Notes: generated from the letters alone by a model not told the origin. 64,000 nucleotides of DNA from Synechococcus lacustris (GCA_903943975.1 CAJAQB010000011.1:1-64000), one strand, 5' to 3'; counted from the stretch's first letter, positions 1 through 64,000 are shown. Numbers and translations are program-made.

Positions 1-138
1 GGAGAGATCATTACTCTCCGTGGTGCCGTTGGTACGATTAGCTCAGCAACAATTACCAATGCATTCAGCAATGCCACACTTGGCACGTCTGGTACCGCTA
101 ACTTCGGTATCGCTGGTTCAATCCCCACCTTCAGCTGA
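1..138 (+). CDS. C-terminal end of a truncated CDS; Ser/Thr/Gly/Ala-rich tail (...GEIITLRGAVGTISSATITNAFSNATLGTSGTANFGIAGSIPTFS*), possibly a secreted/surface protein
   Basis: Frame 1 is open from base 1 to TGA at 136-138 and is followed directly by a strong terminator; beginning lies outside the window. Confidence 0.6.
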   Translation, partial: GEIITLRGAVGTISSATITNAFSNATLGTSGTANFGIAGSIPTFS

Positions 139-161
139 TAATCCTCAGCAGCTGGTTTCAA

Positions 162-188
162 AGCCCCCCGTGAGGGGGGCTTTTTTTT
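162..188 (+). terminator. Rho-independent terminator
   Basis: AGCCCCCC-GTGA-GGGGGGCT hairpin followed by a run of T. Confidence 0.9.
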
Positions 189-224
189 ATTCTTTTATTC
201 CCTTCTTTCTTTATTCTTGATTTC

Positions 225-2183
225 ATGCCTGTTGCCGAGAGTTGGCTTGAGTTATTTTTTGCTGGTCAGCGCCTCGCTGCTGAAGTCAATCTTCTTGCCC
301 ATGCCTTCCGTAACCCAGGCTTTGCCCTCAGCGCTGAACTTGTACCCCTGCAGCGTTCATTTGGATTGACAGTAGATCAGGCTGATAATCATGATCAAAC
401 CACTCCTTTGCTTGCCCTATCGCAGCAATATCAACTCAGTGCCCAGCAGCCAGCTAGCTTGCGCTCCTTAATACAACAGCATCCCCACTATCCCGATCCG
501 TTGTTATTGCTTGGTTTAAGTTATTTGTTGCCAGCAGCAAGTAGCCCTGCCCAACGTCAACAATATTTCCAACGTCTAGGTCGCCTGCTTTCGTTTCGTT
601 TTCCCCATCGGCCCGATCTTGTTTTGCAGTTGATTGCTGCCGATGCTGCCTTTGCTGTGCTTAAGTCTTTGCCAGACCAGGCCCTGCCTGCCTCTAGTTA
701 TTACGCTAATACCCATTGCGCCCTGTTTCATCTCCAGGCCCTCTGGGCAAAGGGTCGTTACCAGGCCCTGCATCACACCTATATTCACTACATTCTTAGT
801 CGCCGTTGGTTTCCCCACAGTGACTTTCTGCTGCGTGGCTTCACAATAATTGCGCGCATCGAACGCACTGATCAGTTGTTTCGCTTTATCCACCAGCGCA
901 ACCACCACGAACTACAGCTCACTACCATCAGCAATATGTTATTTACGGCCCTAGGCCTAGAGCAGCTTGATCAGCTTCATATCGCCAAGTTGGTGGCTGA
1001 TTATCGGCGTCTTTCCCCGGCATCCACTGCTATTGCAGCACCGCCCCTGCCCCTAAAGGTTTCTGAAAAACCGGTATTGGCCATAGTTTCGGCAGACCTT
1101 CGCCTTCACCCAGTGGGGCGTTTTTGGCTGCCGATTGCTAGGGAACTGCTGCGTCATTTCAAACTTGTGCATCTGGCCTTTAATCCCCTAGACGACGATG
1201 AAATCCGCCGTGAACTAAGCGACCTTTCCCACCGTTGGCAGCCCCTAGAAGCTAATGCTGATGTAACGCCGCTGCTGGCTGAGATTCAGCCCCAGATGTT
1301 GCTGGATCTTGGTGGGCACACCGCTGATAATCGCCCAGGGATCCTCAATCATCGCCATGCGCCGGTGCAAGCCACTTACCTTGGTTTCTATGGCCCCAGC
1401 TATGGCCTCCATTGTGATTGGTGGATCCTTGATAGTGCCATTGCCCGCCGGGTGGAGCATTCATACCCCGGCAGTGAACCGATCTGGGCCCTGCCCGGCC
1501 CCAGCCTTTGCTTTGATCCCTCAGCCCATGGCTTGCCCCCCCTTGAGCAGTTGCGCTATAGCGAACCGGATCACATCAGCCTTGGCTCCTTTAATCACAC
1601 CCGCAAACTCACCGATAGCTGCATTGATCGTTTTGCAGCTGTTCTCAATGACCTAGACACCGCAACCCTGTTGTTTCGCTCCCATTCCTTCTATGACCAC
1701 GCCGTACGCCGTTGGTTTTTGCAGCGTTTTCTTGATGCCGGTGTAAATCCAGCCCAGCTTCAGCCCATACCCTATGCCGTTTCTGGGCCCGAAAGCCTGC
1801 TCGATTACGGCCGCATTCATCTTCACCTCGATTCCTATCCCGTTTGTGGCACCACCACCACCCTCGATTCCATGGCCATGGGGATACCTGTGCTCACCTG
1901 CCCTAACCATCTCTATGCCGGTGCCATCTCCGCTGCTTTGATTGAGCAGGCTGGCTTTAGTGATTGGATATGCCATGATCCCGCCGATCTCCCTTCCATG
2001 GCCCGTGATCTTGCCGAGCGCTATCGCAGCGCCGCCTCCCGTTTGGCCCTGGCCCAGCAGGTGCGTTCATCCCCCGTATGTGATACCCAGGCCATGCCTA
2101 AAATGTTTGCTTCCCAGCTCAAGGAAATGCTGCGGGCTGCATCACTCACTGGCCAGCAATCTGCCCCAGCTGCCTTTGCCTAG
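225..2183 (+). CDS. SPINDLY/OGT-type (GT41-like) glycosyltransferase, C-terminal catalytic domain
   Basis: 652 aa; motifs LHPVGRF, DLGGHTADNR...HAPVQATYLGFYG, LGSFNHTRKLT, GTTTTLDSMAMGIPVLT match the O-GlcNAc transferase/SPY catalytic region. Confidence 0.85.
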   Translation: MPVAESWLELFFAGQRLAAEVNLLAHAFRNPGFALSAELVPLQRSFGLTVDQADNHDQTTPLLALSQQYQLSAQQPASLRSLIQQHPHYPDPLLLLGLSYLLPAASSPAQRQQYFQRLGRLLSFRFPHRPDLVLQLIAADAAFAVLKSLPDQALPASSYYANTHCALFHLQALWAKGRYQALHHTYIHYILSRRWFPHSDFLLRGFTIIARIERTDQLFRFIHQRNHHELQLTTISNMLFTALGLEQLDQLHIAKLVADYRRLSPASTAIAAPPLPLKVSEKPVLAIVSADLRLHPVGRFWLPIARELLRHFKLVHLAFNPLDDDEIRRELSDLSHRWQPLEANADVTPLLAEIQPQMLLDLGGHTADNRPGILNHRHAPVQATYLGFYGPSYGLHCDWWILDSAIARRVEHSYPGSEPIWALPGPSLCFDPSAHGLPPLEQLRYSEPDHISLGSFNHTRKLTDSCIDRFAAVLNDLDTATLLFRSHSFYDHAVRRWFLQRFLDAGVNPAQLQPIPYAVSGPESLLDYGRIHLHLDSYPVCGTTTTLDSMAMGIPVLTCPNHLYAGAISAALIEQAGFSDWICHDPADLPSMARDLAERYRSAASRLALAQQVRSSPVCDTQAMPKMFASQLKEMLRAASLTGQQSAPAAFA

Positions 2184-3391
2184 AAGCTTCCCTGGATTGA
2201 TTCCGCGATAAGTTTTTCCAGCTGGGCCACCGTGTGGCTATGGCGCCAACTGGCTTCTAGGGGCCTTGGTAAATCGCCATGGTTTGCTGCTTTTGGCTGG
2301 TTTAGTTGTGCCGCCATTGCTTCCCCCAGTAATTGGTGATTTGCACCCATGCAAAATTCCACTGCCGCCCCCTGGCCCTCCAGTTCCCTCAGCATTGGAT
2401 TGTCGTCTACCAGCAGCGGTGCCCCGCAGGCCATCGCCTCCAGCACACTCCAGCTCAATACAAAGCTATTTGATAGGTACACATGTAGATCACTGCGTAG
2501 AAACAGCTGCACCAAGCTTTCATGGCTCAGATAACCAAGGAAATGCACCCGCCCCAGATCAAGTTCCCCAGCCACCGCTTCACAGGCCAGATCCTTCCAG
2601 GTTTTCCCCTCTGCCGGTTGGCCTGAATAGCTCGAGCCGGCACTGCCGGCAATTAACACCTGCACCTCCGGTTCCTGTTTCTGCAGCACCACCAAGGCCC
2701 TTAGAAACCGATCAAAACCGCGCATCGGTTCCAGGTTGCGGCTGGCATAGGTGAGCACCTTTACGCCTGGGCCTAACACCGTGCCATCGGGTAGGGTGAG
2801 GCATTGCACCCGTGGCAGCTTCAGCAGTTCATCGCGCACCCCCTCATGCAGCACCTGCAACTTGGAGTGCCATTGCTGTGGGAAGCATTCCGCTTGGTAT
2901 TTGGTAGGGATCATCGCCATCGCACAGCTGGCTAGCGCCCCATCCAGCAGCCAGTTCTTTACCCGCAGGTAGCAGCGTTGGTTTAGGTCCACCCGGCCCT
3001 TGCCCCGGGCCACCCCCATGTGTTCATCCCGCAGCCACAGTTCTGGCCAGATCAATAGCGCTGAACTCGGGAACACCTCCCGCAGAAACAGCGCTTCCCC
3101 CCAGCCTGGATGGGCCAAGATTGCATCCGGTGCCCAGCCCCCCTGGCGCCATTGTTCCGCCAGTGCCGCCACGGCCATCCCCCGTCGGATCCAGTCGTCC
3201 ACCTCGCCACTCAGCCCATGGACCCCCTGGCGTTCCGGTTGTTCTGGCTCATAGCGCAGCACCGTTAGCCCTTCTGGCAGTGGTTTCTGATGACCAGCAA
3301 TCGCCCGCAGCTCGTGGCCCCGGGCGATCAGCGCCGGCGCCAGGTCTCGAAACTGGCCCGGAAAATTTTGGTGTACACAGAGCAGCCGCAT
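2180..3391 (-). CDS. Glycosyltransferase family 4 / group 1
   Basis: MRLLCVHQNFPGQFRDLAPALIARGHELRAIAG... and FVLSWSVLEAMACGAPLLVDD; start set to ATG at 3391, since the longer ORF start overlaps the neighbouring gene. Confidence 0.85.
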   Translation of the reverse strand: MRLLCVHQNFPGQFRDLAPALIARGHELRAIAGHQKPLPEGLTVLRYEPEQPERQGVHGLSGEVDDWIRRGMAVAALAEQWRQGGWAPDAILAHPGWGEALFLREVFPSSALLIWPELWLRDEHMGVARGKGRVDLNQRCYLRVKNWLLDGALASCAMAMIPTKYQAECFPQQWHSKLQVLHEGVRDELLKLPRVQCLTLPDGTVLGPGVKVLTYASRNLEPMRGFDRFLRALVVLQKQEPEVQVLIAGSAGSSYSGQPAEGKTWKDLACEAVAGELDLGRVHFLGYLSHESLVQLFLRSDLHVYLSNSFVLSWSVLEAMACGAPLLVDDNPMLRELEGQGAAVEFCMGANHQLLGEAMAAQLNQPKAANHGDLPRPLEASWRHSHTVAQLEKLIAESIQGSF

Positions 3392-3404
3392 CAATTTGCC
3401 TGGC

Positions 3405-5813
3405 TTAACGCGGGTAAGGGCAGCGCAAGGCCACGGGCGGCGGCGGCAAGTGCAGCGGCCAGCTATTGCCACTTGCCTCCTCGCCCCATTGCTGCTCGAT
3501 CCAGCTCCGCCACCATTGCCGGAAGCTGCCAGCCAGCGCTTGCGCCAGGCCTTTGTGATCTAGCAGGGCGCTAGCCTTGATCGCTGGCCGTAGGCCGAGC
3601 CTAAGTTTTTGCAATTGGCCTGGGTCTGCCAGCAAGCCCTGGGCCTTTGCCACTAATTCCTCGCTGTTGTGGCAGATCCATTCCGGATGGCCCGCCGCCG
3701 CCAGCACCGCCGCCGCCTGGCGGCTCACCATTGATTCGCCCGCCACCGTGAGCACAGGCACCCCCATCCAAAGGGCATCGGCGCTGGTGGTGCAGCCGGT
3801 ATAAGGAAAAGTATCCAGGGCCAGGTCTAGTTCGCTGTAGCAAGCCAGGTGTGCTGCCACCGAGGGGCTGTGGCCCGCCAGGTGCAGCCGTTCCTGGGCT
3901 AGCCCCAGGCCACCAAATAGTTCTCGGATTCGTTCTGCCTCTGTGCTTTCCCCCAGGTTTTTGCTCTTAAGCAGCAGCTGCGCTTGGGGAATCGCATTTA
4001 ATACCGCCATCCAGCGTTCGGCGGTGGTGAGCGTGATTTTCCGGCTCTGGTTAAAGGAGCCCAGCATCGGAAAGCCCCGTTTTGCCATAGGCAAATTGCC
4101 CACCGCCGGTGCCTCAGGCAGGGGCCGATAGCTCAGGTAGGGCCTCTCCAGCCGCCAGCGGCTTTCACTGCAGGGGTCTTGCCCATCTCGCTCCGCCGGA
4201 TGCAAGGTGGCATCGGTGATCCAGTAATCCACCTGATCCAGCCCGGTGGTGCCGTAATAGCCCAGGTAGGTGGCCTGGATCGGTGCTGGTTTCATCGCTA
4301 ATAGCTGCAGCCGATTGGCGGCCGTATGGCCGGCCAGATCCACCAGGATGTCGATCTCATCCCGCAGGATCTGCAGAGTGGCGTTTTCATCGCTTACGCC
4401 ATTTAGATCGCGCCAGCGGTCAGCCTTGCTTTGCAGCCGGCGCGTGTAATCGTCGCGCACGGTGCCGCAGCCATAGAGGTTGATCTGTAGTTCTTCCCGG
4501 TTCCATTGCTCCAGCAGCGGTTCAATGAAATAACTCACCGCATGGCGACAGAAATCCGGTGAGATCAGCCCGATTTTTAGTTTGCGATTTGGATCCGGCA
4601 ACGGGATCCGATCCCGCCAGCGTTCAAACGGGCTGGTGGCAAATTTCTCAGCAAAGCGCCGCGCTTCCGCATAACGCTCGGCCGCTGCTTCCAATTCGTA
4701 GCCCACCAGGGTGAACAGCACATTGGAATGGGCCGCAGGGCTGGCCTCCATCGTGGCGGCCCCTTTTCGCAGCCATTCCAGGGCCTCCGGGTAGCGGGCC
4801 ACATCCTTGAGCACTGAGCCCAAGTTATTCATTGCCGCCCCAAATTTCGGATCCGACTCCAGGGCCCTTTCAAAGCAGCTCCTTGCCTGGTGGCTGCGGC
4901 CGATGTCCCGCAGCAGTAGCCCATAGCTGTTTAGGCAGATCGCATAGGCCGGGTCTAGTTCCAGCGCTTCTTCAAAGCGTTGGCAGGCCTCCTCCCAACG
5001 GGCTAGCCCCTTAACTGCTATCCCCAGTGCATAGCGCAGGTTTGCACTTTTAGGGTGGATTGGCAGTTGCGATAGCAACAGCTCTTCGGCATCTTGCTCG
5101 CGCTTTAATTCACACAGCACCTGGGCGGTGTTAAGCACCATCAGCAGCTGTTTTTCCCCCTCCGCCAGCTCCAAGGCCCGGCGCCAATGGGCTAGGGCCT
5201 CTGGGCTTTGGCCCAGGTGGTGGTATGCATTGCCCACCTCCAGCAGCAGGTCGGCGGCGGTGGTATTTGCTTGCTGGGGCAGCCCATCCAGCTGGGGCAG
5301 CACCCGCTGGATCAAGGGCCAGTGTTCCCCTGCCTTGTTGAGGGTGATTGCTAGCCCCAGCAACGGCCCCAGTTGGTCTGGGGCCAGTTGAAGGGCCTTC
5401 TCAAAGGCTCGCTTTGATTCTTCAATCCGGCCCAAATCCCGGAGTGCATTGCCGGCGTTGCCCCAGAGGCTCTGGTCTTTTGGGCAGCGTTTTAAGGCTT
5501 GTTCGGTGCAACCCAGGCCTTCGGCGCTTTTACCCTGCTGGCGCAGCATCGCCCCCAGGTTGCGCCAGGCATCCACCAGCTCAGGGTTGGTTTGTAGTGC
5601 TAGCCGGTAATGCTTCTCAGCACCAGCCAGATCTCCCCCCTGGTGCAGGTTGCAGGCCCTTTCAAAAGCAGCGAAACCGCGATCAGTGGGGGTGGGGTGC
5701 GCCGCGCTCGGGATCGGAGCTGAGGCGGTAGTAGAGGCAGCAGCAGGGGCAGCAGCAGCCATAAAACCAATATTCGGTCCGGCTTTTGGCTTGTTGGTTT
5801 TTTTGCGGCCCAC
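3405..5813 (-). CDS. TPR-repeat O-GlcNAc transferase-like (SPINDLY/GT41) protein
   Basis: 802 aa; N-terminal TPR units (AWRNLGAMLRQQGKSAEG, AMNNLGSVLKDVARYPEA) and C-terminal OGT motifs (DLAGHTAANRLQLLAMKPAPIQATYLGYYGTTG, GSFNQSRKIT, CTTSADALWMGVPVLT). Confidence 0.9.
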   Translation of the reverse strand: MGRKKTNKPKAGPNIGFMAAAAPAAASTTASAPIPSAAHPTPTDRGFAAFERACNLHQGGDLAGAEKHYRLALQTNPELVDAWRNLGAMLRQQGKSAEGLGCTEQALKRCPKDQSLWGNAGNALRDLGRIEESKRAFEKALQLAPDQLGPLLGLAITLNKAGEHWPLIQRVLPQLDGLPQQANTTAADLLLEVGNAYHHLGQSPEALAHWRRALELAEGEKQLLMVLNTAQVLCELKREQDAEELLLSQLPIHPKSANLRYALGIAVKGLARWEEACQRFEEALELDPAYAICLNSYGLLLRDIGRSHQARSCFERALESDPKFGAAMNNLGSVLKDVARYPEALEWLRKGAATMEASPAAHSNVLFTLVGYELEAAAERYAEARRFAEKFATSPFERWRDRIPLPDPNRKLKIGLISPDFCRHAVSYFIEPLLEQWNREELQINLYGCGTVRDDYTRRLQSKADRWRDLNGVSDENATLQILRDEIDILVDLAGHTAANRLQLLAMKPAPIQATYLGYYGTTGLDQVDYWITDATLHPAERDGQDPCSESRWRLERPYLSYRPLPEAPAVGNLPMAKRGFPMLGSFNQSRKITLTTAERWMAVLNAIPQAQLLLKSKNLGESTEAERIRELFGGLGLAQERLHLAGHSPSVAAHLACYSELDLALDTFPYTGCTTSADALWMGVPVLTVAGESMVSRQAAAVLAAAGHPEWICHNSEELVAKAQGLLADPGQLQKLRLGLRPAIKASALLDHKGLAQALAGSFRQWWRSWIEQQWGEEASGNSWPLHLPPPPVALRCPYPR

Positions 5814-5900
5814 GCGGCATCGCTCTGCCTTGCCATCGTCTCATGGGGAGGTCTGCAGCCAGGATGAAACAATGGCTGCTTCTAAGCTTTCAGCCAACCC

Positions 5901-7580
5901 ATGCTGACCGCGGACCCCAAGGCCCAGGCCAGCGATGCCCTGCAGCTCTTCCATGCAGGTCAGTTCCAGCAGGCCTTTGACGCGGCCCTGCCGCTGCTGG
6001 CAGCGGCGGAGGTGGCGGCGGAGATGAACCATCTGCTGGGCGCTTGCCTGCATTCCCTGGCCCGCAGTGAGGAGGCCCTGCCCTACCTGCGCCAGGCCAT
6101 TGCCCTTGAGGCCAGTAACCCCAGCTACCTAAACACCCTTGGCGTGGTGTTGCGCAAGCTCAAGCGCACCGAGCAGGCGATCCGTTCCTACGAACGGGTG
6201 ATCGCCCTCCAGCCTGATTTTTCAGACGTTTACTACAACTGTGGCAACGCCCTTTCTGAACTGAAGCGCACCGAGGAGGCCGTGGGCCGTTTCCGCCGCT
6301 GCCTGGAGCTCAACCCCCGCCACCATTCCGCCCACCACAACCTCGCCAACGCCCTGCGGGACCTCAAGCAACTGGATGTTGCCCTGCATCACTACGAGCT
6401 CTCCGACCAGTGCGAACACCACAATCCAGACATGCACTGCAACTGGGGCCTGGCCTGGCAGTTGCAGGAACGTTGGGACAAGGCCATTGATTGCTTTGAA
6501 CTGGCCATCAACCAGAAGGGGGACCATGCCGCCTCCCACATCAACCTCGGCGGCGCCCTCGCCGTGCAGGAGCGTTTTGATGAGGCCTGCGCCGCCCTGC
6601 GCCGCGGTGTGGAGATCGACGACAGCTGTAACGACGCCAAGTTCAACCTCGGCCTCACCCTGCTCACCATCGGTCAATACGAGGAGGGCTGGAAGTTTTA
6701 CGACACCCGCCTGAGCCTGCCCGATAAGGTGCGGCCGCCGATCGCCTCCCCGATTTGGGATGGCAACCTCGATATCGATGGTCCCTTGCTCGTGTGGGCG
6801 GAGCAGGGCTATGGCGACAACATTCAGTTCGCCCGTTATCTACCGATCCTGATGGAGCTGGGGTTGCAGGTGACCCTTTCCACCCGGAAACCGTTGATGG
6901 AATTGTTCCGCCAGTGCCTCAAACCCCAGTGCCCGGCCATCATTGACCACAAGCCCTCCGAGCTCCAGGGCTTCAAGCACCATGTGCCCCTGCTCACCCT
7001 GCCGCGCATCTTCCGCACCAGCATCCAAACCGTGCCGATGATGCCCGGTTATCTCCAGCCACCCCCCAGCATCCCCCCTGGCTTGAAATTTGAGCGTCAA
7101 CCCTTTGCCCTCAACATCGGCCTGGTGTGGGCCTCAGGGGTAGACAACAAAGACATGTATGCCGACAAGAGCATGCAGCTGGAACTGCTGCTGCCCCTCT
7201 TTGACAGCTGGCGCCAGGAACGCCTGGTGGTGCTCCATGCCCTCCAGGTGGGGGCCGATGCCGCCCAACTCGAACCCTGGCGCGGCCAGCGCGGCGTGGT
7301 TGATTGGAGTGAAAAGCTCGACAGCTTCCTCGATACCGCCACCGTGCTCAGCCAGCTCGACCTGGTGATCAGCGTTGATACGGCCGTGGCCCACGTGGCC
7401 GGTGGCCTTGATAAACCCACCTGGCTGTTGCTGCAGCACAACGCCGATTTCCGCTGGTTGCGCGGCCGTGCAGACACCCCCTGGTACCCCAACATGAGCC
7501 TGATTCGCCAAAAGAAGCTCGGCGATTGGTCCTCCGTGGTGGAGCAGGTGCAAGACCGCCTCCAGCAGTTGCTCGGTTGA
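5901..7580 (+). CDS. TPR protein with C-terminal GT9-like (heptosyltransferase-like) domain
   Basis: 559 aa; TPR units (YLNTLGVVLRKLKRTEQAIRSYERVIALQP) and GT9-like C-terminus (LDLVISVDTAVAHVAGGLDKPTWLLL). Confidence 0.85.
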   Translation: MLTADPKAQASDALQLFHAGQFQQAFDAALPLLAAAEVAAEMNHLLGACLHSLARSEEALPYLRQAIALEASNPSYLNTLGVVLRKLKRTEQAIRSYERVIALQPDFSDVYYNCGNALSELKRTEEAVGRFRRCLELNPRHHSAHHNLANALRDLKQLDVALHHYELSDQCEHHNPDMHCNWGLAWQLQERWDKAIDCFELAINQKGDHAASHINLGGALAVQERFDEACAALRRGVEIDDSCNDAKFNLGLTLLTIGQYEEGWKFYDTRLSLPDKVRPPIASPIWDGNLDIDGPLLVWAEQGYGDNIQFARYLPILMELGLQVTLSTRKPLMELFRQCLKPQCPAIIDHKPSELQGFKHHVPLLTLPRIFRTSIQTVPMMPGYLQPPPSIPPGLKFERQPFALNIGLVWASGVDNKDMYADKSMQLELLLPLFDSWRQERLVVLHALQVGADAAQLEPWRGQRGVVDWSEKLDSFLDTATVLSQLDLVISVDTAVAHVAGGLDKPTWLLLQHNADFRWLRGRADTPWYPNMSLIRQKKLGDWSSVVEQVQDRLQQLLG

Positions 7581-8263
7581 TGGCCTTTGACCCTGTAGAT
7601 CCCAGCTGGCAGCTGTTGCGCCGCAGTGGCCGGGGCCGCCAGTTGCAGGAGGCCTGGCTGGAAAATGAGATCTGTGCCCTCGTGCCCTTAGCGCCTGAAC
7701 GGGAGGCTGAGTTGATCGAGGCCTTTGCCCTGGAGTTGCCCCTCCAGCCGGAGGATCTCGCCTATGCCGCCACCCGCCAGGAGCGCCTGCAGCTATTCAA
7801 ACGGGCCGCTTTTACCCTGCACGTGGAGGAACGCTTCAGCCGCACCAAACGCCAGCGGGATCGGATTATTTATTCGATGCTGCGCAGTGTGAGCCCTGGC
7901 CGGGTTGCAGAGCTCGCCTTGGCCATCCGCGAAGGTGAGCTCGATTTTGCCAGCGCCGCCATCCGTTGGTCGGAGGGCCCCGAAAGTGCCCAGGGGGGCC
8001 GCATCGGTCCGATCTCCCCTGATCTGGGCCATCCGGAATTAAATGAACGGCTCAACCAGGCCAACGAAGGTGACCTGATCGGCCCCTTCCCCGTGGGCAA
8101 CATGCATGTGCTGTTGCGTCTTGATACCCGCATCACCACCCGCCTGGATGAAGCCCTGCAGCAGCAGTTGATTGAGGAGCTCTACGCCGAGTGGCTCCAC
8201 CGCCAGCTGGAAGCGCTCACTAAAGGTGAGAACATGGATCCCATCGAGTATCTACCGGCGTGA
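7580..8263 (+). CDS. Parvulin-type peptidylprolyl isomerase-like protein associated with type I secretion
   Basis: Start ATG 7580 overlaps upstream TGA; contains FASAAIRWSEGPESAQGGRIGPISPDLGHPELNERLNQANEGDLIGPFPVG, typical of PpiC/parvulin domains. Confidence 0.8.
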   Translation: MAFDPVDPSWQLLRRSGRGRQLQEAWLENEICALVPLAPEREAELIEAFALELPLQPEDLAYAATRQERLQLFKRAAFTLHVEERFSRTKRQRDRIIYSMLRSVSPGRVAELALAIREGELDFASAAIRWSEGPESAQGGRIGPISPDLGHPELNERLNQANEGDLIGPFPVGNMHVLLRLDTRITTRLDEALQQQLIEELYAEWLHRQLEALTKGENMDPIEYLPA

Positions 8264-11200
8264 CCCAATCCCTGTCCTCTCGGGTGCGCCTGCTCATGGA
8301 TGGCCCCCCCCTGGATCGGCTTGATCCAGCCCTGCTGGTGCAGCAGGAGGAGCAGGTGCAGGCCTGGCAGCTGCCCCTTGGCGAGGAACTGGCCAGGGAA
8401 GGGGCCCCCTTTGGTTATGTGTTGCGGGTGGTGGAGGGCAACCTGCGCCTCAGCGGCAGGGATGCCATGGGCCAGGAATTCACCCTGCGGCGCCTGGGCC
8501 CCGGCGAATGGTGGGGCGCCTGGGGGGCCCTCAATGGCCAGGCCCCTGCCTCCTGCCGCACCGCCACCGATTGCAAATTGCTGGCGGTGCCCGTGGAGCT
8601 CTGGCAGCAGTGGTGGCAGGCGGCCCCGGCCCTGGCGGAATGGACGGCCCCCCACCCCCAACGGGAAGACACCTACAGCGCCCTGCGGCCGCTGTTGATC
8701 CAGCGCGAACGCCAGGAACTCAGCCTGGTGGAATTGTTAGATCGCCTCCAGCCCAGCCTCTGCCCCCTGGAGGTGCGCACCCCTGGCGAGCTGGAGCAGC
8801 AGCTGGCGGCCAGCCCCCACAACAGCTGGTTTCTGGCCGCCGCCGACCGTTTCCTGCCGGATCAGAACCCCCCCGGGGTGGCGGGCTATCGCCCCGAACA
8901 GCTGCAGCAGGCCCTGCGCCGCAGCGGTTGGGGCCTGCGCTTGATTGCCCTGCCCAGCGCTGAGCTGGAAGAGCTGATGCTCGCCAGCCCACCGCCGCCG
9001 GTTGTTCCGGTGGAAGTGGTGGATCCCCTGCTACTCGAGGAGCGTCCCGCCTGGGAAAACCCCGATGGCGCCCAGCTGTTGGCCGCTGCCCTTGAACAGC
9101 AGCAAACCGAACCCCGCCGCGATGTGGAGGGCCTGGTGGTGCGGCCGGTGCTCGGCAGTTCCGCGGCCGAACAGGGGCTGGCCCTACTGCAGATGGTGTG
9201 CGAGGTGCTGCGGGTGCCCTTCCGCCGCGATGTGGTTGATCGCATGTTGCGCGGCATGGTGGGTGATCGCCCCTATCCCTCCCTCGAGCAGCTCGGCCAG
9301 ATCTCCGATGCCCTTGGCTTCAATGCGGTGCTGATGCAGGTGCCGGCCTCCCACCTCGGCCGCCTCGCCATGCCCGCCCTGCTGGAGCTGGCCGATGGTC
9401 CGGTGCTGGTGGCGGGCGAACGGCGCGGTCGCCTGCGGGTGATCGATCCCCGCGAGGGGGAACGCCACCTCAACCTGGTGAAGCTGGCTGAAACCCAGCC
9501 GCTGCTGCGGGCCGTAACCCTTAGCCGCCGGCCCCAAACCGCAGAGAAGCGCTTTGACATCAGCTATTTCTTTCCCTACCTGCAGCGCTATCGCCAGTCG
9601 TTGATCCTGGTGTTTGTGGCCTCGTTGTTTATCAACCTGTTTGGCCTCGCCCAGCCCCTGCTGATCCAGCAGATCATCGATAAGGTGATCGGCCAGCAAA
9701 ACTTCAGCACCCTTTATTTCATTGGTGTGCTCTTGATCGGCAGCAGTATTCTTTCCAATGTGCTGAATTTGATCCGCACCTTCCTATTTACAGATACCAC
9801 CAACCGCATTGATATTGCCACCTCCGGCAATATCCTTACCCATCTATTCCGCCTGCCCCTGGGCTACTTCGATAATCGGCCCGTGGGGGAAATATCCACC
9901 CGGCTCAATGAGCTAGGCACCATCCGTGGCTTCCTCACCGGCACCGCCTTAACCCTGGTGCTGGATGTGTTGTTTGGGGTGGTGTATTTATTCGTGAGTA
10001 TCTCCTACAGCGGTTTGCTCACCGCCGTGGCCCTCAGCGTTATCCCCCTCTATCTCGCCCTGGTTTATATCGTTTCACCCGTGATCAAGCGCCAGCTGCG
10101 CATCGCCGCCGAGGCCAATGCCGCCGCCAGTTCGCTGATGGTGGAAGCGCTCACCGGCATTCAAACGGTGAAGGCCCAGCACGCTGAAACCACCCTGCGC
10201 TGGAAATGGCAGCAGCGCTATGCCCGTTTAATTTCCAGCAATTTCCGCACCACGATCATCGGCAGCACCGCCGGTGCCATCGGTGCCTTTTTCAATGAGA
10301 TCGGTGGCCTGGCTGTGCTCTGGGTGGGTGCCTATCTGGTGCTTAAGGGTGAACTCACCGTGGGGCAGCTGATCGCCTTCCGGATCATCAGTGGCAATGT
10401 GGTGGGGCCGATCATCCGCCTCGCCGGCACCTGGCAAACCGTGCAGGGTTTACAGATTTCCGTGGAACGCTTGGCCGATGTGGTTGATGCCCCCACCGAA
10501 CAACATGAGGATGCCCGTCCCATTGCCCTGCCGCCGATCACCGGCAAGGTGGAATTCGATCGGCTTAGTTTCCGTTTCCGCCCCCATTCACCCCTGGTGG
10601 TTAAGAGCGTCAGTTTCACGGTGGAACCGGGCAAGTTTGTGGGCATCGTTGGCCAGAGCGGCAGTGGTAAAAGCACGATCATGAAATTGCTTCCGCGCCT
10701 CTATGACCCCACGGAAGGGGTGATCCGCATTGATGATTACGACATCGCCAAAGTTGATATCGATTCCCTGCGCCAGCAGATCGGCATCGTGCCCCAGGAT
10801 TCGATGCTCTTTGATGGCTCCGTGCGAGACAACATCGCCCTCAATGCCCCTGATGCCAGTGATGAGGAGGTGATCAAGGCGGCCCAGGTGGCCTGTGCCC
10901 ACGCCTTCATCATGGACCTGCCCCAGGGCTATGCCTCCAGCGTTGGCGAGCGCGGTGCCGCCCTCTCCGGCGGCCAGCGCCAGCGGGTGGCGATTGCCCG
11001 TTCAATCCTGGCCAAACCCCGCCTATTGATCCTTGATGAGGCCACCAGCGCCCTTGATTACCTCACCGAACGCACCGTTTGCGAAAACCTCAAACGCGAG
11101 CTGCGCGGTGACACGGTGTTTTTCATCACCCACCGCCTCGCCACCATCCGCAATTCAGATGTGATCCTGCTGATGGAGAATGGGTTGCTCCAGGAGGCTG

Positions 11201-11277
11201 GCACCCACACCGAATTGCTGCAGAAACGCGGCCTTTACTACGCCCTCTACCGTCAGCAAGATGCCGCCGTCAACTGA
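8260..11277 (+). CDS. Type I secretion ABC transporter (cNMP-binding-like N-terminus, degenerate C39-like domain, TM and ATPase domains)
   Basis: 1005 aa, GTG start; Walker A GQSGSGKST, signature LSGGQRQR, Walker B LLILDEATSALD; TM domain typical of HlyB/LapB-like exporters. Confidence 0.93.
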   Translation: MTQSLSSRVRLLMDGPPLDRLDPALLVQQEEQVQAWQLPLGEELAREGAPFGYVLRVVEGNLRLSGRDAMGQEFTLRRLGPGEWWGAWGALNGQAPASCRTATDCKLLAVPVELWQQWWQAAPALAEWTAPHPQREDTYSALRPLLIQRERQELSLVELLDRLQPSLCPLEVRTPGELEQQLAASPHNSWFLAAADRFLPDQNPPGVAGYRPEQLQQALRRSGWGLRLIALPSAELEELMLASPPPPVVPVEVVDPLLLEERPAWENPDGAQLLAAALEQQQTEPRRDVEGLVVRPVLGSSAAEQGLALLQMVCEVLRVPFRRDVVDRMLRGMVGDRPYPSLEQLGQISDALGFNAVLMQVPASHLGRLAMPALLELADGPVLVAGERRGRLRVIDPREGERHLNLVKLAETQPLLRAVTLSRRPQTAEKRFDISYFFPYLQRYRQSLILVFVASLFINLFGLAQPLLIQQIIDKVIGQQNFSTLYFIGVLLIGSSILSNVLNLIRTFLFTDTTNRIDIATSGNILTHLFRLPLGYFDNRPVGEISTRLNELGTIRGFLTGTALTLVLDVLFGVVYLFVSISYSGLLTAVALSVIPLYLALVYIVSPVIKRQLRIAAEANAAASSLMVEALTGIQTVKAQHAETTLRWKWQQRYARLISSNFRTTIIGSTAGAIGAFFNEIGGLAVLWVGAYLVLKGELTVGQLIAFRIISGNVVGPIIRLAGTWQTVQGLQISVERLADVVDAPTEQHEDARPIALPPITGKVEFDRLSFRFRPHSPLVVKSVSFTVEPGKFVGIVGQSGSGKSTIMKLLPRLYDPTEGVIRIDDYDIAKVDIDSLRQQIGIVPQDSMLFDGSVRDNIALNAPDASDEEVIKAAQVACAHAFIMDLPQGYASSVGERGAALSGGQRQRVAIARSILAKPRLLILDEATSALDYLTERTVCENLKRELRGDTVFFITHRLATIRNSDVILLMENGLLQEAGTHTELLQKRGLYYALYRQQDAAVN

Positions 11278-12568
11278 TCCCAAGCCCGCTGATCCCACGC
11301 CCGCCAGCGCTGCCCCCTTAACCCTGAGGGATCGCCTGGCGGCCCTGCGCCCTAGCCCCAGCCGCAAGGTTTACTACGACAGCCCGGGGATGCTGGAGCA
11401 GAGCAACCACTGGGGTGGCCTGGTGATCTGGACGATCGCCGCCGGCACCAGCGCCGCCCTGATCTGGGCCTTCCTCGGCAAGGTGGATCAAACCGTGACG
11501 GCCAACGGCACCCTGGAACCGGCCAACGGCAAGGTGGATGTGCGCAGCACCAGCGGCGGCATCGTTAAAAAGCTCTGGGTGCGGGAAGACCAGTGGGTGA
11601 AGCCCGGTGATCGCCTGGTGGAGATCGAAAACCTTGGCCTCCAGGCCCGGCTGCTCACCACCGCCCGCCAGCTGGCCCTGCTGCGCTACGAAAACAGCCT
11701 CTTTAATCTCTTGATTGATGGCGGCGGCCGCCTGCCGGTGATATTGCCTTCACCGCCCCCGGGCATTGCCACCGAAGAGCGCGTGCGTTCGGTGCAGCTC
11801 ACCGTGCAGCAAACGGCCTCCCAGTTGCGTCAGCTCCAGGAGCGGGTGGCCTCCCAGCAGGAAACCCTCAGCCTCAAGCAGTCTTTAGCCGATTCCCTGC
11901 GCTTGCTTTACAGCAACGGTGGCTACGCCAAGTATTCATATCTGCAGGCCCGCGATGAAATCCAGCAGATCCGTTCCCAGGTGAGCCAAACCAAGGAGCA
12001 GATCAATATTCTCGTTTCGGAAGCTGGTCGCCAGGTGAGTACCAACGACCGTCAGATCCTTAATCTTGAAGCTGAACGGGTGGGCCAGCAGGAATCCCGC
12101 AGCAACCTGGTGCTCAAGGCCACCGGTGCCGGCCGGATCTTTAATCTCGCCATGCGGCCCGGTTCAGTGATCGGTTCAGGCACCGAGCTGATGCGGATCG
12201 TGCCGGAAGGCGCCCTGCGCGCCAAGGTGTATCTGGCTAATACCGACCTTGGTTTTGTGAAGGAGGGCCAGAAGGCAAAACTCTCGGTGTCTTCTTTCCC
12301 GGCCGGTGAATATGGCTACCTGGAGGCGAAGGTGAGTCGCATTGGTGCCGATGCCCTTGATAATCAAAGCCAAGCAGAACAGCAGCGGGCCAACACCTAT
12401 CCCCTGCAGGTGACCATCACCAACAACCCCACAAAGCGGGCCCTGCTGGCCAAGCTCAAACCCGGCATGCAGGTGTCTGCCCTGATTGTGGTGCGCCAGC
12501 GGCCGGTAATCAGCCTATTTACTGAGATGTTTACTAAGGGTACTGAAGGGCTTAAGAACAGCCGCTGA
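11261..12568 (+). CDS. HlyD-family type I secretion membrane fusion protein
   Basis: Single N-terminal TM, VTANGTLEPANGKVDVRSTSGGIVKKLWVREDQWVKPGDRLVEIEN biotinyl/lipoyl-like hairpin; start set to ATG 11261. Confidence 0.92.
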   Translation: MPPSTDPKPADPTPASAAPLTLRDRLAALRPSPSRKVYYDSPGMLEQSNHWGGLVIWTIAAGTSAALIWAFLGKVDQTVTANGTLEPANGKVDVRSTSGGIVKKLWVREDQWVKPGDRLVEIENLGLQARLLTTARQLALLRYENSLFNLLIDGGGRLPVILPSPPPGIATEERVRSVQLTVQQTASQLRQLQERVASQQETLSLKQSLADSLRLLYSNGGYAKYSYLQARDEIQQIRSQVSQTKEQINILVSEAGRQVSTNDRQILNLEAERVGQQESRSNLVLKATGAGRIFNLAMRPGSVIGSGTELMRIVPEGALRAKVYLANTDLGFVKEGQKAKLSVSSFPAGEYGYLEAKVSRIGADALDNQSQAEQQRANTYPLQVTITNNPTKRALLAKLKPGMQVSALIVVRQRPVISLFTEMFTKGTEGLKNSR

Positions 12569-13461
12569 TGACTACTGATGCTGCCTCCTCCGAACAGCTT
12601 TCTTTGCCTTGGTGGGAACATCCAGATGATCTGATTGATCTGGCTGATGCCTTCTTTGCTAATAATTTAGAGGCATCCGAGCGCAGTTTACTTGCGTTAG
12701 GGATTAAAGAAACTGGCACTGAAGCGGTTGTGCTTGGCCAGGCAGCTGCCGTGGTGCAAAACCGCACCACCGCGCAGATCTGGCGCAATGGTGAGGGTTG
12801 CATCCTGGCCGGACCTTTCAAAGGGATGCGCTATCTGCCCATTGCCCTGCATTCTCTGTTGTTGCCAAAATTGCTGGGTACCTATGAGGCGGAGCTCAGC
12901 CCCCTGCTGGAGGAGTTACTACCCCGGCTCAATTTCTTCATTGATGTGGGCTGCGCCGAGGGTTACTACGTGGCTGGCATGGCTTACCGTCGTCCCCAAC
13001 TGCGTTCGATTGGCGTAGATATTGATTCCCGGGTGCAGCGCTGTCTCAAGGAGCTGACTGGCCTAAATGATCTGTATGGCCGTGTGGGTTTCACCTCTTC
13101 CACTGCGATGGCCTTGGCGATGGAGGGGGTGAGGGGCCAGGGCTTGGTAATTGTTGATGTGGATGGTTCAGAGGCCGAGGTGCTCACCACTTTGCAGCAG
13201 CACCTGGCTGCTAGCGATCAAATAGAGAGTTTGGATTTGATCCTGGAGACAGATCGCTCGGCTAATGGCAGTAGTAACCAATGGGAGTTGGAGCAGTTGC
13301 TAGGGCAAACCGGTTTTCAAATCAACGGGGTCTTCCATCAGGATCCTGGCCTGCGCTTCAGCCCACTGTTGTCTCATTTTAATTTTCCCAGTTGGGCGGC
13401 CTGTGGCTGGGAGCGTGATTATCCTGAGCAGTGTTGGTTGCATGCCCGCTGGCAGCGTTGA
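12568..13461 (+). CDS. FkbM-like SAM-dependent methyltransferase
   Basis: LNFFIDVGCAEGYYVAGMAYRRPQLRSIGVDID (SAM motif I) and GLVIVDVDGSEAEVLTTL; ATG overlaps upstream TGA. Confidence 0.75.
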   Translation: MTTDAASSEQLSLPWWEHPDDLIDLADAFFANNLEASERSLLALGIKETGTEAVVLGQAAAVVQNRTTAQIWRNGEGCILAGPFKGMRYLPIALHSLLLPKLLGTYEAELSPLLEELLPRLNFFIDVGCAEGYYVAGMAYRRPQLRSIGVDIDSRVQRCLKELTGLNDLYGRVGFTSSTAMALAMEGVRGQGLVIVDVDGSEAEVLTTLQQHLAASDQIESLDLILETDRSANGSSNQWELEQLLGQTGFQINGVFHQDPGLRFSPLLSHFNFPSWAACGWERDYPEQCWLHARWQR

Positions 13462-13470
13462 TTGCCCTGA

Positions 13471-14241
13471 ATGAATTCCCCATCACAGGCCAAAGCTCCC
13501 ATAAACTTTTTTCAGATTTATCTTTCTGAAACAAGTCTGGAGCTGCCACCACTGCTGCAGAGGATGCAGGCCACTGCTGAGCAATTTTTTCCGGGCCATT
13601 CCCATCAGTTATTTAATCGCCTCAGCCTTAGGGAATGCCTTGCTGATACCTGTGGTAAGGAGGTGCTCACTGCCTATGACCGGCTTATTCCCCTGGCCTA
13701 TAAGGCTGATTTGGCCCGTTATTGCTTGGTGCATCACTTTGGTGGTTGGTATGCAGATATCACCCTAAAGTTCACTTCTGGGGTAGCATTTGAAGATTCT
13801 ATTGAGTTCATATACTTCTATGATTATGGTGATGGTTTGCCGTCCCCCTTTCGCACCGGCCACGATTGCATGAATGCCTTTTTTTATGCAGCTGCTGGTT
13901 CTGCAATTCTCTCAGATGCCATCGAGATGGTCCTAAAAAATTGCCACGAGCGTAACTACGGGATTAGTTCCCTCTGCCCCACTGGACCCACATTGTTTGG
14001 TAGAGCTGTGGCCATGCATGCCCCTGAGTATAACCAGCTTTTTGGGCATTTCATGCCGCTCACACCTTTTCATCCCAATCGGAACAAGTCGTTTGTGGCC
14101 CCCGATGGCAGCATCATCGCCCGCCATAAATCCGCCTGGCATAGCAACCATCCCGGCCCCGGTGATCTCAGTGCCTTTGGTGCCACCGGCACTAATAGTT
14201 ATTTCAGCCTCTGGCGCCAGCGTCAGGTTTATGCAGATTGA
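13471..14241 (+). CDS. GT32-like glycosyltransferase (DXD sugar-binding region)
   Basis: AYKADLARYCLVHHFGGWYADITLKF typical of Gly_transf_sug domain. Confidence 0.8.
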   Translation: MNSPSQAKAPINFFQIYLSETSLELPPLLQRMQATAEQFFPGHSHQLFNRLSLRECLADTCGKEVLTAYDRLIPLAYKADLARYCLVHHFGGWYADITLKFTSGVAFEDSIEFIYFYDYGDGLPSPFRTGHDCMNAFFYAAAGSAILSDAIEMVLKNCHERNYGISSLCPTGPTLFGRAVAMHAPEYNQLFGHFMPLTPFHPNRNKSFVAPDGSIIARHKSAWHSNHPGPGDLSAFGATGTNSYFSLWRQRQVYAD

Positions 14242-14246
14242 AGAGA

Positions 14247-15455
14247 TTAGCTTGGCCTGAGCAGCTCCCGTTCCAGTAACAGTTTGATTAGTGTTTCCAT
14301 GCTGGCTTGCCAGTTCATCGCTGCCATCACCTCTGCCCCCTGCTGGCCGTGGTTGCGCCAGGTTTGCTTTTCCCGCCAGAGCCGCAGCCACCACTGCACC
14401 AATTCCTCTGGATCGGTTTCACCCCAAAGGCCCCCCGCATCACCGCCGTAGCCGGTGGTGATTTCTTTAGGCACCTTACCCACGCCAGCACTGCCCACTG
14501 GAATGGCGTGGGCCATGCCCATCTCCAGAAGATCTAGATGGCCCGTATTGGCAGATAACAGTGTAGGAATGCCACAGGCGAGGGTTTCCATTGCCATCAG
14601 ATTGGTGCCCCCCTCGCAGCGACTTGTGAATACCGCTGCATCCGTTTGTTTGATCAGGTTGGGGAGCTGGGTATTGGCCATGATCTGGGGCAGTAATATG
14701 TTGCCGGCCGGGATTTGATTTAACTGCAGCCAATCAAATAAACTTTTGGCATCACCATTGCTTGGTGCCCCCTCCACGTAGGGCGTGTGGGCAATCGTAT
14801 CTAGGCCCACATTGCCGATATTGGCCCAGGTGGCAATCAGTAATGCATTGGGGCAGTGGCGCAGAAAACGCCGGAAGCCCTCCAGCACGATGTCTTGCCC
14901 CTTGCGCGCCTCCAGCTTGCCGCCGGCAAAAATCACAAAGGGTTGCTCAAATAGCCGTGGCACCGGAATCGGATTAAAGCGACTGGTATCAACACCTTGA
15001 TGCACCAGCGCTGCCGAGCCGTAGCCCCCCTCTTCCATTACCCGCTGGTTCCAGTGGGAACCAGTGATCACCAGGTCATAGTCATCCAGGGCCCGGCGGT
15101 ACGACTCATCGATTTGGCTGCGCTCAAAGAATGTCACCCCCACCTGGTGCTTTGCCAATACCCGCAAAGGGGGCACCTGGTTGCCGATAGGTCCCATGGC
15201 CACCTGACAATTGGTGGTGAGAATCGTTTGGGGGTTTGTTTCTAATTGCTCAATTAGTTTACGGCTGAATCTCTCGATTTCATCCAGTTTCAACAGCCAG
15301 TGGGGGTCACAGTGGGGGCTGCGGTCTGCCATGCGGGTGAGTACCGGCCGAACGCTGCCCCCGGCCACTAGGGCCTGGGCCAGTTGGATGCCGTAGCCGC
15401 CCCAGCCGGTGTATGGGGTTAGCGGCCAGTCAATCAATAGCCTTTGCTTCGCCAT
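14247..15455 (-). CDS. Glycosyltransferase group 1 (GT4-like)
   Basis: FVIFAGGKLEARKGQDIVLEGFRRFLRHCPNALLIATW and SRCEGGTNLMAMETLACGIPTLLSANTGHLDLL. Confidence 0.85.
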   Translation of the reverse strand: MAKQRLLIDWPLTPYTGWGGYGIQLAQALVAGGSVRPVLTRMADRSPHCDPHWLLKLDEIERFSRKLIEQLETNPQTILTTNCQVAMGPIGNQVPPLRVLAKHQVGVTFFERSQIDESYRRALDDYDLVITGSHWNQRVMEEGGYGSAALVHQGVDTSRFNPIPVPRLFEQPFVIFAGGKLEARKGQDIVLEGFRRFLRHCPNALLIATWANIGNVGLDTIAHTPYVEGAPSNGDAKSLFDWLQLNQIPAGNILLPQIMANTQLPNLIKQTDAAVFTSRCEGGTNLMAMETLACGIPTLLSANTGHLDLLEMGMAHAIPVGSAGVGKVPKEITTGYGGDAGGLWGETDPEELVQWWLRLWREKQTWRNHGQQGAEVMAAMNWQASMETLIKLLLERELLRPS

Positions 15456-16324
15456 CAGCCAGCCTCCGCTGGCACTGGCGTTAGCAGGCCCATGAAGTTG
15501 CGACCGGCATGTTCCACCGTTAGAAATCTGCCGTTATCGAGGGCTGGTTTCATGATTTGGAACTGTTTCATTACCCCTAGGGTTGCGGCACTTTCAAGGG
15601 GGCTGTGGAAGCTCACATCTTCCTCTTGCCAATGGGGGCTAGTGAAGTAACTGTTGGCCTGAGTCCTGTTTAAAAAGAAACAACCAGAATGGGTATTTAG
15701 TGGTTGGCTAAAACGAATCGGTCTACCAAGGTGTTCAAAGCATAGCCTTTCAGCCATTGACTGCCGATAGGCGGCGCTGGCTGCCGGATTGTAGTCGCCA
15801 TCAATATAAAATCGATTCAGATGTTTCAGGTCTTCGCTGGTTTCTATGCGGTTTGGCTGCAGTAGATAGTTGTTTCCAAAGCTCCTGTTGAACTGTTGAA
15901 GCTTAAGGAAAAAATCAGCATCGGTTATTAGGATATCATCTTCTAGGTAACAGCTGTAATCGTAGGAGTTGTGTTGTTCCTTGAGTACCCGGTGGCAGCA
16001 GAAGCCTAAGTGCTTAGGCTCGCTGGGTTCGCAGGCCACTGCCCTGAATGCGCCGGCGGCTTGAAGATCTGCCAGTTCGCCCAGTAGATGTTCTTTACCT
16101 GTTACACAGATATTAATGCTGAGCTCGGTTCCACCATCGTTTACTGGATCGAGTCGTCGCTGCATGTGGTTAAGGCTGCCCGCCCGCCGGCCGAACAAGC
16201 GGTGAAGCTGGAGGATCACCTGTCTCAATGCCGCCGCCCGGGGGGCTGGGTCAGGGCTGAGCGATCCATGGCGGCCACCGCCCGCGGGGTTGAAGTAGTG
16301 GACGATCGCCAGCTGGATTTTCAC
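15455..16324 (-). CDS. Putative glycosyltransferase-like protein
   Basis: 289 aa; MKIQLAIVHYFNPAGGGRHGSLSPDPAPRAAALRQVILQL... and SYDYSCYLEDDILITDADFFLKL with acidic EDD motif. Confidence 0.6.
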   Translation of the reverse strand: MKIQLAIVHYFNPAGGGRHGSLSPDPAPRAAALRQVILQLHRLFGRRAGSLNHMQRRLDPVNDGGTELSINICVTGKEHLLGELADLQAAGAFRAVACEPSEPKHLGFCCHRVLKEQHNSYDYSCYLEDDILITDADFFLKLQQFNRSFGNNYLLQPNRIETSEDLKHLNRFYIDGDYNPAASAAYRQSMAERLCFEHLGRPIRFSQPLNTHSGCFFLNRTQANSYFTSPHWQEEDVSFHSPLESAATLGVMKQFQIMKPALDNGRFLTVEHAGRNFMGLLTPVPAEAG

Positions 16325-16419
16325 TCTGCCTGGCCCGAATCAATCGCCAAGCGGGGATCCTACGGGGTGTTAGTTCTCGCAGAAGCCCCTGTCTACAGTG
16401 CTTTGGTCTGGCTGGGGTC

Positions 16420-16641
16420 TTGGCTGTGTTGCTTCGTCGCTTGCGACGGCTGTTGGTGCGGCTGCGCATCAGCCCTTTTTCGGTGCCCTTGCTGCTATTG
16501 CTTTTGTGGGCCGGCATGATGACGCTCTTGGCCCGGGCCGCCGATGGCTGGATTGTGATGTTGGCGGCCACACCCTTGGGTTTTGCTGGCTTGCTCACCC
16601 TGCTCTGCTGGCTGGCCTACAGGCGGGATTTTTATGCATAG
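16420..16641 (+). CDS. Small membrane protein
   Basis: 73 aa with two predicted hydrophobic segments (FSVPLLLLLLWAGMMTLL, MLAATPLGFAGLLTLLCWLAY); overlaps start of downstream GT. Confidence 0.5.
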   Translation: MAVLLRRLRRLLVRLRISPFSVPLLLLLLWAGMMTLLARAADGWIVMLAATPLGFAGLLTLLCWLAYRRDFYA

Positions 16642-18298
16642 GCCCTACCCGGCGGCGCTATTGCTGCCTGGCGATGCCTTTGATACCAAGCAACACCAGG
16701 TGCTTGGTCGACGGGTGGCCGGCCGCTCTTTCGCTGAGGGGCTAGTGCAGCAGCTCAGGGCCACTGATGAGCTCACGCTGCTGGTTACCGCTCCGGAGGA
16801 ACAGGTGTTGCTGCGTAGCTTGCTGGAGCCCCACCTGCCCCATGGTGCGCAGTTGCGCTTGCGGCTGGGCTTCCCCCAGGAGGCGCTGCTTGCCACAGGT
16901 GCTTTGCATGTGCCTGACCCGGGCCTGGCCCGTTGGGAATTACTCCGCTCAGGCCTGCCTGCGGCGGCCTTCTCGCTAACCGGGGTGATTCACACGATCT
17001 GCTCCCAATCGGTGCTGGAGAGCATGGAGCGCTTGGTAACTGCGCCGCTGCAGCCCTGGGATGCGTTGGTTTGTACCTCCACGGCTGGTCGGGCCGTGGT
17101 GCAGACCGCCATGGGCCATCACCACGAGGCCCTGCAGCGGCGATTTGGTGTGGTGTTGCCGCAGCCGTCAGGGCCGCAGTTGCCCTTAATTCCCTTGGCT
17201 GTGGCCGATAGCCTGCCGCCCAAAGGCCAGTCTCGCCAGCAGCTCCGCCAGCAGGCGCGGCAGCAGTTGGGCCTCCCCCAGGAGGCATTTGTGGTGCTGT
17301 TTCTTGGCCGCCTCAGTTTTCACAGCAAGGCTCACCCCTTGGTGTTGTATCGGGCGATGGCGCGCTTGGCCGCTGCTTTTCCGCAGGCCCTATTGCTGGA
17401 GTGCGGTCACATATATAACGAGCCAGTGGCAGAGGCCTATGCAGAGCTCGCGCAGAGCTTTCCCCAGCTTTCCCAGCGGCGCCTCGGGGGCCTTCAGCCC
17501 GCCACGGAAGCCGAAAAGACCCTGGCTTTGGCTGCTGCTGATGTGTTTGTATCGCCGGCCGACAATCTGCAGGAGACCTTCGGTCTTTCGGTGATCGAGG
17601 CGATGGCAGCAGAGCTGCCGGTGGTGGCAAGTAACTGGGATGGTTATCGAGACTTGGTAGAAGAGGGCAGCACCGGTGCCCTGATTCCCACGGAGATGGC
17701 CTTTGGTTCAGTGGCACAACTTGACGGTTTGGATCGTCTCTATCGCCTAGGACTGCTCGATTACGACACCATCGTGGGCTTGCGCAGCTTGCAAGTGGTG
17801 GTAAACGAAGATGCCCTAGTGCAGATCCTCACCAGCCTCTACGTTGATCCAGACCTGCGTCAACGCTGGGGTGCTGCGGGCCGGCGCCGCTGGCAGGAGC
17901 GTTTTTGCTGGCCGGTGGTGGCCGCCCAGTACCGGCAGCTTTGGGAGCAACTGGCCGAGTTGAGGAGCCAGTCGGGGCCCCAAGCAGCGGAGCCCTCTGC
18001 CAGTGCCCCCACCGCCCATTTGTTTGCGGGCTACGCCACCACTACTTTTCAGGCTCAAGCCCTGCGGGTCCCCCCCCTGGCCACCCCTGCCGCCTGGTTG
18101 CGGCGGCCGATGCAGCGGCCTTTTTTCAGTCAGCTATGTGGGTCGGCCTTTGATGCTTTGATCGAGCATTTGGAACGTCACGGCCGAGTGGATCGCCAGG
18201 ATCTCAGCGCCCTAGGTATAGATCCTGCCCAGCAGCTCAATGTGCTGGCGGCCCTGGTCAAGTTTGGGGTGGCAGTGCCTGAGGCCAGCCAGCAATGA
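16634..18298 (+). CDS. Glycosyltransferase group 1 (GT4-like)
   Basis: Start ATG 16634 (MHRPYPAALLLPGDAFD); FVVLFLGRLSFHSKAHPLVLYRAMARL and SPADNLQETFGLSVIEAMAAELPVVASNWDGYRDLV. Confidence 0.85.
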   Translation: MHRPYPAALLLPGDAFDTKQHQVLGRRVAGRSFAEGLVQQLRATDELTLLVTAPEEQVLLRSLLEPHLPHGAQLRLRLGFPQEALLATGALHVPDPGLARWELLRSGLPAAAFSLTGVIHTICSQSVLESMERLVTAPLQPWDALVCTSTAGRAVVQTAMGHHHEALQRRFGVVLPQPSGPQLPLIPLAVADSLPPKGQSRQQLRQQARQQLGLPQEAFVVLFLGRLSFHSKAHPLVLYRAMARLAAAFPQALLLECGHIYNEPVAEAYAELAQSFPQLSQRRLGGLQPATEAEKTLALAAADVFVSPADNLQETFGLSVIEAMAAELPVVASNWDGYRDLVEEGSTGALIPTEMAFGSVAQLDGLDRLYRLGLLDYDTIVGLRSLQVVVNEDALVQILTSLYVDPDLRQRWGAAGRRRWQERFCWPVVAAQYRQLWEQLAELRSQSGPQAAEPSASAPTAHLFAGYATTTFQAQALRVPPLATPAAWLRRPMQRPFFSQLCGSAFDALIEHLERHGRVDRQDLSALGIDPAQQLNVLAALVKFGVAVPEASQQ

Positions 18299-19269
18299 CT
18301 AACTCACAGCGGCTGTTCTTTGTTTGTTATCCAGATACAAACCACACCATTGGTGGCGTTAAGCAGATCTATCGCCAGGTGGAGTTGTTGCACCAGGCCG
18401 GCTGGCAGGCCTGGGTGCTGCAGGAACAGCCTGGTTTCCGGGCAGACTGGTTTCCAAGCACGGCGCCGGTGCTTGATCTACAGGCCTATCTGGCCCAATC
18501 CCCTGATCCAGCCAGCGACCTGATCGTATTACCGGAAACCTGGCTGTCAAATCTGCCTGGGTATCTAGTTGGTATACCCAAAGTTATCTTCAACCAGAAC
18601 GCCTATTACACCTTTGGCCTTGAAGGTCGGGTAAATCTCGACACGTTGGAGCTCTATCGCCATCCCGATGTGCGGGGGGTGGTCACCGTGTCTGATGACA
18701 ATCGCCGTTTGTTGGTGGAGGGATGTGGCCTGCCAGCGGAACGGGTTTTTACCGTGCTCAATGGCATCGATGGCCAGTTGTTTTATCCGCCGGAACGCAA
18801 GCTGCGGCGGATTGTTTTCCTTTCCCGCAAGCAGGTAAACCATGCCCGCAGTGTGCAACTGATGGCCTCCCAGCGGCCGGCGCTGCAGCGCTATGAATTC
18901 CGTGAGTTGCCGCGGCTCAGCCATCCCGAACTGGCCGCTGAACTGCGGGAAGCCTTGGTATTTCTCAGTTGTGGCCATCCCGAGGGCTTTGGCCTGCCCC
19001 TCGCCGAAGCGATTGCCTGTGGTTGCATCCCCGTGGGCTACCACGGTTTGGCCGGTAGGGATTTCTGTTTCCCTGCCCTGCACAGCGTTGAATTTGGCGA
19101 CCTGTTTGGTTTCATCCAGCAGCTGGAGAATGCCCTGCAGGCCTTTGAAGCTGACCCAGATGGCAGCACCGCCACCCTGATTAACACCGCCCTGGCCCTG
19201 CGGGAGCGTTATTCCCTCGAGCGCGAACGCGAGCGGGCCCTCGAGGTATGGGGCGCGCTGGTTAGTTGA
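18295..19269 (+). CDS. Glycosyltransferase (GT4-like)
   Basis: RRIVFLSRKQVNHARSVQL and FLSCGHPEGFGLPLAEAIACGCIPVGYHGLAGRDF. Confidence 0.75.
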   Translation: MTNSQRLFFVCYPDTNHTIGGVKQIYRQVELLHQAGWQAWVLQEQPGFRADWFPSTAPVLDLQAYLAQSPDPASDLIVLPETWLSNLPGYLVGIPKVIFNQNAYYTFGLEGRVNLDTLELYRHPDVRGVVTVSDDNRRLLVEGCGLPAERVFTVLNGIDGQLFYPPERKLRRIVFLSRKQVNHARSVQLMASQRPALQRYEFRELPRLSHPELAAELREALVFLSCGHPEGFGLPLAEAIACGCIPVGYHGLAGRDFCFPALHSVEFGDLFGFIQQLENALQAFEADPDGSTATLINTALALRERYSLERERERALEVWGALVS

Positions 19270-20383
19270 TCCCCAGCTTTGTTTCCAGCGACGCCAGCGC
19301 CCCCTGCCAGCGGTGGAACCCCTCCTGGCGGTGGGGCACCACCAGCTGCCGATAGCGGCCGTCGCGCCCCAGCAGGTCGTACCAGCGTTCATCGGGAAAT
19401 TGGGGCAACAGCAGTTGCACCTGGCGGCCACAGGCCACCGCCAGATGGCCCAGGGAGGTGTCCACCGTGGCGATGGCGCTGCACTGGGCCATCAGCTTGC
19501 GGGTGTCCCTGAGGCTGCGGATTTGCTGGCGCACCGGCTGCACCCAGGGGGCCAGTCGCTTCAGGATTTGCAATTCCTCGGGGCTGTAATCGCCCATGTC
19601 GAGCAGCCGCAGCCCCTGGGCTGCCGCCCGTTGCCAGCGGCCATAGAGCTCCAGGATCACTGGAAACGGCAGCGAGCGACTGAAGGACGACAGCGGATTG
19701 GCCGGGTCGGGTTTGCAACGCCAGCAAACCAGTAGCCCGCCGCCGCTAGGGGCCGGCTGAGGGTCCTGGAGCAGGGCACCAGGGGCCTGCTCCAGCCCCC
19801 TCAATCCCATCCAGAAGCGGAACCAGGGGGAGGTCACATGCCAACTGCCCTCCAGCCCCTGGCTTGGTTCCAGCGGCAGCCCCGGCACCTCCGCCAGCAG
19901 GGCCTGCACCACGCTGTTGTTTTCGCCACTGGGCCGCAGCCAGAGCGCTTCTGGGCTTGGTAACCGCGAACGACTGGCCAGCAGCAGCGCCGCCGTTTCC
20001 AGCTGGTCGCCGATGCCCCCCACCAGGTCCACAGACACCGGCAGGCCCTGGTCAAAGCGCTGGGCGATCGCCTGCTCCAGCTGCTGTTGTCTTTGGTTTC
20101 CCAGCAGGCCCCGCCAGGGATTCGGCTCCCCCCGCCGCCGCAGGATCCGGTAGGTGGATTGCTGGCCGATCAGTTGGTTATGGCCTTGAACCCGCCCCAG
20201 CCAGCTTTCGCAGTCGTCGTAGGCGCCGATATAGGTGAGCAGGCTGATCAGCGCCAGTTGCTGTTGGCGACCGCTGGGGTTTTCGCCGGCGCTGCGGATC
20301 TGCCGCTCCAGCTCCTGCCGGGCCAGATCGAGGTCATTGCCATAGAGAAACCACTGCTTTGCTGTCCTCCCATTTGCTGTCAT
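19262..20383 (-). CDS. GT9-like / heptosyltransferase-like protein
   Basis: C-terminal CSAIATVDTSLGHLAVACGRQVQLLLPQFPDERWYDLLGRDGRY. Confidence 0.6.
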   Translation of the reverse strand: MTANGRTAKQWFLYGNDLDLARQELERQIRSAGENPSGRQQQLALISLLTYIGAYDDCESWLGRVQGHNQLIGQQSTYRILRRRGEPNPWRGLLGNQRQQQLEQAIAQRFDQGLPVSVDLVGGIGDQLETAALLLASRSRLPSPEALWLRPSGENNSVVQALLAEVPGLPLEPSQGLEGSWHVTSPWFRFWMGLRGLEQAPGALLQDPQPAPSGGGLLVCWRCKPDPANPLSSFSRSLPFPVILELYGRWQRAAAQGLRLLDMGDYSPEELQILKRLAPWVQPVRQQIRSLRDTRKLMAQCSAIATVDTSLGHLAVACGRQVQLLLPQFPDERWYDLLGRDGRYRQLVVPHRQEGFHRWQGALASLETKLGIN

Positions 20384-20384
20384 C

Positions 20385-21515
20385 TCAGCGCAGCTGCTGG
20401 AAGCCCTGGTGCAGGGCCAGGGCTGATTGCCGGGGGGTGTAGCGGCGCAGGGCGTCCCTGCGGGCCCTTTGGCCCATGGCCTGCCGTTGCTGGGGTTGGG
20501 CGTTACACCAATGCAGGGCCTCGGCCAAGGCGTTGCTATCGCCGGGGGGCACCAGCAGGCCGTTGCGGCCGTGGGTGATCACCTCGTAGGCGCCGCCCAC
20601 CCCACTGCTGATTGGCACCACGCCGGTGACCATCGCTTCTGCTACCACCATCCCGAAGGATTCCGGATGCAAGGAGGGAAACACCAGCACATCGAGATCT
20701 GCATAGAAACTCTGCAGCGCTTCCCCCTCCAGGAACCCCCGCCACTGCACCAGCGCTTTGATCCCTACCCGCTCGCAGTAGTCGCGCAGTTCCTCTTCAT
20801 AGTTGGGGGCAAAGGCCTTGCCGGCCAGCTGAATACTGAGCGGTTGGCCGTTGCCCCCGGCCTGCAGCCGCGCCACCGCCTCCAGCAACACATGCACCCC
20901 CTTCGATTGCATTAGCAGCCCGCAGTAGCCCACCCGCAGGGCCCCAGCCCGGGGTTGGCTGGCCTGTGGTGGCTCGTTTTGCATCAGTGGCGGGTAAACC
21001 ACCGGCTGTTGGGCCACAGGAAAACCCTGCTGGTGCAGGAGCCGCTTCACCTCCCCCGAGGCAAAAGCCATGCCATAGGAACCTTTGCCCCTGGGGTACT
21101 GGTGCAAAGGCATTGGGGCCCCCATGAAGCCCACGTGTTGCTGGGTGGGTACCCCCTGGGCAAGCACTGTGTCCAGCAGCTCTAAGCCGAGCAAATCCAG
21201 GTTGCCCACCAGGCACACCTGGGGTTTAAAGCGTTTCAATATTTTGGTCAGCAGCCTTTGATTGTGCTGCTGGCGCCGTTGTTCCTCGCCGCTATCCCCA
21301 AGCCGACTGATGCCCCCCTCGTAGCTGCCCAGTAGTTGCAGGCTGCGGCAGACCCTTGGGTCCAGGCCCGCCGGCCCCAGGTAGGGGGCATCACTGGTGA
21401 GCACTAGGGGGTCGTAGCCAAGGGCCTCCAACCCCTGGCAGAGCCGTTGCAGGCAAAGCCCGAAACCGCCCAGGTTTTGGGGGGGGTAGAGGTTGGTGAG
21501 CAGGAGCAACCGCAT
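20385..21515 (-). CDS. Glycosyltransferase family 4
   Basis: MRLLLLTNLYPPQNLGGFGLCLQRLCQGLEALGYDPLVLTSD and VFPSLHPESFGMVVAEAMVTGVVPISSGVGGAYEVI. Confidence 0.9.
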   Translation of the reverse strand: MRLLLLTNLYPPQNLGGFGLCLQRLCQGLEALGYDPLVLTSDAPYLGPAGLDPRVCRSLQLLGSYEGGISRLGDSGEEQRRQQHNQRLLTKILKRFKPQVCLVGNLDLLGLELLDTVLAQGVPTQQHVGFMGAPMPLHQYPRGKGSYGMAFASGEVKRLLHQQGFPVAQQPVVYPPLMQNEPPQASQPRAGALRVGYCGLLMQSKGVHVLLEAVARLQAGGNGQPLSIQLAGKAFAPNYEEELRDYCERVGIKALVQWRGFLEGEALQSFYADLDVLVFPSLHPESFGMVVAEAMVTGVVPISSGVGGAYEVITHGRNGLLVPPGDSNALAEALHWCNAQPQQRQAMGQRARRDALRRYTPRQSALALHQGFQQLR

Positions 21516-21554
21516 GGGGCGAGCCTAAAGTCCGGCCGCTTATCGGCCCCTGCC

Positions 21555-22688
21555 ATGCCCCCATTGCTGCAGCGCTACGACGGCCGCGACCTGGGCAGCA
21601 AACCCCACATCAGCCTGTTGGGTTCCAACAAGGTGGGCAATTTTGTTGTCACCATCCCCCTGCTCACTGCCCTCAAGCGCCGCTACCCAGGGGCAGTGAT
21701 CGACTTTTGGGGCAGTGAGCTCACCGCTGATTTCGAGCGGGCCCTGCCCCAGCTGGCCTGGCGCTGTTCCTGGGATCGGGCCGATGCCGATCTGTTTCAG
21801 CAACTGGCCACTGCCGCCGCAGAACGCCTGACGGCGGCCGGCCCCATTGATCTCTTGATCAATTGCGATGGCTTTAACCCCCTCACCCAGGTGCTGGCCA
21901 GCTGGCTGCGCCCCCAGTGGGTGGCTGGGGCCGCCCTCAGGGCCAATGGTCGCCAGGCCGTGCCCTGGGGGGATCACCCCTTCCAGAAATTCCTTAATGA
22001 TCCCGATTGGGATTCCCCTGCCTTTGTGGAGCGCTATGGGGGGCTTTTCCCCTCCAACTACATCGCCGAGCTGCTCTGTCGCCTGGCCTACCTGGAGGAA
22101 ACCGTGGCGGCCATCGAGCTTCCCTCTGTTGAGCCCCCCTTTGCGGTGCCGGATCTCTTGATCCATGCCACCACCACCCGGGCCGCCAAGCTGTGGCCCC
22201 TGGCCCATTGGCAGGCGCTGCTGGCCTGGTGTGAGGCCCAGGCGCTGTCGGTGGGGCTGGTGGGCAGTGCCCCCGCCCTGCAGCGGGAGCAATACAACGC
22301 CGGCGATCTCGAAACTGAGCTGCTGGCCAGCAGCTCCCTGATCGACCTGCGGGGCCAAACCAGCCTGATTCAGTTGGCTGGGGCCTGCAAAGCCGCCCGG
22401 GCCGTGGTCAGTGTTGATGCCGGGCCCCTGCACATCGCCGCTGCCATGGGCACCCCCACCTTGGCGATTGTTGGCAATGACGCCGCTGGGGTGGGGGCCA
22501 GCCCGATTCGGCTCTGGATGCCCCGCTCCAGCAATGCCAGCCGCACCGTGAGCCCCCACAGCTGCGCCGGCTGCGCTGAGCTGCGCTTCCGCAACGATGG
22601 CTGCGTCAAGGAGGGCCATGGCTGCATGGCTACGGTGCAGCCCGAGCAGGTGATCGACTGGCTGCGGCCGCTGCTTGCTGCGGATTAG
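21555..22688 (+). CDS. GT9 ADP-heptose:LPS heptosyltransferase-like protein
   Basis: ISLLGSNKVGNFVVTIPLLTALKRRYPGAVIDFW and ARAVVSVDAGPLHIAAAMGTPTLAIVG; start set to ATG 21555. Confidence 0.85.
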   Translation: MPPLLQRYDGRDLGSKPHISLLGSNKVGNFVVTIPLLTALKRRYPGAVIDFWGSELTADFERALPQLAWRCSWDRADADLFQQLATAAAERLTAAGPIDLLINCDGFNPLTQVLASWLRPQWVAGAALRANGRQAVPWGDHPFQKFLNDPDWDSPAFVERYGGLFPSNYIAELLCRLAYLEETVAAIELPSVEPPFAVPDLLIHATTTRAAKLWPLAHWQALLAWCEAQALSVGLVGSAPALQREQYNAGDLETELLASSSLIDLRGQTSLIQLAGACKAARAVVSVDAGPLHIAAAMGTPTLAIVGNDAAGVGASPIRLWMPRSSNASRTVSPHSCAGCAELRFRNDGCVKEGHGCMATVQPEQVIDWLRPLLAAD

Positions 22689-22734
22689 CGTCCATTACCA
22701 TGCCCGCTTGCCAGAGCTGACTGGACCGCGGGAT

Positions 22735-24009
22735 ATGCATCAAATTTTGGGTCCTCTATTTGCGCCATTTCTGCGCATTGAGTACTTTCTATCCGCCTGG
22801 TTTGAATTCTTAAGATTTTTTCTCACCGGTAGAACCTGGCGCCATCGGCTGCGTCGCCGGGCCGGTTCCTGGCCCCAGCCGCCGCCAGGGCTGCGGCGAG
22901 TGGCAATTTTTGCTGCTTTCCATGGTCCCCAGGTGAGTCTTTCAAACCTGGCCTACCTGCGCTCCCTTCAGGCGGCCGGTTTGCAGGTGGTGTATTTGCA
23001 TAACGGCCCCCTCTCCGCCGCCACGGTGGAGAAATTAGAGCCCCTCTGTGCCGCTGTGCTCGAGCGTCCCAATCTGGGGCAGGATTGGGGTTGTTTTAAG
23101 GATGGCTTCCTCAACTTACGCCGTTATGGCTGGTTGGAAAATACTGAATGGTTGTTGTTTTGTAATGACAGTGTTCACTTTCTTGGCGATCAAGTTGGGG
23201 CAGCTTTTGCCCGCAGGTTAGACCAAGAATTTGAGACGATGCCTGAGCCGGTGCTGGCCTTGAATGAAAACCTCCAGCTTTGGCAGCATCTGCAAAGCTT
23301 CTTTGTGGCGGTGCGCCCTGAGGTGTTCAAGAGTCCCCGTTTTGTGCATTTCTGGAAAGACTATCTGCCGCTCAGCCATCGTTACCATGCCATCAATAAA
23401 GGCGAGGTGCGCTGGTCCCTAAAGGTGCTTAACCATTATCCCCGCCGCGTGCTCTATTCGCCTTCTGCCCTATTTGACTATGCATCTAAAGCCTATGAAG
23501 ATGAAAACTGGCTTGGGATTTCACAGCTGTTGATCCCCAAGTGCTGTGGCTCGGTGGTTGCTGGCCTGCGTAGCCATTTGGCTGAAGAAATCAGTGCCGA
23601 TGAGGATCGGCGCAAAGTACCCCGCTCCGGCGGACGTTTTACCACCAGCTATGTGTACTGGGATCAGTTAATGGCGTTGATGGGAATCCTTGAAAGCACT
23701 AACACGAGTCATTCCTGTGCCTTGATGTTCTGTGGCTTGTTGGAATCACCTTTCCTGAAAAAAGATATCTGCAGGCACAATACCTACACCCTCGCTCAGA
23801 TGAGGCAGTTTCTTGAATATCATTTCTCTAATAACTGTGATGAATCACCGGAATCCAGGGCCCTTTGGTCGGAGATCCTTGGCTCCTATGTGGGCCAGGG
23901 CACGCTTGTGAGTTATTTATTCCGGCCGCGGGTGGCCTTCCGCAAGGGGCTGATGTATCGCGGTTTTGGCATTTCCCAGGAATCGCTGCCCAATTACGGC
24001 AATCGTTGA
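22735..24009 (+). CDS. RgpF-like (rhamnan synthesis F) protein
   Basis: RRVAIFAAFHGPQVSLSNLAYLRSLQAAGLQVVYLHNG...ERPNLGQDWGCFKDGFLNLRRYGWLENTEWLLFCNDSVHF; likely start ATG 22735, longer ORF begins 22675. Confidence 0.75.
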   Translation: MHQILGPLFAPFLRIEYFLSAWFEFLRFFLTGRTWRHRLRRRAGSWPQPPPGLRRVAIFAAFHGPQVSLSNLAYLRSLQAAGLQVVYLHNGPLSAATVEKLEPLCAAVLERPNLGQDWGCFKDGFLNLRRYGWLENTEWLLFCNDSVHFLGDQVGAAFARRLDQEFETMPEPVLALNENLQLWQHLQSFFVAVRPEVFKSPRFVHFWKDYLPLSHRYHAINKGEVRWSLKVLNHYPRRVLYSPSALFDYASKAYEDENWLGISQLLIPKCCGSVVAGLRSHLAEEISADEDRRKVPRSGGRFTTSYVYWDQLMALMGILESTNTSHSCALMFCGLLESPFLKKDICRHNTYTLAQMRQFLEYHFSNNCDESPESRALWSEILGSYVGQGTLVSYLFRPRVAFRKGLMYRGFGISQESLPNYGNR

Positions 24010-24018
24010 GTTGCTGTT

Positions 24019-24831
24019 TTGAGCTTCTCCCTGTCGTCTGGCGTCCCCCAGCTGGATCTGCTGATAATTGCCTATCGCCCCGGCGCCGCTGAGCTGCAGG
24101 CCCTGGGCGCCTGCCTGGCGGCCCTGGCCCCGGGCATTCGCTACAGCCTGGCCCTCAACGCCGTGCAGCACCAGCCCCCCGAGGGGCTGGAGCCGCTGCT
24201 GGCCGGGGCGCTGCTGGTGCAGCGCAATGCCGAAAACCTTGGCTATGGCCGTGCCGCCAACCGTTTGTTTAAGGCCCTGCCCCAGCCGGCCCCCTGGGTG
24301 GCGGTGCTCAACACCGATCTGTATTGGCAGCCTGGCAGCTTTGAAACCCTGCTGCGCTGGCTTGCTCACCAGGCGGATGTGGTGGCGGCGGTGCCCCAGA
24401 TCCTCAGCCCCTCGGGGCAAGTGGAGCGGCTCACCAAGCGCGACCCCTCCTTGCTGGCCCTCTGCAGCCGCCGTTTTCTGCCCCGGCGCCTCAAACCCCA
24501 GTGGCTGCGCCGCCTCGATGGCCGGTTCACCATGGAAGACCACGACCTCCAAAGCATCTTTGAGGTGCCTTACCTGAGCGGCTGCTGCCTGCTGGTGCGC
24601 TCCGATGCCTATGCCGCCGTGGGTGGCTTTGATCCGGCCTATTTCCTTTACCTGGAGGATGCCGACCTCAGCCGGCGGCTCAGGCCCCTGGGCCGTTGCC
24701 TGCACCTGCCGCTGGCCGCCGTAACCCATGGCTGGGGCCGCGGCAGCCACCGCAGCCTGCGGCTCACCCTGGTGAACCTCTGGAGTGCGGTGATTTATTT
24801 CCGCCGCTGGGGCCTGCGGCTCTGGAACTGA
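24019..24831 (+). CDS. GT2 rhamnosyltransferase-like glycosyltransferase
   Basis: NAENLGYGRAANRLFKALPQPAPWVAVLNTDLYWQPGSFE...YLSGCCLLVRSDAYAAVGGFDPAYFLYLEDADLSRRL. Confidence 0.9.
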   Translation: MSFSLSSGVPQLDLLIIAYRPGAAELQALGACLAALAPGIRYSLALNAVQHQPPEGLEPLLAGALLVQRNAENLGYGRAANRLFKALPQPAPWVAVLNTDLYWQPGSFETLLRWLAHQADVVAAVPQILSPSGQVERLTKRDPSLLALCSRRFLPRRLKPQWLRRLDGRFTMEDHDLQSIFEVPYLSGCCLLVRSDAYAAVGGFDPAYFLYLEDADLSRRLRPLGRCLHLPLAAVTHGWGRGSHRSLRLTLVNLWSAVIYFRRWGLRLWN

Positions 24832-24836
24832 ATCCA

Positions 24837-25661
24837 GTGAATCCTGCTGCGCTTCAGTCGAGTCCGCCGAGTCTGCCGAATCCCTTGCTGTCGTTGTTGC
24901 TGCCCCTGCACCGGCCGCGGCTTGACCACCTTGAGCAGTTGCTGGCCTCCCTGCCCCTCGATCAGCCTGAGCTGGAGCTGGTGGTGGGCATTAACCCCCT
25001 GGCGGCAGATCCTGCCCAACCGTTGGGGCCCTGGTTGCAGCAGTGGCGCCAACGGCAGCTGGGCGGCCAGGGCGCCCGCTGGCAAGTGCTGGAAAATGAG
25101 CGCCCCCTCGGCGTAAATGCCCATTTCCAAGCCCTGCAGCGGCGGGCCCGGGGGGCCTGGCTGGCCCCTGTCGACCAAGACGACCGTTGGCAACCGGGCC
25201 GTTGGCAGAGCCTGCTGCCCCAGCTGCGGGATCCCCAGCAGCAACGGCTTTGCCTGCTGCTGGTGTCGAGCCTGCGGCCCTGCAACGATCAGCTGGAGCC
25301 CTTGGCTTCTTTCGTTGGCCCCCCTTCCCTGGAGCCGCTGCTGCGCACAGCGCCCCCCCTGCGTTGGCTGCGGGCCCTGGGGCTGAACCACGCGACGGGC
25401 TGCTGCTGCATCTACAGCCGGCCGCTGCTGCAACGGCTCGGTTGGCCCCCAGCCCAGCCCGCCACCCCCTACTACGACCATCAATTGCTGCTGCGGGCCC
25501 TGCTTTCGCGCCACTGCGCCGTGGAGCCCCTGGCGGGGCCGGGCCTGGATTGGCGCCGCCACCAGGGCTGTGTGTCCGGGGTGCGACGCCCCTGGCGCCA
25601 GGTGTTGGCAGACCGTTTCCGTCTACTTGCTGCCCTGGTGAGGCCGAACAGCCGCAGCTAA
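24837..25661 (+). CDS. GT2 glycosyltransferase
   Basis: GTG start 24837; LLSLLLPLHRPRLDHLEQLLASLPLDQPELELVVGIN and GAWLAPVDQDDRWQPGRW. Confidence 0.75.
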   Translation: MNPAALQSSPPSLPNPLLSLLLPLHRPRLDHLEQLLASLPLDQPELELVVGINPLAADPAQPLGPWLQQWRQRQLGGQGARWQVLENERPLGVNAHFQALQRRARGAWLAPVDQDDRWQPGRWQSLLPQLRDPQQQRLCLLLVSSLRPCNDQLEPLASFVGPPSLEPLLRTAPPLRWLRALGLNHATGCCCIYSRPLLQRLGWPPAQPATPYYDHQLLLRALLSRHCAVEPLAGPGLDWRRHQGCVSGVRRPWRQVLADRFRLLAALVRPNSRS

Positions 25662-25683
25662 TGTCAAGCCGCTTCTTAGGCGT

Positions 25684-26457
25684 GTGTGTTTGGCAGAGCC
25701 CGTTGCCGTATTCCAGGACGCAGTGCTGGAGATCCCGGTTCATTCCTCCTCCCTACGCACCATCAAGCGCAGCCTGCTTTCAGGGCTCACCGGCGGTCAG
25801 CTGGCCCGCCGGGGCCGCAGCCTGCGGGTGCGGGCCCTTGATCGTTTAAATATCCGCATCAACCATGGCGATCGCCTGGCCTTGATAGGCCATAACGGCG
25901 CCGGCAAATCCACCTTTCTGCGGGTGCTGGCCGGCATCCTTACCCCCACGGGGGGCCAGTGGCAGCTGCCGCAGCCCTTCACCCCATTGATTGATAAATC
26001 CTTTGTGGTGGAGCCCCAGCTCAGTGGTTTCCAGGCTGTGAAGGCCCACTATTTGCTCCATACCAGTTCCCTTAAGGGTTTTGATGCCTTCCTCGAGGAT
26101 GTGGCTAATTTCTCGGAATTAAACGACTTTTTGCATCTGCCGCTCCAGGGTTACAGCGATGGCATGAAAACAAGGTTGCTTTTTGCTATGCACACCTATT
26201 TCAGCCATGATTTGCTGGCCCTTGATGAGGGCATTGGTGCCGGTGACCGGGCCTTTGTGGAACGGGCGGCCCAGCGCCTGAAGCATTTCCTTTCCTCCTC
26301 TGGCACCCTAGTGATCGCTTCTCACAGTGAGCCGATGTTGCGCTCGTTCTGCAGCAAGGGGGTGGTATTTCAGAAGGGTCGGCTCGCCTATGCCGGCGAA
26401 GTGAATGAGGCGCTTGCCTATTACCAACATTCCGTTGAGGAGGTGCAACATGCTTGA
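25684..26457 (+). CDS. ABC transporter ATPase, Wzt/TagH-like polysaccharide export
   Basis: LRVRALDRLNIRINHGDRLALIGHNGAGKSTFLRVLAGILTPTGG; LALDEGIGAGDRAFVERAAQRLKHFLSSSGTLVIASHS; short 257-aa form without a long C-terminal domain. Confidence 0.88.
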   Translation: MCLAEPVAVFQDAVLEIPVHSSSLRTIKRSLLSGLTGGQLARRGRSLRVRALDRLNIRINHGDRLALIGHNGAGKSTFLRVLAGILTPTGGQWQLPQPFTPLIDKSFVVEPQLSGFQAVKAHYLLHTSSLKGFDAFLEDVANFSELNDFLHLPLQGYSDGMKTRLLFAMHTYFSHDLLALDEGIGAGDRAFVERAAQRLKHFLSSSGTLVIASHSEPMLRSFCSKGVVFQKGRLAYAGEVNEALAYYQHSVEEVQHA

Positions 26458-27226
26458 GTTGCTTTATCCGTTTCAAACCTTCCGGGCCTGGTGGTATGCC
26501 GCCAGCCTGCGCACCCAGGCCCGTTTCCAGCGCACCCTGCTTGGCAGCAGTTGGCTTGGTATTTCCAACTTGCTCAGCGTGTTGGTGCTGTCCTTTGTTT
26601 ATGGGGTGTTGCTCAAGGTTCCAGATCCAAAGCAATATTTTCTTTATATCGCCGTGGGGCTCACGGTTTGGCAGTTTATTTCGATGATCATCAGCACCTC
26701 GCCCACCTTGCTGCGTGATCATAAAGATAAGTTGATGAATACCCCCACCCATCCGATTTTTTATTTTCTAGAGGAGTGGGCCTTTCAGATTCAAACCTTT
26801 TTACAGGCCTGGGGGATTGTGATCCTTGTGCTGGCAATATTTGTGCAGCCAAGTTTACTTTGGAATGGCGTGTTGCTGGCGGCTTTGCCGATCATTAATC
26901 TCTTCCTTTTCTGCATTGTGGTGCAGATTTTCTTTGCCTTGGTTGGCCTACTCTTCCAGGATCTTTACCAGGTGATCCCGATGCTGCTGCAGCTCACCTT
27001 TTTGTCCTCACCGGTGTTATTTAGTAAAATGAACCTGGGGGAGCATCAGTGGATTGCCAATTGGAATCCGCTCTTCCTGATCCTTGCCCCCGTGCGCCAG
27101 GCGGCGATCGACGGCCACCTGGCCCTAGGCCAGCAGCTGGCGATCCTCGTTGGGAACCTGCTGGCCTGTGCCCTGCTGGTGCTGGGCCTGGGCCGCTGGC
27201 GCCAGTGGATCGTCTTCAACCTCTGA
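26450..27226 (+). CDS. ABC-2 type transporter permease, Wzm/TagG-like
   Basis: MLELLYPFQTFRAWWYAASLRTQARFQRTLLGSSWLGISNLLSVLVLSFVYGVLLK; multiple TM segments; overlaps ATPase gene end. Confidence 0.88.
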   Translation: MLELLYPFQTFRAWWYAASLRTQARFQRTLLGSSWLGISNLLSVLVLSFVYGVLLKVPDPKQYFLYIAVGLTVWQFISMIISTSPTLLRDHKDKLMNTPTHPIFYFLEEWAFQIQTFLQAWGIVILVLAIFVQPSLLWNGVLLAALPIINLFLFCIVVQIFFALVGLLFQDLYQVIPMLLQLTFLSSPVLFSKMNLGEHQWIANWNPLFLILAPVRQAAIDGHLALGQQLAILVGNLLACALLVLGLGRWRQWIVFNL

Positions 27227-27303
27227 GCCGGCTCTGGGCTTGGCCTGGGCCCCAGTTTGGGAACTCAGTGTTGTAGGATTTTTGGATCGGCCGATGGCCG
27301 CAT

Positions 27304-27375
27304 GCGGATGTAGCTCAGTGGTAGAGCATCTCCTTGCCAAGGAGAGGGTCGAGAGTTCGAATCTCTTCATCCGCT
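27304..27375 (+). tRNA. tRNA-Gly (anticodon GCC)
   Basis: 7-bp acceptor stem GCGGATG/CATCCGC, D-arm GCTCAGTGGTAGAGC, anticodon loop CTTGCCAAG, T-arm GAGAGTTCGAATCTC; no encoded CCA. Confidence 0.95.
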
Positions 27376-27397
27376 TGATCTTTTAAATCGCTGCCTT

Positions 27398-27469
27398 TTT
27401 TAGCAGAACTTTTTAGCCGAGCTTTATTAGCAGAACCTTATTAGCAGAACCTTATTAACAGACCTTCAA
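27398..27469. repeat. Tandem repeat, about 5 units, 14-bp period (consensus ATTAGCAGAACCTT)
   Basis: TAGCAGAAC-like cores start at 27401, 27414, 27428, 27442, 27456 (spacing 13,14,14,14). Confidence 0.85.
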
Positions 27470-27470
27470 T

Positions 27471-27596
27471 ATCGGAATTGCGATATTGTAATTGCGATAT
27501 TGTAATCGCGATATTGTAATCGCGACATCGGAATTGCGATATCAGAATTGCGATATCAGAATCGCGACATCAGAATCGCGAAATCTTAATCGCAAT
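27471..27596. repeat. Tandem repeat, 9 x 14 bp (consensus ATYRGAATYGCGAT)
   Basis: Nine consecutive 14-mers: ATCGGAATTGCGAT, ATTGTAATTGCGAT, ATTGTAATCGCGAT, ATTGTAATCGCGAC, ATCGGAATTGCGAT, ATCAGAATTGCGAT, ATCAGAATCGCGAC, ATCAGAATCGCGAA, ATCTTAATCGCAAT. Confidence 0.95.
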
Positions 27597-27656
27597 TCGA
27601 AACTTAAGTCGAATTATTACCTTCTAATCAGCTACCGCCCCGCAGGTAGCGGCCCA

Positions 27657-28109
27657 TCAGCTGCAGGGAGCTGGTTTATCTGCTTGGTTGGGCCCACCGC
27701 TTGGGTTGAGCAGCATTAGCTGTTGCTGTTCAGCGGCTTGGAAGCCCAGCTGTTCATAGAAACCGCGTTGGTGGGTAGTCATGAGGTAAACCCGCTCCAC
27801 TGCGGCCACGGCTGGGTGCTTCAACAGCGCTTCCACCAGGGCCCGGCCATGGCCCTGACCCTGGTGACTGTCGGCCACCACCACATCCCAGAGCACCGCC
27901 CGATACACCCCATCGCTGCTGGCCCGGCCAAAGCCCAGCAGTTGCTTTCCCTCCCAGAGGCTCACCACCGCCTGACTGCCCCGCAACATGCGCCGCAGAT
28001 CAGCGGGGCTGCGCTGCTGGGCCCAGAAACTGTGCTGCTGCAGGAGCTGCTGCAGGGCAGGCAAGGGCAGACGCCAGCAGCGACCGCTATGGCAGATCAA
28101 ACGGATCAC
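27657..28109 (-). CDS. GNAT family N-acetyltransferase
   Basis: LWDVVVADSHQGQGHGRALVEALLKHPAVAAVERVYLMTTHQRGFYEQLGFQ. Confidence 0.9.
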   Translation of the reverse strand: MIRLICHSGRCWRLPLPALQQLLQQHSFWAQQRSPADLRRMLRGSQAVVSLWEGKQLLGFGRASSDGVYRAVLWDVVVADSHQGQGHGRALVEALLKHPAVAAVERVYLMTTHQRGFYEQLGFQAAEQQQLMLLNPSGGPNQADKPAPCS

Positions 28110-28315
28110 GGGGCAAAGATTAGGCCAGAGGGATACTTCTGTCTGCAGAAAGCATCGGCTTCCTTTGTGTAGACGTCATTTTGTGATACCAGGTTCACGG
28201 TTCTTGTTGGATTTGAGTCGACACTTGGCAGCTTTTGATCTTTATGCCCATGGGGCCCTGCTCTTACTTGTGAATAGATGGAAAATCAGCTTAATTCTAT
28301 CCTTTCGAGTCTTTT

Positions 28316-28370
28316 CCCCCTTCAGTCCCCCTTCAGTCCCTCTTCTATCCCTCTCCTGTCCCTTTCCTGT
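28316..28370. repeat. Tandem repeat, 5 x 11 bp pyrimidine-rich
   Basis: CCCCCTTCAGT, CCCCCTTCAGT, CCCTCTTCTAT, CCCTCTCCTGT, CCCTTTCCTGT. Confidence 0.8.
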
Positions 28371-28443
28371 CCCGCCTACTCAAAACTCCTGCCTCCATTA
28401 GCTGCTCCCGTCTGGATTCGGGGCCCCTTTGGCGCTGCCTGAG

Positions 28444-28507
28444 CTGGCTGCATTGCCAACTGGTTGCACTGCCAACTGGTTGCACTGCCAGCTAGCCGCT
28501 TTGCCTA
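28444..28507. repeat. Tandem repeat, about 4 x 16 bp
   Basis: CTGGCTGCATTGCCAA, CTGGTTGCACTGCCAA, CTGGTTGCACTGCCAG, CTAGCCGCTTTGCCTA. Confidence 0.8.
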
Positions 28508-28874
28508 GTCATTGCCCTGTTTACTCTGCTGCGCTGCCTATGTGATTGTCTTTCCCTGGCCGATTTTGCGTTCCGTACGGCCTGTACAGAATCCGAAATC
28601 GCCACCAACAACACTCCGCACACCCGCGGCTTCGGGGCATACCGCCTGCAGACACCAACGGCCCCAAGGCCCATCACCAATCTCAGTCTCAATGTCAGTC
28701 CCTATCCCCATCACTCCCTATCCCCGCCTGCCCCTCAGCCCTCGTCAGCTCAGCCCTCGCCCCAGGGACAGCTGTAGGCGATAGGGATCCCTTGAAACCC
28801 TTGCCACCACTGGTGTTTTCCGCTACGCCAGCGGCTTTGCGGTGGTAGGCTGTTCCTAATCACTGGTTCGTTTC

Positions 28875-31709
28875 ATGCTCAAGCTCCTGCTGGGTGATCC
28901 CAACGCCCGCAAGCTGAAGCGTTACCAGCCCCTGGTATCAGACATAAACCTGTTGGAGGAGGACATCGCCCCCCTCTCCGACGATGAGCTGCGCTCCCGC
29001 ACCGGCCAGTTTCGCCAGCAGCTGCAAGCTGCCGCTACCCCCGCCCGCCAGCGGCAGTTGCTGGATGAGCTGCTGCCGGAGGCCTTTGCCGTGGTGCGTG
29101 AGGCCGGCAAGCGGGTGCTGGGCATGCGCCACTTTGACGTGCAGCTGCTGGGCGGCATGGTGCTGCACGACGGCCAGATCGCTGAGATGAAAACTGGCGA
29201 GGGCAAAACCCTGGTGGCCACCCTGCCCGCCTATCTCAATGCCCTCAGCGGCCGCGGCGTCCATGTGGTCACCGTTAACGATTACTTGGCCCGCCGGGAT
29301 GCCGAGTGGATGGGCCAGGTGCACCGTTTCCTTGGGCTCAGCGTTGGCTTGATCCAGCAGGACATGAGCCCTGCTGAACGCCGTAAAAATTATGCCTGCG
29401 ATGTTACCTATGCCACTAACAGTGAGCTGGGTTTTGATTATCTGCGCGATAATATGGCCACTGATATCAGTGAGGTGGTGCAGCGTGAATTTAATTATTG
29501 CGTGATAGACGAGGTGGATTCGATCCTTGTTGATGAAGCTCGAACACCGCTGATTATCTCGGGTCAGGTGGAACGGCCCCAGGAAAAATATCAACAGGCC
29601 GCTGCCCTTGCCCTGCAGCTGGAACGCTCGGCTGAACTGGGCAAGGATGGGATCGATCCCGAGGGGGATTATGAAGTTGACGAGAAACAGCGCAATGTAA
29701 CTCTCACTGATGAGGGTTATGCCAAGACTGAGCAGTTGCTGGGTGTCACTGATCTATTTGATGCCGCCGACCCCTGGGCCCATTATATAAATAATGCGCT
29801 TAAAGCTAAGGAATTGTTTATTAAAGACGTTAATTATATTGTGCGCTCCGCCGAGGTGGTGATTGTTGATGAATTCACCGGTCGGGTGATGCCTGGTCGC
29901 CGCTGGAGTGATGGCTTGCACCAGGCGGTGGAGGCGAAGGAGGGCCTAGCGATTCAGCCCGAAACCCAAACCCTCGCCAGCATCACCTATCAGAACTTCT
30001 TCCTTCTATATCCCCGTTTGGCCGGTATGACCGGTACGGCTAAAACTGAGGAGGTGGAATTTGAGAAAACCTACAAGCTCGAAGTGGCTGTGGTGCCCAC
30101 CAATCGCACTCGCTCCCGCAAAGATATCGTTGACCAGGTATACAAAACCGAATCAGCTAAATGGCGGGCCGTGGCCCTAGAAACCGCTGAATTCCATAGG
30201 GCCGGCCGGCCCGTACTGGTGGGTACCACCAGCGTTGAGAAATCCGAGTTGCTCTCCACCCTGCTGCAGGAACAAGGCATCCCCCACAACCTGCTAAACG
30301 CCAAGCCAGAAAACGTCGAGCGGGAGGCTGAGATCATTGCCCAGGCGGGCCGCGCCGGTGCAGTCACCATCGCCACCAACATGGCCGGCCGTGGCACAGA
30401 CATCATCCTGGGGGGCAACAGCGATTACATGGCCCGGCTCAAGGTGCGTGAAATCCTGTTGCCCCGTTTGGTGCGTCCCGAGGAGGGCCACCGGCCGCCG
30501 GTACCCCTGCAGCGCGAAGCAAACAGCGGCTTTGCCGCCAGCACCGCAAACCCAGCCAAACCCCCCAGTGAAGCCAGGGCCATTGGCAATCTCTACCCCT
30601 GTCAACTCTCCTCCGACACCGACGAGGCCCTGGGGGAAGTGGCCCGCCAGTTGGTGAAACTTTGGGGAGACCGCTCGCTCACGGTGCTGGAGCTGGAGGA
30701 TCGCATCACCAGCGCCGCCGAAAAGGCCCCCTCTGAGGATGCCGGCATCCTGCAGTTACGCCAGGTGATTGCCCAGATCCGCGCTGACTACGACAGTGTG
30801 ATCGCCACCGAACAGTCGCGGGTGCGGGAATCGGGCGGGTTGCATGTGATCGGCACCGAACGCCATGAATCGCGCCGCGTTGATAACCAACTGCGGGGCC
30901 GGGCTGGCCGCCAGGGGGATCCCGGTAGCACCCGTTTCTTCCTTTCCCTAGAAGACAACCTGCTGCGCATCTTTGGCGGTGATCGGGTGGCGGGCCTGAT
31001 GAATGCCTTCCGGGTGGAGGAAGACATGCCGATCGAATCAGGCATGCTCACCCGCTCCCTTGAGGGGGCCCAGAAGAAGGTGGAAACCTATTACTACGAC
31101 ATCCGCAAGCAGGTTTTTGAATACGACGAGGTGATGAATAACCAGCGCCGGGCCGTTTATGCCGAACGCCGGCGGGTGCTGGAGGGCCGTGAGCTGAAGC
31201 GGCAGGTGCTGGGCTACGGCGAACGCACCATGGACGACATCGTTGAGGCCTATGTGAACCCTGAGTTGCCGCCTGAGGAGTGGGACCTCAGCCGTTTAAC
31301 TGAGAAGGTGAAGGAGTTTGTTTATCTACTCCAAGACCTGCAACCCCAGCAGCTCCAAGGCCTCAATATGGAGGAACTCAAGGCCTTCCTGCATGAGCAG
31401 CTTAGGAATGCCTATGACCTCAAGGAAGTGGAAATTGAACAGCTGCGCCCAGGCCTAATGCGTGAGGCGGAGCGTTTCTTTATTCTTCAGCAGATTGATA
31501 CCCTCTGGCGGGAACATCTGCAGAGCATGGATGCCCTGCGGGAATCCGTGGGTCTGCGCGGCTATGGCCAGAAGGATCCCTTGATTGAATATAAAAACGA
31601 AGGCTACGACATGTTCCTAGAAATGATGACCCAGATGCGGCGCAACGTGATCTATTCGATGTTCATGTTCCAGCCCCAGCCGGCCGTTAGCGATGAAGTA
31701 GCCGTTTAA
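28875..31709 (+). CDS. secA: Preprotein translocase subunit SecA
   Basis: [86 protein letters not shown]. Confidence 0.98.
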
Positions 31710-32490
31710 CAGCGGTTCTTAGGCTGTGGTCCCGCAGGTATTTATTTTCTGCCTGGGCCTGTTGCAGTTGTTGTTTGTAGGGCCGCAGGTCGGTTTCGCC
31801 GAAGGTACTGTCTGGTCGCAGTTGGGCCAGCTGTTCTAGCAGTTGTCCCTTGGCCGTGAGTAGCGCTGCCACCTCGCTGAATTGGGCGTGCCAGGCCGGT
31901 GCCGCAGCGGCGTAGGTGGCGATGCCGAGGCCATGGCCATTTAGTACCTCCACGGTATGTACATCGGTCGCGCCTTTTAGTTCCTCCCAGAGTTGCCACA
32001 CACCAAAATCCCGTTCGCGCACATTTATGTCGTGGAACAGGATTGTGCCGCCGGGTTTTAGCTTCGGCAGCCAGGTGTTGAGGTCATGCTGCACCGCTGC
32101 GTAGGTGTGTAGACCATCGATATGGATCAGGTCGAGCGACTGGGGGGCAAAGTGAGTGGCCGCCTCATCAAAGCTGCTGCGCACCAGGCGACTGCGTTGG
32201 CTGTGCTGCTGTTGCTGTTCCAGCGATACCCGTTGGAACACCTCCTCGCCGTAGGCGCCGGCATGCTCATCCCCCTGCCAATTGTCTACGGCATACACAA
32301 AGCTGTGCTCAGAAAAGGCGGCGGCGGCCTCACAGAAGCTGAAAAAGGAAACGCCGTAATGGCTGCCTAGTTCCACGATCAAGCCAGGCTGCAGCTGGGC
32401 CACCAGCCAGTGGGCGATCGGCACATGTTCCCACCAGCTGGAGGGGGCCCGGTAGCTGGGATTGAGGCCGAGGGAGCGTAGGGACTGCAT
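31687..32490 (-). CDS. Class I SAM methyltransferase (Methyltransf_24-like)
   Basis: [59 protein letters not shown]. Confidence 0.8.
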
Positions 32491-33629
32491 CAGGGTTTGG
32501 CGCCGCTGAAGGAATGGCGCAGTTTGCGTAGCAAGCTGCCTGCGGCACGATAGGGCCTGGTCAATTTCCAGCTGCGGCTGTTTTTTAGGGCCCTCAGTAG
32601 CTGTTCGGCTGGGTTGTCGTGTTGCCCCTGCCCATGGGCTGTTGGGGTTGCCGTGAGCAATTCTTTGGCGGAGTAGCTGCTGGCGGCCTGCACCAGGGCC
32701 GTGCGACTGAGGCCACTGCAGGGGTGGGCCTGGCTAGGAGCGTCTTTTTGCAGGTGCACAATGAACTCAAGGCCATGTTCACAGATGTCATGCACCTGGA
32801 GTTCTTTCACTAAGCCAAGCATCCTTAGATCCGCCAGGATCAGGCAAAAGCTGGCCGGGTTGAAGCAGTGGCAGTGGGCATCGATGTAGCGGCTTTTGAT
32901 ATCTGCCTGTAGCTGTTCAAACCAAGCAATCTTGTTGAATTCAGGGTTGGTTTGAAATGGCTCCAGCTCAGTCCAGATCAGGCTTACATCGTTGGGCTCC
33001 AGCTGGGGGCTGGCAATGGGAGAACCGTCTATCTTCTTGGCGCCTAGGCAGATATGGTTAAAAACGGTGCCCAGGCTCGGTTGGGCCTGTTGGTTTATGT
33101 AGGCATCAATCAGGCTGCCACTGCTGGAGAGGGGCTTGTAGAGATCAAAGCAGCGGGTGTGGATTGGGATCGCCATGGTGAGCGATCCCCCTGGCCGCAG
33201 CAGGATTTCAGCATCCTGAAGAAACTGAATCGGATTTGGCAGATGTTCGAAATGGTGGGAAGTAACGATGTAATCGAGCACGCCACTGACGGGAGTGAAC
33301 GCCGCTGCTGAGCTTGGAGGCTTCGCGGTGCTGTTGTTGGAGCTATTTTCAAAGCGTCCGCTGCAGCTGATTGCCTCAAGCAGTGGTTTGCTGGAGACGA
33401 TATCTACCTCTTCTATGTCGTCAAAATATGGATATACATTGGGGTCTTTGGCGTAATTCTTGATTAGCTGATCGCGGCTAAATACATCTAGAGTGGTTAC
33501 ATTAAAACCTTTTTTCTTTGGGCAGATCGGCCTGAAAAATGGCCCCACCTCCAGGCCAGCTTTTTGCTTTGAGGCCCCCCGGCGCAGCTCCTGGAGCCGG
33601 TCACCCGCCTGTCGAAACACGACCGCCAT
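32490..33629 (-). CDS. SAM-dependent methyltransferase domain protein
   Basis: AGLEVGPFFRPICPKKKGFNVTTLDVF and DYIVTSHHFEHLPNPIQFLQDAEILLRPGGSLTMAIP. Confidence 0.75.
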   Translation of the reverse strand: MAVVFRQAGDRLQELRRGASKQKAGLEVGPFFRPICPKKKGFNVTTLDVFSRDQLIKNYAKDPNVYPYFDDIEEVDIVSSKPLLEAISCSGRFENSSNNSTAKPPSSAAAFTPVSGVLDYIVTSHHFEHLPNPIQFLQDAEILLRPGGSLTMAIPIHTRCFDLYKPLSSSGSLIDAYINQQAQPSLGTVFNHICLGAKKIDGSPIASPQLEPNDVSLIWTELEPFQTNPEFNKIAWFEQLQADIKSRYIDAHCHCFNPASFCLILADLRMLGLVKELQVHDICEHGLEFIVHLQKDAPSQAHPCSGLSRTALVQAASSYSAKELLTATPTAHGQGQHDNPAEQLLRALKNSRSWKLTRPYRAAGSLLRKLRHSFSGAKP

Positions 33630-33631
33630 GC

Positions 33632-34339
33632 TTAGATCCCGCTGCCCTCCAGGAACTCCAGGATCTCACGGTCCTTGAGGCTTTGGGAGGTGCCCCCCGG
33701 TTGGCCGCCGCGGCGCTGTTGTTCAAGGGCATTTTCTAGGGCATCGATCCGTTCCATCAGGTTGCGGATCACCTGGGCCTCTGCATCGGGCAGCTGCGAG
33801 TGGGCCAGGGGGTCGATGCGTACGCCCGATTGGTGGATCACCCGCCCCGGTACCCCTACCACCGTGCAATCGTGCTCCACATCCCGCAACAGCACTGAAC
33901 CGGCGCCGATGCGGGTGTTGGCGCCCACGCTTATGGCCCCCAGCACCTTGGCGCCGGCCCCCACGATCACGTTTTCGCCAAGGCTGGGGTGGCGTTTGCC
34001 GGTTTGTTTGCCGGTGCCCCCCAGGGTTACCCCCTGGAAAAGCAGGCAGCGGTTGCCGATTACCGCTGTTTCACCGATCACCACCCCCATGCCGTGGTCG
34101 ATGAATACACCACTGCCGATCTGGGCGCCCGGGTGAATCTCAATGCCGGTAATTAGCCGCCCCAGTTGCGACAGCAGGCGCGGCAACAGCGGCAGCCCCA
34201 GTTGCCAGAGGCGATGGCTGAAACGATGCAGGCTGAGGGCATGCAGACCCGGGTAGCAGAGCAGGATCTCCGCCAGGCTGCGGGCCGCCGGGTCCCGTTC
34301 GCGGATGATGGCGATATCGGTTTTGATTGTTTGCAACAT
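33632..34339 (-). CDS. cysE: Serine O-acetyltransferase
   Basis: IEIHPGAQIGSGVFIDHGMGVVIGETAVIGNRCLLFQGVTLGGTGKQTGKRHPSLGENVIVGAGAKVLG. Confidence 0.95.
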   Translation of the reverse strand: MLQTIKTDIAIIRERDPAARSLAEILLCYPGLHALSLHRFSHRLWQLGLPLLPRLLSQLGRLITGIEIHPGAQIGSGVFIDHGMGVVIGETAVIGNRCLLFQGVTLGGTGKQTGKRHPSLGENVIVGAGAKVLGAISVGANTRIGAGSVLLRDVEHDCTVVGVPGRVIHQSGVRIDPLAHSQLPDAEAQVIRNLMERIDALENALEQQRRGGQPGGTSQSLKDREILEFLEGSGI

Positions 34340-34360
34340 CGCTCTAGATAAGGGCGGTGT

Positions 34361-35416
34361 TCATGCTGTAGCGCCTTCCCCCTGGGGGCTGTCTAGGCCA
34401 ATTTCCTTGCGCAGCATGTCGATGGTGCTGGCCCCCAGATAACTCTGGGCGCAATGCACCTGCGGTAAGCGCATCAACTGGGAGCGATTTTGGCGCAAGG
34501 TTTGTTCCACCAGGGGCAGGCTGGGGCGGTCGCAGAGCACATGGCTGGCGGCGCGGCATAGGGCCAGCAGGCGGCTGCCCACATCCGGGGAGGCGGTCAT
34601 CACCAGCAGTTCCTGGCCCCGCATCGAGTGCAGGATCACCTCCGCCGCCCGCAGGATGCCGGGGCTGATGCTCACCAAACCCACGCAGCTGCCGGCCCGC
34701 AGTTCCTTGAGCAGGTTGAGTTCGTGGCGGAAGTCGTTGAGGTCTACGGCCACAGCCCGCACCCCATGTTGTTTGGCCAGTTCCTCCACGGGTTGGAGGA
34801 AGTAGCGACTGGTTACCACCGTGCCGTTGTTGGAGGTTTCCAGCACCGCCTCCAGCTCCTCCAGGGGCACCACTTCCACGGGCACATCGAGGTTGGGGGC
34901 CAGTTCCTCGGCGATCAGCATCGAGGCGCCGATGTCCTCCCGGGGGGTGCTCACCAGCACCCGGGCGCCACAGCGCAGGCGCCAGTCGATCTCGCGGGTG
35001 AGCAGTTCGCGGGCCTGCTGCAGCGTGCAGCCGGCATTGAGTAGGCCATCGATGCTGCGGCGCACCTCCTGGTCGATGTCTGGGCGGATCCGGGTGCGGG
35101 GGCCGGCGGGTACCTTGATTTCCCGCGGTTTCTGCTGGTCACGCACGTAGATGCCGGAGCCGGCCATGGCTTCCACCACCCCGTCGTTTTCCAGCTGCCG
35201 ATAAACCTTGCTGATTGTGTTGCGGTGCAGGCCGGTTTGCATGGCCAGCTGTCGGGTACTAGGTAACCGGTGCCCTGGTGGGAAGTGACGGGCGGCGATG
35301 GCGAAGCAGATCTGGTTGTACAGCTGCGTCGACGCCGGGATGTCGCTCTCCTGTTGGATGTGAAAACGCACGCTGGTGTGTGACAGCAGCTCGACTGCGC
35401 CACGGTAGATGCCCAC
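34361..35416 (-). CDS. GntR-family transcriptional regulator
   Basis: STQLYNQICFAIAARHFPPGHRLPSTRQLAMQTGLHRNTISKVYRQLENDGVVEAMAGSGIYV; GTG start at 35416 preferred over the 585-aa ORF that overlaps the next gene. Confidence 0.85.
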   Translation of the reverse strand: MGIYRGAVELLSHTSVRFHIQQESDIPASTQLYNQICFAIAARHFPPGHRLPSTRQLAMQTGLHRNTISKVYRQLENDGVVEAMAGSGIYVRDQQKPREIKVPAGPRTRIRPDIDQEVRRSIDGLLNAGCTLQQARELLTREIDWRLRCGARVLVSTPREDIGASMLIAEELAPNLDVPVEVVPLEELEAVLETSNNGTVVTSRYFLQPVEELAKQHGVRAVAVDLNDFRHELNLLKELRAGSCVGLVSISPGILRAAEVILHSMRGQELLVMTASPDVGSRLLALCRAASHVLCDRPSLPLVEQTLRQNRSQLMRLPQVHCAQSYLGASTIDMLRKEIGLDSPQGEGATA

Positions 35417-35458
35417 GGCCCAGGTGACAATTGCTGGCCTGTCATACGGGCGTGTGCC

Positions 35459-36184
35459 GTGACTGTGCCTGTTGCCCCTTCCAGCGGATCTTGGCTGGAA
35501 ATCCCCGGCCCCGATTGTGTTTTGCGTTGTTGGTGGGCGGCGCCAGCGGCCCCCCGGGGCTTGATCCTGGTGTTGCCGGAGGTGTTTGGCATCAACGGCT
35601 GGCTGCGCAGCGTGGCCGAGCGCCTGCGGGGCGAGGGCTATGCCGCCTTGGTGCTGCCCCTGTTTGCCCGCACTGCCCCTGGGCTGGAGCTGGGCTATGA
35701 CGCCGCCGGCCTGGCCGAGGGCCGTGGTCACCGCGACCTGGTCACGGAGGGGCAGTTCCTGGCCGATGCCGAGGCGGTGCTGGCCTGGGTGGCCCTGCAG
35801 CCCCAGCTGGCTGGCCTGCCGCTGGGCGCTGTGGGCTTTTGCTTTGGGGGACACCTGGCCTGGCCCTTGGCAACCCTGCCGGCCCTGCAGGCCAGCTGTG
35901 CCTTCTACGGCGCTAGGCCACCCCTGGCGCTGGCGCCAAGGATCCAGGGGCGCTTCTGGGCCTTCTGCGGCGAGCAAGACCCGTTGATACCCGCCGCAGA
36001 CCAGGACGCCATCCGCGAGGCCCTGGCCGCCGCCGATCCCCCAGGCCAACGCCTTCAATTCTTTTTGGCCCCGGGGGCGGGCCATGGTTATCTCTGCGAT
36101 CAGCGGGCTGATTTCCACCCCGAGGCCGCCGCCGAGGGTTGGCGGCGGCTGTTGGAGCTGTTTAGCTCGATGCCACTTCCGTAG
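35459..36184 (+). CDS. Dienelactone hydrolase family protein
   Basis: [54 protein letters not shown]. Confidence 0.9.
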
Positions 36185-36815
36185 CCGTTGCGTATGGGGA
36201 GCCGGGGGTGGTGACCGGAATGGTGCGCACCGCCCTGGTGGGTTCGGGCTTGTCCTTATTGAGCGGGCTGCGGCGGGGGCCGAGGAACATGATCATGTTG
36301 CGGCCCTCCCGCTTCGGTTCCTGTTGCAATTCAGCGTTTTCTTCCAGGTCTTTGGCCATGCGGAACAACAGCTGTTCGGCTAGGGCCGTGTGCTGAATTT
36401 CGCGGCCGCGGAAGATCACCGTGCACTTCACCTTGTCGCCGGCCTTGAGGAAGCGCACAGCTTGACCAATGCGCACTTGGTAGTCGTGCTCATCGATCTT
36501 GTAGCGCATCTTCACCTCTTTTACTTCGGTTTGATGCGACTTTTTCTTGGTTTCCTTCGCCTTCTTTTCTTGCTCGAATTTGAACTTGCCATAGTCCATG
36601 ATCCGGCAGACGGGCGGATCAGCTTTTTCGCTCACCAGCACTAGATCTAGTTCCCGCTCGCGGGCTACATCAAGGGCAGCTTCTCTGGTGATTACCCCCA
36701 GCTGACTACCGTCCGCATCCACCACCCGCAGGCTGGGGTAGCTGATCCGATCGTTGATGTTGGGAAGTTCCCGAACGGGGGCGCGGCGGTCAAAACGGGG
36801 GCGGGGTGGGGCCAT
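36162..36815 (-). CDS. infC: Translation initiation factor IF-3
   Basis: [68 protein letters not shown]. Confidence 0.97.
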
Positions 36816-36879
36816 TCAGTCGGGCGAGGGGGGCTGTCTGCGAACAGGTGACCCTTCACCCTAAACGTCGGTCAGCCAT

Positions 36880-39882
<3,003 letters not shown>

Positions 39883-39883
<1 letters not shown>

Positions 39884-40173
39884 TGCCCTTGCGTTGGGCC
39901 TGGTTGTTGGGGCTGGCCCTGTTGGCCCCCGTTGCCCTGCCCGCCGGTGGGGCCGATCGCGATCGCCCTGGCCTACGGCGCCGTGGGTCGGGGGAACCCT
40001 TCTTTGCCCTGGGGGGCCAGCGCCTGCAGGTGTCCCCCCACCACCAGGCGCCGCAGTTGGCGGCCGCTGATGCCGCCCTGCCCCTGGAGCTGCTCACCAC
40101 CTGGTGGGATGGCCGCGGTGAGCGTTGGTTGCGGGTGCGCCAGGGCAGCCGTCGCGGCTGGTTGCCCGGTTGA
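39883..40173 (+). CDS. Small secreted/SH3-like hypothetical protein
   Basis: ATG overlaps gyrB TGA; hydrophobic N-terminal signal-like segment LRWAWLLGLALLAPVALPAGGA. Confidence 0.5.
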
Positions 40174-40177
40174 GTTA

Positions 40178-40546
40178 ATGGTGCGCGACATTTTGTTGGT
40201 TTCGATCGGGGCGGTGCCGGGCGCCTGGTTGCGCTTTCGCCTGGTGAACCATTTCGAGCCGATGATTCCGGCCAAGCACTGGGCCACCTTTGGCGTGAAC
40301 CTGGTGGCTTCCTTTGCCCTGGGGCTGTTGGTGGCCCTCGATCAGCGCTGTGGTGCCAGCCAGCTGCTGCTGCTGCTGGCCACTGGTTTCCTCGGCAGCC
40401 TCAGCACCTTTTCCACCTTCATCGTGGAGGTGCTCCTGCTGGTGCGGAAGCGGGCCCCTGCTGATGCCCTGCTGCTGGCCCTGGCTTCTGTGGTTACCGG
40501 TTTATTGGCGGTGGAAATGGGCCTCTGGCTTGGGGGGATGCCATGA
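40178..40546 (+). CDS. crcB: CrcB/Fluc fluoride channel subunit 1
   Basis: VSIGAVPGAWLRFRLVNHF...TFGVNLVASFALGLL...LLLATGFLGSLSTFSTFIVEV. Confidence 0.9.
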   Translation: MVRDILLVSIGAVPGAWLRFRLVNHFEPMIPAKHWATFGVNLVASFALGLLVALDQRCGASQLLLLLATGFLGSLSTFSTFIVEVLLLVRKRAPADALLLALASVVTGLLAVEMGLWLGGMP

Positions 40547-40929
40547 GCCTGCGACTCGAAGCTAGGGACCTGCTGTTGGTGGCCCTGGGGGCGGTGCCGG
40601 GGGCCTTGTTGCGTTGGCAGGCGGGCGTCCACCTGGCGCCAGTGCTGCCCTTTGGTTCCGCCGGGGCGGATCTGCTGGTGAACCTGATCGGGGCGGCTTT
40701 GCTCGGTTGGTTGGCGGCAGCTCCGACCGTGGCCCCACGCCTGTCGCTGGCCTTGGGCATCGGCTTCTGTGGTTCGCTCACCACCTTCTCCTCCTGGATG
40801 CTGGACATGGCCCTGTTGCAGCGCCACGGCCACAGCCTTGAGGCCCTGGCTGTGCTGCTGCTCAGCCTTGGCCTCGGACTGCTGGCCGCCGCTGGCGGCT
40901 ATGGCCTCAGGCTCAGGCGGCAGCGCTGA
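40543..40929 (+). CDS. crcB: CrcB/Fluc fluoride channel subunit 2
   Basis: LLVALGAVPGALLRWQAGVHL...GADLLVNLIGAALLGWL...LGIGFCGSLTTFSSWMLDM. Confidence 0.9.
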   Translation: MSLRLEARDLLLVALGAVPGALLRWQAGVHLAPVLPFGSAGADLLVNLIGAALLGWLAAAPTVAPRLSLALGIGFCGSLTTFSSWMLDMALLQRHGHSLEALAVLLLSLGLGLLAAAGGYGLRLRRQR

Positions 40930-41389
40930 GGGCGGTTTCAATCGCCTGGGTGAGTTCCGAGGCATCCGGTGCCACAGCACTCTTAAAGCGACCCAGCACC
41001 GTGCCATCGCGGCCCACCAGGAATTTTTCGAAGTTCCAAGCGATCGGCCCGGCCGGTTCCGCCTGGGTCAGGGTGTCGAAGGGGGCAGCGCTGGCGCCCA
41101 CCTTGGCGAACAACTCAAAGTTCACCCCGTAGGTGCTGCTGCAGAACTGTTGGATCTCAGTGATTGAGCCCGGTTCCTGGGCGCCGAAATCATTGCAGGG
41201 GAAGGCCAATACCTTGAAGCCCTGGGCCCCGTACTGCTCCTGCAGGGCCTGAAGACCGGCGTACTGCTTGGTGAAACCACAGCGGCTGGCCACATTGACG
41301 ATCAGCAGCACTTGGCCGGCCTTATCGGTTAGGTCCTGGGGGCTGCCGTCGGCGCCGGACACGATCACACCTTGAACACTGGGGGCCAT
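40913..41389 (-). CDS. Glutathione peroxidase
   Basis: VLLIVNVASRCGFTKQYAGLQALQEQYGAQGFKVLAFPCNDFGAQEPGS and WNFEKFLVGRDGTVLGRF; Cys-type active site (ASRCGFT). Confidence 0.93.
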   Translation of the reverse strand: MAPSVQGVIVSGADGSPQDLTDKAGQVLLIVNVASRCGFTKQYAGLQALQEQYGAQGFKVLAFPCNDFGAQEPGSITEIQQFCSSTYGVNFELFAKVGASAAPFDTLTQAEPAGPIAWNFEKFLVGRDGTVLGRFKSAVAPDASELTQAIETALSAAA

Positions 41390-41438
41390 GGGGAAGTTGC
41401 AAACGGCGAGACCCTAACCACCCAAATACACTCGGCCG

Positions 41439-42818
41439 ATGGTCGAACACACCGCTGCCATTCCCGAGCTCACCCAGTACCTCGAGCGATTGCTCACGGC
41501 CGGTAATTACGACGCCGTAAAGCAGTTGCTGGAGCCGGAGCAACCTGCCGATGCGGCCGAGGCGATCGGCAGTTTGCCCACCCTGCAGCAGGCGATTGCC
41601 TTTCGACTGCTGCCTAAGGACGAGGCGATTGAGGTGTACGAATACCTCGATGCCAGCGTGCAGCAATCGCTGCTGGAACGGCTGCGCTCCGGTGAGGTGC
41701 TGGAGCTGGTGGAGGAGATGTCCCCCGATGACCGGGTGCGGCTCTTTGATGAACTGCCCGCCAAGGTGGTGCGCAACCTGCTGCAACAGCTGAGCCCGGC
41801 CGAACGCCGGGTCACGGCCCAGCTGCTGGGCTACGAGAGCGAAACCGCCGGTCGTTTGATGACGACCGAGTTCATCGACCTCAAGGAGTTCCACACCGCC
41901 GCCCAGGCCCTGACGATCGTGCGGCGGCGGGCCTTGACCACTGAAACCATCTACAGCCTCTACGTGACCGATGGGGCGCGGCGGCTCACCGGCATCCTCT
42001 CGCTGCGGGACCTGGTGGTGGCCGATCCGGAGGAGACCGTTGGCGAGGTGATGACCAGGGAGGTGGTGCGCGTGCACACCGACACCGACCAGGAGGAGGT
42101 GGCCCGGCTGATCAAGCGCTACGACTTCCTGGCCCTGCCCGTGGTGGACCGGGAAGACCGGCTGGTGGGGATCGTCACCGTTGATGACGTGATCGACGTG
42201 ATCGACCAGGAGGCCACCCGGGACCTCTACGCCGCCGGGGCCGTGCAGGCCGGTGATGAGGATGACTATTTCCAGAGCAACCTGTTTGAGGTGGCCAAGC
42301 GGCGGGTGCTTTGGCTGCTGGTGTTGCTGATCACCAACACCGGCACCTCGGCGGTGATCGCCTCCCAGCAGGGGGTGCTGCATCGGGTGGTGCAGCTGGC
42401 TGCCTTCATTCCGCTGCTGATCGGCACCGGCGGCAACGTGGGCGCCCAGAGTTCCACCGTGGTGATTCGCGGCCTAAGCACCAATCGGGTGCAGAGCTTG
42501 GGGCCTTGGCGCACGGTGGGTCGCGAGGCGATGGCCGGGCTGTTGCTGGGGCTGTTGCTGGCGGCGGTGGTGGTGCCCTGGGCTTGGCAGTTGAGCGGCA
42601 CACCCCTGGTGGCGGCGGCGGCGGGGGTGTCGATGCTTTGTATTTCCATCCTGGCGGCCACGGCAGGGGCTGCCCTGCCGCTGGTGTTTGAAAAGTTGGG
42701 TCTCGATCCGGCCTTGATGTCTGCCCCGTTTATCACCACCGTGGTGGACGTGGCGGGGGTGTTCATCTACCTGCAGACCGCTGCGTGGCTGTTGCAGCGC
42801 TATGGCGGCCTTGCCTAG
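41439..42818 (+). CDS. mgtE: MgtE magnesium transporter
   Basis: MSPDDRVRLFDELPAKVVRNLLQQLSPAERRVTAQLLGYESETAGRLMTTEFIDL; CBS domains; GGNVGAQSSTVVIRGL. Confidence 0.95.
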   Translation: MVEHTAAIPELTQYLERLLTAGNYDAVKQLLEPEQPADAAEAIGSLPTLQQAIAFRLLPKDEAIEVYEYLDASVQQSLLERLRSGEVLELVEEMSPDDRVRLFDELPAKVVRNLLQQLSPAERRVTAQLLGYESETAGRLMTTEFIDLKEFHTAAQALTIVRRRALTTETIYSLYVTDGARRLTGILSLRDLVVADPEETVGEVMTREVVRVHTDTDQEEVARLIKRYDFLALPVVDREDRLVGIVTVDDVIDVIDQEATRDLYAAGAVQAGDEDDYFQSNLFEVAKRRVLWLLVLLITNTGTSAVIASQQGVLHRVVQLAAFIPLLIGTGGNVGAQSSTVVIRGLSTNRVQSLGPWRTVGREAMAGLLLGLLLAAVVVPWAWQLSGTPLVAAAAGVSMLCISILAATAGAALPLVFEKLGLDPALMSAPFITTVVDVAGVFIYLQTAAWLLQRYGGLA

Positions 42819-42956
42819 GTCTTTATGTCTAAGGTTTTTATGTCTAAGCCTGGACGCCTAAGCCTGGACACCTAAGCCTTTGTACCTAGGCATAAGTCTT
42901 TATACCTAAGGCGTTATGCCGAGCTCTAAGTCTTTATGCCTAGGTCTTTATGCTTA
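42815..42956. repeat. Tandem repeat, nine CTARG-initiated units, mainly 14 bp (CTAAGTCTTTATGC-like)
   Basis: CTAAG/CTAGG starts at 42815, 42829, 42844, 42858, 42872, 42886, 42906, 42926, 42940. Confidence 0.85.
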
Positions 42957-43019
42957 TAGGGCAGTAATTATGGCGATCAGCGCCAAATTCGGCCCAAAAA
43001 GGGCTTTCCTGAGAGAATA

Positions 43020-44039
43020 TTGACGCTTCTTAAGGCTAGGCTTCACATAACTTCAAGCTCAACCGTGGCCACCGCTACCGCCGAAATGCGCCCCCCCGTG
43101 GATGGCGATCTTGTTCGTTCCTACCTGCGCGACATCGGTCGGGTGCCCCTGCTCAGCCATGAGCAGGAAATCACCATGGGCCGTCAGGTGCAGGAGCTGG
43201 TGCGGCTAGAGGAAACCGAGCTGGAGCTGCGCGAGCGCCAGGGTTCTGAGCCTAGCCAGGAGGAACTGGCCGCCGCCGTGGGTCTCAGTTCAGCGGTGTT
43301 GCGGCGCCGGTTGATCAATGGCCGCCGCGCCAAGGAGCGGATGGTGGCCGCCAACCTGCGCCTGGTGGTGAGCGTTGCCAAGAAATACACCAAGCGCAAT
43401 ATGGAGCTGCTCGACCTGATTCAGGAGGGCACCATTGGCCTGGTGCGCGGGGTGGAGAAGTTTGACCCCACCCGGGGCTACAAGTTCTCCACCTATGCCT
43501 ACTGGTGGATTCGCCAGGGCATCACCCGCGCCATTGCCGAGAAGAGCCGCACGATCCGGTTGCCGATCCACATCACCGAAACCCTTAACAAGCTCAAGAA
43601 GGGCCAGCGCGAACTCTCCCAGGAACTGGGGCGCACCCCCACCGTCACTGAGCTGGCGCTGTTTGTGGAACTGCCTGAAGAAGAGGTGAAAGACCTGCTT
43701 TGTCGGGCCCGCCAACCGGTGAGCCTGGAGATGAAGGTGGGCGATAGCGACGACACCGAACTGCAGGAGCTGCTCCAAAACGAGGCGCCGCTGCCCGATG
43801 AATTGGTGGATGGTGAATGCCTGCGGGGCGACATGCGTTCGCTGCTGGATCAGTTGCCGGCCCTCCAGGGTCGGGTGCTGAAGATGCGCTATGGCATTGA
43901 GGTGGAGGAACCGATGAGCCTCACCGGCATTGGCCGCGAATTGGGCATGAGTCGAGACCGGGTGCGCAATCTGGAGCGGGATGGCCTGGCGGGCCTGCGC
44001 CAGCTCAGTGAAAGTGTGGCGGCCTACGTGGCGGCTTGA
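43020..44039 (+). CDS. RNA polymerase sigma-70 family factor (cyanobacterial group 1/2-like)
   Basis: [80 protein letters not shown]; start uncertain (TTG 43020 or GTG 43065). Confidence 0.95.
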
Positions 44040-44923
44040 GCGGCTTGGGGCTTAAGGCTCAGCAGGGTGGCCCCCAGTACCAGTAGGGCCCCCAGCAGCG
44101 TTAGCCCGTCGAGGCCTTCGCTGAATAGCAGCGCCCCCCAGCCGGCGGCGAAGAGCACCTGCACATAGCTGATCGCCGTGGCCCTAGCGGCGGGCATTTG
44201 GCTGAGGGCGCCGGTGAGCCAAACCTGGCCCAGTTGGGTGAAGATCCCCACCCCCACCAGCCAGGCCAGTTGGCTGGGCCCCGGCAAAACCGGATGGGCG
44301 AGCACCCAGGGCAAGCTCATCGGTAAGGCCACCAGCGGAAAATAGAAAACGATCACCAGCGGATGTTCTGAATCCGCCAGGGTGCGCACGGTCACGTAGG
44401 CCAGCGCCGTGAGCAAAGCCCCAGTGATGGCAATCACCACCGCCAGCCCCGGCAGTGGCGAACCATGGCCGGTGAGCCAGCTGGGTTGGGCCACCAGTAG
44501 CACCCCCAGCCAGCCGAGCCCCATGGCGGCCACGATTCGTTTGCCGAGGGCTTCCCCCAGGGCACCCCAGGCCAGGGCTGCCGTGAAGGTGGGATAGAGG
44601 TACTGAAACACCGTGGCCGAGGCCAGCGGTAATTCCGCCAGGGCGGCATAAACGCAATAGAGGGCCAGGGTGCCGATCACCCCGCGCAGCACCAGCATTC
44701 CCTTGCGCTCACCCCAGGGCTTCAGGCCGGCCCGTTTCAGTAGCCACCAGCTCAATACGAGGCTCACCATGGCCCGGGCCAGCACCACCTCCGCCACTGG
44801 GATCAGGCCACCAAGCTGCTTAACGCAAACGCCCATGAGGCTGAAGCTCAGGGCGCTCAGCACCATTGCTTGGGGCCCCGGCAACTTGTTGGGCAGGAGG
44901 GCGAGGGGATTGCTGAGCTTCAA
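44024..44923 (-). CDS. EamA/DMT-family transporter
   Basis: Ten hydrophobic segments; LVLSWWLLKRAGLKPWGERKGMLVLRGVIGTLALYCVYAALAELPLASATVFQYLYPTFTAALAW; start TTG 44923 or ATG 44866. Confidence 0.9.
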   Translation of the reverse strand: MKLSNPLALLPNKLPGPQAMVLSALSFSLMGVCVKQLGGLIPVAEVVLARAMVSLVLSWWLLKRAGLKPWGERKGMLVLRGVIGTLALYCVYAALAELPLASATVFQYLYPTFTAALAWGALGEALGKRIVAAMGLGWLGVLLVAQPSWLTGHGSPLPGLAVVIAITGALLTALAYVTVRTLADSEHPLVIVFYFPLVALPMSLPWVLAHPVLPGPSQLAWLVGVGIFTQLGQVWLTGALSQMPAARATAISYVQVLFAAGWGALLFSEGLDGLTLLGALLVLGATLLSLKPQAAQAAT

Positions 44924-44947
44924 AACAGGGTTCTGATCAATGCCTTT

Positions 44948-45091
44948 GAAGTCAGCTCCACCTCTGAAGGCAGCTTCAGCTCTGAAGTCAGTTTCAGCTC
45001 AGATGGCAGCTTCAGCTCTGAGGACACCGCCATCTCTGAGGACAGCTTCGGCTCTGAAAGCAGCGCCATCTCTGAAAACAGCCCAGCCCAG
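44948..45091. repeat. Tandem repeat, 8 x 18 bp (GARGKCAGCTTCAGCTCT-like)
   Basis: Eight consecutive 18-mers from GAAGTCAGCTCCACCTCT to GAAAACAGCCCAGCCCAG, exact period. Confidence 0.92.
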
Positions 45092-45241
45092 CTAGCGAGG
45101 CTGCCGATGGGCTTTTCCTGCCTGGATATGCCCATGCTTGTTTTTGTTTCCTTTAATCTTGCCGCAAGCCGCTGAGCTTTTACTGCGGGCAGTGATCCCT
45201 AGGCGATTGCAGGTTGGCTAACTGGCTAGCAGTAGCGATTT

Positions 45242-45291
45242 TGCCTTTGGTCTTGGCTCTGATTCTGGTTTTGGTTTTGGTGGTGGTTTTG
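45242..45291. repeat. Hexanucleotide-like low-complexity repeat (CCAAAA/CCAGAA on minus strand)
   Basis: GCCTTTGGTCTTGGCTCTGATTCTGGTTTTGGTTTTGGTGGTGG. Confidence 0.6.
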
Positions 45292-45532
45292 ACCCCAGTT
45301 GTGTTTCTCCAGAGACTGTTGCTGACTCTGTGGGTAGGGGACGTAGGTAGATGCTGAAAGCGGGGGCTGAAGGTGAGATAGGTCTTTGGGCTGACGCAGG
45401 GATCGATCGCTTAAGCGTTTTACGTTTAGCTGATCGATCGAGCTGAGGCGGCAATAGCTCACCCCCCCTCTGGGGCGCCGTAGCTCAGGGCCAAGTCCAT
45501 CGCCGTGAGTCGGGAGGAGATCAAGGGCTGGG

Positions 45533-45647
45533 GAGTCATGAGCTATACGACTTCGGAGTTATGGGCTAAGCGGCTTCGGAGTTATGAGCCCAGCGGCTTC
45601 GCAGTCATGAGCTAAGCGGCTTCGCAGTCATGAGCCCAGCGGCTTCG
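45533..45647. repeat. Tandem repeat, 5 x 23 bp (SAGTYATGAGCYMAGCGGCTTCG)
   Basis: GAGTCATGAGCTATACGACTTCG, GAGTTATGGGCTAAGCGGCTTCG, GAGTTATGAGCCCAGCGGCTTCG, CAGTCATGAGCTAAGCGGCTTCG, CAGTCATGAGCCCAGCGGCTTCG. Confidence 0.95.
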
Positions 45648-45744
45648 GAGGGGGCTTTCGCTGGAATCAGCACAACTCGGCATTGCAACGGCTCAGGCCG
45701 CCCCTATTTACGCTGCTCCTGCTCCGCCAAGCTCCGCCCCGCCA

Positions 45745-46209
45745 GTGCCACCAGCCCCATCAGTGCCGCCACTACCGCCCGTGACGCAAGCAGCAAAACC
45801 CCTGGCCCAGCAGGTGATTGGGGTGGGGTTGGTGTTTAACGCTGCCGGGAAGGTGCTGATTGACCAACGCCTAGAGGAGGGTCTGCTGGGCGGCCTATGG
45901 GAGTTCCCCGGGGGCAAGCAGGAACCCGGTGAAGCGATCGTTGACACGATTCGCCGCGAATTGCGCGAGGAGTTGGCGATTGAGGTGGAGGTGGGTGAGC
46001 AACTTATTGCGCTTGAGCACACCTACGGCCCCAAGCGCCTGCGCTTTTTGGTGCACCTCTGCCGTTGGCTTAGTGGTGAACCCCAACCCTTGGCCTCCCA
46101 GCAGTTGCGCTGGGTGCTGCCTGGCCAGTTGGGCGATTACCCCTTCCCAGCCGCCAACGCCAGGATCATTGCCGCCTTGCTGGACCACCAGGGGCTAGGG
46201 GGCAACTAG
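45745..46209 (+). CDS. Nudix (MutT-like) hydrolase; start uncertain
   Basis: GGLWEFPGGKQEPGEAIVDTIRRELREELAIEV contains a Nudix box. Confidence 0.88.
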   Translation: MPPAPSVPPLPPVTQAAKPLAQQVIGVGLVFNAAGKVLIDQRLEEGLLGGLWEFPGGKQEPGEAIVDTIRRELREELAIEVEVGEQLIALEHTYGPKRLRFLVHLCRWLSGEPQPLASQQLRWVLPGQLGDYPFPAANARIIAALLDHQGLGGN

Positions 46210-46698
46210 AACCGCCCGGCGGCCCTCCCCCTCCTGACTCAGGCTTAATTGCCAGGCCGGCGCTGGCACAAAACTGAGCCGTTCCGGCCATTCCACCGCC
46301 ATAAGCGCACCCGAGGCCAGGGCCTGCTCCTCCTCTTGGCAGAACAGGTCATCGGCGGCGGCGGCCTGTTCAAGCCGGTAGAGATCGAGGTGGATCAGCA
46401 GGGGATCTGCGCCGCTAGAACTGCCGCCAGGGCCAGAGCCAGAGCCAGAGCCAGAGCCAGGGGCGAGGCCGTAGTGCTGGGCCAGGGCAAAGGTGGGGCT
46501 GGTAACCGGTTCCGTGAGGCCGAGGCCAGCGGCTAGGCCCTGCACCAGGCAGGTTTTGCCAGCCCCCAGGCCCCCCTTAAGCAACAGCAACGCGCCGGGG
46601 GGCAGCTGCTGGGCCAGTTGCTGGCCGTAGGCCTGGGTGGCCTCGGCATTCGCCAGGTAAACGCTGGTCAAGGGGGGGGTCGCCTCTGGCCTATCCAT
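46195..46698 (-). CDS. tsaE: tRNA threonylcarbamoyladenosine biosynthesis ATPase TsaE
   Basis: [43 protein letters not shown]...[10 protein letters not shown]; start ATG 46698. Confidence 0.92.
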
Positions 46699-46789
46699 CC
46701 CTGTAGATTCGCCCCACGCGAGCCCGAAGCCTCGGCGACTCTGCAGATATTTCCAACCCATCGTTGCTCCCCAAGGGAGTTTGATTGCC

Positions 46790-48226
46790 ATGGTGGCTAC
46801 CGCCGACACCCTCTCGCTTGCTGGTTTGCAGGTCACGAACACCTATGTGATTGCCGACCTCGGCCTCGCCGAATGGGGCCGCAAGGAAATTGCGATTGCT
46901 GAAACTGAAATGCCGGGCCTGGTGACCCTGCGTCAGAGGTTTGCTGACCAGCAGCCCCTCAAGGGCGCCCGCATCTGCGGCAGCCTGCACATGACGATTC
47001 AGACGGCAGTGCTGATCGAAACCCTGGTGGCCCTCGGCGCTGAGGTGCGCTGGGCCTCTTGCAACATTTTTTCCACCCAAGACCACGCCGCCGCTGCGAT
47101 CGCTGCCGCCGGTATTCCAGTGTTCGCCTACAAGGGCGAAAGCTTGGATGAGTACTGGGCCTTCACCCACCGGATCATGGAGTGGGCCGATGGCGGCACG
47201 CCAAACATGATTCTTGATGACGGTGGCGATGCCACCGGTCTGATCGTGTTGGGGGCGAAGGCCGAACAGGATGCTTCGGTGCTGAATAACCCCGGCAGCG
47301 AAGAGGAAGTGGCCCTCTTTAATTCAATCAAGGCCCGCCTGGCGGAACAGCCCGGTTGGTATTCCCGTATCTATGCTCAGATCCAGGGCGTAACTGAAGA
47401 AACCACCACCGGTGTGGCCCGTCTCTATCAGATGGAGAAGACGGGTGAGCTGCCTTTCCCGGCAATCAACGTCAACGACTCAGTTACCAAGAGCAAGTTC
47501 GACAACCTCTACGGCTGCCGCGAATCCTTGGTGGACAGCATCAAGCGCGCCACCGATGTGATGGTGGCCGGCAAGGTTGCCCTGGTGATCGGTTACGGCG
47601 ATGTGGGCAAGGGTTGCGCCCAGTCCCTGCGCGGCCTTGGCGCCACGGTGATGATCACTGAGGTGGACCCAATCTGCGCCCTGCAGGCGGCGATGGAGGG
47701 CTACCGCGTCGTGCGTCTCGACGACGTGGTCCAGGATGTGGACATCTTCGTGACCGCCACCGGCAACTATCACGTGATCGGCCACCAGCAGCTGGTGGCG
47801 ATGAAGGATCAGGCGATTGTTTGCAACATCGGCCACTTCGATAATGAAATCGATGTGGCTTCCTTGAAGCAATACCGCTGGGAAAACATCAAGCCCCAGG
47901 TGGACCATGTGATCCTGCCCAGCGGCAATCGCATCATCCTGTTGGCGGAAGGTCGGCTGGTGAACCTGGGCTGTGGCACCGGCCACCCCAGCTTCGTGAT
48001 GAGCAATTCCTTCACCAACCAAGTGCTGGCCCAGATCGAACTGTTCAGCAAGGGCGAACAGTACGAGAAGAAGGTGTATGTGCTGCCTAAGCACCTCGAT
48101 GAGCTGGTGGCTCGGCTCCACCTTGAGAAGATCGGCGCCAAACTCACCCAGCTCAGCCAAGTGCAGGCCGACTACATCTCAGTGCCCGTGGAAGGTCCCT
48201 ACAAGCTCGACCACTACCGCTACTGA
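46790..48226 (+). CDS. ahcY: Adenosylhomocysteinase
   Basis: [33 protein letters not shown]...[39 protein letters not shown]...; SD-like AAGGGAG upstream. Confidence 0.97.
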
Positions 48227-48858
48227 TGGGGGCGCTTAACGGCCTGGTGGAACAGTGGGTAGCCCAGTGGGGCTACCTCGGCATCTTTGCGGCGATGGTG
48301 CTGGAAAACCTGGTGCCGCCGATTCCTTCTGAATTGATCATGCCCCTGGCCGGCTTCTATGTGGGCCAGGGCCAGCTCAATTTCTTTGGTGTTGTGCTGG
48401 CTGGTTTGCTGGGCACGGTGCTGGGGGCGCTGCCCTGGTACGGCATCGGCCGCCTGGTGAATGAAGAGCGGCTGGGCCGCTGGATCGAACGCCACGGCCG
48501 TTGGCTTGGGGTTTCCGCCAAGGAATTGGCGGAGTCCCGCCAGTGGTTTTTGCGCCATGGGGCTGCGGTGGTGTTCTGGGGTCGTTTGATCCCAGCGATC
48601 CGCACCCTGATCTCCGTGCCGGCGGGCATCGAACTGATGCCCTTTGGGCCATTCCTGTTCTGGACCACCGCCGGCAGCTTGATCTGGAACCTGGTGCTCA
48701 CCGCCAGCGGTTGGCTGCTGGGCAGCCATTGGCAGTCGGTGCTCACCTTCATCAAGCCGATTGAGGGCCTGGTGAACAAGTTGCTGGTGCTGCTGGTGCT
48801 GGCCGCGGCGGCCTGGTTGGGCCTGCGGATCTGGAAGAAGCGCCGGGTTTCCCCCTGA
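48226..48858 (+). CDS. DedA family membrane protein
   Basis: WGYLGIFAAMVLENLVPPIPSELIMPLAGF...RLIPAIRTLISVPAGIELM. Confidence 0.93.
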   Translation: MGALNGLVEQWVAQWGYLGIFAAMVLENLVPPIPSELIMPLAGFYVGQGQLNFFGVVLAGLLGTVLGALPWYGIGRLVNEERLGRWIERHGRWLGVSAKELAESRQWFLRHGAAVVFWGRLIPAIRTLISVPAGIELMPFGPFLFWTTAGSLIWNLVLTASGWLLGSHWQSVLTFIKPIEGLVNKLLVLLVLAAAAWLGLRIWKKRRVSP

Positions 48859-48898
48859 ATGCCAGGGGTTGAACCAAGCGCCGGATAGCCAGCGCCGT

Positions 48899-49288
48899 TC
48901 AGAAGGGCACTTCCTCCTCGCTGGGGTTGCCGCCAAAGCCCGCGCCTTGGCCGGCGCCGCCCTGCTCGCCATCCCGCTTGGAGCCCAGTAGCTCCAGGCG
49001 ATCCACCCGCACCACGGGCTTGGAGCGCTCCTCACCGCTGGCCCGGTCGGTCCAGCGGTCCAGCTTGAGCGAACCGATGATCCCCAGCAGGGAACCTTTT
49101 TTCACGTAGTCAGCGGCCACCTGGGCCTGCTTGCCCCAGATTTCCAGGTTGAACCAATCAGGTTCGTCGTCGCGGCTGCGGCGGTTTACGGCGAGGGTGA
49201 GGTTGGCAACCACGCTGCCGGATTCGAAGTAACGCACTTCGGGATCACGGCCGGCGCGGCCAACAAGGGTGACGGAATTGACGCCCAT
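48899..49288 (-). CDS. ssb: Single-stranded DNA-binding protein
   Basis: MGVNSVTLVGRAGRDPEVRYFESGSVVANLTLAVNRRS; acidic C-terminal tail ending EEVPF. Confidence 0.95.
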   Translation of the reverse strand: MGVNSVTLVGRAGRDPEVRYFESGSVVANLTLAVNRRSRDDEPDWFNLEIWGKQAQVAADYVKKGSLLGIIGSLKLDRWTDRASGEERSKPVVRVDRLELLGSKRDGEQGGAGQGAGFGGNPSEEEVPF

Positions 49289-49457
49289 CGGGGCCTCCTT
49301 GGGTTGTGGGGTAATGATGCGCCACCTTTCGGCGACGCTCACTCTTATTGGTTCCACCGAAGCGGCCGGTTGTAACAGGGCAGCGATCCGCCGCCCCTAT
49401 GATCTGGCCGCCTGACCGCTCTGTGCGGCAGTTTTAGCTCTATAGCGGACTTAACCC

Positions 49458-50504
49458 ATGTTTTGGCGTCGTTTTCAGCTCTCCCGTGACATTGGGATCG
49501 ATCTGGGCACGGCCAACACGCTGATCTATGTGTCCGGGCGCGGCATCGTGCTGCAGGAGCCTTCCGTGGTGGCCATTGATTTAGATAAGGGCGTTCCCCT
49601 GGCGGTGGGGGAAGAGGCCAAGCTGATGCTGGGCCGCACCCCCGGCAATATCCGGGCCGTGAGGCCCCTGCGGGACGGCGTGATCGCCGATTTCGATGCC
49701 GCCGAACAGATGATCAAGTACTTCATCCGCAAGGGCAACGAAGGCCGCGGCATGGTGGCGCCGCGGCTGGTGATTGGCATCCCCAGCGGGGTCACCGGGG
49801 TGGAACGCCGGGCGGTGCGGGAGGCTGGTCTCGGTGGCGCCAGGGAGGTGCACCTGGTGGATGAACCGGTGGCCGCAGCGATCGGTGCCGGCCTGCCGGT
49901 GACCGAACCGGTGGGTTCGATGATCGTGGACATCGGCGGTGGCACCACCGAAGTGGCGGTGCTCAGCCTCCAGGGCACGGTGATTTCCGAGTCGGTGCGG
50001 GTGGCGGGCGATGAGCTCAGTGATGCGATCGGCAGCTACCTGAAGAAGGTGCACAACCTGGTGGTGGGGGAACGCACCGCCGAGGACATCAAGATCCGCA
50101 TCGGCTCCGCCTTCCCCGATGACAACTTCGACCAAACCTCGATGGATGTCCGTGGTTTGCACCTGCTCTCAGGCTTGCCCCGCACCATCAGTGTTCGCGC
50201 TGGGGATGTGCGAGAAGCAATGATCGAGCCGCTAAATGTGATTGTGGAGGCGGTAAAGCGCACCCTGGAGCGCACCCCCCCTGAGCTGGCGGCCGACATC
50301 GTTGATCGCGGCATCATGCTGGCCGGCGGCGGTGCCCTGGTGCGGGGCATCAGCGACCTGATCAGCCATGAAACGGGGATCCTCACCCATGTGGCTGAGG
50401 AGCCTTTGCTCTGTGTGGTTAAAGGTTGTGGTCAGGTGCTGGAAGACTTCAAACGCCTTGGCCGGGTGCTTGATGCCGCTGAATACGGCCGTTCGTCCAG
50501 TTGA
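49458..50504 (+). CDS. mreB: Rod shape-determining protein MreB
   Basis: DIGIDLGTANTLIYVSGRGIVLQEPSVVAI; GSMIVDIGGGTTEVAVLSL. Confidence 0.98.
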   Translation: MFWRRFQLSRDIGIDLGTANTLIYVSGRGIVLQEPSVVAIDLDKGVPLAVGEEAKLMLGRTPGNIRAVRPLRDGVIADFDAAEQMIKYFIRKGNEGRGMVAPRLVIGIPSGVTGVERRAVREAGLGGAREVHLVDEPVAAAIGAGLPVTEPVGSMIVDIGGGTTEVAVLSLQGTVISESVRVAGDELSDAIGSYLKKVHNLVVGERTAEDIKIRIGSAFPDDNFDQTSMDVRGLHLLSGLPRTISVRAGDVREAMIEPLNVIVEAVKRTLERTPPELAADIVDRGIMLAGGGALVRGISDLISHETGILTHVAEEPLLCVVKGCGQVLEDFKRLGRVLDAAEYGRSSS

Positions 50505-50507
50505 TCC

Positions 50508-51248
50508 ATGGCCCTGGGAAGGCGCCTGAGGCGCCTGCTGGATCTGCGCTCCCTGCTGGTTCACTGGCCCTGGCTGGTGTTGCTGCTGGCGCTCGGCTTG
50601 GTGCGCCTATCCAAGGGCGCAGCGGTCGTAGATCTTTATGCCCTGTTGAGCCGGCCCTTCTGGCCCGGCACCGCCCAATCGGAATGGCTGCGCCAGGCCC
50701 AGCACCTGGAGGATCAGCAGAAAATTTCCCTGTTGCAGGGCCAGCTAAATCAGCTCAAGGCTGACAGCGCCCTGCGGGAGCAGCAGGGGGATTGGCTTAC
50801 GGCTGCGGTAATCAGTCGCCGCACCGAGGGCTGGTGGCAACAGCTGGAGTTGGGGGCCGGCAGCCTTGAGGGTCTTCACTACGGCGCCGTGGTTACCGGG
50901 CCTGGGGGGGTGTTGGGGCGCATCGCCAGCGTCACCCCCAGCACCGCCCGGGTAACCCTGCTCACCGACCCCTCCAGCCGGGTGGGGGTGACGCTTAAGG
51001 GCAGTCGCGGCCAGGGGTTGCTGGTGGGGGAAGGCACCAGCCGGCCGCGGCTGCGGTTCCTCGATAAGGATGTGGAGGTGCAGCCCGGCGATGTGGTGCT
51101 CACCTCCGCCGCCAGTTCGCTTTATCCCGCCAACCTGATTGTGGGGGTGGTGCAAACCGTGAATTCCCAGGCGCTGCCTGCCCCCGATGCCCTGGTGCAA
51201 CTGGCTGCGCCGGTGGATGCGATCGACTGGGTGAGGGTGCTGCGCTGA
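50508..51248 (+). CDS. mreC: Rod shape-determining protein MreC
   Basis: Adjacent to mreB; HYGAVVTGPGGVLGRIASVTPSTARVTLLTDPSSRVGV. Confidence 0.93.
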   Translation: MALGRRLRRLLDLRSLLVHWPWLVLLLALGLVRLSKGAAVVDLYALLSRPFWPGTAQSEWLRQAQHLEDQQKISLLQGQLNQLKADSALREQQGDWLTAAVISRRTEGWWQQLELGAGSLEGLHYGAVVTGPGGVLGRIASVTPSTARVTLLTDPSSRVGVTLKGSRGQGLLVGEGTSRPRLRFLDKDVEVQPGDVVLTSAASSLYPANLIVGVVQTVNSQALPAPDALVQLAAPVDAIDWVRVLR

Positions 51249-51754
51249 TGGGGAACCTGCCCCTCTCCCGTTACCAGGCCCTGTTTATCAGCGGTTTGTT
51301 GTTGTTGTTTCTGAGCCTGGCTTCCCCCTGGTGGCTCAAGCTCAATGGGGTCTCCCCCAGCTGGGTGGTGCTCTGGCTGCTGCCCTGGGCGGTGGTGGAG
51401 GGCCCCCTGGCCGGGGCCCTCGCTGGTTTTGGGATCGGGGTGTTGCTGGATAGCCTCCAGGGGTCGGGGCTCACGGCCGTGCCCGTGTTGGTGCTGCTGG
51501 GGCTGTGGTGGGGCCAGTTTGTGTCGTCCCGGCGGCCGCTGGAACGCAGCACCACCCTGGGCTTGCTGGCGCTACTGGGCAGCCTGTTGCTCAATGGCAG
51601 CTATGCCCTGCAGCTGTATTGGCGTGGCCAAAGCGCCTTTGCCGCCTGGCAGCTCAGCCTGGCCCAGGCCCTGTTCACGGCGCTGCTGGCCCCGATGATT
51701 TGTTCCCTGCTGGTGCTGTTTTGGCGCCGCCGTTCCCTCCGCCATGGCCGTTAA
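51248..51754 (+). CDS. mreD: Rod shape-determining protein MreD
   Basis: Position after mreC; hydrophobic 168-aa protein; overlapping ATG. Confidence 0.8.
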   Translation: MGNLPLSRYQALFISGLLLLFLSLASPWWLKLNGVSPSWVVLWLLPWAVVEGPLAGALAGFGIGVLLDSLQGSGLTAVPVLVLLGLWWGQFVSSRRPLERSTTLGLLALLGSLLLNGSYALQLYWRGQSAFAAWQLSLAQALFTALLAPMICSLLVLFWRRRSLRHGR

Positions 51755-53060
51755 ACGTGCCCTGATCAGCGCCTGCAGCGCTTTGGCCCCCTTGGCCCTG
51801 CTGGCGGGCTGCGCCCCTAGGCCTGCGGGCAAGGAACTGCAGTTCTGGACGATTCAGCTCTCGCCCAAGTTTGACCCGCTGATCAAGGCGATGGTGGCCG
51901 AATGGGAAGGGAGCCACCCTGGCGTGAAGGTGCGCTGGACCGACCTGCCCTTCGGCTCGGTGGAACGCAAGTTGCTGGCGGCGGTATTTGCCCGCACGGC
52001 GCCGGATGTGGTGAACCTGAATCCGTTGTTTGCCGCCAACCTGGCCAGCAAGGGGGGGCTGTTGCCCCTGCAGAACCGCCTCGCCCCTGCCGCCACCGCC
52101 AGCTACCTGCCAGAAATTCTCAGGGCCGGCGAGCAAGAGGGTCAGCTCTATTCCCTGCCCTGGTATCTCACCGCCCGCATCACCCTGGCCAACCAGCAGT
52201 TGCTGCGCCGGGCCGGCTACCAGCAGCCCCCGCGCCACTGGGCGGAGTTGCCCGCCTATGCGGAAACGATCAAGCGCCGCACCGGCCGTTATGCCTTGTT
52301 TGTGACGGTGGTGCCCGATGGTTCGGCGGAATTATTGGAATCGATGGTGCAGATGGGGGTGGTGCTGGTGGACGACCAACATCGGGCCCGCTTCAACAGT
52401 GCCGCCGGCCGCCGCGCCTTTGCCTTCTGGACGGATCTCTACCGCCGGGGTCTGCTGCCCCGCGAGGTGGTGAGCCAAGGGTTCCAGCGGGCCATCGAGC
52501 TTTATCAGAGCGGTGAATTGGCCCAGGTGGCCAGTGGCGCCGAGTTTCTCCACACGATCCAAACCAATGCCCCCCAGGTGGCGGCTGAAACCCGCCCCTA
52601 TCCGCCCCTGGTGGGGGTTGATGGGGCGGCAAATGTGGCGGTGATGAACCTGGCGGTAACCAAGCAAACGCCCCTACCGGCCGAGGCGGTGGACTTCGCC
52701 AGCTTTGTGACCAATCCCACTAACCAGCTGCGCTTTGCCCGGGCGGCCAAGGTGTTGCCCTCCTCGAAGCCGGCCTTGCAGGAGTTGCAGCGGGAGCTGC
52801 GGGCGGCCTCCCAGGGCGCCGCTGGCGCTGATTTGGTGCAACGGGCCCGGCTGCTCAGTGCCGAAACCCTCGGCCATGCCCGGGTGCTGGTGCCCGCTGA
52901 CCCCGGGGTGAAGCGGCTGCAGGCGGTGATCTATGGCCAGTTGCAGCGGGCGATGTTGGGCCAGCTGAGCAGTGATGCGGCCCTGGCGGCGGCGGAGCGC
53001 GAATGGAATGCTTACGCCGCCGCCCGCTGGCCGGCGCGGGTTAAGGTTGCAGTTCGTTAA
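51744..53060 (+). CDS. ABC-type sugar extracellular solute-binding lipoprotein
   Basis: Lipobox LAGC (MAVKRALISACSALAPLALLAGCAPRP); KFDPLIKAMVAEWEGSHPGVKVRWTDLPFGSVERKLLAAVFARTAPDVVNLN. Confidence 0.88.
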   Translation: MAVKRALISACSALAPLALLAGCAPRPAGKELQFWTIQLSPKFDPLIKAMVAEWEGSHPGVKVRWTDLPFGSVERKLLAAVFARTAPDVVNLNPLFAANLASKGGLLPLQNRLAPAATASYLPEILRAGEQEGQLYSLPWYLTARITLANQQLLRRAGYQQPPRHWAELPAYAETIKRRTGRYALFVTVVPDGSAELLESMVQMGVVLVDDQHRARFNSAAGRRAFAFWTDLYRRGLLPREVVSQGFQRAIELYQSGELAQVASGAEFLHTIQTNAPQVAAETRPYPPLVGVDGAANVAVMNLAVTKQTPLPAEAVDFASFVTNPTNQLRFARAAKVLPSSKPALQELQRELRAASQGAAGADLVQRARLLSAETLGHARVLVPADPGVKRLQAVIYGQLQRAMLGQLSSDAALAAAEREWNAYAAARWPARVKVAVR

Positions 53061-53072
53061 TTGCCGTTGCCC

Positions 53073-53843
53073 ATGACTGGGGGGGACGCTCTACCTGATC
53101 AGCAGCCAACCCTGCTGGTGGTTGACGATGAGCCCGCAGTTCGTCGAGTGCTCGCCATGCGCCTGCAGTTGGCCGGCTACAACGTGGTTTGCGCCGAGGA
53201 TGGCGAACAGGCCCTCGAGCTTTTCAACAAGGAGCAGCCGGATCTGGTGGTGCTCGACGTGATGTTGCCAAAGCTGGATGGCTTTGCGGTGTGTCGTCGA
53301 TTACGGGCCGAATCGGCGGTGCCAATCATTTTTCTTTCGGCCCTCGATGCGATCGCCGAGAAGGTGGCCGGCCTAGACATCGGTGCCGACGACTATCTCT
53401 CCAAACCCTTTAGCCCTAAGGAACTGGAGGCCCGGATCAATCGCATCCTGCGGCGGGTGGGCCGCGGTGCCGCCAGCCAAAACCCCCTGGAGCAGGTGGC
53501 TGGTTTAGGGGTCCTGCGCCTCGGTGATCTGGTGGTGGACACCAACCGTCGCCAGGTGACCCGCGCCGGGGAGCGCATTGCGCTCACCTACACCGAGTTC
53601 AGCCTGCTGGAATTGCTCTTCCGCGAGCCCGGTCGGGTGGTGCCGCGGGCGGAGATCCTCGAACAGCTGTGGGGTTACCCTCCGAGGCGTGCGGCGGATT
53701 TGCGGGTGGTTGATGTGTATGTGGCTCGTTTGCGCGGCAAGTTGGAACCCGACCCCCGCAATCCCGAGCTGATCCTCACGGTGCGGGGCACGGGCTATGC
53801 CTCCCAGCGCATGGGTGAACTGAGCCTCGCCGCTGGCGCCTGA
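53073..53843 (+). CDS. OmpR-family response regulator (RpaB-like)
   Basis: [27 protein letters not shown]...[21 protein letters not shown]...[19 protein letters not shown] and C-terminal winged helix; TTG start at 53061 also possible. Confidence 0.9.
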
Positions 53844-53844
53844 C

Positions 53845-55323
53845 GTGTCTGAGCTGCGAAACACCCGCCTGGAGAAGGCTGAGGCCCTCAGGGCGCTCGG
53901 CCAGGGCCCCTACGCCCTGCGTTTTGAGCCAAGCCATCGCACCGCTGCCCTGCAGCAGGCCCACGCCGACCTAGCCAACGGGGAAGAGTTGCCCCTGGAG
54001 GTGGCCGTGGCCGGCCGGGTGATGACCCGGCGGGTAATGGGAAAACTGGCGTTTTTCACCCTTAGCGATGAAACCGGTCCGATTCAGCTGTTTCTGGAGA
54101 AGCTCGCCCTGGGCGAAGCCTTTACCCAGCTCACCAGCCTGGTGGATGCCGGTGACCTGATCGGCGTGAAGGGCACCCTGCGGCGCACCGACCGCGGTGA
54201 GCTGTCGGTGCGGGTGAGCGAATGGCAAATGCTCAGCAAGGCGCTCCAGCCCCTGCCCGATAAGTGGCATGGCCTGGCGGATGTGGAGAAGCGCTATCGC
54301 CAGCGCTACCTAGATCTGATCGTTACCCCCCAGAGCCGCGAAACCTTCCGGCGCCGGGCCCTGGCGGTGCGCACGATCCGTCGCTGGCTGGAGGATCGCC
54401 AGTTCCTGGAAATTGAAACGCCGGTTTTGCAATCTGAGGCCGGTGGCGCCGATGCCCGTCCCTTCACCACCCACCACAACACCCTCGACCTGCCGCTGTT
54501 TCTGCGGATTGCCACCGAACTGCACCTGAAGCGACTGGTGGTGGGCGGCTTTGAGCGGGTGTTTGAACTGGGTCGGATCTTTCGCAATGAGGGGGTCAGC
54601 ACCCGCCACAACCCTGAATTCACCTCCGTGGAGGTGTATCAGGCCTATGCCGACTACTACGACATGCTCGAACTCACCGAGCAGTTGATTGCGGCGGTCA
54701 CCCTGGAGGTGTGTGGCAGCACGGCCCTCACCTATCAGGAGGTGGCCATAGACCTCACCCCCCCCTGGCGCCGGGCCACCATGCACGAGCTGGTGCAGGA
54801 AGCCACGGGCCTGGATTTCAATGCTTTCCCTGATCGGGAAACGGCGGCGGCGGCCATGGCGGCGGCGGGTCTGGAGGTGCCAGCCACGGCCACCAGCGTT
54901 GGTCGCCTGCTGAATGAAGCCTTTGAGCAACGGGTGGAGGCCCAGTTAATCCAGCCCACCTTTGTGCTCGATTACCCGCTGGAGATCTCGCCCCTGGCCC
55001 GGGCCCACCGCAGTAAGCCGGGCTTGGTGGAGCGCTTTGAGCTGTTCATTGCCGGCAGGGAAACCGCCAATGCCTTCAGTGAACTAATCGACCCGATTGA
55101 CCAGCGCCAGCGGCTGGAGGCCCAGCAGGAGCGGCGCCTGGCCGGGGACCTGGAGGCCCAGGGGGTGGATGAGGACTTCCTGATGGCCCTCGAGGTGGGC
55201 ATGCCCCCCACCGGCGGCCTTGGCATCGGCATCGATCGCCTGGTGATGTTGCTCACCGATAGCGCCAGCATCCGTGATGTGATTGCCTTCCCACTTCTAC
55301 GGCCGGAGGGCCGCAGTGGATAA
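53845..55323 (+). CDS. lysS: Lysyl-tRNA synthetase (class II)
   Basis: [60 protein letters not shown]. Confidence 0.97.
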
Positions 55324-55351
55324 TGGAGTCACCGATCAGATTTCCTAGCGC

Positions 55352-55615
55352 ATGAGTGGCGAGCGCGTCGGATTTCGCTTCACCCACGCTGATGCGGTGG
55401 TGAAGCGCAACCCCCAGGGGCGATCCCGGCGGGGTTGGGTGATGGAAGCGGTGGAACAAACCACCAGCCGTGGCACCAAGATGCCCGCTTACCGCATCCG
55501 CTGGCGCGATAGCGAGCGCCCGGAAATCGTGCTCCAGCACATGCTGATTGCCGATCCCGATCCCACCCCTCCCCCCGAGGGGGTGAATTTGGTGCCGCCG
55601 GCCCCCAAGGCCTAG
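55352..55615 (+). CDS. Conserved hypothetical small protein
   Basis: 87-aa ORF in a spacer between lysS and a convergent gene; plausible codon usage. Confidence 0.65.
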   Translation: MSGERVGFRFTHADAVVKRNPQGRSRRGWVMEAVEQTTSRGTKMPAYRIRWRDSERPEIVLQHMLIADPDPTPPPEGVNLVPPAPKA

Positions 55616-55625
55616 GTCTGGGGGC

Positions 55626-56423
55626 CTAGCTCCAGCCCCTGAGCCGATAGGTCAGCAGGCCGAGATGTTCCTTGAGCGCCACGCTGCTAAGCGCTAGGGC
55701 TTCGGCATCGGGCAGCAGACTTTTAACCGTGTTGCCGATAGTTGGCTGGCCGTAGTTGGCCCGGCTTGGTAGCTGGTAATCGCAAGCCACTGGGATCACA
55801 GTTAGGCCGCTGCTTCTTTTGAAGCTGGCTAGCGCTCGGGGCATATGGAAGGCGCTGGTCACCAAGAGCAGCCGCTGCCAGTGCCGTTGGCGAGCGAGTA
55901 GGCCGATGTCGTGGGCCTCTTCGGCGGTGGTGCGGGAGGCCGGATTGATCAGAATTTTGCTGGCCGGTACCCCCAGTTCAAGGGCGAGTTGCCTGGCGGA
56001 AACCGCCTCCGGAGGGGCCGGGTCATTGGCGCTGAAGCCCACCCGGCCGCCGCTGGTGATTAGCAGGGGGGCCTTGCCCTGGCGCAGCAAGCGCACCCCC
56101 GTGAGCAAGCGATCACCCCCTTCGCCCACTTCCACCCCCCGGCGGGGGGCCAGGGCCGGTCGCAGGCCGCCGCCCAGCACCAACACCGCATCGGCCTTGG
56201 GGATTAAAGCCGGGGTGAGGGCCGCCGCCTGTTCCTCAAGCCCCCAAACCAGCTGCCGGCTGGTGAGCGGCATCGCAAACAGCCACAGCAGGCCAATGCC
56301 GGCACCCCCCAGCCAGGGGCCCCAGCTCTGGCGCCGGCCCAGCTGGCCCGCCAGTTGCAGCAGCAGACCCAAGCCCAGCGGATAGAGGGCAAGGGGCAGC
56401 AATTTGGAGAGCAGAAAACCCAT
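55626..56423 (-). CDS. YdcF/ElyC-family (DUF218) protein
   Basis: KADAVLVLGGGLRPALAPRRGVEVGEGGDRLLTGVRLLRQGKAPLLITSGGR...TTAEEAHDIGLLARQRHWQRLLLVTSAFHMPRALASF. Confidence 0.9.
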   Translation of the reverse strand: MGFLLSKLLPLALYPLGLGLLLQLAGQLGRRQSWGPWLGGAGIGLLWLFAMPLTSRQLVWGLEEQAAALTPALIPKADAVLVLGGGLRPALAPRRGVEVGEGGDRLLTGVRLLRQGKAPLLITSGGRVGFSANDPAPPEAVSARQLALELGVPASKILINPASRTTAEEAHDIGLLARQRHWQRLLLVTSAFHMPRALASFKRSSGLTVIPVACDYQLPSRANYGQPTIGNTVKSLLPDAEALALSSVALKEHLGLLTYRLRGWS

Positions 56424-56902
56424 TAGTTATGGCGTTGCTTTAGGGCATCCAATTCCTGCTGGGTCTCAAAGGCGGCCCAGTCTTTTTCCAAGTTGGTGGC
56501 CCGTTGGACCGGGGTGCTGGCCGGTTGATGGGCCAGTTGCTGCAGCTCCTGCTCAACGGCGGCAAAGCTCACCCCCAGCTCCCCCAGTTGCTGCCAGCGC
56601 TGGCGCCCCTGGTCCATCAGTTCAGCCTGGTGGGCTTGGGCACGGTCTGCCAGGGGATCGGCCCCCGCCGCCCGCGCCTTGGCCACCCGCTGCTGCCACT
56701 GGCGGATCTCCCCGGCCAGCTGCAGCAGAGCTTGGCGTTGTTGCTCGGCCTGGCGTTGCAACTGACGGCGCTGGCCCGCCAGCCGGGCCTGGCGGTCGCG
56801 GGCTTCCTGTTCAGCCAGCAGGGCCTCCTGGGCTGGGTTGCCTTTTAGAAAGGCCCCCAGCCGTTGCTCCAGCTGCGCCTCCAGTTCGTCTAGCCAGCTC
56901 AC
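56423..56902 (-). CDS. Coiled-coil hypothetical protein (possible cyanobacterial 'hercynine metabolism protein' family)
   Basis: 159 aa, Gln/Arg/Ala-rich heptad-like; family name is from memory and unverified. Confidence 0.6.
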   Translation of the reverse strand: MSWLDELEAQLEQRLGAFLKGNPAQEALLAEQEARDRQARLAGQRRQLQRQAEQQRQALLQLAGEIRQWQQRVAKARAAGADPLADRAQAHQAELMDQGRQRWQQLGELGVSFAAVEQELQQLAHQPASTPVQRATNLEKDWAAFETQQELDALKQRHN

Positions 56903-57138
56903 ACCCCTGGGGCCTCGCCAGCGGGGCTGGTGATCAGGGGGGCTTCGATCTCCTCCTCCAGGGGGCTGATCGCCCCTTCGCGGGAGCGCAGCAGCAGTTG
57001 CGTTAGGCGCGCCACCGTCCCTTCCCCCAGCTCTTCGGTGCCGATCGCATCAAAGGCGCGGCGGTAGATCAGCTCCAGCTCACCGATCAGTGATTCCCGC
57101 ACCCTTCGCACCAGGGCCCGTTGCTCCTCCCGTCCCAT
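56899..57138 (-). CDS. Small conserved protein (possible 'hercynine metabolism small protein')
   Basis: MGREEQRALVRRVRESLIGELELIYRRAFDAIGTEELGEGTVARLTQLLLRSREGAISPLEEEI; start ATG 57138; family name from memory. Confidence 0.55.
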   Translation of the reverse strand: MGREEQRALVRRVRESLIGELELIYRRAFDAIGTEELGEGTVARLTQLLLRSREGAISPLEEEIEAPLITSPAGEAPGV

Positions 57139-57252
57139 TGATGCTCTCTTCACAGCTCCAGCATTTTGCTGTGGGATCGTCGGCTTGGGGCAAAAGCAGG
57201 CGGAATTTGGTGGGCGGGCCCTTAGCCTGCGCCTGGTTGAAACGCATTGGCG

Positions 57253-58242
57253 ATGGGAATCACCCGGGGTTTTGTGGGTGCAGTGGGCCACACCCCATTG
57301 ATTCGCCTCGAATATTTCAGCGCCCTCAGCGGCTGCGAAATCCTTGGTAAGGCGGAGTTTATGAACCCTGGCGGTTCGGTGAAAGACCGGGCCGCCCTAG
57401 GGATTCTCCAGGCGGCGGAGGCCTCTGGGGCCCTGCAGCCCGGCGGCACCGTGGTGGAAGGCACCGCCGGTAACACCGGCATCGGCCTCGCCCACCTCTG
57501 CAATGCCCGCGGTTACCGCTGTGTGATCGTGATTCCAGACACCCAGTCGGCGGAAAAGATCGGCCTGTTGCGCAGCCTCGGCGCTGAGGTGCGCCCGGTG
57601 CCGGCGGTGCCCTATCGCGACCCGAATAACTACGTGCGCCTCTCCGGCAGCATCGCCGCCGAAATTCCTGGCGCCGTTTGGGCCAATCAATTCGACAACT
57701 GCGCCAACCGCCAGGCCCACTACGACAGCACCGGCCCAGAAATCTGGGAGCAATGCGCCGGCCAACTGGATGCCTGGGTGGCGGCCACCGGCACCGGCGG
57801 CACCTATGCCGGCGTGGCGCTCTACCTGAAGGAGTGCTCTAAGGCGGTGCGCTGTGTGCTGGCCGACCCCCATGGCAGCGCCCTGTTCAGCTGGGCCACC
57901 GATGGCAGCCTCGCCATGGAGGGTTCCTCAATCACGGAAGGGATCGGCAACAGCCGCGTTACCGCCAACCTGGAAGGGGCGCCAGTGGATGACGCCGTGC
58001 GCATCGACGACCAGACCGCCCTGCAGGTGCTCTACGAGCTGCTCTGGCATGAGGGCCTTTTCATGGGCGGTTCCGTGGGTATCAATGTGGCCGCGGCCCT
58101 GGAAACCGCCCGGCGCCTGGGGCCTGGCCATCGCATCGTTACCGTGCTCTGTGATGGCGGCGACCGCTACCGGTCGCGGCTCTGGGACCGGGAGTGGCTG
58201 GAAAGCCGTGGTTTGCGGCAGCCTGGGCGCACGCTTCCCTGA
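57253..58242 (+). CDS. PLP-dependent cysteine synthase family protein
   Basis: GHTPLIRLEYFSALSGCEILGKAEFMNPGGSVKDRAALGILQ...VEGTAGNTGIGLAHLC. Confidence 0.92.
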   Translation: MGITRGFVGAVGHTPLIRLEYFSALSGCEILGKAEFMNPGGSVKDRAALGILQAAEASGALQPGGTVVEGTAGNTGIGLAHLCNARGYRCVIVIPDTQSAEKIGLLRSLGAEVRPVPAVPYRDPNNYVRLSGSIAAEIPGAVWANQFDNCANRQAHYDSTGPEIWEQCAGQLDAWVAATGTGGTYAGVALYLKECSKAVRCVLADPHGSALFSWATDGSLAMEGSSITEGIGNSRVTANLEGAPVDDAVRIDDQTALQVLYELLWHEGLFMGGSVGINVAAALETARRLGPGHRIVTVLCDGGDRYRSRLWDREWLESRGLRQPGRTLP

Positions 58243-60312
58243 GTGAGTTCACCCCTGGCCGTGGTTTCCCCCGCTGACGCAACCGTTGGAGAGTTGTTGG
58301 AAGGGCGCTATCGCCTCGAGCAGCAGCTCAGTGGCGGGCCAAGCAGCGGCCTCTGGCGCGGGGCCGACAGCCTTGCCGCCGACCTGCCCGTGGCCCTGAG
58401 GGCCTGGTGGGGGCTCGATAGCGGTGGGGTGCTCGCCTTGCGCCAGCGGCTGGAACGGCTGCAGGGGGTGTTGCATCCCCAGGTGCCCCGGCTCGGGGCC
58501 TTGTTGCCCGCCGACGGTGGTCTTTGGCAGGTGCGGGAGTGGGTGAGTGGCCGCAGCTATCGGGCCCTGCTGGAGGGCCGCCGGGAGCGGCAATTGGTGT
58601 TTGGGGCGGGGGAGGTGCTGCTGCTGCTGCGCCAGTTGCTGCCGGCCCTGGCGGCCCTCCATGGCCAGGAGCTCACCCACGGGGATCTCACCCCCGCCAA
58701 TCTGCTGCGCCGCGATAGCGATGGCCTGCCGGTATTGATTGACTTTGGTCTGCAGGCTTCCCCCCAGGGGGAACCGCTGCAGGCCGGCACCCCGGGCTAT
58801 GCCCCCAAGGAGCAACGTCTGCAGGCCCCGGCCCCCTGGATGGACCTCTACAGCCTTGGGGTTACGGCCCTGGTGCTGCTCAGCGGCGAGGAACCGGGGG
58901 CCCTGCTGGATCCGGTGACCATGGCCTGGCGCTGGCCCGAGGGGCTGGCCGTGGATCCCCAGTTCCGGGCGGTGCTGGAGCGGTTGCTGAGCGCTGATCC
59001 GGCCCAGCGCTATCGCAGTGCCGCCCAGTTGCTGGAGCAGCTCGCCAGCCTGCCGGTGCCAGACAGCACCGGTCCGGTGGGTCGCACTGATCGCACTGAA
59101 GTGCTGGTGCCCCAGGCGCCGCCAGCAGCGGTGGCGGCGGAGCTGCCAGTGGCAAAGCCCGAGCCCCAGTTGCCCCAGCCGAAACCGGAAGTACACCCCC
59201 AGCCAGCGGCGCCGCGCACCGTGCGGCACACCGCCCGCCAGCAGCGGCAGCTGGAGAAGGAGCGGGCGGCGGAGGGGCGCTTCTGGCCAGTGGTGTTGGC
59301 CCTAGTGCTCACCGCCCTGATTGGCTCAACCCTGGGCTGGTTGCTGCTGGGCCGCAGCCGCCAGGGCAGCAGTCCCCTCACCCAAGTGCCGGGGGCGGTG
59401 AGCTTGCCGCCGGCGGAGGTGGACCAGCGTCAGCAGCTGCTCAACCGGCTAAAGGCCCTGCAGGTGGACCACGACTGGTTCCTGAAATTGGTGGACAGCA
59501 GCTTGGCGGCCCAGTTCCCGGAGCGCAGTGGCCGTGCCCCCAGCGATTCCCTTGAGGATGCACCCCTGCGCAAGATTTGGAATGACCTGGCCCAGGACTG
59601 GCTGGTGCGGGTGGAACAGCTGCCGGTGCAACTACGCCAGCAACTGGGCAGTTTCCGGGCCAGCGACTGGGAGGCCCGCCAGGCCAACCTCAGCCGCCAG
59701 GGGCTCAGCCCCCTGGTGTTGCAACAACTGGTGAGCGGTAGCGCCCAGAACCTGATGCCGGGCCGTAATCCCGAAACGATTCCAGGCGAACCCTTCCGTC
59801 AGCTCTGGTATGCCGCCGCCATGCGCAGCCTTGAGGGTCTCAAGGTGGAACAGATCGAGCCCACCCCAAACCTGGCCCGTTCGCTCAGTGCCGAGGTGGA
59901 TGGCCATGGGGCGCGCCTGTTTGCGGTGAAGTTGCCACCGGGTTTCAAGTTGGTGCTTGGCGTCAATGGCACCCCACTGATGCAGATGACGGTGTTTGGC
60001 GCCGATGGCAAGGTGCTGGAGCCCCGCGGCCCGCTGCGGGTGGTAACCGTGGCCAAGGTGTCCGGTTCACCGGTGCAGGTGCTGGTGCGCAATGACGGCC
60101 TGGCGCCGGGCTTGATCAGTCTTTCGGTGCGGGTGGATCCGCCGACGTTGGAGATCCCGGCGGTGCCCCCCAGCGTGCCTGGGGTCCCCGCCAGTGGCTT
60201 GAGCCCAGCCCCTGGGGCCCCATCGGCCCCAACCGCCCCCCCGCCAGTCTCGGCGCCCGCCCCGCCCCCTATCCCGACGGCGCCGGAAAGCTCAGAGCCG
60301 CTTCAGCGCTGA
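58243..60312 (+). CDS. Serine/threonine protein kinase-like protein with TM and Pro-rich C-terminus
   Basis: [65 protein letters not shown] segment [24 protein letters not shown]. Confidence 0.88.
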
Positions 60313-60789
60313 GCGCAGGTCCTTGTCGTCCTGCTTCTTGCGTTCTTCCTGGCGTTTGTCGTGGAGTTTGCGGCCCTTGGCCAGGCCGATGGTGAGCTTG
60401 ATCCAGGAGCCCTTGAGCTGCAGGTTGAGGGGGATCAGGGTGAGGCCCTTTTGGTCGAGCTGACCCCGCAGCCGGTCGATTTCCTTGCGGTGGGCCAGCA
60501 GCTTGCGCACCCGCAAAGGGTCGTGGTTGTAGTACTTGCTGGCCTGCTCGTGGGGTGAGATGTGCACGTTGTGCAGTTGCATTTCGCCGTTGCGGATCAG
60601 GCAGAAGCCATCGCGCAGGTTGGCCTTGCCGGCCCGGATTGCTTTCACCTCCGTACCCACCAGCTCCATGCCGGTTTCCAGGGTTTCGAGGATTTCGTAT
60701 TCGTGGCGGGCCAGGCGGTTGTCAGCAAGCAGCCGCTGGGCCTGCAGCCGCGCTTTGGCCGCAGTTTTTGATTTGCCCTTTCCTGCCAC
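60292..60789 (-). CDS. smpB: SsrA-binding protein SmpB
   Basis: [61 protein letters not shown]. Confidence 0.97.
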
Positions 60790-60859
60790 CGTTACTCCCT
60801 ATCCATAGAACATATCTGTATTCCATGTTTGCCCATCCCCTGGGGGCCCGTAGCCTCGG

Positions 60860-61903
60860 GTGATGGCGATCCAGTCTTCCAGCGGTGGCCCCCAGGGGGT
60901 GAAGGCGTCGGCGCCCCGCCTGGTGGCCCCCCAGGCGACGGTGGCGGAACGGGATGGCGGCCGCGACGAGGGGCTGCGGCCCAAGCGCCTCTGCGACTAC
61001 GTGGGCCAGGCGGAGTTGAAGCAGGTGCTGGCCATTGCCCTGGAGGCCACCCGCCAGCGCCAGGAGGCCCTCGACCATGTGCTGCTCTATGGCCCCCCCG
61101 GCCTCGGTAAAACCACCATGGCCCTGGTGCTGGCCGAGGAACTGGGGGTGCGCTGCCGGATCACCAGTGCCCCGGCCCTGGAGCGCCCCCGCGACATCGT
61201 CGGCCTCTTGATGAACCTGCAGCCGCGGGAATTGTTGTTTATCGATGAGATCCATCGGCTCAACCGGGTGGCCGAGGAACTGCTCTATCCGGCCATGGAG
61301 GACTACCGCCTTGATCTCACCGTGGGGGCCGGCCCCAGTGCCCGCACCCGCAGCCTTGAGCTACCGCCCTTCACCCTGGTGGGCGCCACCACCAAGGCGG
61401 GTTCACTCAGTTCGCCGCTCAGGGATCGGTTCGGCCTGATTCAACGGCTGGAGTTTTACAGCTGTGAGGATCTCGAGGCGATCGTGCGCCGGGCCGCTCG
61501 TCTGTTGCAGGTGGAGTTGTTGCCGGCGGCCGCCAGTGAAATTGCCCGCCGTTGCCGCGGCACACCGCGGATTGCCAACCGCCTGCTGCGGCGGGTGCGG
61601 GATTTTGCCAGCGTTAAGGGCCATGGCCAGGTGTGTGAGCTGGTGGCCGCCGAAGCCCTGGCGATGCACCGGGTGGATAGCCGTGGCCTTGATGCCTCCG
61701 ACCGGCGGCTGATGGAGTTATTGATTGATAGCTACGCCGGGGGACCGGCCGGGCTCGATACCCTGGCGGCGGCCCTGGGGGAAGACCCCGACACCCTCGA
61801 GGCGGTGGTGGAACCGTTTCTGCTGCAACTGGGTTTCCTGCAACGCACCCCCCGGGGCCGGATGGTCACGGAGGCGGGTCGCCGCCACCTGGGGGCGGCC
61901 TGA
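60860..61903 (+). CDS. ruvB: Holliday junction DNA helicase RuvB
   Basis: [59 protein letters not shown]. Confidence 0.97.
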
Positions 61904-62367
61904 TGGGTTTCTTGCTGCTGCCCCTGCTGGGCCCCTGCCTCGCCCTGCTGCTAGCCCTGGCGCCTGGGTTAGGGCCTATGGGTGTAGGGCCGTTGCTGGG
62001 CCAGCAGCAGCCCTGGGCCTACGGGGCCAGCCTGCCCTCCGACGGCGCCCTGGCCCGTTCCAGCGCCGCCCTGGCCGCCTTTGAGCAGCAGCAATTTGAG
62101 CAGGCCGAACAGGAACTGCGGGGGCTGATCCGCCGTTATCCGCTGCTGGCCGATGCCCGGGCGGCCCTCACCGCCCTGCTTTGGCAAAAGGGGCAGCTGG
62201 GGGAGGCGAAAAGCCATTGGGCGGCGGCCGTGGGCCTCGATAGTTGCTATCGCAACAGCGACTGGCTGCGGCAGGGGCGCCATTGGCCGCCAAGGGCGGT
62301 GGCGGCGTTGGAACAGTTCTTGGCGGCCCAGGATCAGGGTTTGGTTAGGGGAGGCCCGCAGGGATGA
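61903..62367 (+). CDS. TPR-like hypothetical exported protein
   Basis: Hydrophobic N-terminus followed by FEQQQFEQAEQELRGLIRRYPLLADARAALTALLWQKGQLGEAKSHW. Confidence 0.65.
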   Translation: MGFLLLPLLGPCLALLLALAPGLGPMGVGPLLGQQQPWAYGASLPSDGALARSSAALAAFEQQQFEQAEQELRGLIRRYPLLADARAALTALLWQKGQLGEAKSHWAAAVGLDSCYRNSDWLRQGRHWPPRAVAALEQFLAAQDQGLVRGGPQG

Positions 62368-63509
62368 TCCCGATCAATCAGCTCCTAGAGCTGCGCCGCC
62401 ATCTGCATGCCCATCCGGAACTGGGTGGGGCCGAGTACCGCACGGCGGCCCTGGTGGCCGGTGAATTGCGCCAGGCGGGTTGGCGGGTGCGGGAGGGGGT
62501 GGGCCGCACCGGGGTGGTGGCGGAACTGGGGCCGGAGCAGGGGCCTGCCATCGGCCTGCGGGTGGATATGGACGCCCTGCCGATTGAGGAGCGCACGGGC
62601 CTGGCCTATGCCTCCACGCAGCCGGGGCTGATGCACGCCTGCGGCCACGACATCCACACGGCGGTGGGGGTGGGGGTGGCCCTGGCGCTGGCCCCCCTGG
62701 CCGCGGCCCTGCCCGGTCGGGTGCGGCTGCTGTTTCAGCCGGCGGAGGAATCCGCCGAGGGGGCCCGCTGGATGGTGGAGGCCGGCGCCATTGATGGTTT
62801 GGCGGCGCTCTATGGGCTGCATGTGTTCCCCAGCATCCCGGTGGGCAGCATCGGCCTGCGCCATGGGGCGCTCACGGCCGCGGCGGCCGAATTGGAGGTG
62901 GAGGTGCTGGGGGAGGCGGGCCATGGGGCCAGGCCCCACCAATCGGTGGATGCGATCTGGATTGCGGCGCGCTTGGTGGGCGGTTTGCAGGAGGCGATCA
63001 GCCGTCGGCTTGATGCCCTGCAGCCAGTGGTGCTCAGCTTTGGCCGGATTGAGGGGGGCCGCGCCTTCAATGTGATCGCCGACCGGGTGCGGCTGCTGGG
63101 CACCCTGCGCTGCCTCGATAGCGACCTCTACGAACAGTTGCCCCAATGGGTGGAAACCACCGCCCAAGACATCTGTCGTGCCTACGGCGGCGAGGCCCGC
63201 GTGCGGTTTCGCAGCATTGCCCCCCCCGTGCGCAATGACCCCAGCCTCACCCGCTTGCTGGAGGAGATGGCCGTGGCCCAGCTGGGTCGCGAACAGGTGT
63301 TGCTGCTCGACCACCCCAGCCTTGGTGCCGAAGATTTCGCCCATTACCTCAGCCATCTGCCCGGCTGCATGTTTCGGCTAGGGGTGGCGGGCCCCCAGGG
63401 CTGTGCCCCCCTGCACCACGGTGGCTTTAACCCAGATGAAGCCTGTTTACCCTTAGCGGTGGAGCTCTTGGCCACCACCCTGCGCCGTTGGTTGGAGCTG
63501 CAGCGATGA
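62364..63509 (+). CDS. M20 family amidohydrolase (hippurate/IAA-amino acid hydrolase-like)
   Basis: LRRHLHAHPELGGAEYRTAALVAGELRQAGW; LMHACGHDIHTAVGVG; RLLFQPAEESAEGARWMVEAGAIDG. Confidence 0.93.
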   Translation: MIPINQLLELRRHLHAHPELGGAEYRTAALVAGELRQAGWRVREGVGRTGVVAELGPEQGPAIGLRVDMDALPIEERTGLAYASTQPGLMHACGHDIHTAVGVGVALALAPLAAALPGRVRLLFQPAEESAEGARWMVEAGAIDGLAALYGLHVFPSIPVGSIGLRHGALTAAAAELEVEVLGEAGHGARPHQSVDAIWIAARLVGGLQEAISRRLDALQPVVLSFGRIEGGRAFNVIADRVRLLGTLRCLDSDLYEQLPQWVETTAQDICRAYGGEARVRFRSIAPPVRNDPSLTRLLEEMAVAQLGREQVLLLDHPSLGAEDFAHYLSHLPGCMFRLGVAGPQGCAPLHHGGFNPDEACLPLAVELLATTLRRWLELQR

Positions 63510-63715
63510 ATGTCCGTTTGCCCCTGGCCCTGGCCACCCCAGCCCTGATCCTGTTGGCGTTGCTGGGGGCGTTGCAGCGCCAGGGGGTGGAACGCTGGCA
63601 GGCGCTGCCGGCGGTGCTGATTGGCAGCGGTTTGTTGGTGGCGGGGGCCAGTGGTTACGCCCGTAGGCGGCAGCAATTGCTGCGGGCCCTGCGGGATGGA
63701 GACTCATCCCCATGA
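63506..63715 (+). CDS. Small membrane protein
   Basis: ATG overlaps upstream TGA; two hydrophobic segments. Confidence 0.6.
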   Translation: MNVRLPLALATPALILLALLGALQRQGVERWQALPAVLIGSGLLVAGASGYARRRQQLLRALRDGDSSP

Positions 63716-64000
63716 CCAACCTTGATGAAATCCGCGCCGCTGTCGCCAGCGGTGACACCACCCAGCGGGTGAGGGCAATCACGGCCCTGCGCGAATTCCC
63801 CGCAGACGATTGCGTGCCGCTGCTGCTGGAGTGCCTCCGCGATGAGGTGTTCCTAGTGCGTTCCTTGGCCTGCATGGGCCTGGGTTACAAGCGCAATCAA
63901 CAGTCGTTGCAGGCGTTGCTGCTGGTGCTCGAATCGGAAGGCGATGCGAATGTGCGGGCTGAGGCGGCCAATTCCCTGGCCCGCCACGGGGCTGAGGCGG
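63712..64000 (+). CDS. HEAT-repeat protein, truncated at window end
   Basis: TTQRVRAITALREFPADDCVPLLLECLRDEVFLVRSLACMGLGYKRNQQSLQALLLVLESEGDANVRAEAANSLARHG. Confidence 0.85.
   Translation, partial: MTNLDEIRAAVASGDTTQRVRAITALREFPADDCVPLLLECLRDEVFLVRSLACMGLGYKRNQQSLQALLLVLESEGDANVRAEAANSLARHGAEA

Follow-up and report, generated by a model that had tools for sequence, protein, structure and literature searches.

Gene content of the locus

The window analysed here comprises the first 64,000 nucleotides of contig C11 of Synechococcus lacustris, with base 1 at the contig edge. Two glycosyltransferase genes of the GT41 family, GT41-A and GT41-B, lie close to this edge beside a type I secretion system (T1SS; Table 1). 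Both open reading frames were noted in a preliminary description of the same DNA and were recovered here. The catalytic-core motifs quoted there are present in both proteins and include the donor-site lysine (K665 in SPY, K842 in OGT).

Table 1 Features in the first part of the window (SPY numbering for enzyme residues)
Feature	Position	Strand	Description
Probable RTX-type T1SS substrate, C-terminal 45 codons	1–138	+	Reads GEIITLRGAVGTISSATITNAFSNATLGTSGTANFGIAGSIPTFS, then stop; gene cut by the contig edge
Intrinsic terminator	160–183	+	10-bp stem, then T run; between the substrate gene and GT41-A
GT41-A	225–2183	+	652 aa; GT41/SPY-like; helical N-terminal region, no TPR detected; divergent R689, S728, D731, V744
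GT4-family glycosyltransferase	2180–3472	-	Glyco_trans_4_3 and Glycos_transf_1
GT41-B	3405–5813	-	802 aa; TPR and GT41; SPY-like donor residues K665, K689, H728, Y744
TPR-GT9-like protein	5901–7580	+	559 aa; FlmG-like layout; divergent from GT41-B
PpiC-type peptidyl-prolyl isomerase	7526–8263	+	245 aa; Rotamase, 3.4e-6
HlyB-type T1SS ABC transporter	8260–11277	+	1005 aa; N-terminal cyclic-nucleotide-binding domain
HlyD-type membrane-fusion protein	11180–12568	+	462 aa from the longest start
Methyltransferase-like gene	12568–13461	+	Weak Pfam match
DXD sugar-transferase-like gene	13471–14241	+	Weak Pfam match

The Pfam Glyco_transf_41 family matches both proteins, GT41-B at 6.5e-43 and GT41-A at 2.4e-7, where the score of 29.8 bits lies above the cut-off of 25. 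Many TPRs are recognized by Pfam in GT41-B, and none was detected at Pfam thresholds in the first ~270 residues of GT41-A, in agreement with the preliminary description. In a PDB search the best match of each enzyme is Arabidopsis SPINDLY (SPY; E=5e-28 for GT41-A and 1e-93 for GT41-B), which ranks above TtOGT, XcOGT and human OGT. The structure prediction suggested earlier was carried out for GT41-A. The AlphaFold model has a mean pLDDT of 71.6, with a confident GT-B half and an all-helical, low-confidence region over the first 270 residues. Its whole chain aligns best with SPY–GDP-fucose (E 6.5e-24), and the whole-chain fold matches are SPY, TtOGT, XcOGT and OGT. Judged by sequence, both open reading frames encode GT41-type enzymes whose closest solved structures are those of SPY.

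A GT4-family gene, absent from the preliminary description, constitutes a third glycosyltransferase gene between the two GT41 genes. Homologues of it adjoin the RTX gene in relatives, and another is located on contig C7 of the same genome. Downstream of GT41-B, the genes from TPR-GT9 through PpiC, HlyB, HlyD and the methyltransferase-like gene to the DXD transferase-like gene overlap or almost touch, and the TPR-GT9 gene is probably the first gene of the export operon. The model of its product (pLDDT 91) contains eight helical-repeat pairs followed by a domain of alternating strands and helices; the protein is a third candidate protein glycosyltransferase. The presence of both a HlyB-type ABC exporter and a HlyD-type adaptor confirms that the GT41 pair is accompanied by a T1SS, as first described. 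A glycosyltransferase island with several GT4, GT2 and RgpF genes follows at 14–27 kb and extends up to tRNA-Gly (27304) and secA (28875).

The likely substrate gene is also present in the window. It was overlooked in the preliminary description and is truncated at base 1 by the contig edge. The remaining piece contains 31% Ser+Thr. A BLAST search of its 45 residues against the RTX proteins of relatives gave no significant match, so its identity rests on position, including strand, and on composition. In relatives an RTX gene occupies the matching place on the matching strand, and the encoded proteins end in sequences of the type TTVSTATITALG. GGxGxDxLx nonapeptide repeats are absent from the 45-residue piece and present in the relatives' RTX proteins and on contig C7. 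The terminator behind the gene is the strongest of 16 sites found in a terminator scan, for which 6.8 were expected. Contig C7 (4.9 kb) ends within an RTX gene, of which it holds 271 N-terminal residues, flanked by homologues of GT4a and TPR-GT9. This fragment is probably the other half of the gene at the window edge. An assembly break within the repeats would fit the split between C7 and C11; we looked for an overlap between the two contig ends and found none.

Linkage of GT41 enzymes and type I secretion in relatives

We surveyed 300 genomes of the family for the GT41 pair of relatives, designated A' and B', of which A' adjoins the RTX gene. GT41-A' was counted at E<=1e-100, and the N-terminal region of the cognate HlyB above 458 bits, the next score being 133 bits. 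GT41-A' is found in 18 of the 300 genomes and the cognate HlyB in 19, with both present in 17. In all 17 the two genes lie on one contig, at most 8 kb apart. In the three unmatched genomes (G024, G057, G162) the gene is on a short or edge-cut contig. All 17 intact loci keep the same gene order and orientation, namely RTX protein, GT41-A', GT41-B', TPR-GT9, PpiC, HlyB and HlyD, with A' and B' convergent. PpiC was called in 16 of them, while locus L275 has an unmatched open reading frame at that place.

Twenty loci with a sister cNMP-HlyB served as controls, and none contains GT41. These sister loci have HlyD and usually PpiC; a GT4 gene and an RTX gene of shorter length occur in some of them. 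In the HlyB tree, the window exporter and the 17 GT41-linked exporters are separated from the 20 sister exporters without GT41 (split support 100/98). The window exporter is a deep, long-branched member of the GT41-linked side. In other bacteria, a T1SS gene is present in only 3 of 50 long GT41 loci. A scan of genome contigs gave matches to proteobacterial and other GT41 at 30–41% identity, with no named picocyanobacterium among them. On these genomic comparisons, the linkage between GT41 and T1SS genes is not accidental. The conserved order in 17 relatives, the HlyB tree and the rarity of T1SS genes at other GT41 loci therefore identify the window as a divergent instance of a conserved GT41–T1SS–RTX association.

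The divergence extends to the enzymes. In the GT41 tree A' and B' each form one clade (100/100). Window GT41-A, whose branch is very long, groups with B' (99/93); its placement with A' is not rejected (AU p=0.066). The AU test narrowly rejects a grouping of window GT41-B with B' (p=0.038), and the protein lies outside that clade. Clear orthology of the window pair to A' and B' is thus not supported, and the tree and AU results indicate the A'/B' architecture with enzymes that are either different or have diverged strongly.

The glycosyltransferase island at 14–27 kb raises the question of whether the GT41 enzymes serve the synthesis of a surface polysaccharide (EPS or LPS), with the exporter a mere neighbour. 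Glycosyltransferase homologues flank the cluster in relatives as well. We regard this as unlikely: the occurrence of GT41 tracks a single HlyB clade, and none of the 20 sister T1SS loci examined has it, although some do have GT4 neighbours. To our knowledge, the TPR-GT41 enzymes of known function, SPY and OGT, act on proteins.

The protein modified could itself be intracellular, in a form of SPY/OGT-like regulation, or it could be a part of the T1SS rather than its exported substrate. SPY targets nuclear and cytosolic proteins, and a homologue in S. elongatus affects phosphorus retention and aggregation according to work cited in PMC4683255. The sporadic occurrence of the cluster, in 18 of 300 genomes, and its linkage with RTX and exporter genes are unlike those of a housekeeping regulator and make this reading improbable.

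Donor-site residues of the GT41 enzymes

Three positions distinguish the donor sites of SPY and OGT. In SPY, guanine is contacted by K689 and fucose by Y744; OGT has Leu and Cys at these two positions and Arg in place of A731 (PMC10027727, PMC9715652). The SPY-like clan of GT41 has been defined by these three specificity residues (PMC10027727). L866, R904 and C917, in human OGT numbering, are the corresponding residues of the OGT/SEC-like clan, and a published 'intermediate' clan shows mixed patterns.

GT41-B carries K, H, C and Y at positions 689, 728, 731 and 744. It therefore has two of the three SPY-clan residues and a small residue at 731, suggesting a SPY-like GDP-sugar pocket. GT41-A, with R, S, D and V at these positions, has none of the three. 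The OGT/SEC-like set is found in neither enzyme (K/C/Y in GT41-B, R/D/V in GT41-A). The donor residues, of SPY type in GT41-B and divergent in GT41-A, argue for GDP-sugars over UDP-GlcNAc. The O-GlcNAc-type reading in the preliminary description is corrected accordingly as regards the donor residues.

GT41-B thus shares with SPY, a protein O-fucosyltransferase, the TPR and GT-B layout as well as K665, K689, H728 and Y744, and SPY is the best structural match of GT41-A. The window enzymes differ from SPY in being bacterial, in forming a pair and in lying beside RTX and exporter genes. At the residue level, A731 is replaced by C in GT41-B, and GT41-A has R/S/D/V at the specificity positions.

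The relatives show a regular pattern. All 18 B' enzymes keep K689, H728 and Y744. The 18 A' enzymes likewise all retain K689 and H728, but residue 744 is Asn in every one, with Gln at 731 and Cys at 747. The same 18 A' sequences are obtained when the set is chosen by N744, by position next to the RTX gene or by the tree, so the pattern is not circular. Since Asn replaces Tyr744 in all A' partners, the two enzymes may use different sugars.

The genome contains gmd and an adjacent GDP-fucose-synthase-like gene (C11:124.6–127.6 kb), the latter scoring 441 bits, under the 500-bit cut-off. We rejected the GDP-fucose genes as a discriminating feature. As gmd is nearly universal in the family, it lends no specific support beyond the availability of the precursor pathway.

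Candidate RTX acceptors and a proposed glycosylation and export pathway

The RTX proteins encoded next to GT41-A' are 554–1170 residues long, contain 23–29% Ser+Thr and are poor in Lys, Arg, Pro and Cys. At positions -6 to -3 of the GGxGxD motif their S/T fraction is 0.41–0.68 per protein, compared with 0.20–0.38 in control RTX proteins beside sister exporters, and the ranges do not overlap. Ahead of each GGxGxD turn, the GT41-linked proteins thus carry an S/T cap in register, which is lacking in the control proteins. The GT41-linked RTX proteins are homologous to each other, so the common register could reflect ancestry. In the window genome, the cap is found only in the C7 fragment (47%) and in a 2138-residue RCC1/RTX-like protein on contig C19 (54%). 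Eleven other candidates have at most 30% S/T or no site.

An acceptor of another kind would be the Asn of the GNDT/GNDS turns, if GT41-A were an HMW1C-like N-glycosyltransferase. HMW1C is a GT41 N-glycosyltransferase coupled to the two-partner secretion of an adhesin, and the locus resembles it in placing a GT41 enzyme with a probable secreted surface protein, through another secretion system. The N-terminal half of GT41-A, in which no TPR was found, would suit such an enzyme. The RTX proteins contain more NX[ST] than expected by shuffling (344 against 215), although the excess comes from the GNDT/GNDS turn of the RTX motif itself, and the candidate Asn sits in the calcium turn. HMW1C was found neither in the PDB sequence search with GT41-A nor among its best 50 fold matches, a comparison made with a model of low confidence in the N-terminal domain. 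With SPY, TtOGT, XcOGT and OGT as the whole-chain folds, we consider N-glycosylation by GT41-A very improbable.

The preliminary description had proposed that a secreted protein is glycosylated in the cytoplasm before T1SS export. This core idea gains genomic support from the synteny with RTX and T1SS genes, the HlyB tree and an S/T-rich substrate with its S/T in register. We consider it probable that the locus is a dedicated 'glycosylate, then export' system for an oscillin/SwmA-like RTX protein, with the catalysis, the donor and acceptor, the sequence of steps and the role at the surface predicted from the genes and their arrangement. The S/T-rich RTX surface protein, with its C-terminus at the window edge and its probable N-terminus on C7, would be made in the cytoplasm and, at the low calcium level there, remain unfolded during glycosylation. 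It would be gripped by the TPRs of the GT41 enzymes, which are clear only in GT41-B, and by those of the TPR-GT9 protein. The GT41 enzymes would then place sugars on Ser/Thr of the caps before the RTX turns, the donor of GT41-B probably being a GDP-6-deoxyhexose such as GDP-fucose, and the neighbouring GT4 and GT9 enzymes may extend the glycan. PpiC, HlyB and HlyD would export the glycosylated protein, which would fold on calcium outside as a glycoprotein of an S-layer or fibril, comparable to oscillin and SwmA.

Elements of this pathway have precedents. FlmG of Caulobacter combines TPRs with a glycosyltransferase and modifies flagellin in the cytoplasm before export (PMC7591256). The principle of TPR-held cytoplasmic glycosylation before export is the one proposed here, and the TPR-GT9 protein shares the N-terminal TPR and C-terminal glycosyltransferase arrangement, a comparison of layout only. 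In the present locus, export would be by a T1SS, the substrate would be an RTX protein and the enzymes belong to GT41. SwmA and oscillin are glycosylated cyanobacterial RTX surface proteins, for which the review names no glycosyltransferase (PMC3034196); the predicted substrate is likened to them by class, through RTX repeats, a cyanobacterial surface location and glycosylation, not by homology. Our literature search, which covered few subscription papers, found no report linking GT41 with T1SS or RTX proteins.

A more tentative extension concerns the pair of enzymes. The GT41 paralogues have a common GDP pocket, but the residue contacting the sugar is Tyr in all 18 B' and Asn in all 18 A'. 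It is possible that, in a T1SS-coupled system, a single RTX surface protein receives a different GDP-sugar from each of them on its repeated S/T caps. If true, such glycosylation would parallel, with sugars, the acylation that classical RTX proteins undergo before they are exported, and Tyr versus Asn at one sugar contact provides a residue-level prediction.

The locus connects GT41 enzymes with type I secretion and offers concrete candidate enzymes for the glycosylation of cyanobacterial RTX proteins, which has been known for decades. If the proposed pathway is correct, SPY-type chemistry would not be confined to intracellular signalling but would also serve to build the bacterial surface of picocyanobacteria.

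Additional GT41 gene and candidate substrates

Outside the window, contig C8 of the same genome (G000) encodes a third GT41 of 908 aa with divergent donor residues. Downstream of it are encoded a DUF4915+GNAT protein, a regulator of the LuxR type and an FG-GAP protein that is 1579 aa long and S/T-rich. This arrangement may be a second GT41-surface-protein pairing. Another extracted locus, L106, contains ORFs resembling this region in size and order. An animal-haem-peroxidase protein encoded nearby carries an RTX-like stretch at its C-terminus.

On C19, a 2138-aa RCC1/RTX-like protein shares the S/T cap register of GT41-linked RTX proteins, which makes it another candidate substrate, the second in this genome.

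Locations of features in the window and on other contigs of G000
Feature	Genome or window position	Extracted locus
Third-GT41 locus	G000:C8:227105-237504	L088:8105-18504
Haem-peroxidase protein	G000:C8	L088:5492-7480
RCC1/RTX-like protein	G000:C19:308094-314510	L243:8094-14510
Second T1SS	G000:C20:59123-62100	L250
Glycosyltransferase island	window 14247-27226	

Second exporter and glycosyltransferase island

The second T1SS, PpiC-HlyB(cNMP)-HlyD, is not accompanied by a GT41. Exporters with cNMP-HlyB are present in approximately one third of the family genomes searched.

The island contains GT4, GT2, RgpF-like and unassigned genes and ends at tRNA-Gly (27304) and secA. In relatives, two of the island genes have homologues bordering the GT41 cluster.

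GT41 and TPR-GT9 in other bacteria

In other bacteria a TPR-GT9 homologue is often located at most 10 kb from GT41, in 14 of 50 GT41 loci (L157-L234), which suggests a recurrent partnership between these two TPR glycosyltransferases.
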